Made by a program: the position numbers and the translations under genes. Below, piece by piece: positions 1 through 64,000 of a DNA stretch of 64,000 nucleotides. The stretch covers positions 204,352 through 268,351 of the forward strand of contig NZ_REEZ01000006.1 in assembly GCF_003990445.1 (NCBI RefSeq), in the 5' to 3' direction. Within the stretch, counting starts at the first letter, position 1, and the number at the start of each line of letters is the position of its first letter. This stretch comes from Pararhodobacter zhoushanensis (lineage in GTDB: Bacteria; Pseudomonadota; Alphaproteobacteria; Rhodobacterales; Rhodobacteraceae). The notes beneath the pieces are model-generated. The model did no database searches and was not told where the DNA came from. It saw only the letters and a list, made by a program, of their open reading frames with translations.

Positions 1-1973
1 ATGGCATCGTCTGGCTGGTGCTCGAGCGCGCCGATGCGGCGGTAAACACCGTGGATCGCAGCGTGATGACCGGGCTTGCCGCCGAACTCGATACGCTGGA
101 GCGTACCCCACCCCGCGGCGTGGTGATCCGGTCGGCCAAACTGGCTGGCTTCGCCGCCGGGGCAGACATCACCGATTTCGAGGCGATGAGCGCCGAAGGA
201 GCCGCCGATCTGCTGCGCCAAGGGCATGACGTGCTGGACCGGCTGGCATCGCTGAAATGCCCAACGCTCTGCGTGGTGCATGGTGCAGCCTTGGGCGCGG
301 GCTTCGAGATCGCGCTGGCCTGTGACTGGCGGATCGCCGTTGACGGCGCGTCCTTTGGCTTTCCCGAGGTGCAGCTGGGCCTGCATCCCGGTCTTGGCGG
401 CACCTTCCGCCTGCCCGCGCTGATTGATCCGACCGAGGCGATGACGCTGATGCTGACCGGCAAGACCGCGCACACGGCTAAAGCGAAAGCGCTGGGGATC
501 GTCGATGTCGTGACCGAAGAACGGCACATCCGGGCGGCGGTCGATGCTATCGTGGCAGGCGACGTTGAACGGGGCCAACCGGGGCTTAAGGCGCGTGCCT
601 TTGGCCTTGATGCGGCGCGCTCGCTGGCCGCGCGGCAGATGCGCAGCGAAACCGAAAAGAAAGCGCCCAAGCAGCACTACCCCGCCCCGCATGCCTTGAT
701 TGACCTCTGGGAAAAGCACGGCGATGACCCCAAAGCCCTGCAAAAAGCCGAGATCGACAGCTTTGCGGCGCTGCTGGATACCGACACCTCGCGCAACCTG
801 CGACGCGTGTTCTTCCTGCGTCAGGGCCTCAAGGATGGCGCGCGCGGCGACGACGCGATTGCCCATGTCCATGTGATCGGCGGCGGTGCCATGGGGGCCG
901 AGATTGCCGCCTGGGCCGCGATCAAGGGCAAGAGCGTGACGTTGGGCGATGTCCAGCTCGACCCGCTGGGACGCGCGATCAAACAAGCGCGGGAGACCTG
1001 CAAAGGCCAGCACCTGAGCGCCATCGAAACCCGTGACGCGCTGGACCGCCTGATGCCGGACCCCAAGGGATACGGCATCGCGCGGGCCGATCTGGTGATC
1101 GAAGCGGTGCCCGAGTCGGCTGAGCTGAAGGCCAAGATCTATGCCGATCTGGCCGGTCGGATGAAGGCGGGTGCCATTCTGGCGTCGAATACGTCAAGCC
1201 TGCGGCTGAGCGACTTGCAGGCGTCCGCACCGGATGCCACGCGCTTCGCAGGCCTGCATTTCTTCAACCCTGTCAGCAAGATGCAGCTGGTCGAGGTGGT
1301 GCGCCACGACGGCACGGACCCGGCCGTGGTCCAACGGCTCGCGGCGTTCTGCGGGGCACTTGACCGTTTGCCAGTGCAGGTCACCGACTACCCCGGCTTT
1401 CTGGTGAACCGCGCCCTGACGCCCTATCTGATGGAATCGATGGTTCTCATGGACGAGGGCGTCGCCAAAGAGACCATCGACGCCGCCGCGATGGAGTTCG
1501 GCATGCCGATGGGACCGGTCGCGCTGAGCGATCAGGTCGGTCTGGACATCTGCCTGCACGTGGCCGAAAGCCTGAAAGAGACGCTGGACAAACCCATGCC
1601 CGAGATCAGCCGCCGCCTGCGCGACAAGGTCGAGGCGGGCAACCTGGGCAAGAAGACCGGGCAAGGGTTTTACGACTGGTCCAAGGGCACACCGCGCCCG
1701 CAAGCCGCGGGCGAGACGCCCGAGGATCTGATCAACCGGCTGATCCTGCCGATGCTCGACGCCTGCGTCGAATGTCTGCGCAAGGGCGTGGCGCGCGATG
1801 CTGACGACGTGGATGGCGCGATGATCTTCGCCACCGGCTTTGCGCCGTTCCGGGGCGGTCCGCTGCACTACGCCCGAGCACGCGGTGTTGGGGACGTCGC
1901 GCAACGGCTGACGGACCTGGCCGACCGCTACGGCGCGCGCTTTGCGCCCGATCCGGGCTGGAAGGACCTTTGA
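1..1973 (+). CDS. 3-hydroxyacyl-CoA dehydrogenase / enoyl-CoA hydratase multienzyme (FadJ/FadB type), 5' partial
   Basis: This is the alpha-subunit-type multienzyme of fatty-acid beta-oxidation; it hydrates trans-2-enoyl-CoA and oxidises the 3-hydroxyacyl-CoA with NAD. The reading frame is open to the window edge (frame from base 3), so the true start lies upstream. Numbering from the GTG at 18, the crotonase domain spans about residues 1-190, with the two catalytic glutamates at E97 (FEIALACD) and E117 (FPEVQLG). The Rossmann motif GGGAMG follows near residue 284, and the dehydrogenase signature HFFNPVSKM has its catalytic His at 414. The C-terminal helical domains complete the protein. About 651 residues are visible against roughly 700 for the family. 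The next gene begins 3 bp after the stop, so the two are probably co-transcribed. FadJ versus FadB cannot be decided from this alone. Confidence 0.93.
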   Translation, partial: GIVWLVLERADAAVNTVDRSVMTGLAAELDTLERTPPRGVVIRSAKLAGFAAGADITDFEAMSAEGAADLLRQGHDVLDRLASLKCPTLCVVHGAALGAGFEIALACDWRIAVDGASFGFPEVQLGLHPGLGGTFRLPALIDPTEAMTLMLTGKTAHTAKAKALGIVDVVTEERHIRAAVDAIVAGDVERGQPGLKARAFGLDAARSLAARQMRSETEKKAPKQHYPAPHALIDLWEKHGDDPKALQKAEIDSFAALLDTDTSRNLRRVFFLRQGLKDGARGDDAIAHVHVIGGGAMGAEIAAWAAIKGKSVTLGDVQLDPLGRAIKQARETCKGQHLSAIETRDALDRLMPDPKGYGIARADLVIEAVPESAELKAKIYADLAGRMKAGAILASNTSSLRLSDLQASAPDATRFAGLHFFNPVSKMQLVEVVRHDGTDPAVVQRLAAFCGALDRLPVQVTDYPGFLVNRALTPYLMESMVLMDEGVAKETIDAAAMEFGMPMGPVALSDQVGLDICLHVAESLKETLDKPMPEISRRLRDKVEAGNLGKKTGQGFYDWSKGTPRPQAAGETPEDLINRLILPMLDACVECLRKGVARDADDVDGAMIFATGFAPFRGGPLHYARARGVGDVAQRLTDLADRYGARFAPDPGWKDL

Positions 1974-1976
1974 TCC

Positions 1977-3812
1977 GTGCAACGTGATACCGACGCCGAT
2001 GCCATCGTCCGCGAGATCATCGCGCGGACGGGTGGCGACATCCGTCTGGCGCTGCCGCTGGGGTTGGGCAAGCCGGTCACGCTGCTCAACGCGCTGGTGC
2101 AGGCCGCCTGTGACGATCCCGGCGTGACGCTTGCGATCTTCACGGCCCTGACGTTAGAGCGACCGAGCCCCGGCTCGGACGTCGAACGGCGGTTTCTGGA
2201 ACCCGCGATGGACCGGCTTTTCGGCGCCTATCCAGACATCCTGTATGCCCGCCTGAGGCGAGAGGGCAAGTTGCCGCCCAACATCAAGGTCAGCGAATTC
2301 TTCATGCTTGCCGGGCGCTGGCTGGGCAATGAGGCGGCGCAGCAGGCCTATATCTCGGCCAATTACACCCATGCGCGCGACGTCTTGCTGCGTCAGAGGC
2401 CCAATGTCCTGATGCAGCTGGTGGCGGAAGAAGGCGGGCGCTTCAGTCTGTCGTCGAACACCGATATCTCGTCCGATCTGTTCCGCTTCCGGGCGCAGGG
2501 CGAGGCCGATTTCATCACCGTCTTCGAGACCCATCCACAGCTGCCGTTCCTGCAGGGGCCGGGCGCAACGCTGGGTGTGGATGAGGTCGATCTTGTGCTC
2601 GACCCTGTTGAGCCGTTCGAGCTGTTCTCGGCCCCCCGCCGCCCGCTTGCGCTGGAAGATCACGCCATCGGCCTGCATGTCGCGCGGCTGATCGTTGATG
2701 GCGGCACTTTGCAGATCGGCATCGGAACCCTTGGCGATACCGTCGCGAATGCCTTGCTACTGCGCGACCGGGGCGCGGCAGCGACCGTGCAGGCCGACTG
2801 CCCCTTCCCTGTCGCGCAGGACGCGGGCGAACCCTTCGCGGACGGCCTCTATTGCGTGACCGAAATGCTGGTTGCCGGGCTGATGGCGCTGTTCGATGCC
2901 GGGGTGATCCGCCGCGAGGTGGACGGCACCGCGATCCACGCGGGTTTCTTTGTCGAGACCCGGGATTTCTACGCCAGCCTGCGCAGCCTGCCGCCCGAAC
3001 GGCGCGCAAAGATTGGCATGATGCCGGTCAGCTTCACCAATGCGCTGTACGGTGACGAAGCACAAAAGCGCGCGGCACGGACCGATGCGCGCTTCGTCAA
3101 CGCGGCGATGAAGGTCTCGGCGCTGGGGGACGTGATGTCCGACAGCGTCAAGGACGGTCAGGTTGTCAGCGGAGTCGGCGGTCAGTTCAACTTCATCGAG
3201 CAGGCCTTTGCGCTGGACGGTGCGCGCTCGATCATCACCCTTCCCGCGACGCGGATCAGCCATGGCAAGGTCGAGAGCAATATCAGCTGGGTTCTGCCCA
3301 GCGTTACCGTGCCGCGCCACATGCGCGATATCGTGGTGACGGAATACGGTATCGCGGATCTGCGCGACCGGACGGATGCCGAGGTGATCGCGGCCCTGTT
3401 GGCGATCACCGACAGTCGCTTTCAGGACGATCTGATGGCCAAGGCCAAGGCGGCGGGCAAGCTGCCAAAGGACTATCAGATCCCGCCCGCGCACCGACGC
3501 AACCTGCCGCAGACGGTCGCCGACTGGCTTGTACCACACCGCGCGGCGCTGCCCGATTTCCCCTTTGACAGCGACTTTGACGCAATCGAGCGCGTCCTTT
3601 TGCCCGCGCTGCAAGAGCTGGCAAACCTGTCGCCCACGCTGAGCGGCAAAGCCAAGCTGCTGGCAGCCTCGCTCACATCCCCGCCGCATCCGCAGGAAGA
3701 TGAGGCGATGGCCCGCATGGGCTATGAGGATGATCGCGGGCTGACCGCGCGTGCGCTGCGCGGGGCCTTGCGCCGCGTCGCCTCAGCCAAGCGTGACAAC
3801 CAGATCCTGTGA
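1977..3812 (+). CDS. acetyl-CoA hydrolase/transferase family protein
   Basis: This is a 611-residue protein of the acetyl-CoA hydrolase / CoA-transferase family (class I CoA-transferase fold), which moves or hydrolyses the CoA thioester of small acyl groups. The C-terminal half carries the recognisable GVGGQFNFIEQAF stretch and the VTEYGIADLR motif near residue 453. It starts with GTG three bases after the stop of the beta-oxidation multienzyme. That suggests an operon in which acetyl-CoA or acyl-CoA from beta-oxidation is further handled. It is longer than the approximately 500-residue acetate:succinate CoA-transferases; the extra length is mostly at the N-terminus. Its last 30 bp overlap the 3' end of the convergent glucan synthase gene. 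The exact acyl substrate cannot be read from the sequence. Confidence 0.85.
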   Translation: MQRDTDADAIVREIIARTGGDIRLALPLGLGKPVTLLNALVQAACDDPGVTLAIFTALTLERPSPGSDVERRFLEPAMDRLFGAYPDILYARLRREGKLPPNIKVSEFFMLAGRWLGNEAAQQAYISANYTHARDVLLRQRPNVLMQLVAEEGGRFSLSSNTDISSDLFRFRAQGEADFITVFETHPQLPFLQGPGATLGVDEVDLVLDPVEPFELFSAPRRPLALEDHAIGLHVARLIVDGGTLQIGIGTLGDTVANALLLRDRGAAATVQADCPFPVAQDAGEPFADGLYCVTEMLVAGLMALFDAGVIRREVDGTAIHAGFFVETRDFYASLRSLPPERRAKIGMMPVSFTNALYGDEAQKRAARTDARFVNAAMKVSALGDVMSDSVKDGQVVSGVGGQFNFIEQAFALDGARSIITLPATRISHGKVESNISWVLPSVTVPRHMRDIVVTEYGIADLRDRTDAEVIAALLAITDSRFQDDLMAKAKAAGKLPKDYQIPPAHRRNLPQTVADWLVPHRAALPDFPFDSDFDAIERVLLPALQELANLSPTLSGKAKLLAASLTSPPHPQEDEAMARMGYEDDRGLTARALRGALRRVASAKRDNQIL

Positions 3813-6800
3813 TCCGGGCTGGACGGGCAATGTCAGGACGCCGTCTGCAACGGGCAAAGCCGCGCCGTTCAGCACCGCCGCGCTGACGCCCCGGCCCTTG
3901 CCGCCGGTGTTGCGCACCACTACCGTCAGGACCATGGCGCCCAGGGTGACGCGCAGGCTCACCTCGGGCCAGTCCGGCGGCAGGCAGGGATCAAGCATGA
4001 GCGCATCGCCATGCCGGGTCAGCCCGAGTATCCCCTCGATCCCCGCCCGGTACATCCACCCCGCCGAGCCGGTATACCACGTCCATCCCCCGCGCCCGGC
4101 ATGGGGGGCGGTGGAATAGACATCGGCGGCGATCACATAGGGTTCGACCTTGTAGCGCGCGGCCTCTTCGGGCGTGCGGGCGTGGTTGACCGGATTGAGC
4201 AGCGCGAACAGCGATTGTGCCGCCGCGCCGTTGCCTTGCCGGGCGAAGGCCAGAATGGCCCAGAGCGCCGCGTGCGTGTACTGGCCGCCATTCTCGCGCA
4301 GGCCGGGCGGATAGCCCTTGATATAGCCGGGGTCTTTGGGCGTGCGGTCAAACGGCGGGGTGAACAGCAGCGCGATGCCCGGATCGGGACGGATCAGGTG
4401 CGTTGTGACCGACTCCATCGCGGTTTTTGCCCGCTCGGGGTCGCCAGCCCCCGACAGCACCGACCAGGACTGCGCGATGCTGTCGATCTGGCATTCGTCG
4501 GACTCGGCCGATCCGAGCGGCGTGCCATCGTCGAAGGTGCCGCGCCGATACCAGGCGCCGTCCCATGCTTCGCGCTCGATCGCCTCATGGACACGGGTTG
4601 CGTGCTCCAGCCAGCGCTCTGCCCGCGCATCGCCGCGCGCTTGCGCGAAGGGGGCCATGCGGCGCAGCGTGGCGATCAGCAGCCAGCCAAGCCAGACCGA
4701 GGTGCCCTTGCCCGCCTCACCAACCCGGTTCATCCCGTCATTCCAGTCGCCGGTGCCGATCAGGGGCATGCCGTTCTCGCCGGTCAGGGCGATGGCCTGA
4801 TCAAGCGCGCGGGCACAGTGTTCGTACAGGCTGGCGGCCTCGTCCGATTTTTCCGGCAGAAAGAAATCATCATGCGCGCCGGGGGCTAGGTCAGGGCCTT
4901 CGATGAACGGAATGACCTCATCCAGAATTGCCGCGTCTCCGGTCACCGCGATATATTGCGATACGCCGTAGCCCAGCCAGACCCGGTCATCCGAGATGCG
5001 TGTGCGAACGCCCTGCCCCGAATGCGGCAGCCACCAGTGCTGCATGTCGCCCTCAGGGAACTGCCGGCCGGCGGCGCGCAGCAGGTGTTCGCGCGTCATG
5101 TCGGGACGGCTGAAGGACAGCGCCATGCCGTCTTGCAGCTGATCGCGGAATCCATAGGCCCCGCTGGCCTGATAGAACCCGGCACGCGCCCAGATCCGGC
5201 AGGCCAGCGTCTGATAGAGCAGCCAGCCGTTGAGCATGATGTCCATCGCGCGGTCCGGCGTCGTGACCTGCACCGCCCCCAATAGACCGGTCCAGTGCTG
5301 CGTGACCGCGTCCAGCATGGCGTCGACGGGGCTGTCGCGTATCCGCTGGATCAGCGCGCGGGCGTCCTCGATCGTTTCGCATTGGCCGAGCAGAACGACC
5401 ACATCGACCGAGTGTCCGGGCGCTATAGTCACCTCGCGTTGCAGCACGGCGCAGGGATCCAGAGCAGCCCCGACTACGCCGTCAAGCGGCTTGCTCAGGC
5501 CCATCGGGGCCGAGCGTCCGCCCAGATGGCCGAAAAAGCTGGCTCTGTCAGCGGTGTAGCCGGTAACCTGCGCGCCCATATCGGCAAAGGCTATCCGCCC
5601 GGCAAAGGCGGTGGCCCAAGGATTGCGCGCCATCAGCGCGCCGGTTTCGGGGTCACGTTCGGTGGTCACATGGGCCAACGTGGCACTGCGCGAGGTGCCC
5701 AGAACCCATTCGGTATAACTGGTCACGGCGATGCGACGCGGGGTCTGGCCGGTGTTGGTCAACGTGAGCCGCGAGACCTTGACCGGATCGTTCAGCGGCA
5801 CGAACTGGGTCAGCGTCGACGCGATGCCGCCCCGCGCATACGAGAACCGGCTGTAGCCGAAGCCGTGGCTGGCGGTATAGGTTCCCGGCCCGCGGATCGG
5901 TTGGGCGGTGGGTGTCCAGACCTCGCCGCTGTCGAGATCGCGCAGATAGAGCGCCTCTCCCGCCGGATCGGTGACCGGGTCGTTGGACCAGGGCGTCAAC
6001 TGGTTTTCGCGGCTGTTTTCCGACCAGGTAAACCCGCTGCCCTCGGCCGAGACCTGAAAGCCGAAGGACGGGTTGGCGATGACGTTGATCCACGGCGCGG
6101 GCGTGTTGGTGCCGTCGCGCAAAAGCGTGGTGTACTCGCGCCCGTCTTTGGCAAAACCGCCGGTGCCGTTGAAGAACTCCAGATCCTGTTCGGGGGCATC
6201 GAGCCCGTCGGGTTGCAATGCCGGGCGCAACGCGGTGGCGGCCTTCTCACGCGGTTTGGCCATCTCTGCAGCCGCCTGCTGCGCCACGCGGCGCAGCGTG
6301 CCAAGCTGCGTGCCAATTGAGCCACGGCTGGCCACCAGCACCACCCGCGCCGCTGCCATCAGCAAGGCGCGGGTCGGTGCCATCATCAGATCCGAGCGCA
6401 ACACATGCACCGTGCCATCGGCCCGCGTGTCCGAGGCGCGGGGCCGCGTTCCCGCCGAGCGCACCGCCGCCTCGATCATGATTTGCAGATCCTGCACATA
6501 GCTGGACGAACGGTCATTCACGATGACCAGATCAACGGCCATCTGCCGCGCCCGCCAGTATTCATGCGCGGCCAGAATCTCGCGCAGCGCGCCTGCGTCC
6601 TGCGCATCGTCGATCAGGAACAACACGATCGGCAGATCGCCCGAAATGCCTTGTGCCCAAAGCCCTGATTGCGGCCCGGCCCCGGCGATGATCCGCTCTG
6701 AGCCCGGACGCAATCGCGAGTCGTTGCGCAGGATCATCCCGGCCAGCCGTTGAAAGTCTGCGGCCTGCGCATGCGTTATGCCCAGATGGCGCAATTGCAC

Positions 6801-9800
6801 CTGCGCCTCGGTCCAGGCCAGCGTGCTGGCGCGGCCAAAGGCCGACGGGTCGCGGTGTCGTTCGAGCAGATCGAGCAAGGCGGCGGGTGTCTCGGCGACG
6901 ATGGTCCAGAAGGTCACACGCGCCATGCCACCTGCTGGGACCGTGACGCGGCGACGGATCGCGAAGATCGGGTCCAGCACGGTGCCGGTGGTGCCCGAAA
7001 GCGGCGCGTCAGCCATCACCGGATTGGCCATCGAGCGCCCCCGGCCGATGAAGCGGGCGCGGTCGGTCTCGTATTGCATGGGCGCGGTTTCCTCGCCCTC
7101 GACCACGGCGATATGCGCCGCCCAGACCGACGCTTCGTTGCCTGAGCGCGGGCGGCGGGTGGCGATGATAGCGCCCAGTTCGGGGAAGTGATCGGTGACC
7201 ACGAACATCTTGGAAAACGCCGGATGCGCCAGATCTGCCGCCTGCGGGGCCAGCACCAGCTCGGCGTAGGATGTCAGATCAATCTCGCGCGCCTGATGGC
7301 CGGTGTTGGTCAGCGTCACGCGGCGCGCTTCGCTGTCATCCTCGGCCGACACGACGACCTCGGTGGTCGTGGTCAGGCCCGCGTCCTTGTGCGTGAACTC
7401 GGCATGATGCTCGCAGAACACCGCGCTGTGGGTGCCGCTCGTCTGCGCCAGCGGGCGCATCGCGGCGGACCATGTCTTGCCGGTGCCGACGTCGCGGGCA
7501 TAGAGGAACGTGCCCGGCGCATCCTGCGTCGTTTCGGGCCGCCAGCGCGTGATCGCCATAGTGCCCCAGCGGCTGTAACCGCCGCCCGGCGGGGTGAGCA
7601 TGACACCGTAGCGCCCGTTTGACAGCAGATGCGCGGTAGGGATGGTGTCTGCGGGCCGGTCAAAGCGCCGCAACACCGGCGTCGTTTCCACCGTCTTGGG
7701 GCCGACCAGCACATCCTCGGCGCGCGGCGGCGCGGCAACCGCGTGACGCGGCACCCGTTCTTGCAGCAACAGCTCGACCGATTGCACCATCGGGTCGGCG
7801 TGGAACCGCGCGCGCAGCAGGCCGTCGCGCACTGTGTTCGCGATGGCCGTGATGGTCATGCCCTGATGATGCGCCATGTAATTGCGCACGATGGCGACCT
7901 TGGCCCCGGCAGGCAGGCGCGAAGGGCTGAAATCGAGCGCCTCATAGAACCCATACCGGCCTTCGGCGCCCAGCGCGCCCAGCGCGCGGTAGTTGTGCAA
8001 CGCGCCGACGGGGTCGACCATGCTGGCCAGACCGGTGGCATAGGGGGCAATCACGCGGTCCTCGCTCAGGCCGCGTTTCAGGCCCAGCCCCGGCACGCCG
8101 AAGTTTGAATACTGGTAGGTCATTTCCAGATCGCGAGCGTTGAAGGCAGATTCCGAAATGCCCCATGGAATATCCTTGGCCTTTCCATAGGCTTGCTGAC
8201 GCGCGACGATGGCGCGGTTGGTGCGCTCTAAAAGCGAGCCGGCAGGCGCGCGCATCACCAGCGACGGCATCAGATATTCAAACATCGACCCCGACCACGA
8301 GATCAGCGCCGTATCGGTGCCGACCGGCGTCGCGGTGCGGCCCAGCCGGAACCAGTGACGGGTCTCGACATCGCGCTTGGCGATGGCAAACATACTGGCC
8401 AGCCGGGCTTCCGAGGCGAGCAGGTCATAGCAATTGGGGTCAAGACGGTTGCTATCGGCGGCATAGCCGATGGAGAGCAGCTTTTTCTCGGGATCGACGA
8501 GGAAGGCGAAATCCATCTCCATCGCAAAGCGGCGGCAAAGCGTCTCGATCCGCTTGAGGCGGGCAAGGTCCGTGCTGTCCCCGATATGGTCGCGAAGCCG
8601 CTGCCGGATCGCGGCGACCAAGTCGGCGGTATCGTCGTCTGCATCGGTTGCCATCGCATCGGCCAGCGATAGCAGGTCATCCGCGTCGGAACCGGCGGCC
8701 AGTGCTGCCGCGAAGGCGGCGGTCTTGCCCCCGACCGGGGCGGCCTGAAGGCCCAGCGCATCGGTCAATCCATCGCGCAGCACGTCCTCGGTGACCGGCT
8801 GTTCGCCCCACGCGCGACAGCTTTGCGCGACCGCGATCAGATGACCGGCCAGATTTCCGCTGTCTACCGATGACACATAGGGCGGTGTCAGCACCCGCAG
8901 ATCGCGGGTGTCGTACCAGTTATAGAAATGTCCCCGATGACGCGGCATGCGCTGCATGGTGGCCAGAGTGTCCTCAAGCCGGGTCAGTGCGGTCGATTGC
9001 GCGATCCAGCCCATGTCGCGGGCGGTCACGGTGGACAGCAGGTACAGACCGATATTCGTCGGCGAGGTGCGATGCGCCACCACCGGGCGCGGCGTTTCCT
9101 GAAAGTTATCGGGCGGCAGATAGTGCTCTTGCGGCGTCACGAAGGTTTCAAAGAACTGCCATGTCCGCCGCGCGATCTGCCGCAGGGCGAGACTGTCTTG
9201 CGCACCCAAAGGCTCGGCCACCTGCGTGGCCCCCGGCTCGCTGAGACGTCGCACAACCGCCGGGGCACTGATCCAGAGGGCAAGGAAGGTCAGCGCCAGC
9301 GGCCAAAGCGGTGGATTGACGGCCAAGATCGCGGCGACAAGCGTGACCGACACGACCACCCCGCCCAGCATCAGGCGGTACTGGCCAAAGGTGCCGGGAG
9401 GCGGCGTGCCTTCGGCCGAGGCGGCAGTGACCCATTCCAGCAAATGACGACGGGACACGCCGAGGCGATAGAGGGTGCGCAGGATGGCATCCATCATCAG
9501 CACAGCCGTATAGGGCAAAAGCAGGACGGACAGGCCAAAGTTCAGAGCCGCTGAAAGCACATCGCGGCCATAGGCATTCAGCTGCAGGGGCGAAAACTGC
9601 GAGCGCCGCACGGGAATGAGCGTCGAGAGCAGCGGCAACACGTACGGGACCGCCAAAAGCCCCAGCAACAGCCCGCTCCAGACCAGCGCGACCGGCAGTG
9701 GCAAGGCCCAGCCCGCGACCAGCGCCAGCAGTGTGAGTGGCGCGGTCAGCGAGCGGCGAAGGTTGTCGATCAGCTTCCATCGGCCCAGCGGCGGCACGCC

Positions 9801-12194
9801 GTCGCCGCGACGCCCGGTAATCCACGGCAAAAGCTGCCAGTCGCCGCGCACCCAGCGATGCTGACGCTTGGCGGCGACATCGTAGCGCGAAGGGAAATCC
9901 TCGATCACCTCGATATCCGAGGCAAGCGCAGCGCGCGCATAGACGCCCTCGAACAGATCGTGGCTGAGCAGGGTGTTCTCGGGCACCCGCCCGGCCAGCG
10001 CCGCCGAGAAGGCATCGACGTCGTAAATGCCCTTGCCCGCAAAAGACCCCTCGCCGAACAGGTCCTGATACACATCAGAAACCGCAGCGGCATAGGGATC
10101 GATCCCGCCGTTGCCCGATTGCAGCCGCTGGAACATCGAACCCGCTGCCCCCATCGGCAGCGCCGGGGTGACGCGCGGCTGCAGGATGCCGTAGCCGTCG
10201 GTCACGCGCTGCAAGGCAGGATCAAACACCGGCCGGTTGAGCGGGTGGACCATCTTGCCGATCAGGCGGTGCACCGTGTCGCGCGGCAGGCGCGTGTCGG
10301 CGTCTAGGGTGATCACATAGCGAATGTCTTGCGGCACCGGGGCATCGCTTGGCAAAAAACTCGTATCGGTCGCGCCGCGCAGCAGGCGGTTCAGCTCTTC
10401 CAGCTTGCCGCGCTTGCGCTCCCACCCCATCCAGCGGGACTCGCCGGGGTTATGTTTGCGCGCGCGGTGAAGGAACAGGAAGCGGTTGGCGGCGCCGTTG
10501 GGATAGCGCGCGTTCAGCGCGGCAATCGCGGCCCGCGCGGCGGTCAGCAGCGCGTCATCAGCGGGCATGTCGGCAGCGTCACTGTCGGGACCGTCCGAAA
10601 GGATGGCGTAATGCACAGCACCCGGCGCGCTGGCCAGATAGTGCACTTCCAGCCGTTCGACGATCTCGGTCAGGGCGGTTGTGCCCGACAGGATAACCGG
10701 AACGGCAACCAGAGTGCGGTAGTCATCTGGGACGCTCTCGGACAGATCCAGCGCTGGCAGGCGCTGTGGGGCCTTCAGGCGCGTGACCAGCAGGTTGACC
10801 AGTGCCGTTGCCGCCTCGGCGCTGGGCATCAGCAAGAGCAACCCCAGCCCGAGAAGCGGCCAGACCGACAGCCCGGCGGCAACCAAGGGCAGCAAAAGGG
10901 CGATAAGCGCCAGTGTCACCACACAAAGCGACGCCAGATACCCGCCGAGCCCGACCCGCGCCACGGCGCGCGACAGGCGCAGGCTTGCGGGCGGTGTGTA
11001 GCCGATGCTGGCGGCAAACGGCTGACGGTTCTTCCCGATCAGCCAGTGCCCCGGATCGCGCTCTCGCGCGCTGGCGCCGGTGGTAGTCTGCGACACAAGC
11101 GCCTGCGTGATGGCGATCTCGTCATGCGGCGCGTGGCGGGCCAGCGTTTCGATTTCGTCGCGGTAGCGGTTGCGCGTGGCAAAATCCAGCGCGTCGAAAT
11201 CGGTGGTCTGGCGCAGCAGCGCGTCAACCAGACTGACCGATTCAAAGAATTCGGCCCAGTCCAGTTCAGACAGCACGCGCATGCTGGCAACCAGATTGCG
11301 CATGGTGACATTGGCGGCGCTCTGTTCGTGTTGCACCCGTTCGACAACCGCGTCCAGACTGGTGCCCTGACGCTGCAAGCGATCGTGCAGCCACGGCAAC
11401 AGCGGCGTCGTATCAGGGTCGAACCCGCGCAGCCGGTTGCCGATCTGTGCCGCCAGAAAATCGGGCAAAGGCGCGGCTTCATACGGGGCAACGGCTTGAT
11501 GCAGGGGTGTCGGCGCGCGCTCGGCAGCGCCCATCACGCTGTCAACCAAGGCATCCGCCGCGCCTTTCAGCGCATGGGCGCGGGTGATCTGCACGACAAT
11601 ACGGCGCATGTTCTCGACCAGAACGATGCGCAAGGTGATGGCCAGCGCCCAGAGCTCACCGATGGTGAGCGGCTGAACCGTCTGATACGCCGCGACAAAC
11701 CGCGCGAGGACGGACCCCACGACCAGGCTGTCGGTATGCGCGACATAGGCCCAGGCAATGCCAAAGACGCGCGGGTAACCGGCGAACGGGCCTGAGGCCA
11801 GTTTGGGAAGTTGGCGATAGTAGCCAGCGGGCAGATCTTGGGTGATCTGGCGCAGTTGCAGCTCGACCAGATGATAATTGTCCAGCAGCCATTCCGCTGC
11901 CGGAGCGACCGTCTCGCCGCGCCGCAGGGCATCGGCGCTGAACTGATAGGCCGAGAGCAGCTCGGCCGCGTTGTCGCGCAACCGCCGGGAAAGGTTGAGA
12001 ACACGGACCGGACGGTCTGCGATGGCCTGTTCGGCTGCCAGACTGATGGCGTGGTGTTCAAGCCGCTCGACGCCGAACAGATCGCTGCGGATCGGGGCGG
12101 TGTCATCCCACAGTGCAGGGCCGCGCGGGTTAGGCAGCACAGCGTGCAAAACGCCCTGCCAGGCGGCAGGGCGTTTCAAAGGCGACCCTCTCAT
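3783..12194 (-). CDS. ndvB: cyclic beta-1,2-glucan synthase (NdvB/ChvB type)
   Basis: This giant (2803 residues) inner-membrane enzyme makes periplasmic cyclic beta-1,2-glucans from UDP-glucose, important for osmoadaptation and host interaction in alphaproteobacteria. Order of parts: N-terminal region; hydrophobic segments near residues 400-460; a GT84 glycosyltransferase core with LSDGPDSD, the DxD-type LDADTR near residue 628 and QHRWVRGDW near 780; further membrane segments (about 810-970); a glucoamylase-like region; carbohydrate-binding repeats; and a C-terminal GH94 phosphorylase domain with GDWNDGMN near residue 2485 that sets ring size. Length matches ChvB/NdvB. The ATG overlaps the stop of a 56-codon ORF (ATGA) and lacks a clear ribosome site, so translation may be coupled. 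A GTG at 12140 is an alternative start, because a terminator-like hairpin occupies codons 7-15. Confidence 0.93.
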   Translation of the reverse strand: MRGSPLKRPAAWQGVLHAVLPNPRGPALWDDTAPIRSDLFGVERLEHHAISLAAEQAIADRPVRVLNLSRRLRDNAAELLSAYQFSADALRRGETVAPAAEWLLDNYHLVELQLRQITQDLPAGYYRQLPKLASGPFAGYPRVFGIAWAYVAHTDSLVVGSVLARFVAAYQTVQPLTIGELWALAITLRIVLVENMRRIVVQITRAHALKGAADALVDSVMGAAERAPTPLHQAVAPYEAAPLPDFLAAQIGNRLRGFDPDTTPLLPWLHDRLQRQGTSLDAVVERVQHEQSAANVTMRNLVASMRVLSELDWAEFFESVSLVDALLRQTTDFDALDFATRNRYRDEIETLARHAPHDEIAITQALVSQTTTGASARERDPGHWLIGKNRQPFAASIGYTPPASLRLSRAVARVGLGGYLASLCVVTLALIALLLPLVAAGLSVWPLLGLGLLLLMPSAEAATALVNLLVTRLKAPQRLPALDLSESVPDDYRTLVAVPVILSGTTALTEIVERLEVHYLASAPGAVHYAILSDGPDSDAADMPADDALLTAARAAIAALNARYPNGAANRFLFLHRARKHNPGESRWMGWERKRGKLEELNRLLRGATDTSFLPSDAPVPQDIRYVITLDADTRLPRDTVHRLIGKMVHPLNRPVFDPALQRVTDGYGILQPRVTPALPMGAAGSMFQRLQSGNGGIDPYAAAVSDVYQDLFGEGSFAGKGIYDVDAFSAALAGRVPENTLLSHDLFEGVYARAALASDIEVIEDFPSRYDVAAKRQHRWVRGDWQLLPWITGRRGDGVPPLGRWKLIDNLRRSLTAPLTLLALVAGWALPLPVALVWSGLLLGLLAVPYVLPLLSTLIPVRRSQFSPLQLNAYGRDVLSAALNFGLSVLLLPYTAVLMMDAILRTLYRLGVSRRHLLEWVTAASAEGTPPPGTFGQYRLMLGGVVVSVTLVAAILAVNPPLWPLALTFLALWISAPAVVRRLSEPGATQVAEPLGAQDSLALRQIARRTWQFFETFVTPQEHYLPPDNFQETPRPVVAHRTSPTNIGLYLLSTVTARDMGWIAQSTALTRLEDTLATMQRMPRHRGHFYNWYDTRDLRVLTPPYVSSVDSGNLAGHLIAVAQSCRAWGEQPVTEDVLRDGLTDALGLQAAPVGGKTAAFAAALAAGSDADDLLSLADAMATDADDDTADLVAAIRQRLRDHIGDSTDLARLKRIETLCRRFAMEMDFAFLVDPEKKLLSIGYAADSNRLDPNCYDLLASEARLASMFAIAKRDVETRHWFRLGRTATPVGTDTALISWSGSMFEYLMPSLVMRAPAGSLLERTNRAIVARQQAYGKAKDIPWGISESAFNARDLEMTYQYSNFGVPGLGLKRGLSEDRVIAPYATGLASMVDPVGALHNYRALGALGAEGRYGFYEALDFSPSRLPAGAKVAIVRNYMAHHQGMTITAIANTVRDGLLRARFHADPMVQSVELLLQERVPRHAVAAPPRAEDVLVGPKTVETTPVLRRFDRPADTIPTAHLLSNGRYGVMLTPPGGGYSRWGTMAITRWRPETTQDAPGTFLYARDVGTGKTWSAAMRPLAQTSGTHSAVFCEHHAEFTHKDAGLTTTTEVVVSAEDDSEARRVTLTNTGHQAREIDLTSYAELVLAPQAADLAHPAFSKMFVVTDHFPELGAIIATRRPRSGNEASVWAAHIAVVEGEETAPMQYETDRARFIGRGRSMANPVMADAPLSGTTGTVLDPIFAIRRRVTVPAGGMARVTFWTIVAETPAALLDLLERHRDPSAFGRASTLAWTEAQVQLRHLGITHAQAADFQRLAGMILRNDSRLRPGSERIIAGAGPQSGLWAQGISGDLPIVLFLIDDAQDAGALREILAAHEYWRARQMAVDLVIVNDRSSSYVQDLQIMIEAAVRSAGTRPRASDTRADGTVHVLRSDLMMAPTRALLMAAARVVLVASRGSIGTQLGTLRRVAQQAAAEMAKPREKAATALRPALQPDGLDAPEQDLEFFNGTGGFAKDGREYTTLLRDGTNTPAPWINVIANPSFGFQVSAEGSGFTWSENSRENQLTPWSNDPVTDPAGEALYLRDLDSGEVWTPTAQPIRGPGTYTASHGFGYSRFSYARGGIASTLTQFVPLNDPVKVSRLTLTNTGQTPRRIAVTSYTEWVLGTSRSATLAHVTTERDPETGALMARNPWATAFAGRIAFADMGAQVTGYTADRASFFGHLGGRSAPMGLSKPLDGVVGAALDPCAVLQREVTIAPGHSVDVVVLLGQCETIEDARALIQRIRDSPVDAMLDAVTQHWTGLLGAVQVTTPDRAMDIMLNGWLLYQTLACRIWARAGFYQASGAYGFRDQLQDGMALSFSRPDMTREHLLRAAGRQFPEGDMQHWWLPHSGQGVRTRISDDRVWLGYGVSQYIAVTGDAAILDEVIPFIEGPDLAPGAHDDFFLPEKSDEAASLYEHCARALDQAIALTGENGMPLIGTGDWNDGMNRVGEAGKGTSVWLGWLLIATLRRMAPFAQARGDARAERWLEHATRVHEAIEREAWDGAWYRRGTFDDGTPLGSAESDECQIDSIAQSWSVLSGAGDPERAKTAMESVTTHLIRPDPGIALLFTPPFDRTPKDPGYIKGYPPGLRENGGQYTHAALWAILAFARQGNGAAAQSLFALLNPVNHARTPEEAARYKVEPYVIAADVYSTAPHAGRGGWTWYTGSAGWMYRAGIEGILGLTRHGDALMLDPCLPPDWPEVSLRVTLGAMVLTVVVRNTGGKGRGVSAAVLNGAALPVADGVLTLPVQPGSQDLVVTLG
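12149..12176 (-). terminator. terminator/attenuator-like hairpin in the 5' end of the glucan synthase gene
   Basis: A perfect 12-bp stem (12149-12160 with 12165-12176) and a 4-base loop, ending on the minus strand in a run of four T. It lies 18 bases inside the annotated start of the glucan synthase gene, where an intrinsic terminator would be unexpected. It could be an attenuator, the terminator of the small upstream ORF (true glucan synthase start then downstream, e.g. GTG at 12140), or a structure that controls ribosome access. Confidence 0.6.
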
Positions 12195-12361
12195 GTGTCA
12201 GAGGCTACGGCGTGCAGTGTTTCTGCCTCGGGCCGTGGCATGGCCGTTTGCAGCCTGCAGCTGGTGATGCTCGTGGTATCCCGGATCACCGTGACGGACC
12301 CCGGCGGGGATGCGCGAAGTGTCATCTCGGCCCATCGCTTTTCGATTTCCAACCAATTCAT
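12191..12361 (-). CDS. small hypothetical protein upstream of and overlapping the glucan synthase gene
   Basis: A 56-residue ORF beginning MNWLEIEKRWAEM, preceded by a good ribosome-binding site (GAGGGGG, about 7 bases before the ATG). Its stop overlaps the glucan synthase ATG (ATGA), the usual sign of translational coupling. The N-terminal helix (M-N-W-x-x-I-E-x-x-W) is reminiscent of the start of CsbD-like stress proteins, but the rest does not resemble them, so I do not assign a function. It may be a leader ORF that tunes glucan synthase expression. Confidence 0.45.
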   Translation of the reverse strand: MNWLEIEKRWAEMTLRASPPGSVTVIRDTTSITSCRLQTAMPRPEAETLHAVASDT

Positions 12362-12690
12362 GGCAGAACCCCCTCTGTCGGCATGTGTGACTGTGATGCT
12401 TGGCAGTGCATGTACCGGTTGAACAATGCTGCTGCGCGGAAGTTCCCGTCGCGCAGAGCATAAACGCCCGTGCACGCGACGGGTTCAGCTGGGCAGGCGG
12501 AAGTCCGCCGGATTTGCCCCAAACCCTGCTGCGTTGCGCTGAAATCGCGCCAGCTTCGGCAACCCCACGCCAAAGCGCAGGATTGTGGTCGACCGCACGG
12601 AACCATCGCGCAGATGCGGGGTTGGCTTGATACCGGGCGCGGCCTGCCGCGTCTGCCGACCTGACCTGACCGCCGAAAGTTGGTGCGCCT
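12362..12690. other. intergenic region between glucan synthase leader ORF and oxidase locus
   Basis: About 330 bases between divergent transcription units. It must hold the promoters for the minus-strand glucan synthase unit and for the plus-strand ctaG-like gene. I see no convincing -35/-10 pair, no conserved ORF and no RNA gene here. Confidence 0.5.
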
Positions 12691-13446
12691 ATGGAACAGC
12701 TGAGTTTTCCTGACACGCCCGGGCGTATCTCTCAGCCTGTTCCGTATTGCGGCCCGGCCCCCTCGCCCGGCGCGCTTTGGCTGGACTGGAACCTCTCCCC
12801 TGTGCTGCTTGCCGTTCTGACCGGGTTACTGGCCGCCGGGCTGTGGCGCGGCACCCACCGGGGAGCCTTTGCCCTGGGGTGGGCGGGGCTGGTCATCGCC
12901 TTCGTTTCGCCGCTCTGCGCGCTGACCACCGCGCTCTTTCTGGCACGCACCGGTCATCACCTTGTCCTTCTTGCCCTCGCCACGCCTGCGCTGGCCATCG
13001 GCTGGCCGCTGCGCTGGCCCGGCCGCGTGCCCGGCTTCTTGCTGACAGCGGCAGCGTTGGTGCTCTGGCACCTGCCTGCAGCCTATACGCTCGCCTGGGA
13101 CAGTCACGCGGCCTATTGGGCGCTGCAAGGCGCTCTGCTTGTCGGCGGCTGGAGCTTCTGGTCCGCCGTGCTGGCACCCGAGCAGGCGCGCGGCGACTCG
13201 GTGCTGGCGGATACGGCGTTTGTGCTGGGTCTGGGCAGCGTGATGAGCCTGCTGGGCGCGCTGCTGACCTTTGCGCCACGCCCGCTTTACGGCGAGCATC
13301 TTGCCACGACCGGGGTCTGGGGCCTGTCGGCGCTGGCCGATCAACAGGCCGCGGGTCTGGTGATGTGGGTGCCGGGCATGGTGCTGATGTCAGCGGGTGT
13401 CGCACTCACGCTGGTGCGCGCCTGGCGGCGGAGCGCGACCGCATGA
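12691..13446 (+). CDS. cytochrome c oxidase assembly protein, caa3_CtaG family
   Basis: A 251-residue polytopic membrane protein with about six hydrophobic segments and the paired/isolated histidines of the family (TGHHLVL near residue 91, LWHLPAAY near 128). Proteins of this type (Bacillus CtaG-like, distinct from the Cox11 copper chaperone) assist assembly of heme-copper oxidases. This one heads a cluster that encodes oxidase subunits. The next gene starts inside its stop codon (ATGA), indicating coupled translation. Substrate or metal role is inferred only from the family. Confidence 0.8.
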   Translation: MEQLSFPDTPGRISQPVPYCGPAPSPGALWLDWNLSPVLLAVLTGLLAAGLWRGTHRGAFALGWAGLVIAFVSPLCALTTALFLARTGHHLVLLALATPALAIGWPLRWPGRVPGFLLTAAALVLWHLPAAYTLAWDSHAAYWALQGALLVGGWSFWSAVLAPEQARGDSVLADTAFVLGLGSVMSLLGALLTFAPRPLYGEHLATTGVWGLSALADQQAAGLVMWVPGMVLMSAGVALTLVRAWRRSATA

Positions 13447-13919
13447 TCGCAGCCCTGAAATTCGTGCATCTGGCCGGGATCAGTTGCTGGGCAGCCGGGT
13501 TGATCGCGCTGGCGCTGTTGATGCTGGTGTTCGGCACCACCAATGACGAGGACGATTACGTCGAGTATCGCCTGTTCACCCATGTCACCTATATCTCGTT
13601 CGTGACGCCCGCCGCGCTGATCGCCATCGTATCGGGCACAGCGCTTTGTTTCGCGGCGGGGATCTTCGAGCCCTGGCTCTTGCTGAAACTCGCCTTCGTC
13701 GCCGGGATGGTGCTGGTGCATACGTGGCTGGGCCATCTGATTCAGCGATCGGGCGAAGAGCGGCGCAGCAAGTGGTTTACCGCGCCCTTCGCAGGTCTGG
13801 CGCTGGTGCCGCTGATTTGCGCGGTGATCGGCCTTGCTTTGGTCAAACCGCAGGCCGCCACGCTGAGCGACCTTCTCCCGGCTCAGCTTTTGTCGGTACG
13901 CGAGGGGGCCGCGCCATGA
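13443..13919 (+). CDS. CopD-like four-helix membrane protein
   Basis: A 158-residue integral membrane protein with about four transmembrane helices. It begins MIAALKFVHLAGISCWAAG, typical of CopD/HemJ-like small membrane proteins with a conserved early His. It overlaps the upstream assembly gene by 4 bases (ATGA). Its last 37 bp overlap the convergent DUF2231 gene. Its position in an oxidase locus suggests a role in copper or heme delivery to the enzyme, but no ligand set is clear enough to prove it. Confidence 0.65.
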   Translation: MIAALKFVHLAGISCWAAGLIALALLMLVFGTTNDEDDYVEYRLFTHVTYISFVTPAALIAIVSGTALCFAAGIFEPWLLLKLAFVAGMVLVHTWLGHLIQRSGEERRSKWFTAPFAGLALVPLICAVIGLALVKPQAATLSDLLPAQLLSVREGAAP

Positions 13920-14404
13920 GCCTCGTGCCCGCCCAGACCGTAGTCGAACACCAGCTTGCCACCGTGCCAGCCTGTCATGCCGATGAGCGCGGCGGAAAGC
14001 GCCGACAACAAAATGCCCCAAGGCAGGATTTCGCCACCCTGCAGACGCAGCCCCCAGTTCACCCCCAAAAGGCCCAACAGCATCACCGCCAGAATGGAAT
14101 GCGTCCAGCTGGCAGCCCGGATGCGGATACCGGCCACCAGCAGCAACTCGGCAAGGCCGGTCAGACCGGCCAGAAGGCCCATGACGAAACTGCCACCCGC
14201 CGCCCACAACCCGGCCCGCAGCCAGAAATCATCCCCGCTCCACCAATAGAGCGCATCTGCCGCCAGCGTGGAAAAACCCAGCGCAATGGGAAAAGCCACC
14301 AGCATCGCGTGAACCGGGTGGCCGGCGATGGCGACGCGGGATTCGGTCAGGTGAAAGACGCGGTGCTGATGGATCGGATCGCGGAAGCGGCGGCGTGGGG
14401 GCAT
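13883..14404 (-). CDS. DUF2231-type membrane protein, inverted within the oxidase locus
   Basis: A 173-residue protein with the N-terminal HPVHAMLVAFPIALGFST segment and four transmembrane helices typical of DUF2231 family membrane proteins. Start chosen at 14404, preceded by AAAGG. It runs opposite to its neighbours: its 3' end overlaps the CopD-like gene by 37 bp, and its start faces the subunit II start only about 12 bp away. The family is frequently found near cytochrome and redox genes; its biochemical role is unknown. Confidence 0.75.
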   Translation of the reverse strand: MPPRRRFRDPIHQHRVFHLTESRVAIAGHPVHAMLVAFPIALGFSTLAADALYWWSGDDFWLRAGLWAAGGSFVMGLLAGLTGLAELLLVAGIRIRAASWTHSILAVMLLGLLGVNWGLRLQGGEILPWGILLSALSAALIGMTGWHGGKLVFDYGLGGHEAHGAAPSRTDKS

Positions 14405-14416
14405 GGGGAACCTTTG

Positions 14417-15157
14417 TTGACGCGGGCCAGCGCCCGGTCGGCGCGTGTGTACAGTCAACGGGGTGCGGCGCTCTTGGTTCCCTTTATGCTGGCCGGATGC
14501 GACGGCGCGCTGTCCACCCTTGCCCCGCGCGGGCCCGAGGCCGAGGCGATAGCCACCCTGTGGTGGATCATGCTGGCGGGCAGTATGGCCATTTCGCTCA
14601 TGATGTTTGCCTTGTTGGGGCTGGCGTTCCGCAAGAACCGGCGCCCGCTGTCCGACCGCTTCTGGACGCATGGCATGGGGCTGGGTTTCAGCTTTACCAT
14701 CCTGAGCGTTTTGCTGGCCGCCGCGATCATCACCGGCGACCGGCTGATCGCCCGCCACCAGAGCGCCTCGGTGCGGGTCGAGGCCATCGCCAGCCAATGG
14801 CAATGGCGCTTCGTGCAACCCGGCCCCGATGGCGCGCCGGTCGAAACGCAGGGGCGGCTGTACATCCCCGCGGGCGTGCCCGTCGAGGTGTTCATCCGCA
14901 GCGAGGACGTGATCCACAGCTTCTGGGTGCCGACACTTGCCGGAAAGCTGGACGCGATCCCCGGACATGAGAACCGCCTGCGCTTTGAGGCGTCAGAGCC
15001 GGGTGTCTATCAGGGACGCTCGGCCGAATTCTCGGGCGTGGGCTACGCGGACATGCTGTTCGAGGTGCTGGCCTATCCGCCCGATGACGTGCCCGCGCAG
15101 TTCACCAACCGGGGCGAATCCGCCCCCGCAGCACAGGCCGGGGAACCCGACGAATGA
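14417..15157 (+). CDS. heme-copper oxidase subunit II lacking the CuA cysteines (likely quinol oxidase)
   Basis: A lipoprotein-like subunit II: basic N-terminus, hydrophobic stretch and lipobox LAGC (C28 from the TTG start), then two transmembrane hairpin segments and a cupredoxin domain. The first CuA histidine is kept (H167 in VIHSFWVP), as are E204 and M213. The CuA cysteines are S202 and S206 and the second CuA histidine is Y210, so a CuA centre cannot form. That pattern is known from quinol-oxidising enzymes such as CyoA. Start is uncertain: TTG 14417 has a GGGGAA site 6 bases before it; an upstream ATG near 14369 would overlap the divergent DUF2231 gene. It overlaps the subunit I gene by ATGA. 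Confidence 0.85.
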   Translation: MTRASARSARVYSQRGAALLVPFMLAGCDGALSTLAPRGPEAEAIATLWWIMLAGSMAISLMMFALLGLAFRKNRRPLSDRFWTHGMGLGFSFTILSVLLAAAIITGDRLIARHQSASVRVEAIASQWQWRFVQPGPDGAPVETQGRLYIPAGVPVEVFIRSEDVIHSFWVPTLAGKLDAIPGHENRLRFEASEPGVYQGRSAEFSGVGYADMLFEVLAYPPDDVPAQFTNRGESAPAAQAGEPDE

Positions 15158-17592
15158 CGCTGATCCCCCACCCGCCGCAACGCGCCCTGCCCCTGCACCG
15201 CGAGATGGAGCGCGTCTGGAGCCGTCCGCCGGGGCTCAAGGGCTTTCTGACCTCGGTCAACCATTCCGAGATCGGATTGCGGTTCATGGCGCTGGCCGGG
15301 ATCTATTTCGGTATCGGCGGCATTCTTGCCATGCTGATCCGCACCCAGCTAGCCACGCCGCAGGGCGCGTTTCTGGATACTGCGCTGTATAACCAGATCT
15401 TCACGATGCACGGCAGCATCATGATGTTCCTGTTCGCCATCCCCATGCTTGAAGGGCTGTCGATGTATCTGCTGCCCAAGATGCTGGGCACGCGCGACAT
15501 GGCCTTTCCCCGCCTCTCGGCCTTTGGCTGGTGGTGCTATCTGTTCGGCGGGCTGATCCTGCTGGTCGCTCTGGCCGCCGGTATGGCCCCCGATGGCGGC
15601 TGGTTCATGTACACCCCGCTGTCGTCGCGCACCTATACGCCCGGTGTGAATGCCGATGTCTGGCTGCTGGGCGTCACCTTTGTCGAAATCTCGGCCATCG
15701 CCGCCGCCGTCGAGATCACCGTCACCATCCTGCGCCTGCGTGCGCCGGGGATGCGGCTGACGCAGATGCCGCTGTTCGCGTGGTACATGCTGGGCACCTC
15801 GGCGATGATGCTGGCCGGGTTTCCGCCGCTGATCCTGGGCTCGGTGCTGCTGGAGCTGGAGCGCGCGTTTGACTGGCCGTTCTTCGACGTGGCGCGGGGG
15901 GGTGACAGTCTGCTGTGGCAGCACCTGTTCTGGCTTTTCGGCCATCCTGAGGTCTATATCATCTTCCTGCCCGCCGCCGGTGCGATCTCGACCATCCTGC
16001 CGGTCATGTGCCGCACCAGGATCCTGGGGTACGAGGCCATCGTTGCCGCCATCGTCGGGCTGGTGTTTCTCAGCTTCGGGCTTTGGGTCCACCATATGTT
16101 CACCGTGGGCATTCCGCAGATGGCGCTGGCGTTCTTCTCGGCTGCCTCAACGCTGGTGGCGGTGCCGACTGCGGTGCAGATCTTTGCCTGGACCGGTACG
16201 ATGTGGAAGGGCACGCCGCGACTGTCCCTGCCGATGCTGCACCTGCTGGCCTTCTTTGCCACCTTCGTTCTGGGTGGGCTGACCGGCGTGATGCTGGCGG
16301 TCGTGCCTTTCAACTGGCAGGCGCATGACACCGCCTTTGTCACGGCACACCTGCACTACGTGCTCATCGGCGGGTTCGTCTTTCCGATGATGGCCGCCGC
16401 CGTGTACTGGCTGCCGCTGATGTCGGGCAGGGTTCGGGTGCGCGGGGTGGGAGAAGTCGCCTTTGCGCTGATCTTCATCGGTTTTCACGGCACCTTCCTG
16501 ATCATGCACCTGACCGGCCTTCTGGGCATGCCCCGGCGCATCCCGGTCTATCCCGACAACCCGGAATGGGCCTTGCCGAACCTGATCAGCACCCTGTTCA
16601 GTTTCATGATGTCGATCGGCTTTGTGCTCTTCGCGCTGGACCTGTTGCTGCACGCCCTCTTTGGTCGGCGCAGCACGCGCGATCCGTGGCAAGCGAACAC
16701 GCTGGAATGGAAAATGGCGCTGCCGGTGCCGAGCTACAACATCGCCGCCCTGCCCGTTTCGACTGACATCACCGCCGTGTCGCTGGCGCGCGGTGAGGGA
16801 GCGCTGCCGGGTGCGCCGCGGGGCCGACGCGAGGTTCTGGCGGTGTCCTCGCTCGATGGTAAAGCCCAGCATGTCGCGGTTCTGCCGGGGAATACCCTGC
16901 TGCCGGTGGTGACGGCGGCAATGGTTGGCGTCTTTGTGCTGCTCATGCTGTTCGGGGCGTATATCCTCGCCTGTACAGCGATGCTCGGCGTGCTGGTTTG
17001 CGGCTGGACGTGGCACCGGTTTGGCCGCGATCTGCGCCCTGCGCGGATCGAAATAACACCGGGCCAAACCTTGCCCGATCAGACAGGCGTCGAGGGGTCG
17101 CTGACCCGCAGCGGCATGATCGCGCTGATCATCGCCGACGCCTCGCTTTTCGGGTCGTTCCTGTTTGCGCTGGGGTTTCTGAGCGTGATCGCGCCCGGTT
17201 GGCCGCCCCCTGACAGCGGGCTGGGCCTTGGGGCGCTGCTGCTGGGCGGCGTTGCCTTGGGAGCGCTGGCCGTGGCCTCGGGCCTTGCCCGCTGGAGCCG
17301 GGGACCGCTGCCCGGTGCGCTGGCGGGCGTTTTGGCGCTGGTCGCGGTGCTGGGCGTGGCCCTGCTGCTGGACGACCCCACACGCCACGCGCGCGATGCG
17401 TTGCGCGCGGCGGCCACGGGTTATGCGGCGCTGCATATCGGCATCGGTGTGCTGCTGGCGCTGATCGCCCGAACACGCGCCCCCGCGACGGCAGCGGCAA
17501 GCCGGTCCATCTGGCGGCTGTGGCAGGATTTCACGCTGATCACTGTGGCGATCCTCACCCTGCTCGTCGTCGCGCAAGAGGTCCTGTCGTGA
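15154..17592 (+). CDS. heme-copper oxidase subunit I fused to subunit III
   Basis: An 812-residue fusion. The N-terminal 540 residues or so are the catalytic subunit I with about 12-14 membrane helices and all heme/copper ligands: H86 (TMHGSIMM) for the low-spin heme, H264 and Y268 (HPEVY, the CuB His-Tyr crosslink), H313/H314 (CuB), and H399/H401 (high- and low-spin hemes). After a linker, from about residue 640, five or so further helices correspond to subunit III. It reduces oxygen to water and pumps protons. Paired with a CuA-less subunit II, electrons probably come from quinol. Fused I-III oxidases are known in several groups. The stop overlaps the next gene (GTGA). Confidence 0.92.
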   Translation: MTLIPHPPQRALPLHREMERVWSRPPGLKGFLTSVNHSEIGLRFMALAGIYFGIGGILAMLIRTQLATPQGAFLDTALYNQIFTMHGSIMMFLFAIPMLEGLSMYLLPKMLGTRDMAFPRLSAFGWWCYLFGGLILLVALAAGMAPDGGWFMYTPLSSRTYTPGVNADVWLLGVTFVEISAIAAAVEITVTILRLRAPGMRLTQMPLFAWYMLGTSAMMLAGFPPLILGSVLLELERAFDWPFFDVARGGDSLLWQHLFWLFGHPEVYIIFLPAAGAISTILPVMCRTRILGYEAIVAAIVGLVFLSFGLWVHHMFTVGIPQMALAFFSAASTLVAVPTAVQIFAWTGTMWKGTPRLSLPMLHLLAFFATFVLGGLTGVMLAVVPFNWQAHDTAFVTAHLHYVLIGGFVFPMMAAAVYWLPLMSGRVRVRGVGEVAFALIFIGFHGTFLIMHLTGLLGMPRRIPVYPDNPEWALPNLISTLFSFMMSIGFVLFALDLLLHALFGRRSTRDPWQANTLEWKMALPVPSYNIAALPVSTDITAVSLARGEGALPGAPRGRREVLAVSSLDGKAQHVAVLPGNTLLPVVTAAMVGVFVLLMLFGAYILACTAMLGVLVCGWTWHRFGRDLRPARIEITPGQTLPDQTGVEGSLTRSGMIALIIADASLFGSFLFALGFLSVIAPGWPPPDSGLGLGALLLGGVALGALAVASGLARWSRGPLPGALAGVLALVAVLGVALLLDDPTRHARDALRAAATGYAALHIGIGVLLALIARTRAPATAAASRSIWRLWQDFTLITVAILTLLVVAQEVLS

Positions 17593-17912
17593 TCTGGCTC
17601 CTGCGCGTCATCGCCGGGCCGTTGGTCTGGGCGGCGGGCTTCTCGGCGGTTTATGCGCTGCACGGGATCGGCTGTGCACGGGGCTGGCCGGGCGTGATAA
17701 CCCCTTTGGGAACGCTGCATGATGGGGCGCTGATCGGCGCGCTGGTCGTCGCCTTAATTGCCGCCACCCTGATCTTTGTGCGCCGTCCCCGCCCGCCGAT
17801 GGCACCCGAGGACCGGCTGATCGCCTATGGCGCGTGGATCGGACTTATCTCGGTCGCCTTCACGCTCTTCCCGGTGATCGCTGTCAACACCTGCAGCGTC
17901 ACTGGCACTTGA
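17589..17912 (+). CDS. small membrane protein at the end of the oxidase locus
   Basis: A 107-residue protein with three predicted membrane helices, beginning MIWLLRVIAGPLVWAAGFSA. It starts with a GTG inside the stop of the fused oxidase gene, so it is translationally coupled. No family is recognised with confidence; position suggests an accessory or subunit-IV-like oxidase protein. The translation ends with a short cysteine-containing tail. Confidence 0.65.
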   Translation: MIWLLRVIAGPLVWAAGFSAVYALHGIGCARGWPGVITPLGTLHDGALIGALVVALIAATLIFVRRPRPPMAPEDRLIAYGAWIGLISVAFTLFPVIAVNTCSVTGT

Positions 17913-18320
17913 TGCCCTTGGGGTCAGGCCCAGCATCACCACGCGGCGCCAATCCTCCAACGGTTCAAACAGGGGCGCGGTCCGGTTTCACCATTTGCCG
18001 CAGCGCTTGTCGGATCTGACAATCGTCGCGCGCGATTTATGAGCCGGGATGAAGGCCGTTCTTTCTTTGCCTTTTAAGGCGATACGGACCATATCCGCAC
18101 CTAATCCCCTGTCGACTGACTGTCCGCGATTGTGCGCTTATCAACACATCTCGTCGCGCAGCCCTGCTCGCGCAGAATGCTGAAAATCAAGACGCCCTGA
18201 GCCTAGAAACTTCTGGCTGTCGCCGATAACCTGTCGGGGGTTCGGGCGCATAAATGCGACAACGCTGGATCGACCGGGAAAACCGCGCCCGACGCGCGGT
18301 GCTATTGAGGAACACATCGC
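17913..18320. other. intergenic region, no gene seen
   Basis: About 400 bases between the oxidase locus and the GT61 gene. No ORF with coding character, tRNA or strong terminator was found. It should contain the promoter of the downstream glycosyltransferase; no clear -35/-10 pair stands out. Confidence 0.5.
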
Positions 18321-19535
18321 ATGCCCGATACGAGCGAGCCCAGACGGGAAGCCGCCGATACCCGTTTGGGCAGGTTGCCGGGGATGGTGTCTTTCGAGAA
18401 TATCCTCGTGCAAGGGTACACCCGCTCGTTTTCCCCAGGAGTATTCTGGCCGGATTTTCACGCTGACGGCGTTCAACGGCATTTTCGCAACGGCGCTCCG
18501 ATTTGCCAGCCCCCTGTGCCGGCTGAAGAGCCGCCCGTTCGGTTTCCCGGTGAGGCTGTTTTCCTAGGGGCGAACGGCTCGCATTTCGGGCACAGCTGTG
18601 CGGAGATCGTACCGCGCTTCCTGCAAAGCAAAACAGAACACCCTGACCTGCCGTTCATCCTGACGGGAAGGCTGGGCCATGCGGAAGAAACTTCGCCGAC
18701 GCCGGTGATGTCTGCGCTTCTTGGTTGGTTCGGCATCGATCAACAGCGCGTTAAGATCATCACTGCGCCAACGGTTTTTGACCAACTGCATGTCGCGGCA
18801 CAGGCCGAACACCTCAACGGCGCGCAACCGTATGACGAGTATCTTGACCTGCTCGATTCTCTCTACGCTGAAAACGGTCTGGAAAACATCGCCAACGACT
18901 TCGTTTACGTTTCACGCGCGCAACTGCGGCCCGGTTACGGGATCCATGCCGGTGAAAGCTATCTATGCTCGCTGCTTGAGGCCGCTGGCGTCAGAATTCT
19001 CTATCCGGAACGCAGTCCGCTGCGCCTGCAACTCGCGCTGTACGCTGGCGCCAAGCGTCTGATCTTTGCCGAAGGTTCTGCGCTTCACGGGCGCCAGCTT
19101 CTCGGGCGTTTTCCGCAGAAAATAGACATTCTGGAGCGGCGCAAGAAAAAGAAGAAATTCGCGATCAATCAGCTCGCCCCACGATGTGACGCGTTGACCT
19201 ATGTTTCCGCCACGGCTCGAAACCTGACCTACAAGACAGAGACAGATGATGGCGATCTGTTTCGCGCGCTCGCTCTTTACGACGTCGACACCGTGCTGAA
19301 CTACTTCGAATCCATCGGTTTGCCGTTGAAAGACCTGTGGGATCAGGCCGCCTTCTTAACCTCGCAGGACGACGCGATCCTGGCCTGGGTCCGCGCCATC
19401 CACGGCCTGCGCAACAAGAGCCACCGGGCAGCGGGCACCGGAGACCATGTGATCGACCAACTGAACGACGCAGGCCTTGGCCATCTCGAAGCTGAGGTAA
19501 GGCACATTGTCGCCGACCTAAACCGCGCCGATTGA
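18321..19535 (+). CDS. glycosyltransferase family 61 (DUF563) protein
   Basis: A 404-residue cytoplasmic protein with the DUF563/GT61 pattern: an N-terminal half with GANGSHFGHSCAEIVPRFL (near residue 85), then FVYVSRAQ, LLEAAGVRILYPE, and the ending motif IFAEGSALHGRQLLG near residue 255. The family transfers sugars onto polysaccharides or glycans; the acceptor is unknown. A lysine-rich stretch follows near residue 275. It stands alone between the oxidase locus and a tRNA, without other polysaccharide genes. Start chosen at the ATG at 18321; the upstream AGGAA is about 8 bases away. Confidence 0.75.
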   Translation: MPDTSEPRREAADTRLGRLPGMVSFENILVQGYTRSFSPGVFWPDFHADGVQRHFRNGAPICQPPVPAEEPPVRFPGEAVFLGANGSHFGHSCAEIVPRFLQSKTEHPDLPFILTGRLGHAEETSPTPVMSALLGWFGIDQQRVKIITAPTVFDQLHVAAQAEHLNGAQPYDEYLDLLDSLYAENGLENIANDFVYVSRAQLRPGYGIHAGESYLCSLLEAAGVRILYPERSPLRLQLALYAGAKRLIFAEGSALHGRQLLGRFPQKIDILERRKKKKKFAINQLAPRCDALTYVSATARNLTYKTETDDGDLFRALALYDVDTVLNYFESIGLPLKDLWDQAAFLTSQDDAILAWVRAIHGLRNKSHRAAGTGDHVIDQLNDAGLGHLEAEVRHIVADLNRAD

Positions 19536-19685
19536 TCGCAATCTGCCTCCCGGTGTTGTGTTCCCCGCTGGAAAGGCCCGGGTGGAAATCGAGAGTTCAT
19601 GGTCGGCTTTTCTAAGCGGACCCGTGCCCCGCATACGCATGGCTTTGGTCTCCGACCATCCAACATCTTGGAACTATAAAGGAAA

Positions 19686-19762
19686 TGGTGCACCCAAGAG
19701 GATTCGAACCTCTGACCTCTGCCTTCGGAGGGCAGCGCTCTATCCAGCTGAGCTATGGGTGC
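19686..19762 (-). tRNA. tRNA-Arg (anticodon CCG)
   Basis: A 77-base cloverleaf on the minus strand with 7-bp acceptor GCACCCA/TGGGTGC, D-arm AGCTCAGCTGGATAGAGC, anticodon loop CTCCGAA (anticodon CCG, reads CGG), T-arm AGAGGTTCGAATCCTCT and encoded CCA. It follows the last suf gene in the same orientation but has its own promoter-like element upstream. Confidence 0.97.
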
Positions 19763-19772
19763 AGCTTGCGCC

Positions 19773-19801
19773 GATATAGGCGAAAGGCGGGGGCGCTGCA
19801 A
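19773..19801 (-). promoter_or_regulatory. candidate promoter of tRNA-Arg
   Basis: On the minus strand, TTGCAG (19796-19801) is followed after 17 bases by TATATC (19773-19778), about 10 bases before the tRNA 5' end. Spacing and position fit a sigma-70-type tRNA promoter. Confidence 0.6.
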
Positions 19802-19832
19802 TGGTGGAAATTGCTAAAGACCGGTCCTGAGA

Positions 19833-21053
19833 TCAGCCGAAAAGCTCGTGGCAGAACTCCAGCGCGTCGATCAGCGCATCCACTTCGGCGGTGGTGTTGT
19901 AGAGCCCGAACGAGGCGCGGCACGAGGCGTTGATGCCCAGATGCTCCATCAGCGGCCCGGTGCAATGCTGGCCCGCGCGCACCGCGACGCCCTTTTTGTC
20001 GAGCACGGTCGAGATGTCATGCGCATGCGCGCCGTTGTTCATGGTGAACGAGAAGATCCCGCCCTTGCCCGGCGCGTCGCCCTGAATGTTGAGCCAGTTC
20101 AGCCCCTTGAGGCGCGTTGTTGCGTAGGCTGCCAGCGCCTTTTCATGCGCGGCGATGTTCGCCATGCCCAGCGATTGCATGTACTCGATCGCCACGCCCA
20201 TGCCGATCTGCTGGACGATACCGGGCGTACCGGCCTCGAACTTGTGCGGCGGGTCGTTATAGATCACCGCGTCGCGGGTGACCTCGCGGATCATGTCGCC
20301 GCCGCCGATGAACGGCCGCATCTCGGCCTGCCGTTCGCGGGTGACGTAGATCGCGCCCGAGCCGGACGGGCCATAAAGCTTGTGCCCGGTGACCGGATAG
20401 AAATCGACGCCCAGATCCTGCACATCGACGGGCATATGCACCGCGGCCTGACTGCCATCCGCCAGAATCGGCACGCCCTTGGCATGGCATCCGGCGGCGA
20501 TGGTCTTGATGTCCACGACCGTGCCCAGAACATTGGACATATGCGTGACAGCCACCAGCCTGGTGCGTGGGGTGATCGCGGCGAGCACGCGGGCGGGGTC
20601 GAGGGAGCCATCGGCCTCGGTCTCGACCCAGACCAGCTTGACGCCCTGGCGTTCGCGCAGGAAGTGCCACGGCACGATATTGGCGTGGTGTTCCATGACG
20701 GACAGGACGATCTCATCCCCCGCCTGCAGGCGCGGCATCGCCCAGCCATAGGCGATCAGGTTGATGCCTTCGGTGGTGCCCGAGTTGAAGAGGATCTCGT
20801 CCTCATGCTTCGCGTTCAGGAAATGCCTGACAATTCCGCGCACCGCTTCATACTTGTCCGTCGCCAGATTGGACAGGAAATGCAGGCCCCGGTGGACGTT
20901 GGCATATTCCATCGAATAGGCCTGCGTGATCGCGTCGATCACCACCTGCGGCTTTTGCGCCGACGCGCCATTATCGAGATAAACCAACGGCTTGTTGTTA
21001 ACTGTTCGCGACAGGATCGGAAAGTCGCGGCGCACCGCCTCAATGTCATACAT
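19833..21053 (-). CDS. sufS: SufS-type cysteine desulfurase (group II)
   Basis: A 406-residue PLP enzyme, the usual SufS length, that removes sulfur from cysteine for Fe-S cluster assembly on SufBCD. Visible features: PLP lysine in VTGHKLYGP, the nucleotide-sized loop GGGDMI, and the catalytic cysteine C364 in [10 protein letters not shown]. Start taken at 21053 ([12 protein letters not shown]), which overlaps the preceding YIP1-family gene by 8 bp. It is the last protein gene of the suf operon; no sufA, sufE or sufT follows it before the tRNA. Confidence 0.95.
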
Positions 21054-21621
21054 TGGAAACCTCGGCGGGCGAGAAGCCAAAGAAGAGCAGCACCATGGCG
21101 ATTACGAAGCTGCTCAGAAGAAACACCATCAGCCCGGCAACCATCACGGTGATCCGCGACTTGAACCCGTGAAGGGCACAGATGAAGCCGACCAGCAGCC
21201 AGATCGACACGGCAATCGACGCAATGGCCACGATGACATTGGCCAGCGGCAGAACCAGCATGACCACGATCTGCGCAATCAGCAGCCCGGCGGTGATCAA
21301 CTGCATCCAGCCGACCAGCCAGACGGCATCAGCAAAATTGCCCGTACCGCCGAAAGCGCGGCCGACATGGGTGATCAGCGCGATGACAAGCAGGTTCATC
21401 GCCGCCTGCGTGCCGGCAAAAGCGAAGGGCGACGGCAACATCGACACCTCGCCCGTCAAGACCGGCAGCAGGTACAGCAGCACCACCGAGCCCAGCACGC
21501 TGGCCGCCAGCAGCATCCAGCGCGTCGCCATCGGTGGGTTCAGCGCCATCAGGTGCTGCGCCCCCGTCTCGGGGTCGGTAAGCGATTGGCGGATCAGCGC
21601 GAAAAACTCGGTGCGTGTCAT
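21046..21621 (-). CDS. YIP1-family membrane protein
   Basis: A 191-residue protein with about five transmembrane helices. The pattern of a short cytoplasmic N-terminus with RQSLTDPETGAQHLM followed by hydrophobic segments is typical of YIP1-domain proteins in Rhodobacterales suf operons. It is encoded 9 bp after a related smaller membrane protein and overlaps sufS by 8 bp. Role in Fe-S assembly is unknown; membrane tethering is a guess. Confidence 0.7.
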   Translation of the reverse strand: MTRTEFFALIRQSLTDPETGAQHLMALNPPMATRWMLLAASVLGSVVLLYLLPVLTGEVSMLPSPFAFAGTQAAMNLLVIALITHVGRAFGGTGNFADAVWLVGWMQLITAGLLIAQIVVMLVLPLANVIVAIASIAVSIWLLVGFICALHGFKSRITVMVAGLMVFLLSSFVIAMVLLFFGFSPAEVSNV

Positions 21622-21630
21622 GCCCTGTCC

Positions 21631-22122
21631 CTATGCCGCCCGGTGGGGCGCTTCAAGCGCCACCCGCAGGCCCGCGATCAACACAGCGAAAAACGCCACA
21701 GCCGCGGGCAGCCCGGCCACGTTTGCCTGCAAGCCCGGACCGATAAGCCCGGCGACAAGCCCTTGAAACAGCATCAGGGGCGCCGCCACCAGCAGCGCCC
21801 AGAACAGCCCCAGCCGCACGGCGAAGGCATCCACCGGCCCCGCGATACGCAGGACCAGCGACAGCACCCCACCCAGCGCGTAAAACGCCAGCGGCGCGAT
21901 GAAGATCCACGCGAACAGCGCGCCCGAGAGCAGCGCGTCGAGCGGAATCGTCTCATCCATATGCGCGTCACGCGCCAGACGCGGCCATTGTGCGACGAAG
22001 ATCAGCGCGCAGGCGAGCATCAGGTACACCAGAATGCGCGCCTCGCGCCGGTCGCCCTGCAAGCGGCGCAGCACGCTGCGCGGGCGGCGGTAGCTGCCAA
22101 CGATGTCTGTGGTCAGGGCCAT
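21631..22122 (-). CDS. YIP1-like membrane protein
   Basis: A 163-residue protein with about four transmembrane segments and a basic N-terminus (YRRPRSVLRRL). It resembles the following gene product in size and topology, suggesting a YIP1-like pair or ancient duplication. It begins 3 bp after sufD. No catalytic motif is visible. Confidence 0.65.
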   Translation of the reverse strand: MALTTDIVGSYRRPRSVLRRLQGDRREARILVYLMLACALIFVAQWPRLARDAHMDETIPLDALLSGALFAWIFIAPLAFYALGGVLSLVLRIAGPVDAFAVRLGLFWALLVAAPLMLFQGLVAGLIGPGLQANVAGLPAAVAFFAVLIAGLRVALEAPHRAA

Positions 22123-22125
22123 GGC

Positions 22126-23436
22126 TCAGCTATGCCGTTCCAGCCAGCGCCGCAGGCGCAGGCGCATGTCCTGCGCGATGTCCTCGCGCTCGATCTCGTC
22201 CAGCGTTTCAGCCAGAAAAGCCAGCACCAGCAACATCTTGGCCTCTTGCTCGGGGACGCCACGGGCACGCAGGTAGAACAGCTGATCCTCGTTGATCTCA
22301 CCCGAGGTCGAGCCGTGCGAGCATTTCACATCGTCGGCGTAGATCTCAAGTTCGGGCTTGGCGAGGAACTGGCAGCGCTCGTCCAGCAGCAAGGACTGGC
22401 TTTTCTGGTAGCCATCCGTGAGCTGGGCGGCCTGTTCGACCAGGATCTTGCCCTGAAACACCCCGATCGCCCCGTCGCGCAGCACCTTCTTGAACACCTG
22501 ACGGCTTTCGCAGCCCGGTGCCTCATGGGTGATGAACACGGTGTCGTCGTGATGGAACATGCCGTCGCCCATCGCAGCACCGGCCAGATGCGCGGTGCCG
22601 CCTTCGCCGCCGAGCCAGATCATCGCCTCGTTGCGCACGAGGCGGCCGTTCATCGACAGGGTGAAACTTTTCAGCTTCGAACCTTTGCCGAGGCGGGCGA
22701 AAAGATGGGTCGACGCTTTGCGCTCGTGGTCGCGGCCCATGGTGCGGACGTGGTGGAAGGTGCCGTGATCGCCTACCTCGACCTCGATCACCATCGAGCT
22801 GCGGGCCGCCACTGCGCCGTTTTCCAACAGCGTCAGCTCGCCGCCCTCTTCGATCTTGATCACATGGTGCATCGTCACCGACGCATCCGTGCCCGCGCGG
22901 CGGTAGATCAGCGAGACAGGGCGTGAGACCTTGCCGGTCACCCGGATCAGCACACCATCGGTCGCCAGCGCGCTGTTGAGCGCGGCCAGCGGGCGGGCGA
23001 CGGGCTTTTGCCCGCGCGCTTCGAGCGTGCCGTAGAGATCAGCCGCCCAATGGATGTCGGCGCTGTCGGCGAGACGGGTGATTTCCAGCCCCTCGCCTGC
23101 CAGCGGGTCCGAGTCTTCAGCGCTGAACACGCCATCGACCCAGATCAGCTTGAGCCGGTCGATGCCTTGGTACATCGGCGGCTCGTCGGTGATCTTGAAC
23201 ACCTCTGCCGGACGCACGTCGGCGCTTACCAGACGGTCGGGATCGGTATAGCGCCAGTATTCGTCACGCTTGTCGGGGTAGCCGACGCTCGCCAGCCGGT
23301 CCAGCGCCGCCTTGCGCAGCGGGGTCAGCCAAGCGGGCACGGTCGGCAGGGTCAGCCCCGCGATCCGCTCGGCTGTGGCCTGCAGGCGCGCCGCGCGACG
23401 GGCCGCGCGCGGGCTGGTCGCTGCGGCGCCGCTCAT
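22126..23436 (-). CDS. sufD: Fe-S cluster assembly protein SufD
   Basis: A 436-residue SufD, the partner of SufB in the SufBC2D scaffold that builds Fe-S clusters in the cytoplasm. The C-terminal beta-helix carries the SufBD signature: YADDVKCSHGSTSGEIN, with the conserved HG and the ensuing QLFYLRARGVP. It overlaps sufC by 4 bp (ATGA) in the usual sufC-sufD arrangement. SufD is shorter and more divergent than SufB, as normal. Confidence 0.95.
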   Translation of the reverse strand: MSGAAATSPRAARRAARLQATAERIAGLTLPTVPAWLTPLRKAALDRLASVGYPDKRDEYWRYTDPDRLVSADVRPAEVFKITDEPPMYQGIDRLKLIWVDGVFSAEDSDPLAGEGLEITRLADSADIHWAADLYGTLEARGQKPVARPLAALNSALATDGVLIRVTGKVSRPVSLIYRRAGTDASVTMHHVIKIEEGGELTLLENGAVAARSSMVIEVEVGDHGTFHHVRTMGRDHERKASTHLFARLGKGSKLKSFTLSMNGRLVRNEAMIWLGGEGGTAHLAGAAMGDGMFHHDDTVFITHEAPGCESRQVFKKVLRDGAIGVFQGKILVEQAAQLTDGYQKSQSLLLDERCQFLAKPELEIYADDVKCSHGSTSGEINEDQLFYLRARGVPEQEAKMLLVLAFLAETLDEIEREDIAQDMRLRLRRWLERHS

Positions 23437-24191
23437 GCCTGCACCTCGGCCAGGATGTCGGCATAGCCGTTCTGCTCGACCTCAAGCGCCAGCTCGGGCC
23501 CGCCGGTCTTGATGATGCGCCCCCCCGCCATGATGTGCACGAAATCCGGTTTGATGTGGTCGAGCAGGCGCTGATAGTGGGTGATCACCAGGAACGAGCG
23601 CCCCTCGGAACGCAGCGCGTTCACGCCGTCGGCCACCAGCTTCATCGCGTCCACGTCAAGGCCCGAATCCGTCTCATCCAAGATGCACATGCGCGGCTCA
23701 AGCATGGCCATCTGCAGGATTTCGTTGCGCTTTTTCTCACCGCCCGAGAAGCCCACATTGACCGGACGCTTGAGCATATCGGCGTCGATCTTCAGATCCT
23801 TGGCCTTGGCGCGCACCAGTTTCAGGAAGTCGCCCGAGCTGAGCTCTGCCTCACCGCGCGCCTTGCGCTGCGCGTTCACGGCGGTACGCAGGAAGGTCAT
23901 GTTGCCCACGCCGGGGATCTCGACCGGGTACTGGAACGCCAGAAACAGCCCGTGGGCGGCGCGTTCTTCGGGCTCCATGTCGAGCAGGCTTTCGCCTTCC
24001 AGCGTGGCGGTGCCGTCCGTTACCTCATAGCCGTCGCGGCCCGACAGCACATAGCTGAGCGTCGATTTGCCCGAGCCATTCGGCCCCATGATCGCATGCA
24101 CGGAACCGGCTTCGACACTCAGGCTCAGACCCTTCAGGATCTGTTTGTCTTCGGTCGCCAGTTTGACGTGCAGGTTGTTGATTTCCAGCAT
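23433..24191 (-). CDS. sufC: Fe-S cluster assembly ATPase SufC
   Basis: A 252-residue ABC-type ATPase with Walker A GPNGSGKST (residues 36-44), signature FSGGEKKRNEI and Walker B CILDETDSGLD. It powers the SufBC2D scaffold. Start at 24191 (MLEINNLHVKL) was chosen over longer forms because it matches the family length. It follows an FkbM-type methyltransferase gene by 14 bp and overlaps sufD by 4 bp. Confidence 0.96.
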   Translation of the reverse strand: MLEINNLHVKLATEDKQILKGLSLSVEAGSVHAIMGPNGSGKSTLSYVLSGRDGYEVTDGTATLEGESLLDMEPEERAAHGLFLAFQYPVEIPGVGNMTFLRTAVNAQRKARGEAELSSGDFLKLVRAKAKDLKIDADMLKRPVNVGFSGGEKKRNEILQMAMLEPRMCILDETDSGLDVDAMKLVADGVNALRSEGRSFLVITHYQRLLDHIKPDFVHIMAGGRIIKTGGPELALEVEQNGYADILAEVQA

Positions 24192-24205
24192 CTTATCCTC
24201 GTCTC

Positions 24206-24985
24206 TTATTCCTTGGCCAAGGCCTGCGGCAGCAGCAGGAAATTGGCGTGTTTCGGCTCGCGGCTCAGCGGTTCGGCGGTATAGCCATGGGCGCTGACCC
24301 AACTGGCAAAGTCTTCGGCATGGTCATTGCGGATCTCGATCATGATCACCGGACGGGCTCGGGCAATCAGCGCCTCAAGCCCACGCAGGACCGGCATTTC
24401 CATGCCTTCCACGTCGATCTTGACCACCTGCGGCGACAGGGTGGCAAAAACCTCGTCGCCCTTGCGGACGATCAGATCGCCCTGCCCCGCAAACATCCTG
24501 GTCGCGCCAAGATTGCGGTCGTGTTTCTTCATGCCCCAGCCGGTCGAGCTTTCCTCGCCCAAACCGAAGCCCAGATGATCGAGGTCAATCAACCCCTGCA
24601 GCCGGTTGCCCAGCACATTGGCCACCAGCGGCGCGTGGGCCAACGGATTCGGTTCGACCACGATCACGCGCGCGGCTCCGGTGAACATCGTCAGCCACAG
24701 CGCGTGATTGCCGACATTCGCCCCGATATCGAGGATCAGCGCGCCGGGCGGCACGTGCCGGGCCAGCGCCTTCAGATCCGCAGCCTCGTAGAAGCGACCC
24801 TTGCGGTGGGCGTTCTGGATCGGGTCATCGGCCATCGACAGATGGAACGTGACCGGGCGGTTGCGGACCGTCGCGTGAACCTGCGCCATCGGCGGCAGGA
24901 TCAGCGGCTGACCGGCGTGCCAGGCGGCGATGCACTCGGGCATCGCTTGCTCGGCAACGGGCGCGGTTGTTGCAACGTCGCTCAT
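24206..24985 (-). CDS. FkbM-family methyltransferase inside the suf operon
   Basis: A 259-residue SAM-dependent methyltransferase-like protein: motif I LILDIGANVGNHALWLTMF near residue 88, VVEPNPLAHAPL, and the FkbM signature KIDVEGMEMPVLRGLEALI. FkbM enzymes methylate hydroxyl groups on small molecules or glycans. It is located between the small genes after sufB and sufC, 14 bp before sufC, so it is almost certainly co-transcribed with the Fe-S machinery. Its substrate is unknown and no link to Fe-S assembly is established. Confidence 0.8.
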   Translation of the reverse strand: MSDVATTAPVAEQAMPECIAAWHAGQPLILPPMAQVHATVRNRPVTFHLSMADDPIQNAHRKGRFYEAADLKALARHVPPGALILDIGANVGNHALWLTMFTGAARVIVVEPNPLAHAPLVANVLGNRLQGLIDLDHLGFGLGEESSTGWGMKKHDRNLGATRMFAGQGDLIVRKGDEVFATLSPQVVKIDVEGMEMPVLRGLEALIARARPVIMIEIRNDHAEDFASWVSAHGYTAEPLSREPKHANFLLLPQALAKE

Positions 24986-25057
24986 GCGCGCACCGCCCCG
25001 TCCCGCGCGGGGCGCGGCTGGATCAGGAGAGAAAGAGAGCGGTTTGCGGTCATCGGA

Positions 25058-25252
25058 TCAGCTGCGCATCACGAATTTGGCCGACAGGTGCGACAGGATA
25101 ACCGCGCAGATCGCCACGAAGGCTGCCATGCCCCGGCCACCCGGATACCAGATGGGATAGGTCAGCGACATCATCAGCACGACGCCGATGGCCACCAGAA
25201 GCACGTAGCGCGGGCGCGGTTCACCCGCCGAGAGCAGCCATTTCCAGTTCAT
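25058..25252 (-). CDS. small membrane protein in the suf operon
   Basis: A 64-residue protein with two hydrophobic segments (residues about 15-35 and 42-60), beginning MNWKWLLSAGEPRPRY. It lies 10 bp after the YbjQ-like gene in the same orientation. No family is recognised. Confidence 0.55.
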   Translation of the reverse strand: MNWKWLLSAGEPRPRYVLLVAIGVVLMMSLTYPIWYPGGRGMAAFVAICAVILSHLSAKFVMRS

Positions 25253-25262
25253 GCATCGTTCC

Positions 25263-25577
25263 TCAGGACAGGCTGACCGCGGTGCCCGAGGCGGACACCA
25301 TCAGCATGGAATTTCCCACGACCTCGTAATCGAGATCGACACCCACGACCGCATTCGCGCCCATCCGCGCGGCGCGGTCCTGCATTTCCTTGAGCGCAAC
25401 TTCGCGCGCATCCTGCAGCTTGCTCTCATACGCGCCTGAGCGCCCGCCGATGACATCGGTCACCGAGGCGAAGAAATCGCGCACAACATTGGCACCCATG
25501 ATCGCCTCACCGACGACGATGCCGTGATAGGTGCGCACCGGGCGCCCCTCGACCGTGGGGGTGGTGGTGACGATCAT
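25263..25577 (-). CDS. YbjQ/UPF0145 (heavy-metal-binding domain) family protein
   Basis: A 104-residue protein with the family pattern [25 protein letters not shown], and [13 protein letters not shown]. Members form small oligomeric beta-barrel-like proteins annotated as heavy-metal binding, with no proven function. It is encoded 1 bp after the preceding small membrane protein gene in the suf operon. Confidence 0.85.
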
Positions 25578-25578
25578 C

Positions 25579-25791
25579 TCAACGCATCCCGAACCAGGTG
25601 ATGACCATCATGGTCACCCATGCCGCCGCCCCGACCGCCAGCGCGGTCAGCACGACCGAGCCTGCGAGCAGCCCGTCGGTCTTGCCCGACGAGCGGCGGC
25701 GATAGCCGAGGCCGAGCAGGACACCGACAAACACGCCGATGCCGACACCCGCCGACTTGATCAGCAGGAAACGCAACAGATCCAGCGTCAC
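25579..25791 (-). CDS. small two-helix membrane protein following sufB
   Basis: A 70-residue protein with two transmembrane segments separated by a basic loop ([12 protein letters not shown]). Its ATG overlaps the sufB stop by 4 bp, so it is translationally coupled. No recognised family. Confidence 0.6.
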
Positions 25792-27311
25792 CCCACGCTC
25801 CCCTCAAGCGAGATCGCCACCAGCGCTTGCGCTTCCATGGCGAACTCCATCGGCAGGGCTTGCAGCACGTCGCGGCAGAAGCCGTTGACCACCAGGGCGA
25901 CCGCCTCTTCCTCATCCATCCCGCGCGAGCGGCAGTAGAAGAGTTGATCGTCGTCAACCTTGGACGTCGTCGCCTCGTGCTCGACACGGCTTGAGGCGTT
26001 CTTGACCTCGATATACGGTACCGTATGCGCGCCGCATTGATCGCCGATCAGCAGGCTGTCGCACTGCGTGTAGTTGCGCGAATTGGTGGCGCGGGGGTGC
26101 ATCGAGACCAGCCCGCGATAGGTGTTCTGCGCATGCCCCGCCGAGATGCCCTTGGACACGATCCGCGAGCGCGAATTCTTGCCCAGATGGATCATCTTGG
26201 TGCCGGTGTCTGCCTGCTGGTAGTTGTTGGTGATGGCGATGGAATAGAATTCGCCCGAGCTGTCATCACCGCGCAGGATGCACGACGGGTATTTCCACGT
26301 GATCGCAGAGCCGGTTTCGACCTGCGTCCACATCACCTTGGCGCGGTCCTCGCGGCAGTCGGCGCGTTTGGTGACGAAGTTATAGATCCCGCCCTTGCCG
26401 TCCTCATCGCCGGGATACCAGTTCTGGACGGTCGAATATTTGACCTCGGCATCCTCAAGGATGACGATTTCCACAACGGCGGCGTGCAGCTGCGTGGTGT
26501 CGCGCTTGGGGGCGGTGCAGCCCTCAAGGTAACTTACATATGCACCTTTATCGGCAATAATCAGCGTGCGCTCGAACTGGCCGGTGTTCTCGGCGTTGAT
26601 GCGGAAATAGGTCGACAGCTCCATCGGGCATTTGGTGCCCGGCGGGACGTACACAAACGAGCCATCGGTGAACACCGCGCAGTTGAGCGTGGCGAAGTAG
26701 TTGTCCGAGACCGGGACCACCGAGCCGAGGTATTTCTTCACCAGATCGGGGTATTCGCGGATCGCTTCAGAGATCGAGCAGAAGATCACGCCCGCCTTTT
26801 TCAGCTCATCCTTGAACGTGGTGCCGACGCTGACCGAGTCAAACACCGCATCAACCGCCACCTTGCGGGGTGCGGCGATGTCTTCGGCGCCCTCGACACC
26901 CGCCAGAACCATCTGTTCTTTCAGCGGGATGCCCAGTTTGGCGTAGGTGGCCAGCAGCTTGGGGTCCACCTCGTCCAGCGACTTGGGCTTGCCCTCCATG
27001 CTTTTGGGTTTGGCATAGTAATACTGGTCCTGATAGTCGATCGCCGGGATATCCAGCATCGCCCAGTCAGGCTCTTCCATCTGCTCCCAGCGGCGAAACG
27101 CCTCAAGACGCCAGTCGGCCATCCATTCGGGTTCGCCGTTCTTGGCCGAAATCAACCGCACGATGTCTTCGTTCAGGCCCTTGGGCGCGAACTCCATCTC
27201 GATGTCGGTTTCCCAACCGTGTTTGTACTTGCCGGCCATCAGCTGCACGGTTTCGACCGTCTCGCGGTCGACCCCGTCGCGCACTTCAACCGTATTGTCC
27301 AAAGCCGCCAT
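25788..27311 (-). CDS. sufB: Fe-S cluster assembly protein SufB
   Basis: A 507-residue SufB, the scaffold subunit of SufBC2D. Visible landmarks are [38 protein letters not shown] and the C-terminal [18 protein letters not shown]. It is preceded by a second cysteine desulfurase gene (17 bp gap) and followed by coupled small genes instead of sufC directly. Length and motifs are fully normal. Confidence 0.97.
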
Positions 27312-27328
27312 TGCGTCGTCTTCCCGTC

Positions 27329-28399
27329 TTATTTCGGCAGGTCTGCGCCTGCCTGTTTCATGCGTTCGCCCGCCCGTTTCCAGGCCTTGGCATAGGCTGC
27401 GGCAAAGCGCAGCGCGTCGTCTCTGTCGATACCGGGGCCCATCGAGACCCGCAGCGCGTTGCCGGCCGCTGTGGCATCAAAGCCCATCGCCCGCAACACC
27501 CCACTGGACGAGACCTTGCCCGACGAGCAGGCCGATCCAGCCGATACCGCGAAGCCTTGCAGGTCCATCGCCATCACCTGCGTTTCGCCCTTCCAGCCTG
27601 GCGCAACCAGGCTGATCGTGTTGGGCAAGCGTGGGCGATCCTTGGCTACCAAGATAATCCCTGGACACTCGGCTTCCAGAGCCTGCTCACAGGTATTTCG
27701 GATTTCCGCCACCTCATCCCAGACGCCATTCGCCAGATCGCGCATCGCGGCCTCAGCCGCAGCCGCAAACCCGGCGATGCCGATGACATTTTCGGTGCCC
27801 GCGCGGCGGCCCATTTCTTGCCCGCCGCCCCTGATCTGCGCGGTAACGTCAAGGCTCCGTTTCAGCGCCAGCGCGCCGATCCCCTTGGGGCCGCCCAGCT
27901 TGTGCGCCGACACCAACCCCATGTCGCAGCCCAGCCAGTTGAAAGCGAAGGGCATTTTGCCAAAGGCCTGCGTCAGGTCGCTGACCGCCAGCCCGGCGGG
28001 CAGGTCCTGCACGATGCCGGTTTCGGAATTGGCCAGCTGAGCCGTGCTTTGCGCCGGGTCCGTTACGTCGATACGCCCCGTCTCATCGACGCTCAGCACC
28101 GGTCGACACCAGCTTTTCACCGCGTCATGCTCGACGGCCGCACAGGCCAAATCACGCCCGGCCAGCGCCAAGGCGGCAGACTCGGTCGCGCTGGAGGTGA
28201 AGACGATATCGGCCCCGTCGGCACCCAGCGCCGAGGCAATCTGCCCGCGCGCCTTTTCCACCAGCCCGCGCACCGCGCGACCCTCGGCGTGGATCGAGCT
28301 GGCGTTGCCCACCAGATCCATCGCCGCAATCATCGCATCGCGCGCTTCAGCCCGCAGCGGAGCCGAGGCATTCCAGTCGAGGTAAAGCCGAGCACTCAT
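27329..28399 (-). CDS. cysteine desulfurase, NifS/IscS-like (group I)
   Basis: A 356-residue PLP-dependent desulfurase distinct from Suf[11 protein letters not shown] start, PLP lysine in [10 protein letters not shown], and the catalytic cysteine in [12 protein letters not shown]. It is shorter than IscS (about 404). The position between iscR and sufB is the usual one in Rhodobacterales, giving the operon two desulfurases. Its start (28399) overlaps the iscR stop by 4 bp. It may supply sulfur for SufB or for other acceptors. Confidence 0.9.
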
Positions 28400-28860
28400 G
28401 CGCTGACCCGGAACAGACCCGGCACCGCCGGACAGGGTTTCAACCCGTTGGCAGCGACATCGGCCAGCGTCGTCTGGTGCAAGAACACATAGACCTGCGC
28501 CGAGAGGCTCTCCCACAGACGGTTAGTCATTGATTGCGCCTGACTGCCCGACATCCCGCCCGACGCGCCTGCGCCCTTTTCCATCGCCGAGACCGTCTCT
28601 TCGACCGCCTCAAGCACTTCGCTGACGCGGATATCCGCCGGTTCACGCGCCAACCGATAGCCGCCACCGGGCCCGCGGACCGATTCGACCAGTCCTGCGC
28701 GGCGCAATTTGACGAAAAGCTGCTCAAGATAAGCCTGACTCACGTCCTGACGGCGGGCGATTTCGGCCAACGAGACGTGCCGCACGCCCGTTCCACGCAG
28801 CAACAGGGCCAGATCGACCATCGCAACCATCGCGTAACGCCCTTTGGTCGACAGCTTCAT
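28396..28860 (-). CDS. iscR: Rrf2/IscR-type regulator of the suf operon, single cysteine
   Basis: A 154-residue winged-helix Rrf2 regulator with MKLSTKGRYAMVAMVDLA and helix-turn-helix SLAEIARRQDVSQAYLEQLF. Classical IscR binds a 2Fe-2S cluster through three cysteines near residues 92-104. Here the equivalent segment (residues 95-110, KGAGASGGMSGSQAQS) has none, and the only cysteine is C143 near the C-terminus. Single-cysteine IscR proteins that repress iron-sulfur genes are known in Rhodobacter. It leads the suf operon and is presumably autoregulated through the palindrome at 28974-28986. Confidence 0.93.
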   Translation of the reverse strand: MKLSTKGRYAMVAMVDLALLLRGTGVRHVSLAEIARRQDVSQAYLEQLFVKLRRAGLVESVRGPGGGYRLAREPADIRVSEVLEAVEETVSAMEKGAGASGGMSGSQAQSMTNRLWESLSAQVYVFLHQTTLADVAANGLKPCPAVPGLFRVSA

Positions 28861-28878
28861 GGCGCAAATCCTCATGAA

Positions 28879-28894
28879 ACGCCTTAAAAGGCGT
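28879..28894. promoter_or_regulatory. palindrome in the iscR leader
   Basis: A perfect 7-bp inverted repeat with a 2-base centre, 19-34 bases upstream of the iscR ATG. It could form a hairpin in the leader mRNA or serve as a second operator. It lies immediately upstream of the likely ribosome-binding region. Confidence 0.45.
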
Positions 28895-28973
28895 AAAAAC
28901 ATTGACGGATGAGGCGGCCTTGCTTAACTGCTAACCCGCTCACCCCGACTCCCCAAGAGACGGGGGCAGAGAT

Positions 28974-29009
28974 TAGAACCGTTCTAGATAAGGTGACTTC
29001 TTTTGTCAA
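28974..29009 (-). promoter_or_regulatory. iscR-suf promoter with overlapping palindromic operator
   Basis: On the minus strand a perfect -35 TTGACA (29004-29009) is followed after 17 bases by TAGAAC (28981-28986). This -10-like hexamer is one arm of a perfect 13-bp palindrome, TAGAACGGTTCTA (28974-28986). A repressor bound here would block RNA polymerase. I infer that it is the IscR operator (iron-responsive box) of the operon. The region also separates suf from the divergent hydrolase. Confidence 0.65.
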
Positions 29010-29058
29010 CAAAGGACGCCGCAGTCAGAACGCCTGGAAGGCAGTAGAAGGTCCCCGG

Positions 29059-29718
29059 ATGCCCGAAGTAATTTTTGCCGGCCCCGATGGCCGTCTCGAA
29101 GGCCGCTATCACCCGCAACCCAATCGCGACGCGCCGATTGCCATTGTGCTCCACCCGCACCCGCAGTTTGGCGGCACGATGAACAACAAGGTTGTGTACA
29201 ACCTGCACTATGCGTTCCATTCGCTCGGCTTCTCGGTCCTGCGTTTCAACTTTCGCGGCGTGGGCCGCAGTCAGGGCGAGTACGATCAGGGCATCGGCGA
29301 GCTGAGCGATGCCGCAGCGGCGCTCGACTACCTGCAGTCGATGAACCAGAACGCGCGCCATTGCTGGGTCGCGGGCTTCAGCTTTGGCGCCTGGATCGGC
29401 ATGCAACTGCTGATGCGCCGCCCGGACATCACCGGCTTTGTGTCGGTCGCGCCGCCGGCTAACCTGTATGATTTCAGCTTCCTTGCGCCCTGCCCGGCCT
29501 CGGGTCTGATCATCAACGGCACCGCCGACCGCATCGCGCCGCCAAAGGATGTGACCGGTCTGGTCAACAAGCTGCACGAGCAGAAGGGCATCACCATCAC
29601 CCACGAACAGATCGAGGGGTCGGATCACTTCTTCCGCGATGATGAGCTGTACATGAACCCGATGCTCGACACGGTCAAAACCTACGTCAAACGCCGGCTT
29701 TCCGAAGTCACGCGCTGA
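29059..29718 (+). CDS. alpha/beta hydrolase
   Basis: A 219-residue serine hydrolase of the small alpha/beta family with HPHPQFGGTMNN (oxyanion region), RFNFRGVGRSQG, nucleophile elbow GFSFGAW (Ser in G-x-S-x-G-like position), and the late Asp (NGTADRIAPP) and His (GSDHFFRD) that complete the triad. Start at 29059 (MPEVIFAG) fits the family; the upstream extension is in the regulatory region. It is divergent from the suf operon; substrate unknown, and not obviously linked to Fe-S metabolism. Confidence 0.85.
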   Translation: MPEVIFAGPDGRLEGRYHPQPNRDAPIAIVLHPHPQFGGTMNNKVVYNLHYAFHSLGFSVLRFNFRGVGRSQGEYDQGIGELSDAAAALDYLQSMNQNARHCWVAGFSFGAWIGMQLLMRRPDITGFVSVAPPANLYDFSFLAPCPASGLIINGTADRIAPPKDVTGLVNKLHEQKGITITHEQIEGSDHFFRDDELYMNPMLDTVKTYVKRRLSEVTR

Positions 29719-29731
29719 TCCAGCGCGTTCG

Positions 29732-29774
29732 TTTGCAGCCGCAGCGCTTCAATTGTGCATGCTGCGGCTGCAAA
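29732..29774 (+). terminator. long hairpin downstream of the hydrolase
   Basis: A perfect 14-bp stem (29732-29745 with 29761-29774) and a 15-base loop, 14 bases after the hydrolase stop. There is no T-run, so it is a possible factor-dependent terminator or mRNA-stabilising structure rather than a classical intrinsic terminator. Confidence 0.45.
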
Positions 29775-29902
29775 TGACCCCTATTATGTCCATAAAGCAG
29801 ACCAACCGTGCCCGCTTTTGGCCCTGTTTAACCGTCATCACCGATACTGATCTGGCCCCGAGCGCGGGGGCACTCTAACGGTGAGCAGGACAGGAACAGG
29901 TT

Positions 29903-32368
29903 ATGAAAACCACCCGATCGATGACCTTCGACAAGGGCACCAGCAGCCTGAGCGGTTGGAATCCCAGTGCGATAAGCAAGGACAGTAAACCGATGAGAGC
30001 CACCGAACTGCGTGAGTCCATTCTCAAGCATCTGGAATTCTCGCAGGGTAAAGATCTGGCCCATGCCAGCCTCTATGACATGCGCATGGCCCTGACGCTG
30101 GCGATCCGTGACCGCGTGATCGAGCCCTGGTTCCGCGCCACCCGCGCCACCTATGCCGCGCAGTCCAAGCGGGTCTATTACCTGTCGATGGAGTTCCTGA
30201 TCGGGCGTCTGCTGGAAGATGCCGTGATGAACATCGGCCTGACCGAAGCCGCGCATGAAGCGATCTCGGGGCTGGGCCATGATTTCCGCGCCGTCTTGGA
30301 TGACGAGCCGGACGCAGCGCTTGGCAACGGCGGCCTTGGCCGTCTGGCCGCCTGCTTTCTCGATTCGCTCTCGACGCTGGGCTGCCCCGCCTACGGCTAT
30401 GGCATCCGCTATGAGCATGGCCTCTTTCGTCAAAGTTTTGGCCCTGATGGCCGTCAGGTCGAAACCGCCGAGGACTGGCTGCGCCAGAGCCACGGGTGGG
30501 AATTCGAGCGCCCCGAAGCCGCGTTCAACATCGGCTTTGGCGGCACCGTCGCTGAAAGCGGCCGCAGCGCCGTCTGGACCCCCGACAATGCCGTGGTTGC
30601 CAAGGCCTATGACACGCCGGTCATTGGCTGGCAGGGCAAATGGGCCAACACCCTGCGCCTGTGGGGGGCCGAGCCGCTCAGCGCCTTCGATCTGGCCGCG
30701 TTCAACAAGGGCGATTTCGTCGGGGCTGCCCAGCCCGAGGCCTTTGCCCGTACCATCAGCCGCGTGCTGTACCCCGATGACACCACCGAACAAGGCAAAG
30801 AGCTGCGCCTGAAGCAGGAATTCTTCTTCACCGCCGCCTCGCTGCGCGACATCCTGCGCCGCTTCACGGCCGAGCATGGCGATCTGAGCGCCCTGCCCTC
30901 GCGCGTCGCGATCCAGATGAACGACACCCACCCCGCCATCGCCGGGCCGGAACTTGTCCGCCTGCTGCATGACGAGCGCGGCATGGAATTCGAGCAGGCC
31001 GTCGACACCGCGCGCGCCTGCCTGTCCTACACCAACCACACCCTGCTGCCCGAGGCGCTGGAGCGCTGGCCGGAAACCCTGATGAGCGCGGTTCTGCCGC
31101 GCCACATGCAGCTGATCGAGCGCATCGACGCGCTGCACGCCCAGCAATTCCCGGTCCGCAGCACGCCGATCGTGGAAAAGGGTGAGGTCAAGATGGGCGA
31201 GCTTTCGTTCATCATGGCCAACCGCGTCAATGGTGTCTCGGCGCTGCACACCGAGCTGGTGAAATCGACCGTCTTTGCCGATCTGCATGCCCTGCACCCC
31301 GAGAGGATCATCAACGAAACCAACGGCGTGACCCCGCGCCGCTGGCTCAAGGGCGCGAACCACGGGCTGTCCACGCTGATCACCGACACCATCGGCGAAG
31401 GCTGGGAAGACAATCTGGAACGTCTGGTCGAGCTGGAACCGGCGATTGAAGACCGGGGCTTCCGCGACCGCTTTGCCGCCGTCAAGAAAACCAACAAGGT
31501 GCATCTGTCCAACTGGATCGGTGATCAGATGGGCATCGCCGTTAACCCCGACGCGATGTTCGACGTGCAGGTCAAGCGCTTCCATGAATACAAGCGCCAG
31601 CACCTGAACATTCTGGAAACCATCGCGCTCTGGCAGGAAATCCGCGCCAATCCGGGCGCAGGCTGGGCACCGCGCGTCAAGATCTTCGGCGGCAAGGCAG
31701 CGCCGGGCTATGTTATGGCCAAGGAGATCATCCACCTGATCAACAACGTAGCCCGTGTGATCAACGCCGATGCTGCGACCCGTGATCTGCTGACCGTGGT
31801 CTATCCGCCCAACTACAACGTGACCATGGCCGAGCGTCTGATCCCGGCGGCGGATCTCAGCGAACAGATCTCGACGGCGGGCAAGGAAGCCTCGGGCACC
31901 GGCAACATGAAGTTCAGCCTGAACGGCGCGCTGACCATCGGCACGCTGGACGGTGCCAACGTGGAGATCCGCGATCTGGTCGGGCCTGAGAACTTCTTCC
32001 TGTTCGGCATGACCGCCGACGAGGTTGTCGAGCGTCGCCGCCACCCCGATCACGCGTCCAGCGCAATTGCCGCCAGCCCGCGGCTCAGTGCAGCGATTGA
32101 TCTGATCGAGGCCGGCACCTTCTCGAACGGGGATCGCAGCACGTATCGCGGTCTGACCCAGAACCTGCGGGCGCATGACTACTTCACCGTCTGCGCCGAT
32201 TTCGACAGCTACTGGGACGCGCAACGCGCCGTCGACACCGCCTGGGGCGACGCCGATCACTGGATGCGGATGGCCGCACTGAACACCGCGCGTTCGGGCT
32301 GGTTCAGCTCGGACCGGACCATCAAAGGCTATATGAAGGACGTCTGGAACATTCAGCCGATGATCTGA
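29903..32368 (+). CDS. glgP: glycogen/alpha-glucan phosphorylase
   Basis: An 821-residue GT35 phosphorylase that releases glucose-1-phosphate from glycogen with PLP. Landmarks: YYLSMEFLIGRLLEDA, GNGGLGRLAACFLDSL, NDTHPAIAGPELVRLL, and the PLP lysine K670 in GTGNMKFSLNGALTIG. It is the first gene of the glycogen operon, about 90 bp ahead of glgB. The N-terminal 30 residues are not conserved-looking, so an internal start is possible. Confidence 0.95.
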   Translation: MKTTRSMTFDKGTSSLSGWNPSAISKDSKPMRATELRESILKHLEFSQGKDLAHASLYDMRMALTLAIRDRVIEPWFRATRATYAAQSKRVYYLSMEFLIGRLLEDAVMNIGLTEAAHEAISGLGHDFRAVLDDEPDAALGNGGLGRLAACFLDSLSTLGCPAYGYGIRYEHGLFRQSFGPDGRQVETAEDWLRQSHGWEFERPEAAFNIGFGGTVAESGRSAVWTPDNAVVAKAYDTPVIGWQGKWANTLRLWGAEPLSAFDLAAFNKGDFVGAAQPEAFARTISRVLYPDDTTEQGKELRLKQEFFFTAASLRDILRRFTAEHGDLSALPSRVAIQMNDTHPAIAGPELVRLLHDERGMEFEQAVDTARACLSYTNHTLLPEALERWPETLMSAVLPRHMQLIERIDALHAQQFPVRSTPIVEKGEVKMGELSFIMANRVNGVSALHTELVKSTVFADLHALHPERIINETNGVTPRRWLKGANHGLSTLITDTIGEGWEDNLERLVELEPAIEDRGFRDRFAAVKKTNKVHLSNWIGDQMGIAVNPDAMFDVQVKRFHEYKRQHLNILETIALWQEIRANPGAGWAPRVKIFGGKAAPGYVMAKEIIHLINNVARVINADAATRDLLTVVYPPNYNVTMAERLIPAADLSEQISTAGKEASGTGNMKFSLNGALTIGTLDGANVEIRDLVGPENFFLFGMTADEVVERRRHPDHASSAIAASPRLSAAIDLIEAGTFSNGDRSTYRGLTQNLRAHDYFTVCADFDSYWDAQRAVDTAWGDADHWMRMAALNTARSGWFSSDRTIKGYMKDVWNIQPMI

Positions 32369-32456
32369 CGCGCAGCGGCGGTATTGTGGCCCCATCGCAG
32401 ACGATAGCGGGAAACGAGTCATTGCCTTTCACCCGGACCTGCGCGACTAATTGCGT

Positions 32457-34646
32457 ATGGTTCGGGCAAAAACACCTGCGAAAAGCGTGATAACACAAGA
32501 TGATGTGGCCGAGATCAAGTCTGGCCGCGTCCTTGATCCCTTTGCGGTTTTCGGACCGCGTCACCGGGGACAAGCCGGGTTTCTGGTTGCCTTCGATCCG
32601 GCAGCCGAAACAATGGAAGTGCTCACACCCAAGGGCAGTCTGCCGATGCAGGCGCTGGGTGACGGACTGTTCACCGGCCAGCTGGGCACCGAAACCATCT
32701 ATCGCCTTAGGGCCACGAAGGGACCGCAACAGTGGGACTTCGATGACCCCTACCGCTTTGGCCCTGTGCTGGGTCCGCTCGATCTGCACCTGATCAGCGA
32801 AGGCACGCACCGGCGTCTTTGGCAGGCTCTGGGGGCGCATGCGATCACGCATGAAGGCTGCCAGGGCGTGCATTTCGCCGTCTGGGCTCCGAATGCGCGA
32901 CAGGTTTCCGTCGTCGGTGACTTCAACGGCTGGGACCGCCGGCGCGCGGTGATGCGGCGGCGCGGTGCAGGGGTCTGGGAGATTTTCCTCCCCGGTCTGA
33001 AACCCGGCGAGACCTATAAATACGACATCGCCCCCATGCAGGGCGGCAGCGCGCTCAAGGCCGATCCGCTGGCCCGCGCGACCGAACTGCCCCCCGACAC
33101 CGCCTCACGCATTGCCACGTCGCAGCCCTATGACTGGGCCGATGACGCCTGGATGGAAAGCCGCCACCTGCGCAACAACCGCGAGGCGCCGATCACCATC
33201 TATGAGGCCCATCTGGGCAGCTGGCGGCACCGCGACGGGCGCTCGCTGACGTATCGCGAGGCCGGGATCGAGCTGGTCGAGTACGCGCATGACATGGGCT
33301 TCACCCATATCGAGCTGATGCCGCTGGCCGAATACCCGTTCGGCGGCTCGTGGGGCTATCAGCCCACGGCGATGTACGCGCCCACCAGCCGTTTTGGCAC
33401 GCCCGATGATTTCCGCGCCCTGATCGACGCCGCGCACGCCAAAGGCATGGGCGTGCTGATGGACTGGGTTCCGGCGCATTTCCCGACCGACGCGCACGCG
33501 CTCGCACAGTTCGACGGCACGCCGCTTTACGAGCATGGCGACCCGCGCGAAGGCTACCATCCCGATTGGAACACGCTGATCTACAACGTGGGCCGCACCG
33601 AGGTGAAGAATTTCCTCACCGCCAACGCGATCTTCTGGCTGCGCGAGTTCCATCTGGACGGGCTGCGCGTGGATGCCGTGGCCTCGATGCTGTACCGCGA
33701 CTATTCGCGCAAACACGGTGAATGGGTGCCCAACCATCTGGGCGGACGCGAGAATTTCGAATCCATCGCCTTCCTGCGCGAGATGAACACGCTGGCCTAC
33801 AGCGAAGGCCCCGACGGGCTGATGACCGTGGCCGAAGAAAGCACGGCCTGGCCCGGGGTGACGACGCCGGTGCATAACGGCGGGCTTGGCTTTGGCTTCA
33901 AGTGGAACATGGGGTGGATGAACGACACCCTGCGCTACATTGAACACGACCCGATCCACCGCCGCCACCACCACGACCTGATGACCTTTGGTCTGGTCTA
34001 TGGGTTCAGCGAAAACTTTGTGCTGCCGATCAGCCATGACGAAGTGGTGCACGGCAAGGGCAGCATGCTGCAAAAGATGCCGGGCGATCATGCCACCAAA
34101 CTGTCAAACCTGCGGGCCTATTATGGATTCATGTGGGGGCATCCGGGCAAAAAGCTGTTGTTCATGGGCTGCGAGTTCGCGCAGGACCATGAGTGGAACC
34201 ATGACTTTGGCCTCGACTGGGGCGCGCTGAACCATCCGGGCCATGCGGGCATTCAGCGGCTGGTGCGCGATCTCAACACGCTCTACCGGGCCGAGCCCGC
34301 GCTGCACGCACGCGACGCGGATTCCAACGGTTTCGCCTGGGTTGACCGCGAGGCACGGGCGGAATCGGTGTTCAGCTGGCTGCGCTATGGCCATGCCGAG
34401 CATCGCCCGGTCGCCGTGCTGACCAACTTTACCCCGGTCGAGCGTCAATGGCGCATCGGCCTGCCCCGCCCCGGCCGCTGGCGCGAGGCGCTGAACACCG
34501 ACGCGGGTCTCTATGGCGGCGGCAACCGGGGCAATTTCGGCTCGGTGCACGCCGATGGCCCGCCCCACGCGGCGCAGCCGCATAGCGCGGTGGTGACCTT
34601 GCCGCCGCTTTCCACCCTGTTTCTGATACCGGAGGACGACCGATGA
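32457..34646 (+). CDS. glgB: 1,4-alpha-glucan branching enzyme
   Basis: A 729-residue GH13 branching enzyme: N-terminal CBM48-like domain, then the catalytic barrel with nucleophile D406 ([11 protein letters not shown]), acid E460 ([10 protein letters not shown]) and [13 protein letters not shown]. It introduces alpha-1,6 branches into glycogen. ATG at 32457 was chosen over the TTG six bases upstream. It overlaps glgC by 4 bp (ATGA). Confidence 0.95.
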
Positions 34647-35908
34647 CCCCCTCGACCACGCGCCTCTCCAAGCGAAGCATGGCCTTCATTCTGGCCGGCG
34701 GACGCGGCAGCCGGTTGCACGAACTGACCGACCAGCGCGCCAAACCGGCGGTCTATTTCGGCGGCAAGACCCGGATCATCGACTTTGCGCTGTCCAATGC
34801 CTTCAACTCGGGCATCAGCAAGATGGCCATCGCGACGCAGTACAAGGCCCATTCGCTGATCCGCCACTGCCAGCGCGGCTGGAACTTCTTCCGCTCGGAA
34901 CGCAACGAATACCTCGACATCCTGCCCGCCTCGCAGCGCGTGGACGAGCATCACTGGTACGAGGGCACCGCCGATGCCGTCTTTCAGAACACCGACATCG
35001 TCGACAGCTATGACATTGATTACGTGATCATTCTGGCCGGTGACCATATTTATAAGATGGACTACGAGGTCATGCTGTCCGAGCATGCCGAAAGCGGTGC
35101 CGATGTAACCGTCGGCTGTCTGACCGTCCCGCGCGGCGACGCCAGCGCCTTTGGCGTCATGGCCATCGACCACGCCGGTCGCATCACCGATTTCATCGAG
35201 AAACCCGCCGACCCGCCCGGCCTGCCCGATGATCCCGACAGCGCGCTGGTGTCGATGGGGATCTATGTGTTCCGCTGGAAATTCCTGCGCCAGCTGTTGA
35301 TGGACGACGCCGCCGATCCCAACTCGTCGCGCGATTTCGGCAGCGACATCATCCCGACCGTGGTGCGCAACGGCAAGGCGATGGCCCATCGGTTCGAAAG
35401 CAGCTGCGTGCGCCACCGTGACGATGCCCCGTCCTATTGGCGCGATGTCGGCACGCTGGATGCGTTCTGGAAGGCCAATATCGACTTGACGGGCTTTGAC
35501 CCCGATCTGGATCTGTGGGACCGCAACTGGCCGATCTGGACCTATTCCGAAAGCGTCCCGCCCGCCAAGTTCATCCACAACGAGGAAAGCCGCCGGGGTG
35601 TTGCGCTGTCTTCGCTGGTGTCGGGCGGCTGCATCATCTCGGGTACCGAGGTACGCAACTCGCTGCTGTTCACTGGCGTACATTCCAACAGCTGGTCCTC
35701 GCTGACCCATGCGGTCGTGTTGCCCTACGCCACGATCAACCGCCACGCGCGGCTGACCAAGGTGGTGATTGATCGCGGGGTGGTGATCCCCGACGGGCTG
35801 GTGGTGGGCGAAGATCCCGAAGAAGACGCCAAGTGGTTCCGCGTCAGCCCGGGCGGTGTGACGTTGATCACCCAGTCCATGCTGGACCGACGAGAGAGCC
35901 AGCGATGA
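34643..35908 (+). CDS. glgC: glucose-1-phosphate adenylyltransferase
   Basis: A 421-residue ADP-glucose pyrophosphorylase, the committed and allosteric step of glycogen synthesis. The nucleotide-binding loop [20 protein letters not shown] is at residues 12-31, followed by [15 protein letters not shown] and the C-terminal beta-helix. It overlaps glgB upstream and glgA downstream by 4 bp each. The stop is TGA inside the glgA ATG. Confidence 0.96.
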
Positions 35909-37365
35909 GCAACACTGCCGCTTTGCGCACGGTTCTGGCGGTCGCCTCGGAATGCGCGCCGCTGATCAAGACCGGCGGTCTGGCCGATGTGGTTGGCGCC
36001 CTGCCCGGTGCGCTGGCCTCGCAGGGCTGGGCGATCCGCACGCTGCTGCCGGGCTATCGGCGGGTGATGGCAGCGCTGAGCAAGCCGCGCGTGGTGCGCG
36101 ACCTGCCGTCGCTTCTGGGCAGCAAAGCGCGGGTGCTTGCGGCAACGGTTCACGGGCTCGAGATGCTGGTGCTCGATGCGCCGGATCTGTTTGACCGCGA
36201 CGGCACCCCCTATCTGGACGCCAACGGCAATGACTGGCCCGACAACGACCTGCGCTTTGCCGCCCTGTCCCAAGCTGCGGCGCTGATTGCAAAGGACGGG
36301 ATCGGCGGCTGGACGCCCGAGATCGTGCATCTGCACGATTGGCAGGCCGGGCTCACGCCCGTTTACATGAGCGAACTGGGTGCGACCCAACCGACACTTC
36401 TGACCATCCACAACATCGCCTTTCACGGCCTGACCGGGTACAACCGGATGCGCGCTCTGGCGCTGCCGCCGTCGGGTTTTCATCCCGACGGGTTCGAGTA
36501 TTACGGCCATATCTCGGCGCTGAAAGCCGGATTGACCGGGGCTTGGGCAATCACCACCGTCAGCCCGACCTATGCACAGGAACTGACGACCGAGGAATTC
36601 GGTCTGGGGCTTGAAGGGGTGATCCGCGCGCGGGCCGCGCAGATGACCGGCATCCTCAACGGGATCGACACCGATCAATGGACGCCGACCACCGACCCTG
36701 CGATCGTGCCGTTTTCGACGCCGCGCGGGAAAGTTGCCAACACCGTCGCGCTGCGGGCCGAGTTCGGGCTTGCCCCCAGCGACGGGCCGCTGGCGGCGGT
36801 GGTGTCGCGGCTGTCGGACCAGAAGGGGCTGGATCTGCTGCTGGGCGCACTGCCCTCCTTGCTTGACGGCGGAGGCCAGCTGGTTCTGCTCGGCTCGGGC
36901 GACCGGCGGATGGAAAACGACTGGCTCAACGCCGCGGCCGCGCACCCCGGGCAGGTGGCGGTCCGCATCGGCTATGACGAAACCCTCTCGCACCGGATTT
37001 ATGCCGGGGCGGATGCCATTCTGGTGCCCTCGCGGTTCGAGCCCTGCGGGCTGACGCAGATGTACGGGCTGCGCTATGGCGCGGTGCCGGTGGTCGCGCG
37101 AACGGGCGGGCTGGCCGACACGGTGATCAACGCCAATGCCGCCGCCCTTGCCGTGGGCTGCGCCACCGGCATCGTGCATGCGCCCAAATCCATCCCGGCG
37201 CTGGCCCATGCCCTGACGCATCTGTGCCGCTTGTGGCAAGACAGGCCCACCTTCCAACGCCTTCAGCGTAACGCCATGAAACACCCCGTCGGCTGGGAGG
37301 CCAGCGCGCCGCTCTATGCAGCGCTCTATGGCCGACTGGCAGCGGCGCTCCCGGAGTCCTCATGA
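35905..37365 (+). CDS. glgA: glycogen synthase (ADP-glucose)
   Basis: A 486-residue GT5 glycogen synthase with the ADP-glucose-binding [13 protein letters not shown] at residues 24-36 and the C-terminal signature [17 protein letters not shown] with catalytic-region glutamate. It extends alpha-1,4 chains from ADP-glucose made by GlgC. It overlaps glgC and glgX by 4 bp. Start is the ATG at 35905. Confidence 0.95.
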
Positions 37366-39439
37366 ATCTGACCATCGAACGCGGCCGTCATGACCGCATC
37401 GGCGCGACCTTCGACGGTGACGGGGTCAATTTCGCGCTGTTTTCCGAGCATGCAACGGCGGTCGAGCTGTGCCTGTTCTCGCCGGACGGCGTGCGCGAGA
37501 CGCATCGGATGTTCCTGCCCGAGCGCACCGGCTATGTCTGGCATGGCCGGGTGTCGGGCCTGTGTCCGGGTCAGCTCTATGGATATCGTGTCCATGGACC
37601 CTATGCGCCCGAAGAGGGTCATCGCTTCAACCCCAACAAGCTGGTGCTTGACCCTTACGCCAAGCGCCTGACCGGCCATCCGCGCTGGTCGGATGCGCTG
37701 TTTGGCTACAACCCCGGCGCCAAGACGCTGGATCTGACCTATTCAACCCGCGATTCCGCGCGGTTCATGCCCAAATGCGTGGTCGAGGATCCCAGCTTCT
37801 TCTGGGGCAACGACCGACCGCCTGCCACCTCATCCAGTGAGACGGTGGTCTATGAGGCCCATGTAAAGGGGCTGACGCAGCTGTCGGGCGTGAACAATCC
37901 GGGGACGTTTCTGGGCGTTGCCTCGGACCGGATCATCGACCATCTGGTCGATCTTGGCGTCACCGCACTGGAACTTTTGCCGGTGCAGAGCTTTCTCAAC
38001 GACCGCTGGCTGATCGAGAAGAAGCTGACGAATTACTGGGGGTATCAGACACTCGGCTTCTTCGCCCCCGATCCGCGCTATCTGCAGACCGGCCAGATCA
38101 ACGAATTTCAGCATATGGTCGCGCGCCTGCATGCCGCCGGGATCGAGGTCATTCTGGATGTGGTCTACAACCACACCTGCGAAGGCTCGGAACTGGGCCC
38201 GACGCTCAGCTTTCGCGGCATCGACAACCGCAGCTATTACCGGCTGGCCCCCGACCCGCGCCACTACATCAACGACACCGGCTGCGGCAATACGGTGAAC
38301 ATGGAGCACCCGATGGTGCTGCGCATGGTCATGGATTCGCTGCGCTATTGGGTCGAGGTGATGCATGTCGACGGCTTCCGCTTCGACCTTGCCTCGACGC
38401 TGGCGCGCGATGATGCCGGGTTCCAGTCCAACTCGGCCTTCTTCGCCGCGATCCGGCAAGATCCGGTCCTCAACCGCGTCAAACTGATCGCCGAGCCCTG
38501 GGACATCGGCCCCGGCGGCTATCAGCTGGGCGCGTTCCCGCACCCGTTCCACGAATGGAACGACAAGTTCCGCGACGGCGTGCGGCGCTTCTGGCGGCGT
38601 GACCCGCGCCCGGCCCCTGAGCTGGCAGCGCGCATCACCGGATCGGCCATGCAGTTCGACCATTCGGGCCGGGGCGCGACCAGTTCGGTCAACTTCATCG
38701 CCGCCCATGACGGGTTCAACCTGACGGACATGGTCAGCTATAACGACAAGAACAACATCGCGAACGGCGAGGATAACCGCGATGGCCATTCCGAGAATTT
38801 CTCGGACAACATGGGCCATCAGGGGCCGACCGACGACCCGCAAGTGATGCAGGCCCGCGCCCTGCGGCGGCGCAATCTGATGGCGACGCTGCTGCTCAGC
38901 CAGGGCATGCCGATGATCCTGGCGGGCGACGAGATCGGCCATTCGCAACAGGGCAACAACAACGCCTATTGTCAGGACGGCCCGATTTCGTGGCTGAACT
39001 GGGACGACATCGACGCCGATATGCTGGCGTTTACCAAGCGCCTGATCCAGTTCCGCAAGAACCACCCGATCCTGCGCCAGCGGCTGTTTCTGCACTCAAA
39101 GGCGCGCACCACCGATGGCAAGGCCGATGTGTTGTGGTGGCACCCCGAAGGACGGCGCATGACGCCCGAGGACTGGGAAGATCCGGCGCTCAGCTTCGTC
39201 TGCGTCGAGCTGCGCACGGCGTCGGGCACGCCCAGTTACTCGGACGTCGAGGACGCGCTGTTTCTGGTGTTCAACGCCGGGGGCGAGATTGACGTGATGC
39301 TGACCCCCGCGCCCGAGGGCAAGGTCTGGTCGCGCCGCATCAACACCTACGCGCCGCTGATCCCGCCGCAGCGCATCCCCTATGGCAAGCTGAACGTGCC
39401 CGCGCATTCGGTCTCGGCTTTGGTTCTGGAAAACAACGG

Positions 39440-39443
<4 letters not shown>
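37362..39443 (+). CDS. glgX: glycogen debranching enzyme
   Basis: A 693-residue GH13 (isoamylase/GlgX-type) debranching enzyme that cleaves alpha-1,6 branches left by phosphorylase. The nucleophile is D342 (GFRFDLAST), with the acid in LIAEPWDIGPGGY and the third carboxylate in FIAAHDGFNLTD. CBM48-like N-terminal domain. It is coupled to glgA and malQ by 4-bp overlaps. Confidence 0.94.
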
Positions 39444-42903
<3,460 letters not shown>

Positions 42904-42905
42904 GG

Positions 42906-42924
42906 CTGTCCCACGATGGGACAG
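42906..42924 (+). terminator. hairpin after pgm
   Basis: A 7-bp perfect stem (42906-42912 with 42918-42924) and a 5-base loop, 3 bases after the pgm stop. No T-run follows, so termination is probable only by position. Confidence 0.45.
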
Positions 42925-43009
42925 TGAGGCGGGTCCAGTGATTTCAAGGGCTTGGCGAGCGGCGTTAAGAGTATTTTAGCGTTTACCCGCAGGTTCGCGG
43001 CGGAGCGAA

Positions 43010-43028
43010 GTCGGGGTGAAACCCCGAC
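43010..43028. repeat. REP-like palindrome in the pgm–secreted protein gap
   Basis: A perfect 8-bp stem (43010-43017 with 43021-43028) with a GAA loop, directly followed by CTACGGGG. Such compact GTCGGGGT…ACCCCGAC hairpins look like dispersed intergenic repeats of Rhodobacteraceae, but only one copy is in this window. Confidence 0.4.
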
Positions 43029-43081
43029 CTACGGGGCGTTGCTCATGAGTATTTGGGACATGATGATGGGGCGTTCGCGGC

Positions 43082-43402
43082 TCAGGAATTGAGCTGGCAG
43101 CGGGTCCAGGTCAGGGCGGTAGTGCCCGGTTCGGCGACGCGCAGGGATTCTTCACCGAGCAACGTCACGACCACGATGTCGCCCGCGCCCGCTTCCCCCT
43201 CAGGCACCGTATAGCCGCCGTCATGGCGGCGGTAGAGGCCGGTGACGGCGTGGCCGCCGGGGTTGACGAAGGACGATCCCCTTATCTGCAGCGAACGGGG
43301 GCCGCCCGGTTCGCACCATGTGCCGTCGATGGAATCGGCTAGCGCGGCGACCGGGGCCAGAAGCACCATGGCGGCGATAAGGGGGCTGAGGATTCGTGGC
43401 AT
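43082..43402 (-). CDS. small secreted protein, function unknown
   Basis: A 106-residue protein with a clear signal peptide (cleavage expected after ALA, residue 22) and a mature 84-residue domain containing two cysteines, C30 and C102, that may form a disulfide. It is rich in beta-strand-like segments (GGYTVPEG, DIVVVTLLG). It lies downstream of the ferredoxin gene on the same strand with a 94-bp gap, so linkage to the P450 cluster is uncertain. Confidence 0.65.
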   Translation of the reverse strand: MPRILSPLIAAMVLLAPVAALADSIDGTWCEPGGPRSLQIRGSSFVNPGGHAVTGLYRRHDGGYTVPEGEAGAGDIVVVTLLGEESLRVAEPGTTALTWTRCQLNS

Positions 43403-43496
43403 TGTCCGCTCCCGCTGATTGCAACCAGCGTGACACAGACGGTGCAAAGCGCCAAGCGTTTCGGGGCAAGCCTGTGCCTGCCCCGAGAGGGATCGC

Positions 43497-43811
43497 TTAA
43501 ACCTCGGGCACGCGCAAGATGATGCCATCAAGCGCCGGGGACATTTCCATCTGGCACGACAGGCGCGACTGATCGAGCCGCGGGGCATCAGTGGCGTCGA
43601 GCATTGCGTCCTCGAAATCCGACGCCGCGCCCGCCGCCGCCAGCCATGCCTCATCGACATAGACGTGGCAGGTCGCGCAGCTCATCGTACCGCCGCACTC
43701 GCCGATGATGCCGGGGACGTTGGCGTCAACGGCGGCCTCCATCAGGTGCCGGCCGTCGGCCACGTCTGCGGTGATTTCGCGCCCGTCGGGCAGAATCCAG
43801 GTGGCTTTCAT
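43497..43811 (-). CDS. 2Fe-2S ferredoxin (adrenodoxin/putidaredoxin type)
   Basis: A 104-residue plant/vertebrate-type ferredoxin with cluster ligands C39, C45, C48 and C86 (GECGGTMSCATCH and LSCQMEM). Such ferredoxins pass electrons to class I P450s. It is encoded in the same run as a P450 and a GS-like enzyme; the GS-like gene ends 12 bp upstream of its start. No ferredoxin reductase is present in the window, so a chromosomal one must serve. Start at 43811 (MKATWILPDG). Confidence 0.92.
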   Translation of the reverse strand: MKATWILPDGREITADVADGRHLMEAAVDANVPGIIGECGGTMSCATCHVYVDEAWLAAAGAASDFEDAMLDATDAPRLDQSRLSCQMEMSPALDGIILRVPEV

Positions 43812-43822
43812 GCGGTCTCTCC

Positions 43823-45115
43823 TCACACAAACCAGATTGAGAAATCGCGCGCCTGTTCGGGCGTCATGTCCTTGGTCTTGTCGACCTCGACGCGCTTCAT
43901 ATGCACGTGATGCGCGACATACTCAGGCCCCATCGCCGCGATCATGGGCGCGTCGGCTTCCAGATCATCGAGCGCGGCGCTGAGGGTTTCGGCCACGCCG
44001 TACTCGGCATTCTGGCCCATGAAGCAATCGCCCGTCTCGACCGGCGGCAGGTCATAGCGCCCCTCATAGCCCAGCCGCGCCGCTTGCAGCACGGCGGCGA
44101 CGGCGGCGTAGGGGTTGGCGGCGGCGTCGGCCATGCGGTGTTCGAGCCGGGCTTTCTTGCCGCCCTCGCCCGAGACGCGGCAGGTGACGCCGCGATGATC
44201 CTCGCCCCAGTTGCACCAGAAGCCCGACATCGAGGCAGGTTGCAGGCGGGCGTAGGAATTGACCGACGGCGCGGTCAGCGCGGCCAGCGCCTTGTGGTGC
44301 TTCATCCAGCCTGCGATACAGCCGCGGCCCAGATCGGTCATGCCCTTGATGCCACCCTGCGGCCCGGCGCTGAGGGCGTTGTTGCCCTGTGTGTCGGTGA
44401 AGGACAGGTTGATATGCATACCTGAGCCGCCGCGATCAAACAGCGGTTTTGGCAGGAAGGTCAGGATGATACCCTTTTGGAACGCCACTTCGCGCGCCAG
44501 TTGGCGGAACATCACCGTCTCATCCACCGCCTGCAGCGCCTCATCGAAGCTGAGGGTGAATTCGTATTGCGGCGTGTCGTATTCGGTGGTGACCAGATCG
44601 AGTTTGAAGCCTGCGGCCTCGGCCGCTTCCCAGATCGCGTCGGTGAAGCCGAGCGGATCGTTGAACGGCCCACCGCCATAGACATGGCCACCGGGGAGAT
44701 CATAGGGGGCCAGCGTGCCATCCTCGGCGCGGGTGAAGGCGAAGGCTTCCAGCTCGATCCCGACCTTGGGGGTGAGCCCGTGCTTGGCCCAGTCGGCAAT
44801 CGCGGCCTTGAGCCGATTGCGCCCCAGGATCGGCACCGGCGCGCCATCGCGGTCGGTCATGTCGCCGGTAACCATATGCACGCCCGGTTCCCAGCCCGGA
44901 CGGATGTCGGCGGCGTCCCAGCTAAGAGTCATGTCGGGCAGACCCTCAAGGCAATTGGTGCCCGGCGCGTCGACGATCAGGTCTTTGTCATAATGGACGG
45001 CAAGGCAAGGCTGGGCAAAGCGGGTCGAGCCGGAGCCGATCTTTTCCTGCGGCAGGTATTTCGAGCGCAGGATGGAAAGATGGTCGCACCAGACGGGGCG
45101 CAAACGGTCACGCAT
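43823..45115 (-). CDS. glutamine-synthetase-family ligase (gamma-glutamylamide synthetase-like)
   Basis: A 430-residue member of the glutamine synthetase superfamily: KVGIELEAFAF, TTEYDTPQYEF, GGSGMHINLSF, NSYARLQPAS and the C-terminal LEHRMADAAANPYAAVAAVL, i.e. the metal- and ATP-binding residues. It is shorter than GlnA (about 470) and has no adenylylation tyrosine loop. Related enzymes (PuuA, IpuC, AtdA1) ligate glutamate to an amine other than ammonia. The neighbouring P450, ferredoxin and amidotransferase-like hydrolase favour such a catabolic role over nitrogen assimilation. A GGGAGA site precedes the ATG. Confidence 0.85.
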   Translation of the reverse strand: MRDRLRPVWCDHLSILRSKYLPQEKIGSGSTRFAQPCLAVHYDKDLIVDAPGTNCLEGLPDMTLSWDAADIRPGWEPGVHMVTGDMTDRDGAPVPILGRNRLKAAIADWAKHGLTPKVGIELEAFAFTRAEDGTLAPYDLPGGHVYGGGPFNDPLGFTDAIWEAAEAAGFKLDLVTTEYDTPQYEFTLSFDEALQAVDETVMFRQLAREVAFQKGIILTFLPKPLFDRGGSGMHINLSFTDTQGNNALSAGPQGGIKGMTDLGRGCIAGWMKHHKALAALTAPSVNSYARLQPASMSGFWCNWGEDHRGVTCRVSGEGGKKARLEHRMADAAANPYAAVAAVLQAARLGYEGRYDLPPVETGDCFMGQNAEYGVAETLSAALDDLEADAPMIAAMGPEYVAHHVHMKRVEVDKTKDMTPEQARDFSIWFV

Positions 45116-45153
45116 GAGGGATCTCCCTGTTTCTTATGGTTTTTTTATTGTGG

Positions 45154-46410
45154 TCAGGCGCGGGTGATCCGCACCGGAAGTTCCTTGATACCGCCCACAA
45201 AGTTGGAACGGAGGAATTTTTGCGGCCCCGCCGGTTCAATCGACGTGATCCGCTTGGCCAGTTCCTGAAACAGCACACGCACCTCAAGCCGGGCCAGATG
45301 CATGCCCAGACACAAGTGCGGGCCGCCCTGCCCGAAGCTGAGATGGGGGTTGGGATTGCGCGCAAGGTTCACGCGGAACGGGTCGTCAAAGGCGGTCTCA
45401 TCCCGGTTGCCGCTGACGAACCAGTAGAGCACCTTGTCGCCCGCCTTGATGGTCTTACCGTGCATCTCGTGGTCGCGCGTGGCAGTGCGGCGGAAATAGA
45501 CGGCGGGGGTTGCCCAGCGGATGATCTCGTCGGGCGCGGTGGCCCAGACCTCGCCGGCCTTCATCTGGACCAGCAGTTCGGGCTGGTGCGCCATGGCCTG
45601 AATACCGGCGGCGATGGAGTAGCGGGTGGTATCATTCCCGGCGGCGACGAGCAGGCAGAAGAAGTTGCGAAACTCGGTCTCGGAGATCACGCTGCCATCG
45701 GGGCCGGGTTGCAGGATCAGGTGGAGGATGCCGTTAGTGTCGCCGCGCGCCGCCTTGTCGGCCATCAATTTACGGGCGTATTCATAGAGTTCCGCCCCGG
45801 CGGGCGAGTTGAACGGCATCAGGCGGTAGTCGTCGGTCGTCATCTTGTCGAGCACATGCTCGGTGAAATCGGGGTCGGTGTTGGCAATCAGCGCGTCGCC
45901 CTTTTCCACCAGCCACGGCAGGTCTTCGTCGGGGGTACCCAGAATGCGGCCCAGCATGCGCATCGGCAGCTCGCGGGCGATGCGTTTGGTGGCGTCGAAG
46001 CTGTCGTGTTGCAGGGCGTCGTCGAGGATTTCGTCGCAAAGTTCGCGGATCTGGTCCTCAAACCCGGCAACAACGGGGCGCGAAAAGGCCTTGGCGACCT
46101 TGACGCGGGTCATCGTATGCTCGGGCGCGTCGGTCTCCTGAAAGGTGCGGCGCGCGAGGTATTCCTCATAGGTCTGATCCTCCATGCGGATGCCGCGGGC
46201 CGATGACATCAGATCCGGCTGCCGGTTCAGCGCCAGAATATCGGCGTGGCGGGTGACGTTCCAGAACCCCTGCCCCGCGTCCCAGTCGCTCCAGGCGAGC
46301 GGGTCATCGCGACGCATCCGGGCAAAGGTGTTGTGCGGCACGCCTTGGGCAAAAATGTCATGCGAGGTCAGGTCGGCGTGCCCGTCGTCGGTTGGTGTCC
46401 AGATGGTCAT
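45154..46410 (-). CDS. cytochrome P450
   Basis: A 418-residue soluble bacterial P450. I-helix oxygen-activation motif AAGNDTTR, ExxR in DEIIRWATP, and the heme-binding loop LSFGQGGPHLCLG with the thiolate C367. The one-residue-longer loop (G-G-P-H-x-C) resembles CYP124/CYP125-like and related steroid/terpene or amine hydroxylases. It is the first gene of the minus-strand unit; ligase, ferredoxin and probably the secreted protein follow. Start at 46410 with GGGAGAG upstream. Substrate not determinable from sequence. Confidence 0.94.
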   Translation of the reverse strand: MTIWTPTDDGHADLTSHDIFAQGVPHNTFARMRRDDPLAWSDWDAGQGFWNVTRHADILALNRQPDLMSSARGIRMEDQTYEEYLARRTFQETDAPEHTMTRVKVAKAFSRPVVAGFEDQIRELCDEILDDALQHDSFDATKRIARELPMRMLGRILGTPDEDLPWLVEKGDALIANTDPDFTEHVLDKMTTDDYRLMPFNSPAGAELYEYARKLMADKAARGDTNGILHLILQPGPDGSVISETEFRNFFCLLVAAGNDTTRYSIAAGIQAMAHQPELLVQMKAGEVWATAPDEIIRWATPAVYFRRTATRDHEMHGKTIKAGDKVLYWFVSGNRDETAFDDPFRVNLARNPNPHLSFGQGGPHLCLGMHLARLEVRVLFQELAKRITSIEPAGPQKFLRSNFVGGIKELPVRITRA

Positions 46411-46441
46411 GCGACTCTCCCTTGCGGTCCGTTGCTTGCTA

Positions 46442-46471
46442 TGTATATTATTGGCAATGCAACGTATGCAA
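46442..46471 (-). promoter_or_regulatory. candidate P450 promoter with direct repeats
   Basis: In the 72-bp divergent gap, minus-strand TTGCAT (46466-46471) is followed after 18 bases by TATACA (46442-46447). TTGCAT is repeated directly 9 bases on (46457-46462), which could be a regulator half-site pair. The MarR-family gene nearby is the natural candidate regulator. Confidence 0.45.
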
Positions 46472-46482
46472 ATGGAATTTTC

Positions 46483-47187
46483 ATGCATATCGCCTTTCTT
46501 GACGCCAACACCGACCGCTCTGCCTTTGCTGCCCGCCATGCGAGCGAAGTGGACAAATTCCGTGCCCTTCTGGCCCCTGTCGCGCCGGACTGGCGCTATA
46601 GCGACTTCAAGGTGACCGAGGGCGCTTTGCCCGCGTCACTGAAGGGTTTCGACGGGGTCATCGTTTCGGGAAGCCCGGCTTCGGTCAATGATGCAGAGGA
46701 CTGGGTTCCGGGGCTGATGGCGACGATCCGCAAGGCCGTGGACGCCGGTGTGCCGGTGTTCGGCGCGTGTTTCGGGCATCAGGCGGTGGCCAAGGCGTTG
46801 GGGGGCGTGGTCGCTCACAACCCCGATGGCTGGGTGCTGGGCCGGGTTGAAACGGTGAACCATTCGCCCGCGCCGTGGATGCGCGATGCCCCGGCAACTA
46901 TGGCGCTGAACGCGGCACATAATGAGCAGGTGGTCACGCCGCCGCCGGGCGCAACCGTTCTGGGGGGCACAGCGCAGGTGCCAAATGCACAGCTGGCGAT
47001 CGGAAACACGGTATTCACCACACAATACCACCCTGAAATCACACGGGATTTCATGGCCGACCTTATCACGCATCTAAACGGCGAGGTGCCGGCTCCGGTT
47101 CTGGCCGGCGCGCAGGCCGCCCTGCCGCTTTCGCTGGACGATGCGCTGATGGCCCGCTGGATTGCGGCGTTTTTCAACGCTAACTGA
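46483..47187 (+). CDS. class I glutamine amidotransferase-like hydrolase
   Basis: A 234-residue GATase1-fold enzyme with nucleophile C96 (GACFGHQ) and the His-Glu pair H183/E185 (QYHPE), a complete triad. Stand-alone proteins of this fold include gamma-glutamyl hydrolases such as PuuD and the AtdA2 protein of aniline degradation, which act beside GS-like ligases. It is divergent from the P450 by 72 bp and followed by a MarR regulator. Hydrolysis of a gamma-glutamyl intermediate is inferred from context. Confidence 0.85.
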   Translation: MHIAFLDANTDRSAFAARHASEVDKFRALLAPVAPDWRYSDFKVTEGALPASLKGFDGVIVSGSPASVNDAEDWVPGLMATIRKAVDAGVPVFGACFGHQAVAKALGGVVAHNPDGWVLGRVETVNHSPAPWMRDAPATMALNAAHNEQVVTPPPGATVLGGTAQVPNAQLAIGNTVFTTQYHPEITRDFMADLITHLNGEVPAPVLAGAQAALPLSLDDALMARWIAAFFNAN

Positions 47188-47246
47188 CCGGCGTTAGCCA
47201 TCTGTTAAGGGGGTCCATGCTTATCATCGCTCAGGAGATGATGCGC

Positions 47247-47777
47247 ATGGACACAAATACCTTGGGTGCGCTGGTTTGGCAGCTGTCGACCCGGTGGCGC
47301 AGCGCGGTTGACCGCGCGGTTGCCCCGATGGGCCTGACCCAGGCGCAATACACCGCCCTGAGCACATTGGCAGCGATGCGGACGCGGGGCGAAAGCCCCA
47401 GCCAGCGCGCCCTTGCCGAGCAAATGGGCATATCGCCGATCTTCGCCTCAAAACTGCTGCGCGCGCTGGAAGCTCAAGGGCTCATCCGGCGTGCGGATCA
47501 TCCACAGGACGCCCGCGCTTTTTCGCTGACGCTTTCGCGCACTGGCCAGACCCAACTGGCGCTTGCCCAGGAAGCGGTGCGCGCCCTGGAAGAGACGCTG
47601 ACCGCGCCGGTCGGGGACCCGGGCGGGAACGCAGCCCAAGCCTTGCGGATCATGCTCAAAGCACTGCTGGCCACCCCGATATCGGAAGCGGCGCATCCTG
47701 AAGCCGCCGCTGCGCGGTTTGCGCATCGCCCGACAGACTCGACCGCAAACGCCCCAAGTCCCTTCACCGCCCGTTAA
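47247..47777 (+). CDS. MarR-family transcriptional regulator
   Basis: A 176-residue winged-helix protein: GLTQAQYTALSTLAA, recognition helix SQRALAEQMGISPIFASKLLRALE, wing RRADHPQDARAFSLTLSRTG. The C-terminal tail is rich in alanine and proline. Start chosen at 47247, nine bases after AGGAG; several in-frame ATGs exist just upstream. It probably controls the divergent P450/amidotransferase promoters next to it. Confidence 0.88.
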   Translation: MDTNTLGALVWQLSTRWRSAVDRAVAPMGLTQAQYTALSTLAAMRTRGESPSQRALAEQMGISPIFASKLLRALEAQGLIRRADHPQDARAFSLTLSRTGQTQLALAQEAVRALEETLTAPVGDPGGNAAQALRIMLKALLATPISEAAHPEAAAARFAHRPTDSTANAPSPFTAR

Positions 47778-47832
47778 CGACTCATGGCTATGTGTCAGGG
47801 AAAGCCACCACGACCCGCTGAGAGAAAGGAAA

Positions 47833-47904
47833 ATGCCCCTGCCCCAAACGCCGGTTCAGGCCCGCGCAATCAACCAAGGACGGCCAGCAGATCCATCGCC
47901 GTAA
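47833..47904 (+). CDS. possible 23-residue ORF or gene-start remnant
   Basis: A strong AAAGGAAA ribosome site precedes an ATG that opens only 23 codons (MPLPQTPVQARAINQGR…) and overlaps the 3' end of the convergent GntR gene by 35 bp. It looks like the start of a gene that was cut off, or a leader peptide. No homologue is recognised. Confidence 0.25.
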   Translation: MPLPQTPVQARAINQGRPADPSP

Positions 47905-48520
47905 CCTGATCGAACTGAACATGGTGACGCATAGCAGCCTCGGCAGCCTCGCTGTCGCGCGCCATAATCAGATCCGCAATAATCCGGTGATCACGGGCCG
48001 AAGCCGCGATCGACCCGGCATAGCGATAGCGCACCCGGTAATAGGCCATCAACTTGCGCGCGTTGGTCTTGATGAGATCCAGCAGGAACGGATTGCCTGC
48101 GGCCTCTGCCACCGTGCCGTGGAAGCGCAGATTGAGCTGATAATACCCATCGGGCTCGGCGTCACCCAGCGTCGCAGAATGCGCCTCGCAGGCCACCGTG
48201 ACGGCCTCAAGCGCTGCGGCACCGCCGGGCGACAAGCGCCGCGCCGCCAGACCCGCCGCCTGTCCTTCAAGCTTGGCGTGTACTTCGAGAATCGCAAGGA
48301 ACTCGGCCAGTGTCGGCTTGAACACCACGGCCCCCTTGCGCGGAAGACGTTTGACCAGCCCGGTCGCCTCGATCTGCATCAAGGCCTCGCGCACCGGGGT
48401 GCGTGACACCCCGAATTGTTGCACCAGCGCGGCTTCTTCGATTTCATCGCCCGGGTTCAACCGGCCTGTGTCGATCCAGTCGAGCAAACTGCGCAATATG
48501 GTTTCGGTCTGGTTGGCCAC
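47870..48520 (-). CDS. GntR-family (FCD) transcriptional regulator
   Basis: A 216-residue FadR-type regulator: N-terminal winged helix with VQQFGVSRTPVREALMQIEATGLVKRLPRKGAVV and an all-helical FCD ligand domain with the metal-site residues (N-L-R-F-H-G, R-D-H-R-I). The GTG start at 48520 is preceded by GAGAG and matches the family length. No target operon is adjacent; the next gene upstream is a tRNA. Confidence 0.88.
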   Translation of the reverse strand: MANQTETILRSLLDWIDTGRLNPGDEIEEAALVQQFGVSRTPVREALMQIEATGLVKRLPRKGAVVFKPTLAEFLAILEVHAKLEGQAAGLAARRLSPGGAAALEAVTVACEAHSATLGDAEPDGYYQLNLRFHGTVAEAAGNPFLLDLIKTNARKLMAYYRVRYRYAGSIAASARDHRIIADLIMARDSEAAEAAMRHHVQFDQVTAMDLLAVLG

Positions 48521-48620
48521 GGCGTCTCTCGGTCTGGGCCCGATCCGGGCTGCCCATCCGTATACACAAGCCCCGCCGCTTTGTGCAACAACGCCACGCA
48601 GCAAGGGCTACCGACCCCTC

Positions 48621-48649
48621 TTGCACCCTCGCGCCTGCGACGCTATTGG
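48621..48649 (+). promoter_or_regulatory. candidate promoter of tRNA-Ser
   Basis: TTGCAC (48621-48626), 17-base spacer, TATTGG (48644-48649), ending 9 bases before the tRNA. Position fits a tRNA promoter; the -10 is weak. Confidence 0.45.
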
Positions 48650-48658
48650 TGCCGGAAC

Positions 48659-48748
48659 GGACAGGTGGCCGAGTGGTCGAAGGCGCACGCCTGGAAAGTG
48701 TGTAGGCGGGGAACCGTCTCCAGGGTTCGAATCCCTGTCTGTCCGCCA
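48659..48748 (+). tRNA. tRNA-Ser (anticodon GGA)
   Basis: A 90-base class II tRNA with acceptor GGACAGG/TCTGTCC, anticodon loop CTGGAAA (anticodon GGA), a long variable arm, T-arm CAGGGTTCGAATCCCTG and encoded CCA. Followed by an intrinsic terminator and by accessory DNA, so it may have served as an integration site. Confidence 0.97.
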
Positions 48749-48773
48749 CTTTCAGATACTGAATCCGTCCAAG

Positions 48774-48795
48774 GGCCCCGATTGGGGCCTTTTTT
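48774..48795 (+). terminator. intrinsic terminator of tRNA-Ser
   Basis: GGCCCC/GGGGCC stem (48774-48779 with 48784-48789), 4-base loop and six T directly after. Textbook form, 26 bases after the tRNA. Confidence 0.88.
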
Positions 48796-49135
48796 CTTTT
48801 TGTTTCAAAGGGCGTTGGCAGGGCCATCCGCCCTTCGGAGACTGGGCGCTTGACGCGGAATCGGTCTCCGAATGGCCTGCGTCTCTCTTCGAGCGCACCT
48901 CGACGACCACGGGACGGCACAAAACTCCTAGCATTTCCAATGGCTTGCTGCGTTCATGGGTTCGCCCTGTTCGCGAAAAAATCCGGTGACGGAGACCGAC
49001 ACGAAGGCGCAGGGCGGTCAGAAGGACGGTTCCGTGGCGGCCGATCCCTAAGTCAGGCGGCAGCGTTCGAAGCGAGACAGGAACCTGCCGGAAGTCTCTG
49101 ATGACAAACGCAGTTTCCGCCCCTAGCCTGGCGCG
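48796..49135. other. non-coding accessory DNA after tRNA-Ser
   Basis: About 340 bases without a convincing gene. Short ORFs exist in several frames but none has recognisable domains. No second copy of the tRNA 3' end was seen here, so a direct att repeat is not supported. Confidence 0.45.
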
Positions 49136-49972
49136 ATGTCAAACAGGGCCTGGACCGATCAAGAGAACGACCTGATCGTCGCGGATTACTTCGCGATGCT
49201 GGCCGACGACATCTCTGCGCGCCGCTACAGCAAGGCCGAGCACCGCCGCGCGCTGCTGCCTCTGCTGAACGACCGGCCCGAGGGGTCCGTCGAGTTCAAG
49301 CACCAGAACATTAGCGCGGTGCTGAAGGGGCTCGGTGAGCACTGGATCCCCGGCTACAAGCCGGCCTTCAATTTTCAGATGACGCTGGTGGATGCCGTGG
49401 CGCGGTGGCTGGCGCTGAACCCAGCCTGGCTCGGGCGGCAACCTGGGCTGCAACCCGCCGCTGGCCTGCGCGAAGCGGCGCAGATCTGGATCGGGCCGCC
49501 GCCGACGCTGTCGAACCAGACGCCCCCGCAGGAGCTGGACCAGATGCTGCACATAGCCCGCAAGTTCGACGTGGCGGGCCGGGACGAGCGCAACCGGGCC
49601 CTCGGCCGCGCGGGCGAGGAGCGCGTGCTTGCGCACGAGCGCGCCGCCTTGCGGACGGCAGGACGTGACGATCTGGCGCGCAAGGTGCAGTGGGTGTCGG
49701 AGGAGGATGGCGATGGTGCTGGCTACGACATCGCCAGCTACGCGCCCGACGGCCGTCCGCGCCTGATCGAGGTGAAGACGACGAACGGCTGGGAACGCAC
49801 GCCCTTCCACATCACCCGCAACGAGCTGGCTGTGGCCGAGGAGCGGCGCTCGGAATGGTCCCTGCTCCGACTTTGGAACTTTGCGCGAGAGCCGAAGGCA
49901 TTCGAGCTGCATCCGCCGCTGGAAGCGCATGTCTCGCTGACCGCGACGTCCTTTCAGGCAAGTTTTCGTTGA
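49136..49972 (+). CDS. DUF3883 domain protein (PD-(D/E)xK nuclease-like)
   Basis: A 278-residue protein. The C-terminal 120 residues contain the DUF3883 pattern: an early glutamate region (LGRAGEERVLAHER), then D198 (GYDIASY) and E212-x-K214 (LIEVKTTNGWERTPF), the catalytic layout of restriction-type nucleases. The N-terminal 110 residues have a SANT/HTH-like start (RAWTDQENDLIVADYFAML). Such proteins sit in defence islands. It faces the remnant of a restriction enzyme and is apparently intact. Target unknown. Confidence 0.8.
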   Translation: MSNRAWTDQENDLIVADYFAMLADDISARRYSKAEHRRALLPLLNDRPEGSVEFKHQNISAVLKGLGEHWIPGYKPAFNFQMTLVDAVARWLALNPAWLGRQPGLQPAAGLREAAQIWIGPPPTLSNQTPPQELDQMLHIARKFDVAGRDERNRALGRAGEERVLAHERAALRTAGRDDLARKVQWVSEEDGDGAGYDIASYAPDGRPRLIEVKTTNGWERTPFHITRNELAVAEERRSEWSLLRLWNFAREPKAFELHPPLEAHVSLTATSFQASFR

Positions 49973-49989
49973 GGGTCGGTTCAGCCGAA

Positions 49990-50487
49990 TTTGCGCGTTT
50001 GGTGACAAAATCCTGCACCTCAGACCACCCGAACGCGACACCCCACGCCCACAGCCCAGAACCACCGGTTCCGTAGATCACCTTGACCCATTCGTTCAAT
50101 GCGTCGCGCTTGGCCTTGTCTTGCGGGCGCTCGGTTCCCTTGAATTCCAAGGCGAGCATCATCCCACCGGTCAGCCGGATCAGGATGTCGGGACCATAGC
50201 CGCGACGAGGACCCGCCCGCTTTGACAGGAACTGACAACCCGGATGATCGTTCTTCGCGTGGGCGATAACCGCATCTCGGCCCTCGACGACGTGCGCCGG
50301 GTGCCCCTTCCACGCGGTGACTGATAGGCAACTTGATCACCGGAAAACAGGGTTTGGCGGTGTACCAGGTCCGCATCTGGCCGGTAGGGCCAATAGGCTT
50401 CTCTTGCTCAACAATGGGAGGCGACCCGCAGGCCGTTGCGGCCATCTCGCCGGCTGGAGGACTGCTTTTCGTTGCAAACTTCCCTCA
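49990..50487 (-). pseudogene. C-terminal remnant of a restriction endonuclease / helicase (BPTD_3080- or type III-like), frameshifted
   Basis: Reading the minus strand, a segment with QMRTWYTAKPCFPVIKLPIS (about 50290-50380) is in one frame. It continues after a frameshift near 50310 in another frame with EGRDAVIAHAKNDHPGCQFL, YGPDILIRLTGGMMLALEFKG and QDKAKRDALNEWVKVIYGTGG. These blocks match, from memory of the family, the C-terminal nuclease end of large restriction/helicase proteins (D…E-x-K). The stop of the first frame and lack of an N-terminal helicase show it is dead. The 5' part is missing beyond about 50487, where a stop breaks the frame. Confidence 0.65.
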
Positions 50488-50573
50488 GACGTCAGGGCGG
50501 AAGACACGGCGCCGGGGTGTGGGCTGTGGTGGCGAGGGCGTCTGGCGCTGCCCGTTAACGAAGCACTTTCCAG

Positions 50574-50607
50574 AATTGTTTACAATTTCCATCTCAATGC
50601 AAACAAT
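50574..50607. promoter_or_regulatory. candidate operator/promoter of the ABC transporter operon
   Basis: A perfect palindrome AATTGTTTACAATT (50574-50587) and, 10 bases on, TGCAAACAAT (50598-50607). TTTACA (50579-50584) and AACAAT (50602-50607) are 17 bases apart and could be -35/-10. The same 10-mer and a near-identical half-palindrome occur in front of the GntR gene at 60425-60446, so this is a likely target of that regulator. Confidence 0.6.
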
Positions 50608-50720
50608 TTCGTTGACACGCGGTCTGCCGGTGGGTCAGCCTTGCAATCAGGGCATTGCGACGTACTGCCCGCACGCAACCGGCAAGCCGCAAGAATCAGA
50701 CCCAACAGGAGAACCCGGCA

Positions 50721-52289
50721 ATGAACGCCTTTCACGCAAGACTCATGAGCAGCGTCGCTGCGCTTGGCCTTTTGGTCGGCGCGGCCTCGGCTGAAACCAT
50801 CCGCTGGGGCGGCTCGGCGGACCTGAACTCGCTCGATCCCTACTCGTATGGATCGACCTTCACGCTGTCCTTTCTGAACCATATCTACGAAGGGCTGGTA
50901 CGCTATGACGCCGATCTGCAGATCGAACCGGCGCTGGCCGAAAGCTGGGAGGTCGTGTCCGATTCCGTCTGGCGGTTCCATCTGCGTCAGGGCGTGACCT
51001 TCCACAACGGTGCCACCTTCACCGCCGAGGACGTGCTGGCCTCGCTGAACCGGGTGAGCCATGAGACTTCGCCGCTGCGGGGCAACCTGCCAGCGTATCA
51101 ATCGGCGGAAGTCATTGATGACTATACGATCGATATCCACCTGAATGGCGCGTATCCGCTGCTGCTCAATGACCTGACCAACATCTTCATCTTTGATGCC
51201 GACTGGCTGCACGACAACAACAGCGAGCTGCCGACCGACGTGGCCGCCGGGGTCGAGGGTTATACGACCTTCAACGCCAATGGCACCGGCCCGTTCATCA
51301 TTGACGAGCGCGTGCCCGATACCCGCACCTCGATGGTGGTGAACCCCGACTGGTGGGATGAGCCCGAGCACAACGTGACGCGGATCGAGTTCACGCCGAT
51401 CACCTCGGCGGCGACCCGGGTTGCGGCGCTGCTGTCGGGCGAGATCGACTTTGTCGAAGGCGCGCCGGTGCAGGATCTGCCGCGTTTGCAGGCCGCCCCG
51501 AATGTCAACGTGATCGAGGGCAACGCCTTGCGCACGATCATGTTCGGCTTCAACCGCCGCGAGACCCTGAACGACGGGCGCGAGAACCCGTTCAACGACC
51601 TGCGCCTGCGGCAGGCGATCGCCCATGCGATCGACATGAACCTGATCCGCGACCGGATCATGCGCGGTGCCTCGCGCAACGCGGGCACGCTGGTTGCCCC
51701 GCAGATCCCCGGCTATTCGGCCGAGCTGGACGAGCAGATCGCCTATGATCCCGATCTGGCGCGCCAGCTGGTGAGCGAGGCCGGTGCCGAAGGTCTGGCG
51801 TTCCAGCTGACCTGTTCCTACGAGCGCTGGGTGAACGAGGAAGAGCTGTGCTCGGCCGTGATTTCGATGCTGACCCGCGTTGGTCTGGCCCCGTCGCTGG
51901 ACATCGGGCCCTGGGCCGTGCAAGCGCCCCGGATGTCGGGCGGTCAGGCTGACATGTTCATCTTTGGCTGGGCGAACGAGCCGATGCTGGACGCCTATTC
52001 GCTGCTGGTGCAGGTGGTGCGGACGCGTGAAGGCACGGCGGGCGTGTTCAACTGGGGGGCGTGGAGCTATCCGGCCTGGGATGCGCTGATCGACGCGGCT
52101 GCGGTCGAGCTGGATCGCGACACCCGCCTTGGCTATGAGACGCAGGTTCTGGCCGGTGCGCGCGAAGAGATGCTCTTTGTGCCGGTGCACCAGCAGCCGA
52201 TGGCCTGGGCGGTCTCGGACCGGGTGGAATCGGTCGTGCAACAGGCCGACAACAAGCCGCGTCACTGGCTGACCCGCATGGCTGACTGA
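50721..52289 (+). CDS. ABC transporter substrate-binding protein (SBP_bac_5, peptide/opine type)
   Basis: A 522-residue periplasmic binding protein with a signal peptide (cleavage after ASA, residue 24). It has the family features DLNSLDPYSYGST, NHIYEGLVRYD, PALAESWEV and FHLRQGVTFHNG. It delivers ligand to the two permeases encoded next. Members bind oligopeptides, opines, nickel chelates or other small nitrogen compounds; enzymes in this operon point to an amide or heterocycle. Start at 50721 with AGGAGA eight bases before. Confidence 0.93.
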   Translation: MNAFHARLMSSVAALGLLVGAASAETIRWGGSADLNSLDPYSYGSTFTLSFLNHIYEGLVRYDADLQIEPALAESWEVVSDSVWRFHLRQGVTFHNGATFTAEDVLASLNRVSHETSPLRGNLPAYQSAEVIDDYTIDIHLNGAYPLLLNDLTNIFIFDADWLHDNNSELPTDVAAGVEGYTTFNANGTGPFIIDERVPDTRTSMVVNPDWWDEPEHNVTRIEFTPITSAATRVAALLSGEIDFVEGAPVQDLPRLQAAPNVNVIEGNALRTIMFGFNRRETLNDGRENPFNDLRLRQAIAHAIDMNLIRDRIMRGASRNAGTLVAPQIPGYSAELDEQIAYDPDLARQLVSEAGAEGLAFQLTCSYERWVNEEELCSAVISMLTRVGLAPSLDIGPWAVQAPRMSGGQADMFIFGWANEPMLDAYSLLVQVVRTREGTAGVFNWGAWSYPAWDALIDAAAVELDRDTRLGYETQVLAGAREEMLFVPVHQQPMAWAVSDRVESVVQQADNKPRHWLTRMAD

Positions 52290-52368
52290 TCGCCCGGCCG
52301 GGCTGCCCGAGGGGGTGGCCCGGCCTTTCGCCTTGCTCCCACCCTTCGCCTTGCGAACGGAGACCCTA

Positions 52369-53340
52369 ATGATTGTCTTTCTCATCAAGCGCCTGTCGAA
52401 TGCCGCGCTGGTCATGCTGGCGGTTGCGCTGATGGCCTTCATGATCTTTCGCTTTGCCGGTGATCCGGTCGAACTGATGGTGAACGAACAGACCACCCAG
52501 GAGCAGCGTCAGGAATTGCGCGAGCGGCTGGGGATTGATCAGCCCGTCCTGATGCAGTTCGCGCGCTTTGTGGGCAATGCGGTGCAGGGCGATTTCGGTA
52601 TCTCGTACCGCAATCAGGAATCCGTCATGTCGCTGATCGCCGAGCGTTTCCCGGCGACCTTCGAGCTGGTCATTCTGGCGACGATCCTGTCGCTGGTGGT
52701 GGGGGTGCCGCTGGGGGTCATCACCGCGATCTATCGCGGGCGGTGGTTTTCTGAAGCGGTGCAGTTTGCGTCGATCATCGGCGTCTCGCTGCCCAGTTTC
52801 GTCATCGGCATCCTCTTGATCCTCGGCTTCTCGGTCTCGCTGGGCTGGCTGCCTGCCTTCGGGCGTGGAGAGGTGGTGCAGTTTGGTTGGTGGTCCACCG
52901 GCCTGTTGACCCATTCAGGCCGCATGGCGCTGATCCTGCCGACGGTGGCGCTGTCGCTTTACCAGATCACGCTGGTCATGCGGCTGGTCCGGGCCGAGAT
53001 GCTGGAGACCCTGCGCTCGGATTTCGTGAAATTCGCCCGCGCGCGCGGTGTGCCGGCGTGGCGCATTCATTACCGCCACGCGCTCAGAAACTGCCTGATG
53101 CCGGTCGTGACGATGACCGCAATGAACATTGGCGCGCTGATCGCCTTTGCGCTGGTGACCGAGACGGTCTTTCAGTGGCCGGGCATGGGTCTGCTGTTCA
53201 TTCAGGCGATTACCTTCGTCGATATTCCCGTGATGGCGGCCTATCTGGTCATCGTTTCGTTCATCTTCGTGACGCTGAACACGCTGGTCGATATCACCTA
53301 TGCGCTGATCGACCCGCGCCTTCGCGACGCCACCACCTGA
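52369..53340 (+). CDS. ABC transporter permease (DppB type)
   Basis: A 323-residue inner-membrane permease with six helices, the DppB-type N-terminal pattern RLGIDQPVLMQFARFVG and the ATPase-contact EAA loop (DFVKFARARGVPAWRIHYRH). It forms the pore with the next gene product. CGGAGA precedes the ATG; 79 bp separate it from the binding-protein gene. Confidence 0.93.
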   Translation: MIVFLIKRLSNAALVMLAVALMAFMIFRFAGDPVELMVNEQTTQEQRQELRERLGIDQPVLMQFARFVGNAVQGDFGISYRNQESVMSLIAERFPATFELVILATILSLVVGVPLGVITAIYRGRWFSEAVQFASIIGVSLPSFVIGILLILGFSVSLGWLPAFGRGEVVQFGWWSTGLLTHSGRMALILPTVALSLYQITLVMRLVRAEMLETLRSDFVKFARARGVPAWRIHYRHALRNCLMPVVTMTAMNIGALIAFALVTETVFQWPGMGLLFIQAITFVDIPVMAAYLVIVSFIFVTLNTLVDITYALIDPRLRDATT

Positions 53341-53350
53341 GGGAAGCGCG

Positions 53351-54277
53351 ATGAGCCTTGCTGAACCCAATCTTCTCACCCGCATCCGCCGCTCGGATCT
53401 CTGGTGGTCCTTTACCCAGCACAAGGCGGCGATGGCGGCGGCATTGCTGCTGGCGCTGCTGATCCTGTCGGCGGCCTTTGCGCCGTGGATCACGCCGCAG
53501 AACCCCTATGATCCGGCGCAGCTGGATCTGTGGAACGCCGAGCTGCCCCCGATCTGGATGGAGCGCGGGCAATGGCCCTATCTGCTGGGCACCGACAATC
53601 AGGGCCGCGATATCCTGTCGGCCATTCTCTATGGCTCGCGCAGTTCGATCATCATCGGCATCGGCTCGGTGGCGCTGTCGCTGGTGATCGGCATCTCGCT
53701 GGGGCTGATGGCCGGGTTCTTCGGCGGCATCACCGATGCGGTGCTGATGCGGGTCGGCGATGTGCTTCTGTCCGTGCCGACCATCCTGATCGCGATGCTG
53801 GTCTCGGCAATGGCCCGCGCCTCCTTGCCGCCGGGGCTGCGCGAGGTCGGAGCGGGTGCGGTGCTGATCCTGGCGATCACCCTGTCGGCCTGGGTGCAAT
53901 ATGCGCGCACCGTGCGCGCGCAGACCTCGGTCGAGCGGCGCAAGGAATACGTGCAGGCGGCGCGACTGCTGAAGGTTCCGGCGCGGCGGATCATGGTCAA
54001 GCATATCCTGCCCAACACGATGACGCCCATTCTGGTCGCCGCCACGCTGAATTTCGGCATGGCCATTCTGACCGAGGCGACGCTCAGCTTTCTGGGCATC
54101 GGCATGCCGCCCAGCCAGCCCAGCCTTGGCACGCTGATCCGCTTCGGCAACCAGTACCTGTTCTCGGGCATGTGGTGGATGGTGATCTTTCCGGTGCTGC
54201 AACTGTGCCTGCTGGTGGTGTCGGTAAACCTGCTGGGTGACTGGCTTCGTGACGCGCTCAACCCGAAACTGAGGTAA
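53351..54277 (+). CDS. ABC transporter permease (DppC type)
   Basis: A 308-residue permease with N-terminal cytoplasmic helix, LGTDNQGRDILSAILYGSR (typical DppC), six helices and the EAA loop YVQAARLLKVPARRIMVKH. Partner of the DppB-type permease; 10 bp downstream of it. The amidohydrolase genes follow directly (5 bp gap). Confidence 0.93.
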   Translation: MSLAEPNLLTRIRRSDLWWSFTQHKAAMAAALLLALLILSAAFAPWITPQNPYDPAQLDLWNAELPPIWMERGQWPYLLGTDNQGRDILSAILYGSRSSIIIGIGSVALSLVIGISLGLMAGFFGGITDAVLMRVGDVLLSVPTILIAMLVSAMARASLPPGLREVGAGAVLILAITLSAWVQYARTVRAQTSVERRKEYVQAARLLKVPARRIMVKHILPNTMTPILVAATLNFGMAILTEATLSFLGIGMPPSQPSLGTLIRFGNQYLFSGMWWMVIFPVLQLCLLVVSVNLLGDWLRDALNPKLR

Positions 54278-54282
54278 TTTCC

Positions 54283-55476
54283 GTGACTGATCTTCTGCTC
54301 AAGAACATCCGCCCGATGGGCCGCGAAACCGCTGACATCCTGATCCGCGACGGCAAGATTGCCCGGATCGGCGCGGGTCTGGACGCGCCCGGCGTCGCGG
54401 TCGAGGATGGCGGCAATGCGCTGGTGATCCCCGGACTGGTCGAGGCGCATACCCATCTGGACAAGACCACCTGGGGCATGCCCTGGTACGCCGGTCGCAA
54501 GGGCGGTGTGCTGCAAGACCTGATCGACAATGAGCGCAACGAGCGTGTGCCGCTGGGTCTGGACGTCCACCGCCAGTCGATGCGCCACGCCATCGCGCTG
54601 ATTGCCAATGGCACCACGCATATCCGCACGCATGTCGATATCGACACCGACCACGGGCTGAGCCTGCTGGAAGGCGTGTTGCAGACCCGCGAAGCGCTGG
54701 CGGGGCTGATCGACATCCAGATCGTCGCCTTTCCGCAATCGGGGCTGATGGTGCGGCCCGGCACGCTGGACTTGCTCGACGCGGCGATGGCGGCGGGCGC
54801 GGATATTGTCGGCGGGCTGGACCCGTCGTCGATGGACCGTGACCCCAAGGGCCAGCTGGATGCGATCTTTGCGCTGGCGCAGAAGCATGACGCGCCGATT
54901 GACATCCACCTGCACGAACCCGGCGAGCTGGGGGCGTTCACCATGGAGCTGATCCTCGAGCGCACGCAGGCGCTGGGGATGCAGGGCCGCGTCGGCGTCA
55001 GCCATGCCTTTCATCTGGCGATGGTGCCCCCTGCCCGCATCGAGGCGCTGATGGAACGCATCGCGGCGCTGGACGTGTCGATCTATTCCACCGGGCACCC
55101 TTCGGCCAATGTGCCGTCGCTCAAGGCGATGCGTGCGGCGGGGATCCGGGTCGGCATCGGCTGCGACGGGATCCGCGATACCTGGGGTCCGTGGGGCGAG
55201 CCGGACATGATGCACCGCGCGCGGATTGTCGGCATGAAGAACGGGTTCCGGCGGGATGAGGAACTGGAATTGTTGCTCGACACCGCCTCGGGCGCCGGGG
55301 CGGCGTCGATCGGGGTTGCGGGGCATGCCGTGACGGTGGGTGCCGCCGCAGACCTGACGCTGCTGGCGGGCGAGACGCTGGCGCATGCGGTCGTGCTGCA
55401 AGAGCCGCGCCCGCTGGTTATCAAGGGCGGCGCAGTGGTGGCGCGCGCGGGCAACGCCGTGATCGAGGCCCCATGA
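54283..55476 (+). CDS. amidohydrolase, cytosine-deaminase-like
   Basis: A 397-residue metal-dependent amidohydrolase with H56-x-H58-L-D60-K61 (VEAHTHLDKT), a later metal-ligand HLHEPGELGAF, SHAFHL and the catalytic Asp in GCDGIRDTWGPWGE, all as in cytosine deaminase-type enzymes. It hydrolyses C-N bonds in pyrimidines, triazines or similar compounds. It is embedded in the transporter operon (GTG start, 5 bp after dppC-type gene; 4-bp overlap with the next amidohydrolase), so the imported compound is the likely substrate. Confidence 0.88.
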   Translation: MTDLLLKNIRPMGRETADILIRDGKIARIGAGLDAPGVAVEDGGNALVIPGLVEAHTHLDKTTWGMPWYAGRKGGVLQDLIDNERNERVPLGLDVHRQSMRHAIALIANGTTHIRTHVDIDTDHGLSLLEGVLQTREALAGLIDIQIVAFPQSGLMVRPGTLDLLDAAMAAGADIVGGLDPSSMDRDPKGQLDAIFALAQKHDAPIDIHLHEPGELGAFTMELILERTQALGMQGRVGVSHAFHLAMVPPARIEALMERIAALDVSIYSTGHPSANVPSLKAMRAAGIRVGIGCDGIRDTWGPWGEPDMMHRARIVGMKNGFRRDEELELLLDTASGAGAASIGVAGHAVTVGAAADLTLLAGETLAHAVVLQEPRPLVIKGGAVVARAGNAVIEAP

Positions 55477-56960
55477 GCACGCTGGCCTCCCTTCCCCTCG
55501 GTCAACGCCCCTCGGGGCGTACCGCGCTCAGGGCCGACTGGGTTCTGGCGCATGGGCCGCAGGGGCACCGGCTGCTCAGGAACGCCGAGGTGGTGATCGA
55601 GGCGGGCCGCGTCCTGCATGCGGGCGGCCGGTTCGAGGGCGAGGTGGCGCGGCGCGTTGATCTGGGTGCGGCGCTGATCTCGCCGGGGTTCATTGATCTG
55701 GATGCGTTGTCCGATCTGGACACGACGCTGCTGGCCATCGACCACCAGCCCGGCTGGGCCAAGGGCCGCGTCTGGCCGCAATCATATGTCGAGCGCGGCC
55801 CCTATGAGATGTACACGCCCGAGGAACTGGCGTTTCAGAAGCGTTTTGCTTTTGCGCAGCTCTTGCTGAACGGGATCACCACGGCGGCCCCCATCGCCTC
55901 GCTCTTCTATCGCGCATGGGGGGAGACGGTCGCCGAGTTCGACGCCGCCGCCGAGGCCGCGCTGGATCTGGGCCTGCGGGTCTACCTAGGCCCGGCCTAC
56001 CGCGCGGGCGGCATGGTCTGCACCGCGCCGGGGGTGCTGGAGCCGGTGCTGGACGAGGCGCGCGGGTTGCAAGGGCTGGCCGAGGCCGAGGGCTTCATCC
56101 AGCGCTGGCACGGCGCGGGCGGTGATCTGGTGCGCGGGCTGCTAGCCCCGGACCGGGTGGAGACCTGCACTGAAACCCTGCTGCGCCGCAGTTTCGCCGC
56201 CGCGGAGGCGCTGGACGTGCCCGTCCGCCTGCACATGGCGCAGGGCGAAATGGAGCGCGAGGCGATGGCCCGTCAGCACGGGATGACCGCCCCGGCATGG
56301 CTGGCCTCGCTGGGGCTGCTCTCGCCCCGGCTGATCGCGCCGCATGGCACGCATGCCACCGACGCTGACCTTGATCTATATGCGCAAAACGGCGTGTCCA
56401 TCGTGCATTGCCCGCTGGTTTCCGGGCGGTTCGGCGGGCTGTTGCGCTCGTTCGGCAGGCTGCGCGCCAAGGGCGTCACCATCGCCATGGGCACCGACAC
56501 CGCGCCGCCCGACATGCTGATGACCCTGCACACCGGGCTGATGATGGCGCGCGTGGCCGAGGGGCGCGCCGATGCGACCTCATCCGCCGATCTGTGGGAC
56601 GCCGCGACTCTGGGCGGTGCCCGCGCGCTCGGTCGCCCGGATCTGGGGCGGATCGAGACCGGGGCGCAGGCCGATCTGGCGGTGCTCGGGCTCGACGAGG
56701 TCAGGATGACCCCCACCATCGACCCGATCACCACGCTGGTTGCCGGGGGCTCGGGCCGCGCCGTCAGGGCCACTTTTGTCGATGGGCGTCTGTCGATGCG
56801 CGACGGACAGGTCGCCGGGATCGACATGCCCGCCGCCCGCCAGCGCGCGCAGACGCAGTTTGACGGGCTGGTGGCGAAATACCCCGAACGCAGCTGGGGC
56901 CACCCGCCCCTGTCGCAGCTGTTCCCGCCCAGTTTTCCGATGGAGGAATACGATGCCTGA
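55473..56960 (+). CDS. amidohydrolase-family protein (chlorohydrolase-like) without the HxH motif
   Basis: A 495-residue protein of the AtzA/TrzN-SsnA branch by overall pattern: composite barrel, GITTAAPIAS, LHMAQGEMER, IAPHGTHATD and catalytic-type GTDTAPPDM. The first metal motif, normally N-x-H-x-H after PGFI, reads D75-L-D77-A-L79, so both histidines are gone. The following DLDTTLLAID and HQPGWAKGRVWP suggest a conserved subfamily rather than a random mutation. Different metal use or a binding/deaminase variant is possible. Overlaps the ATPase gene by 8 bp. Confidence 0.8.
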   Translation: MSTLASLPLGQRPSGRTALRADWVLAHGPQGHRLLRNAEVVIEAGRVLHAGGRFEGEVARRVDLGAALISPGFIDLDALSDLDTTLLAIDHQPGWAKGRVWPQSYVERGPYEMYTPEELAFQKRFAFAQLLLNGITTAAPIASLFYRAWGETVAEFDAAAEAALDLGLRVYLGPAYRAGGMVCTAPGVLEPVLDEARGLQGLAEAEGFIQRWHGAGGDLVRGLLAPDRVETCTETLLRRSFAAAEALDVPVRLHMAQGEMEREAMARQHGMTAPAWLASLGLLSPRLIAPHGTHATDADLDLYAQNGVSIVHCPLVSGRFGGLLRSFGRLRAKGVTIAMGTDTAPPDMLMTLHTGLMMARVAEGRADATSSADLWDAATLGGARALGRPDLGRIETGAQADLAVLGLDEVRMTPTIDPITTLVAGGSGRAVRATFVDGRLSMRDGQVAGIDMPAARQRAQTQFDGLVAKYPERSWGHPPLSQLFPPSFPMEEYDA

Positions 56961-57927
56961 TCCCGTCCTTGAAGTGCGCGATCTGCGCGTGCAATTCCCC
57001 GGCCGCCACGGCACCGTGACCGCGCTGGATGGCGTTTCGCTGCATCTGAACGCCGGTGAGATCCTGGGCGTTGTTGGTGAAAGCGGCGCGGGCAAGTCGA
57101 TGACCGGGCTGGCCGTTCAAGGCCTGCTGGAACCGCCGGGCCACATCGCCGGGGGCGAGGTCTGGCTGAACGGGCGGCGCATTGACCAGTTGAGCAACCG
57201 GCAGATGGAAAAGATCCGCGGGCGCGAGATCGGGGCAATTTTTCAAGACCCGCTGACCTCGCTCAACCCGCTGTTCAGCGTCGGCAGCCAGCTTGAGGAA
57301 ACCATCCGCCTGCATCTGGACATGACCCGCGCCGAGGCCCGCGCGCGCGCGATTGATCTGCTGCGGCAGGTCGGCATTCCGGGACCGAAAGAGCGCATCG
57401 ACCACTACCCGCACCAGTTCTCGGGCGGGATGCGGCAGCGGGTGGTGATCGCGCTGGCGCTGGCCGGTGAGCCGAAACTGATCATCGCCGACGAGCCGAC
57501 CACCGCACTGGATGTGTCGATTCAGGCGCAGATCATCGCGCTGCTGCGCCGGCTCTGCGACGATCTGGGCACCTCGGTGATGCTGGTCACGCATGATCTG
57601 GGCGTCATCGCCGAGGCCGCCGACCGCATCGCGGTGATGTACGCCGGGCGCATGGTCGAGATCGGGCCGGTGCGCGAGGTGCTGCGCCAGCCGACCCATC
57701 CCTATACGCGCGGGCTGATGGATTCGATCCCCGCGCTGGGGCGGCGGGTCGCGCATCTGACGCAAATCGACGGCTCGATGCCCCGGCTCGACGCCATCCC
57801 CGACGGCTGCGCCTTCAACCCGCGCTGCGCGCATGTCGGTCCGCGCTGTCGGCGCGCCCGGCCCGCCCTGATGCCCACAGGAGCCGGGCAGAACGCCTGC
57901 TGGCTCACCCATGGAGGTGTTGCATGA
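56953..57927 (+). CDS. ABC transporter ATP-binding protein (DppD type)
   Basis: A 324-residue ATPase with Walker A GESGAGKS (near residue 41), Q-loop QDPLTSLNP, signature [11 protein letters not shown] and Walker [13 protein letters not shown]. The C-terminal oligopeptide-transporter extension carries cysteines ([14 protein letters not shown]) that bind a 4Fe-4S cluster in some DppD proteins. Overlaps the amidohydrolase by 8 bp and the next ATPase by 4 bp. Confidence 0.94.
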
Positions 57928-58937
57928 CCCGTCCCCCTGCTTTGAGCGTCCGCAACCTGACGCGAGTTTTCGACGTCTCGGCCCCCTGGCTGAACCGCGT
58001 GATCGAGCGCAAACCGCGCCAGTCGCTTCGGGCGGTGGATGACGTGACGTTCAGCGTGCCCGTCGGGGGCTGTCTGTCGCTGGTCGGCGAATCCGGGTGT
58101 GGCAAATCCACCGTCGCGCGGCTGGTGACGGGGCTTTATGCGCCGTCCGAGGGAACGATTGAATTCGGGGCCGAGATCGACGGCGCGCCCCTCTCGGCAC
58201 AAATGATCTTTCAGGACCCCTACGCCAGCCTCAACCCGCGCTGGCGGGTGCGCGACATCATCGCCGAACCCCTGCGCGAGCTGAAACTGCGCGATACCGA
58301 GGCCGAGGTGCGCGCGCGGGTGGACGAGTTGCTGACCACCGTGGGCCTTGCGCCACGCGACGGGGGCAAGTTCCCGCATGAATTCTCGGGCGGGCAACGC
58401 CAGCGCATTTCGATTGCGCGGGCGCTGGCGACCGAGCCGCGGTTTCTGGTTTGTGACGAGCCGACCTCGGCGCTGGATGTGTCGGTTCAGGCGCAGATCC
58501 TTAACCTGATGCGCCGGTTGCAGGATGAGCTGGGCCTGACCTATCTTTTCATCAGCCACGATCTGAGCGTGGTGCGCCATATGTCGGACCGGATCGCCGT
58601 GATGTATCTGGGCCGGGTGGTCGAAGAGGCCGAGACCGAGATCCTGTTCGCCAACCCGCGCCATCCCTATACGCGGCTGTTGTTGCAGACGATCCCCAGC
58701 ATCGAGAACCCCAAGCGCCAGCGCGAAGCCGAGGGTGGCGAAGTGCCCAGCCCGCTGAACCCGCCCGCCGGGTGTGCGTTCCACCCCCGCTGTCCGCTGG
58801 CCGACGCGCGCTGTTCGGCCGAGCGGCCCAAGGTGATTGCGCTGGCCGATGGCAGCCGTCTGGCCTGCCACCGGGTCGAGGAAGCCGAGGCCGCTGCGCT
58901 GTCGCAGCGTGCGACCGCGATGGCCGGGGCGCTCTGA
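57924..58937 (+). CDS. ABC transporter ATP-binding protein (DppF type)
   Basis: A 337-residue ATPase with Walker A GESGCGKST, QDPYASLNP, signature FSGGQRQRISI, Walker B LVCDEPTSALD and the C-terminal CAFHPRCPLADARC extension. Second ATPase of the importer and last gene of the operon; an intrinsic terminator follows 27 bases later. Confidence 0.94.
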   Translation: MTRPPALSVRNLTRVFDVSAPWLNRVIERKPRQSLRAVDDVTFSVPVGGCLSLVGESGCGKSTVARLVTGLYAPSEGTIEFGAEIDGAPLSAQMIFQDPYASLNPRWRVRDIIAEPLRELKLRDTEAEVRARVDELLTTVGLAPRDGGKFPHEFSGGQRQRISIARALATEPRFLVCDEPTSALDVSVQAQILNLMRRLQDELGLTYLFISHDLSVVRHMSDRIAVMYLGRVVEEAETEILFANPRHPYTRLLLQTIPSIENPKRQREAEGGEVPSPLNPPAGCAFHPRCPLADARCSAERPKVIALADGSRLACHRVEEAEAAALSQRATAMAGAL

Positions 58938-58963
58938 GCGCGCCGCCTACCCCTGCCAGAACG

Positions 58964-58994
58964 AAAAACCGGCGCCTGTCTGGCGCCGGTTTTT
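58964..58994. terminator. bidirectional terminator
   Basis: A 13-bp stem (58964-58976 with 58982-58994), 5-base loop, with five A on one side and five T on the other. It can end both the plus-strand transporter operon and the minus-strand racemase unit. Confidence 0.9.
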
Positions 58995-59020
58995 ACGTTC
59001 GCTTGGATGGTTCTTGCGGC

Positions 59021-59743
59021 TCAGGGATGCGTTGCGGCCATGAGGGATTTGTCGCGCGGAAAGGCGAAACTGCCGGTCTTTGCCGTGGCAAAACCGCCGC
59101 CGACCATCGCCTCGGCCAGCTTGACCGCCGCAGACACCCCGTCGATCACCGGCACGCCGGTTTCAAGCTGCAAGGCACGGCACATTTCGGCCATGCCGGC
59201 GCAGCCCAGCACCACGGCCTCGGCCCCGTCTTCGTTGATCGCGCGGCGGATTTCGGTGCGCAGGCGGGCAAAGGCGGTCTCGGGGTCTTCCTCAAGCGCC
59301 AGAACCGGCAGGTTGACCGAGCGCACGCTCCGGCATTGTCGCGACGCGCCATACGCATCGACCAGATCCTCGATGATCGGCACGGACCGGGGCAGCGTGG
59401 TCACAATCGAGAACCGCGCGGCGATGGTCATCGCCACCTGAATGCCCGCCTGACAGATGCCGATCACCGGCCCGGTTGCGACTTCACGCGCGGCGCTGAG
59501 GCCGGGATCGTCGAAACAGGCGATGACCGTCGCCTGCGCGCCCTGCGCTTCGGCCAGTCGGATGGCATCCAGCGTGCCGGGAACCGCGCGCGCCTCATCG
59601 GCGTAGCCTTCGATGCTGGCCGGGGCACCGGCGACGGTGGCAACGGTGATCTGCGTGCCCGGCGCGGCGGCACGAACGGCGCTGAGGCGGATGGTCTCGG
59701 TCATCGAGGCGGTGGAATTGGGGTTAACGACAAAGATCTTCAT
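59021..59743 (-). CDS. Asp/Glu/hydantoin racemase family protein
   Basis: A 240-residue racemase-fold enzyme (HyuA-type) with N-terminal IFVVNPNSTASMTETI and the two catalytic cysteines C76 (ACFDDPGL) and C181 (LGCAGMAE). Related proteins racemise hydantoins or amino-acid derivatives and also include maleate isomerase and allantoin racemase. It is encoded 3 bp after the flavin-reductase-like gene. With amidohydrolases nearby, a role in hydantoin/ureide-like compounds is attractive but unproven. Confidence 0.85.
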   Translation of the reverse strand: MKIFVVNPNSTASMTETIRLSAVRAAAPGTQITVATVAGAPASIEGYADEARAVPGTLDAIRLAEAQGAQATVIACFDDPGLSAAREVATGPVIGICQAGIQVAMTIAARFSIVTTLPRSVPIIEDLVDAYGASRQCRSVRSVNLPVLALEEDPETAFARLRTEIRRAINEDGAEAVVLGCAGMAEMCRALQLETGVPVIDGVSAAVKLAEAMVGGGFATAKTGSFAFPRDKSLMAATHP

Positions 59744-59746
59744 GGC

Positions 59747-60376
59747 TCAGCGCCCCGTCTTCGCGCGCACCGCGTCCAGCGTCGGCGCGGTCAGCACGAA
59801 CTGGCGGTCCGAGCCGACGTAATTGTCGGCATGCAGCCGCGCGATGGGCTGATAGACATCAGGGTTCACGTAGCGGCCCTGCGCGTCCAGACAATCGTCG
59901 CGCACATGCATCTGCACCACCTCGCCCAGCACCATGGCGCGGCGCGGCCAGTCTATGATCCGTTCGATCCGGCATTCCATCGCGCAGGCCGCGCCCTTGA
60001 TGCGCGGTGCCTTGACCTGCACGCAGGGCGCTTGCTCAAGCCCCGCGAGCTGCATCTCATCGACGTCCGGCTCGACGCTCAACCCGCAGATCAGCATCTG
60101 CTCGGCCAGTGCAGCGTCCACCACATGCACGACAAATTCGCCCGTCGCCCGGATGTTGGCCACGGTATCCTTGTCCCCGCCGGTCAGACGCGGCTGGATC
60201 CCCAGCGCAAGGATCGCAGGATCATGGCCGAACACGTTGAAAAAGCTCATCGGTGCCGCGTTGGCCACGCCCTGCGGCGACCGGGTTGTGACCAGCGCTA
60301 TCGGCCGGGGGCCGACGAAATTGGTGAGCAGACGATAGCGGTCTTCCGGCGGTAGCGTCGTGAAGTCAAAATCCAT
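59747..60376 (-). CDS. flavin-reductase-like (FMN-binding) protein
   Basis: A 209-residue split-barrel flavoprotein of the flavin-reductase/DIM6-NTAB type: RPIALVTTRSPQGVANAAPMSF, then HDPAILALGI and a GEFVVHVV strand. It may bind FMN and supply reduced flavin, or act as an unusual oxidoreductase. Start at 60376 is preceded by AAGGATG. It forms an operon with the racemase and is divergent from the GntR regulator by 188 bp. Confidence 0.82.
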   Translation of the reverse strand: MDFDFTTLPPEDRYRLLTNFVGPRPIALVTTRSPQGVANAAPMSFFNVFGHDPAILALGIQPRLTGGDKDTVANIRATGEFVVHVVDAALAEQMLICGLSVEPDVDEMQLAGLEQAPCVQVKAPRIKGAACAMECRIERIIDWPRRAMVLGEVVQMHVRDDCLDAQGRYVNPDVYQPIARLHADNYVGSDRQFVLTAPTLDAVRAKTGR

Positions 60377-60424
60377 GGCGGCATCCTTTGTCACCAGACC
60401 AGTCTAGCCAGTTCGTCAAATTCT

Positions 60425-60446
60425 TGCAAACAATATTGTAAACAAA
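60425..60446. promoter_or_regulatory. candidate GntR operator in the divergent promoter region
   Basis: TGCAAACAAT (60425-60434), overlapping a perfect palindrome ACAATATTGT (60430-60439) and ATTGT-AA-ACAAA (60435-60446). The 10-mer is identical to one at 50598-50607 ahead of the transporter operon, and the ATTGT-N2-ACAA form matches the palindrome at 50574-50587. The region lies between the flavin-reductase and GntR starts. Confidence 0.6.
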
Positions 60447-60564
60447 TATGCGTATCATTATGCGCGCAGAGTGTTGATCGTCTGCGCAAAGCTCTGTTGC
60501 GTTGAATGTTGACAGCTCAAAACCCATCTGCCACCAAACAACCCTGAGTAAAGGGAAGCGTATC

Positions 60565-61245
60565 ATGTCAGAAAAGCCCGGTTCGGCCACGGCCAGCGAA
60601 ATTCGCGATCGGGTCTGGCAATCCATCGCCGAGCGCCGCCTCCGCCCCGGCACGCGGCTGAAGGAAGAGGAACTCGCCGAGATCTTCGGTTCCAGCCGCG
60701 CCCGCGTCCGCCAGGCGCTCAGTCTGCTTGAGCATGACCGTCTTGTCACCATCATCCCCAACCGCGGCGGCTTTGTCGCCGAACCGACGATTGCCGAGGC
60801 ACGCGACGTGTTCTTCGCCCGCCGCATCATCGAGGGCGGGCTGGTCGAAAAGCTGTGCGCCAAGGTGACGGCGGCAGAAATCGCCCGGCTTGAAGAGCAT
60901 ATCGCGCTGGAACGCGCGGCGCTTGCCGCCGGGGATCTGGCGTCGATTGTGCGGCTTTCGGGCGGGTTTCACATCCTCATCGCCGAGCTTGCCGGGTCCG
61001 AATACCTGCACGCGGTGCTGCGGGATCTCGTCTCGCGCACCTCGCTGATTTCGGCGATGTATCAGCCCCGCCAGACCCATGATTGCGGCCCGGATGAGCA
61101 CCACGAGCTGGTCACTTTCATCGCGCGCGGCCAGACCGAGCAGGCGCTGGCGTCGATGGCCCATCATCTTGGCCATGTTGAATCGCAGCTCGATCTGAAC
61201 GAAGCCCCCGAAATCGCGCGCGATCTGCGCGATGCCTTTGGCTGA
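60565..61245 (+). CDS. GntR-family (FCD) transcriptional regulator
   Basis: A 226-residue FadR-type regulator: winged helix with EIFGSSRARVRQALSLLEHDRLVTIIPNRGGFV and an FCD ligand-binding domain (helical, DVFFARRIIEGGLVEKL). GGGAAG precedes the ATG at 60565. Divergent from the flavin-reductase/racemase unit, it most likely controls that unit and the transporter operon through the shared motifs, with a catabolic intermediate as inducer. Confidence 0.9.
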   Translation: MSEKPGSATASEIRDRVWQSIAERRLRPGTRLKEEELAEIFGSSRARVRQALSLLEHDRLVTIIPNRGGFVAEPTIAEARDVFFARRIIEGGLVEKLCAKVTAAEIARLEEHIALERAALAAGDLASIVRLSGGFHILIAELAGSEYLHAVLRDLVSRTSLISAMYQPRQTHDCGPDEHHELVTFIARGQTEQALASMAHHLGHVESQLDLNEAPEIARDLRDAFG

Positions 61246-61349
61246 TCCGGGTACAACAGCGCGATAGACGGGCCTCGCGTAACGGGCACGCCGTCCCCCC
61301 TGAACGCAGCGCCGCTGGTCATTATCCGTTGCCGCCACAGGCAAAAACC

Positions 61350-61380
61350 AACGCGCCGCCCCGAAAAGGGCGGCGCGTTT
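61350..61380. terminator. bidirectional terminator between GntR and autotransporter-type genes
   Basis: A 12-bp stem (61350-61361 with 61368-61379) and a 6-base loop, T-rich on both outer sides (TTT on plus; TTGGTTTTT on minus). It lies between two convergent genes. Confidence 0.8.
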
Positions 61381-61414
61381 GCCGTTCACTGTGCTGAGGC
61401 GCAGGGTGCCGCGA

Positions 61415-64000
61415 TCAGAACTCGATCGCCAGGTTCAGATCGAGCCCGTAGGACCTGAAATCCCCCGATCCGATGCCATCGACAAACAGGCTGCTCGAGA
61501 AGCGCATCCCGGCCCCGTTGTTATAACGATAGCCCAGATCGACCCGCGCCCGCGCGCCCGAGGTCTGGTCGATAAAGGCGGTGGCAGCGCCCGTCCCCTC
61601 GACATGCGACCAGATCCCCGACGCGCCCCAGGTGACCAGATGCTCGCCCACACCGGCCAGGATCGGCATCTCGAAATCCATGCCCAGTGACAGCTCGCTC
61701 AGCCGCACGGTTTGTTCGGGCACCAGATTGGACAAGCCGTCGACATAGGCCGCCTGCGTGTCCGAGACATGGCTGAACTGCAACCGCGGGATATAGCGCA
61801 GGCGTTCGCCCTGGAAGCTGCCCTCAAGCGCAACCATGGTCAGCCAGCGTTCGGTATCGAACCGGTCGGTGAACGTGCCGAACGGCGAAATACGGTTGCT
61901 GGAGCGGCCATAGAGCAGACGGCTCTCGAAATAGAGCGGCTGATCGCCCAGCTGTGCGACGACATAGGGTCCGGCCAGCCAGCCATGACCGCTGGTCGCC
62001 ACACCGCCACCCTGATCTTCCGAGGCGTAGTCGAACTGCAGCATCCCGCCCACAAGCAGACCCGGCCGCAAGGCAGCATGGGTGCCGACGGTGGCCAGCG
62101 CAAAGGCGCTGTCGCCCGAGCCGTTCTCGAAGCTGGTGCGCGATCCGCGCAGGCTGAACCACAGCGGGCCATTGCCGCCTGTCGCGATATCAACCGTGCC
62201 AAAGCCGCGCGTCACCGAGACATTGACGCCGCCGCCGTCGGTGCCATCCAGGAACCGGGTCAGACGAGTCTGGTTCTGGATCAGGTTGCGCGCGCGGTTT
62301 TGCAGGAAGTCGGTGATCATCTCGCTGGCGACCGACACCGAGTTCAACGCACTCGATGCCGATGCTGCCGCCGACCCCTGCCCCGAGGCATCGATCGCTG
62401 CCCCGTCGCCAAGGCTGACCACGACCGCGCCCGCACCATTCGGCGTGACCGTCGCGCTATACACCGACGGACCGCCCGACAGACCGCTCGCCGTGCCATT
62501 GAGCACGCTGATATCCGCCAGCTCGAACCCGGTGACCGGCTCCGAGAACGAGAAGGTCGCGCTCAGCACGTCGCCGGGCAGGAAACTGGCCGGCAGACCC
62601 GAGATCGTCACCACCGGCGCCACGCCATCGGGCGTGTTGGCAAACAGGTTCGACGCTTCGCTGAGGTTGGCAAACGCATCCTGCGCAACCCCGGCTGGCA
62701 ACTGGATACTGTGCGACACCTGACTTGCGGTGACCTGCACCGTATAGACCGCACCCGAGCCGCTCAGCCCCGCCAGATCGGCATTCGAGGTGGCAAAATC
62801 GCTCAGGCTCAGCCCGGTTACCGGCTCGCTGAAGGTGATCGTCAGCGTATAGGCGGTTCCCGGGAACGCAGGCGTGCCGGTCAGCACCACCGTGGGCGAC
62901 TCCCAGTCGGGCGCGACGGCAACCGTCGACGCGTCCGACATATTCCCCTGCGCATCGGTTGCCGTCAACGAGACCGTGCCCGCGATCATGTCAGGCGCAG
63001 ACGTTACCGAATAGACGCCACCCGTCGCGACAACATCCACGAAACTGTTGTCCGGGAAGGTGACACGAACGGTCGATCCCGCCTCAGCCGTCCCCGAGAT
63101 TGTCACCGACCGGTCGGGATTAACCGTCGTGGTGGAGACCAGCGGTGCCGCTGGTACAACCGCCGGGGTCACGATGACCGTCAGGGTTTGCTGCACCGCA
63201 TCATTGCCCGCCGCGTCCTGCGCATCGACCAGAACCGCGTTGGTGCCAACCGCAAAGTCATAGGGGCTGGAGATCGGCGCGCCGTTCAAAGTGAACACCG
63301 GCACCACCACCGCATCGTAATTGTCGGTCACAGTTGCCGTGAACGCGTGGTTCGCCGTGCCGGACGGGCCCGCCTCCAGCGTCACCGATACCAACCCGGT
63401 GATCACCGGCGCTTCGGTATCCAGCGGCGCGTTTACCGTGATCTGCACGGTATCGGCGGTCGAGGCGTCAAACCCGTCGTCGACCACCAGCGAGAAGGTC
63501 AGCACCAGCGCGGTGTCACCGATGTTCAGGCTCGGCGCGGTGAAGCTGGGGCTGGCCGCCGTGGCGCTCGACAGCGTCACCGAGGTGCCACTGGTCTGCG
63601 TCCAGGCGTAGGTCAGGCTCTGCCCGCTGTCATTCGCGGTCGAGCCGGTGCCGTCCAGCGACACCACAGCGCCCTGCGCCACCGACTGGGCGATCCCCGC
63701 CTCGGCGGTGGGCACGGTGTTGGCAGGGGCGTTTACCGTGATCTGCACAGTGTCGGCGGTCGAGGCGTCAAACCCGTCGTCGACCACCAGCGAGAAGGTC
63801 AGCACCAGCGCGCTGTCACCGATGTTCAGGCTCGGCGCGGTGAAGCTGGGGCTCGCCGCCGTCGCGCTCGACAGCGTCACTGCAGTGCCGCTGGTCTGCG
63901 TCCAAGCATAGGTCAGGCTCTGGCCGCTGTCATTCGCGGTCGAGCCGGTGCCGTCCAGCGACACCACAGCACCCTGCGCCACCGACTGGGCGATGCCCGC
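61415..64000 (-). CDS. large repeat surface protein with Ig-like modules and autotransporter-type barrel, 5' partial
   Basis: The 3' part (about 861 codons) of a surface protein whose start lies beyond the window. From N to C: at least two nearly identical 100-residue PKD/REJ-like repeats (SLDGTGSTANDSGQSLTYAW), a HYR-type module (LDTEAPVITGLVSVTLEAG), a bacterial Ig-like module (SVTISGTAEAGSTVRV), two further Ig-like modules (ITFSEPVTGLSLSDF, FSFSEPVTGFELADI), a linker and a C-terminal beta-barrel of about 270 residues ending LAIEF. A terminal phenylalanine is the usual outer-membrane sorting signal. Adhesion or biofilm function is inferred. Terminator downstream. Confidence 0.88.
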   Translation of the reverse strand, partial: AGIAQSVAQGAVVSLDGTGSTANDSGQSLTYAWTQTSGTAVTLSSATAASPSFTAPSLNIGDSALVLTFSLVVDDGFDASTADTVQITVNAPANTVPTAEAGIAQSVAQGAVVSLDGTGSTANDSGQSLTYAWTQTSGTSVTLSSATAASPSFTAPSLNIGDTALVLTFSLVVDDGFDASTADTVQITVNAPLDTEAPVITGLVSVTLEAGPSGTANHAFTATVTDNYDAVVVPVFTLNGAPISSPYDFAVGTNAVLVDAQDAAGNDAVQQTLTVIVTPAVVPAAPLVSTTTVNPDRSVTISGTAEAGSTVRVTFPDNSFVDVVATGGVYSVTSAPDMIAGTVSLTATDAQGNMSDASTVAVAPDWESPTVVLTGTPAFPGTAYTLTITFSEPVTGLSLSDFATSNADLAGLSGSGAVYTVQVTASQVSHSIQLPAGVAQDAFANLSEASNLFANTPDGVAPVVTISGLPASFLPGDVLSATFSFSEPVTGFELADISVLNGTASGLSGGPSVYSATVTPNGAGAVVVSLGDGAAIDASGQGSAAASASSALNSVSVASEMITDFLQNRARNLIQNQTRLTRFLDGTDGGGVNVSVTRGFGTVDIATGGNGPLWFSLRGSRTSFENGSGDSAFALATVGTHAALRPGLLVGGMLQFDYASEDQGGGVATSGHGWLAGPYVVAQLGDQPLYFESRLLYGRSSNRISPFGTFTDRFDTERWLTMVALEGSFQGERLRYIPRLQFSHVSDTQAAYVDGLSNLVPEQTVRLSELSLGMDFEMPILAGVGEHLVTWGASGIWSHVEGTGAATAFIDQTSGARARVDLGYRYNNGAGMRFSSSLFVDGIGSGDFRSYGLDLNLAIEF
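63401..64000 (-). repeat. 300-bp tandem repeats in the surface-protein gene
   Basis: The segment around 63431-63700 recurs at 63731-64000 with few base changes, a period of exactly 300 bp (100 codons). For example, GTTTACCGTG begins at 63431 and 63731. The array continues past the window edge. Copy number can vary through slipped recombination. Confidence 0.9.

Follow-up and report, generated by a model that had tools for sequence, protein, structure and literature searches.

A conserved P450, glutamine synthetase-like ligase and amidotransferase-fold hydrolase module in Rhodobacterales, a possible upper pathway for tyramine-like amines

In a 64,000-nucleotide stretch of the Pararhodobacter zhoushanensis genome (here, the window), a glutamine synthetase (GS)-like ligase gene lies between genes for a ferredoxin and a cytochrome P450, with a hydrolase of the class I glutamine amidotransferase (GATase) fold encoded divergently, which raises the question of what compound such a set would act on. 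The P450, ligase and GATase set carries only generic annotation in the record of Ruegeria sp. TM1040, and would gain a testable function if the reading proposed here is true. All five genes named in an earlier note on this DNA were confirmed as open reading frames (ORFs), and Pfam domains were found in each by a scan that covered eight proteins of 43082-49972. The reverse strand encodes a [2Fe-2S] ferredoxin (43497..43811; Fer2, 2.6e-10; a C-x5-C-x2-C pattern in the sequence), which we take to be putidaredoxin/adrenodoxin-like; the ligase (43823..45115; Gln-synt_C, 1.1e-70), a proposed gamma-glutamyl-arylethylamide synthetase; and the P450 (45154..46410; p450, 1e-15), a proposed gamma-glutamyl amide hydroxylase. 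The forward strand encodes the GATase-fold protein (46483..47187; PF00117, 5e-18; Peptidase_C26, 4.3e-5), a proposed gamma-glutamyl amide hydrolase, and a MarR-family regulator (47217..47777; MarR_2, 1.2e-10). A GntR/FCD regulator gene (47870..48604, reverse strand; FCD, 5.8e-26; GntR, 9e-18) was absent from the earlier set of five. No Rieske protein was found by Pfam among the eight proteins, and the oxygenase gene is the P450.

The gene starts differ from those of the listed ORFs. Comparison with relatives suggests that the ferredoxin, listed as 43497-43826 with a GTG start, begins at an inner ATG at 43811. The P450 (listed as 45154-46539) probably starts at 46410, a conserved position, giving 418 amino acids, and the GATase (listed as 46246-47187) probably at 46483, giving 234. 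In the GATase ORF as listed, the N-terminal ~79 residues are antisense to the P450 or lie within the P450-GATase gap, and apparent conservation before residue ~80 was discarded as an artefact because this part is antisense to the P450. Between the two divergent genes there is a weak AT-rich, promoter-like element (46439..46469, reverse strand), and a similar TTTACATA...AATATACAT block was seen by eye in several of six upstream regions inspected. A consensus scanner did not flag the AT-rich block and found promoter-like sites no more often than in shuffled sequence. A tally of GntR operator palindromes returned some half-site and spacer pairs above simple base shuffles and no clean operator.

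Conservation of the set was followed in the best 80 of at least 546 P450 matches (hereafter the best 80 loci), where every count presupposes a close P450 and neighbors were called at identity thresholds chosen for the present analysis, and in 149 genomes of the order Rhodobacterales, 17 of which carry the module (module genomes; spread over 13 genera and related to one another). A separate set of 23 module genomes overlaps this order sample. Within 2.5 kb of the P450, the best 80 loci have the ligase in all 80, a divergent GATase in 79 (unchanged when recounted without the antisense residues) and the ferredoxin in 69. GntR is present in 66 of them, in 65 within the same distance, compared with four for MarR. 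Across the order, the ligase occurs in 18 of the 149 genomes, with P450 and GATase beside it in 17 of these 18; the ferredoxin is found in 11 of the 17 module genomes, GntR in 15 and MarR in 2, the window being counted in the last two figures. The conserved unit consists of the P450, the GS-like ligase and the divergent GATase, joined in most cases by a 2Fe-2S ferredoxin and a GntR/FCD regulator, and MarR is a local addition. The earlier note had named co-occurrence of its five genes as a test of the module; four of the five do co-occur, and MarR does not. P450 distances correlate with those of the other core genes (r 0.51-0.63). Ligase-GATase-P450 loci of Sagittula stellata and Novosphingobium humi were set apart (P450 38-39% and ligase 24-26% identical), and two GATase matches on Pseudomonas plasmids were rejected, as the stretches viewed there carry neither a ligase nor a P450 in their annotation.

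The proteins keep their catalytic residues. P450s of the best 80 loci have a mean pairwise identity of 76%, and all 80 retain the heme cysteine, the ExxR motif and the I-helix threonine; for the window P450, ancestral CYP125 constructs give the best PDB sequence matches (2.7e-101), followed by CYP125 and CYP126 (~1e-67). Among aligned relatives from the same best 80 loci, the GATase Cys-His-Glu triad is present in 79/79, ferredoxin cysteines 1 to 3 in 69/69 and cysteine 4 in 68/69. The closest PDB sequence match to the GATase is gamma-glutamyl peptidase 1 (3.4e-15). The ligase falls under the NCBIfam cut-offs of all five GS-type models that it matched, including GlnA (158.7 of 429.15 bits), type III GS (191.9 of 469.6 bits) and the PuuA-type model GGputSyn (190 of 650 bits). 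When eight GS paralogues of the P. zhoushanensis genome were aligned from tblastn frames, the GlnA-like copy L139 kept a glutamate where the window ligase has methionine, and methionine or leucine occupies this position in 79/79 aligned ligases of the best 80 loci. The position is presumably that of the flap glutamate, E327 of enterobacterial GS.

Genes beside the module in relatives point to aromatic amines. Class III aminotransferases lie near 42 of the best 80 loci, TctC near 37, aldehyde dehydrogenases near 33, HpaI near 21 and DOPA-type decarboxylases near 20; the one decarboxylase compared has DOPA decarboxylase 7xin as its top PDB match (8.8e-110). The decarboxylase is accompanied by HpaI, an aldolase of the hpa pathway, in 17 of those 20 loci, hmgA-type loci included, and in genome G061, where the ligase has no adjoining P450, it lies within an hpa run. 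Aminotransferase and P450 distances correlate weakly (r 0.12). Homogentisate genes are found near 19 of the best 80 loci, hpa genes near 9 and paaA near 5; some lower pathway is present in 32 of the 80 and in 29 of the 58 longer than 21 kb, the other 22 spanning 21 kb or less. An FAD monooxygenase of the PRK08132 subfamily occurs in 18 of the best 80 loci, and hmgA accompanies it in 16 of these. Among the representatives scored, HpaD (both types), HpaH, HpaI, HpaR, HmgA, fumarylacetoacetase and PaaA proteins lie over NCBIfam cut-offs, and HpaF-like and HpaG-like proteins fall under them. In three genomes chosen because HpaD lies on the module's contig (G752, G754 and G067; loci L149, L150 and L153), an hpa cluster is ~4-15 kb from the P450. 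The genomes of Pararhodobacter aggregans and Ruegeria pomeroyi SZCCDBG043 each combine the module with HpaD and a decarboxylase-family gene.

We propose, giving it just under an even chance on the sequence evidence, that the module carries out the upper steps of arylethylamine catabolism, with tyramine as the most probable substrate, and feeds the hpa pathway. In the scheme that follows, we infer which amine is used, where it is hydroxylated, in what order the steps run and how the genes are regulated. Tyramine, which the decarboxylase linked in relatives may produce from tyrosine, would be joined to glutamate by the GS-like ligase at the expense of ATP. The ferredoxin-fed P450 would then hydroxylate ring position 3, converting gamma-glutamyl-tyramide to gamma-glutamyl-dopamide, from which the GATase-fold hydrolase would release dopamine and glutamate. 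Dopamine would next be turned into 3,4-dihydroxyphenylacetate by an aminotransferase of class III together with an aldehyde dehydrogenase, for breakdown by HpaD, E, F, G, H and I, and the GntR regulator would control the module. The earlier suggestion of amine degradation by a GS-like ligase and a GATase with a P450 as oxidant agrees with the conserved linkage and with the neighboring aromatic-amine and hydroxyphenylacetate genes; its MarR component and its claim of novelty do not stand. The substrate class, an arylethylamine feeding homoprotocatechuate, is new relative to that suggestion and likely.

HpaD of either type, scored over cut-off, occurs in all 17 module genomes compared with 28 of the 132 others in the order sample (p 1.2e-10). 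Only two of the 17 (G067 and G124) have it within 20 kb of the module, and in the other 15, that of P. zhoushanensis included, it is on a different contig or at least 90 kb away. In P. zhoushanensis, one contig (C3) carries HpaD, HpaE, HpaH and HpaR over cut-off, an HpaG-like protein below cut-off and an HpaF-like protein found by tblastn only; a decarboxylase-hpaI-like pair is on another (C56). The HpaB-family copy of this genome scores under both HpaB cut-offs and adjoins an amidase. An order-wide search found HpaB to be equally rare with the module (2/17) and among HpaD genomes without it (2/28), and its absence therefore does not single out the P450 as an HpaBC replacement. Two acyl-CoA-dehydrogenase-family ORFs lie ~5 kb from the hpa cluster of P. 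zhoushanensis; the fold is, we assume, common to another type of 4-hydroxyphenylacetate hydroxylase. Several observations count against the tyramine reading: HpaD is mostly far from the module, the neighbors at some loci are instead homogentisate or phenylacetyl-CoA genes, which need no 3,4-diol, the aminotransferase correlation is weak, one branch, described below, showed no GATase in its 17-25 kb stretches, and the genomes share kinship.

An alternative hypothesis keeps the architecture but takes 2-phenylethylamine or a different arylethylamine as the amine, with the P450 setting a different first hydroxyl (e.g., meta or ortho) so that products enter homogentisate or phenylacetyl-CoA routes as well as homoprotocatechuate. 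The excess of homogentisate over hpa genes in the best 80 loci, the paaA genes and the FAD monooxygenase that mostly travels with hmgA would fit. However, the decarboxylase keeps company with HpaI even in hmgA-type loci, the decarboxylase compared is DOPA-type, and every module genome has HpaD, and we consider this alternative unlikely, if worth keeping in view. A P450 that hydroxylates the carbon beside the amide nitrogen would instead act as an oxidative deaminase rather than a ring hydroxylase, yielding an arylacetaldehyde and glutamine, with the GATase as a glutaminase. GATases of the class I fold cleave glutamine amides, which suits this scheme, and it would need no aminotransferase, a gene not found in 38 of the best 80 loci (22 of the 80 span 21 kb or less). 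Yet one accompanies the remaining 42, and the catechol required by HpaD would be left unexplained where no other hydroxylase was found, which makes the scheme improbable.

Bacterial P450 demethylases that work with ferredoxins exist, and the P450 could be an O- or N-demethylase of a methylated arylethylamine (e.g., 3-methoxytyramine) handled as the gamma-glutamyl amide, which would also produce a catechol for HpaD. We regard this as the faintest of the prospects, since no formaldehyde-linked family is among those conserved neighbors that were identified, many neighbors having no assigned identity. Isopropylamine or other small aliphatic amines would be the substrates if the module were an Ipu-type pathway placed by chance in aromatic-catabolism islands. 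Its kinds of gene are those of the Arthrobacter aurescens TC1 pathway in excerpts of PMC6776027, but the recurrence of arylacetate pathways and an aromatic-amino-acid decarboxylase near the module leaves this reading very improbable.

At long odds, the tyramine reading, which we prefer, could be extended to a new way of degrading catecholamine-type amines, kept protected as gamma-glutamyl amides during formation of the catechol by the P450. No GATase was found in stretches of 17-25 kb from genus g108, Novosphingobium EMRT-2 and Streptomyces canus, where HpaD-like dioxygenase, aldehyde dehydrogenase, FAA-hydrolase-family and acetoacetate-decarboxylase-family genes lie near the P450 and ligase. 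We speculate, equally at long odds and from deduced chemistry, that in this branch with no GATase found nearby the ring is cleaved with glutamate still attached, giving gamma-glutamyl-4-aminobutanal, a Puu intermediate.

The Puu putrescine pathway shares the gamma-glutamyl amide logic, and the module-linked aldehyde dehydrogenase compared has PuuC as its best NCBIfam match, below cut-off. The module differs in a ligase below the PuuA-type cut-off and in its P450; we know of no P450 in Puu. The hpa pathway is the proposed lower pathway. The HpaB family occurs in only 3 of the 23 module genomes, and the hydroxyl may come from the P450 module. The isopropylamine pathway was reportedly first described in Pseudomonas sp. 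KIE171 in 2002. The earlier note knew of no described system with such a set; excerpts of PMC6776027 supply a precedent for ligase, P450 and amidotransferase together, naming for isopropylamine in A. aurescens TC1 the ligase IpuC, a multicomponent P450 system and an amidotransferase, and a P450 had thus already been named as an Ipu oxidant. The Ipu proteins of TC1 are predicted there and the amidotransferase step is postulated. Compared by kinds of gene, both systems link a GS-like ligase, a P450 and an amidotransferase that would act on a gamma-glutamyl amide, with an aliphatic amine in TC1 and a hydroxyphenylacetate-catabolism context here. The aniline (AtdA) and 1-naphthylamine (NpaA1) systems likewise combine a GS-like aromatic amine ligase, a GAT-like enzyme and an oxygenase, but the oxygenase is a Rieske dioxygenase, and the GAT-like enzyme is described as hydrolyzing cytotoxic gamma-glutamylanilide, whereas the module GATase would release an oxidized product (excerpts of PMC11335346). 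Piperidine and morpholine (Pip/Mor) loci, compared by description, also use a P450 for nitrogen compounds, and in Gulosibacter the gene numbering puts glutamine synthetases beside the P450 genes pipA and bioI; their substrates are cyclic secondary amines, and excerpts of PMC9477822 describe no gamma-glutamyl step. Among the titles and abstract openings listed in searches of open-access papers, none named a P450 pathway for gamma-glutamylated aromatic amines. If the tyramine reading is true, many Rhodobacterales could channel tyramine-like biogenic amines into central metabolism, their hpa pathways gain a candidate preceding hydroxylase step, and P450 chemistry on gamma-glutamyl amides, so far described for an aliphatic amine, extends to aromatic amines. 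With its putative substrate, the module looks like an unrecognized route for tyramine-like amines built on a logic already described for isopropylamine.

The five genes of the earlier note (43497-47777) lie where it had placed them, and their ORFs and Pfam families agree with its assignments: on contig C53 of the genome, the P450, glutamine synthetase (GS)-like ligase, and 2Fe-2S ferredoxin genes form a minus-strand run, with the GATase and MarR genes on the opposite strand, followed by a GntR/FCD regulator gene (47870-48604). Inferred starts, refined from relatives, are 46410 for the P450, 46483 for the GATase, and 43811 for the ferredoxin. The module is real and conserved. With an E-value limit of 1e-90, ligase homologues were found in 18 of 149 sampled genomes from the order, the window's own among them, and the ligase is adjoined by P450 and GATase in all but one of these (17/18; the exception is genome G061); in one of the 17 (locus L022), the GATase is downstream on the same strand. 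The 17 module genomes carry ferredoxin in 11 cases, GntR in 15, and MarR in 2. P450 searches recovered the gene in 8/337 genomes of a class sample and 4/299 of a phylum sample, own included in each. At eight further P450 loci, the ligase adjoins the P450 in seven (the eighth contig stops just past the P450) and a GATase is present in four. Among the best 80 of 546 confirmed P450 matches from a species-genome scan, of which the nearest named loci are from Pararhodobacter, the ligase lies within 2.5 kb of the P450 in 80, a divergent GATase in 79, ferredoxin in 69, and GntR in 65; MarR occurs in just 4 of the loci. Mean identity across these 80 loci is highest for the P450 (76%), followed by ligase (70%), GntR (65%), ferredoxin (63%), and GATase (51%).

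Beside the module in the window are glycogen/maltodextrin-type genes (35833-42903, plus strand; debranching enzyme, amylomaltase, and phosphoglucomutase by eye), and ORFs similar to these in length flank the module in loci L050, L054, and L055. A NOV_C-domain protein (49136-49972, plus strand) matches the PADLOC candidate defense family PDC-S36 (7.8e-130), its gene about 0.4 kb from a tRNA-Ser gene (48659-48748). Translations read by eye place oligopeptide-type ABC transporter genes and two amidohydrolase-like ORFs at 50655-60355, together with an Asp/Glu-racemase-like ORF (59021-59743, minus strand); from sequence, this stretch looks like a separate catabolic operon. A large protein with near-identical internal repeats is encoded at 61415-63982 (minus strand).

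In the same best 80 of 546 loci, the recurrent neighbors comprise a class III aminotransferase (42), IclR (40), TctC (37), aldehyde dehydrogenase (33), TctA (32), HpaI (21), a group II decarboxylase (20), and a UPF0261 (Tm-1-like) protein (20; e.g., L019 19394-20626 and homologues). The one decarboxylase examined is similar to DOPA/aromatic-amino-acid decarboxylases. Lower-pathway genes in these flanks belong to the homogentisate (19/80), homoprotocatechuate (hpa; 9/80), and paaA (5/80) routes, with at least one present in 32/80 loci and in 29/58 of those longer than 21 kb. In wider flanking stretches of G752, G754, and G067, selected for HpaD on the same contig as the module, the hpa cluster lies about 4 to 15 kb from the P450. 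In G061, whose ligase homologue (L037) lacks an adjacent P450, tblastn revealed a single run (L152 1943-14275) of aminotransferase, IclR, aldehyde dehydrogenase, UPF0261, hpaR, and hpaF, then a second aldehyde dehydrogenase, hpaD, decarboxylase, and hpaG-, hpaH-, and hpaI-like genes; an aromatic-amino-acid-type decarboxylase sits within the hpa run, upstream of which lie a class III aminotransferase and an aldehyde dehydrogenase.

HpaD (either type, over cut-off) occurs in 45/149 genomes of the order, including 17/17 with the module versus 28/132 without it (one-sided Fisher p 1.2e-10, a value that overstates independence because the genomes are related, the 17 falling in 13 genera). Only two of the 17 (G067 and G124) have HpaD 20 kb or less from the module; in the others it is on a different contig or 90 kb or more away. 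A second, overlapping set comprises 23 module genomes, of which 21 carry HpaD over the cut-off, the exceptions being G751 and G184, whose cluster carries a more distant LigB relative; a Pyridoxal_deC gene is found in 22/23, although this broad family also occurs in 8/14 control genomes. In the window's own genome, hpaR, hpaF-like, hpaE, hpaD, hpaG-like, and hpaH genes lie on contig C3, a decarboxylase and an HpaI-like gene (slightly under cut-off) on C56, and hmgA on C34.

The ligase alignment retains all checked residues of what we take to be the ATP and glutamate sites. Met or Leu replaces a Glu of the own GlnA-like copy, a residue with a role toward ammonia, which is also missing from 7/8 other GS homologues in the genome. 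According to PMC11335346, ammonium conversion had been reported for no member of its group of GS-like organic amine ligases. The closest PDB sequence to the GATase is gamma-glutamyl peptidase 1, and the P450 resembles CYP125-type sequences, which says little about its substrate. The module is probably a putative, undescribed upper pathway for tyramine-like amines, judging from sequence and gene context. The scheme that most simply joins the linked genes is one in which the amine would be ligated by the GS-like enzyme, hydroxylated by the P450, deglutamylated, transaminated and then oxidized, and would so enter the hpa pathway.

Such a route would require a catechol upstream of HpaD. An HpaB-family gene is found in only 3/23 module genomes of the overlapping set, and this scarcity makes the P450 a candidate for the catechol-forming hydroxylase; however, HpaB is just as rare in HpaD genomes of the order sample without the module. 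The own HpaB-family gene, which adjoins an amidase, is below cut-off (326.9 versus 480.2). Among 10 ORFs scanned around the own hpa cluster, nine had a Pfam family and none was a classical aromatic hydroxylase. Two acyl-CoA-dehydrogenase-family ORFs lie about 5 kb from this cluster, a fold also found in another hydroxylase type.

A bolder, less probable reading is that in one branch the ring might be cleaved with glutamate still attached. Its basis is genus g108 (L038-L040), Novosphingobium EMRT-2, and Streptomyces canus, in whose examined stretches no GATase was found. In g108, P450, ligase, ferredoxin, and reductase occur together with a LigB dioxygenase (best model HpaD) and an aldehyde dehydrogenase (best model HpaE), both below cut-off, as well as FAA-hydrolase-family, acetoacetate-decarboxylase-family, and decarboxylase genes (family scans on L039 only); EMRT-2 and S. 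canus have related sets. Sagittula stellata and Novosphingobium humi carry ligase, GATase, and P450 in a single run (L046 7920-11227 and L047 about 8201-11224, respectively), with P450s 38 to 39% and ligases 24 to 26% identical to those of the window; the Sagittula locus is near a gene annotated as salicylyl-CoA 5-hydroxylase.

For the favored upper pathway, searches of an open-access library, read at the level of titles and abstract openings, brought up no paper that seemed to set out such a P450 route for gamma-glutamylated aromatic amines. Its enzyme logic is of an already known kind, as seen in PMC6776027, where IpuC and a multicomponent P450 system are assigned to isopropylamine in A. aurescens TC1 and the amidotransferase is a postulate. 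In the aniline system, the oxygenase is of Rieske type, in contrast to the P450 of the module (PMC11335346). Compared with the isopropylamine system as described there, it is the aromatic context that sets the present module apart.
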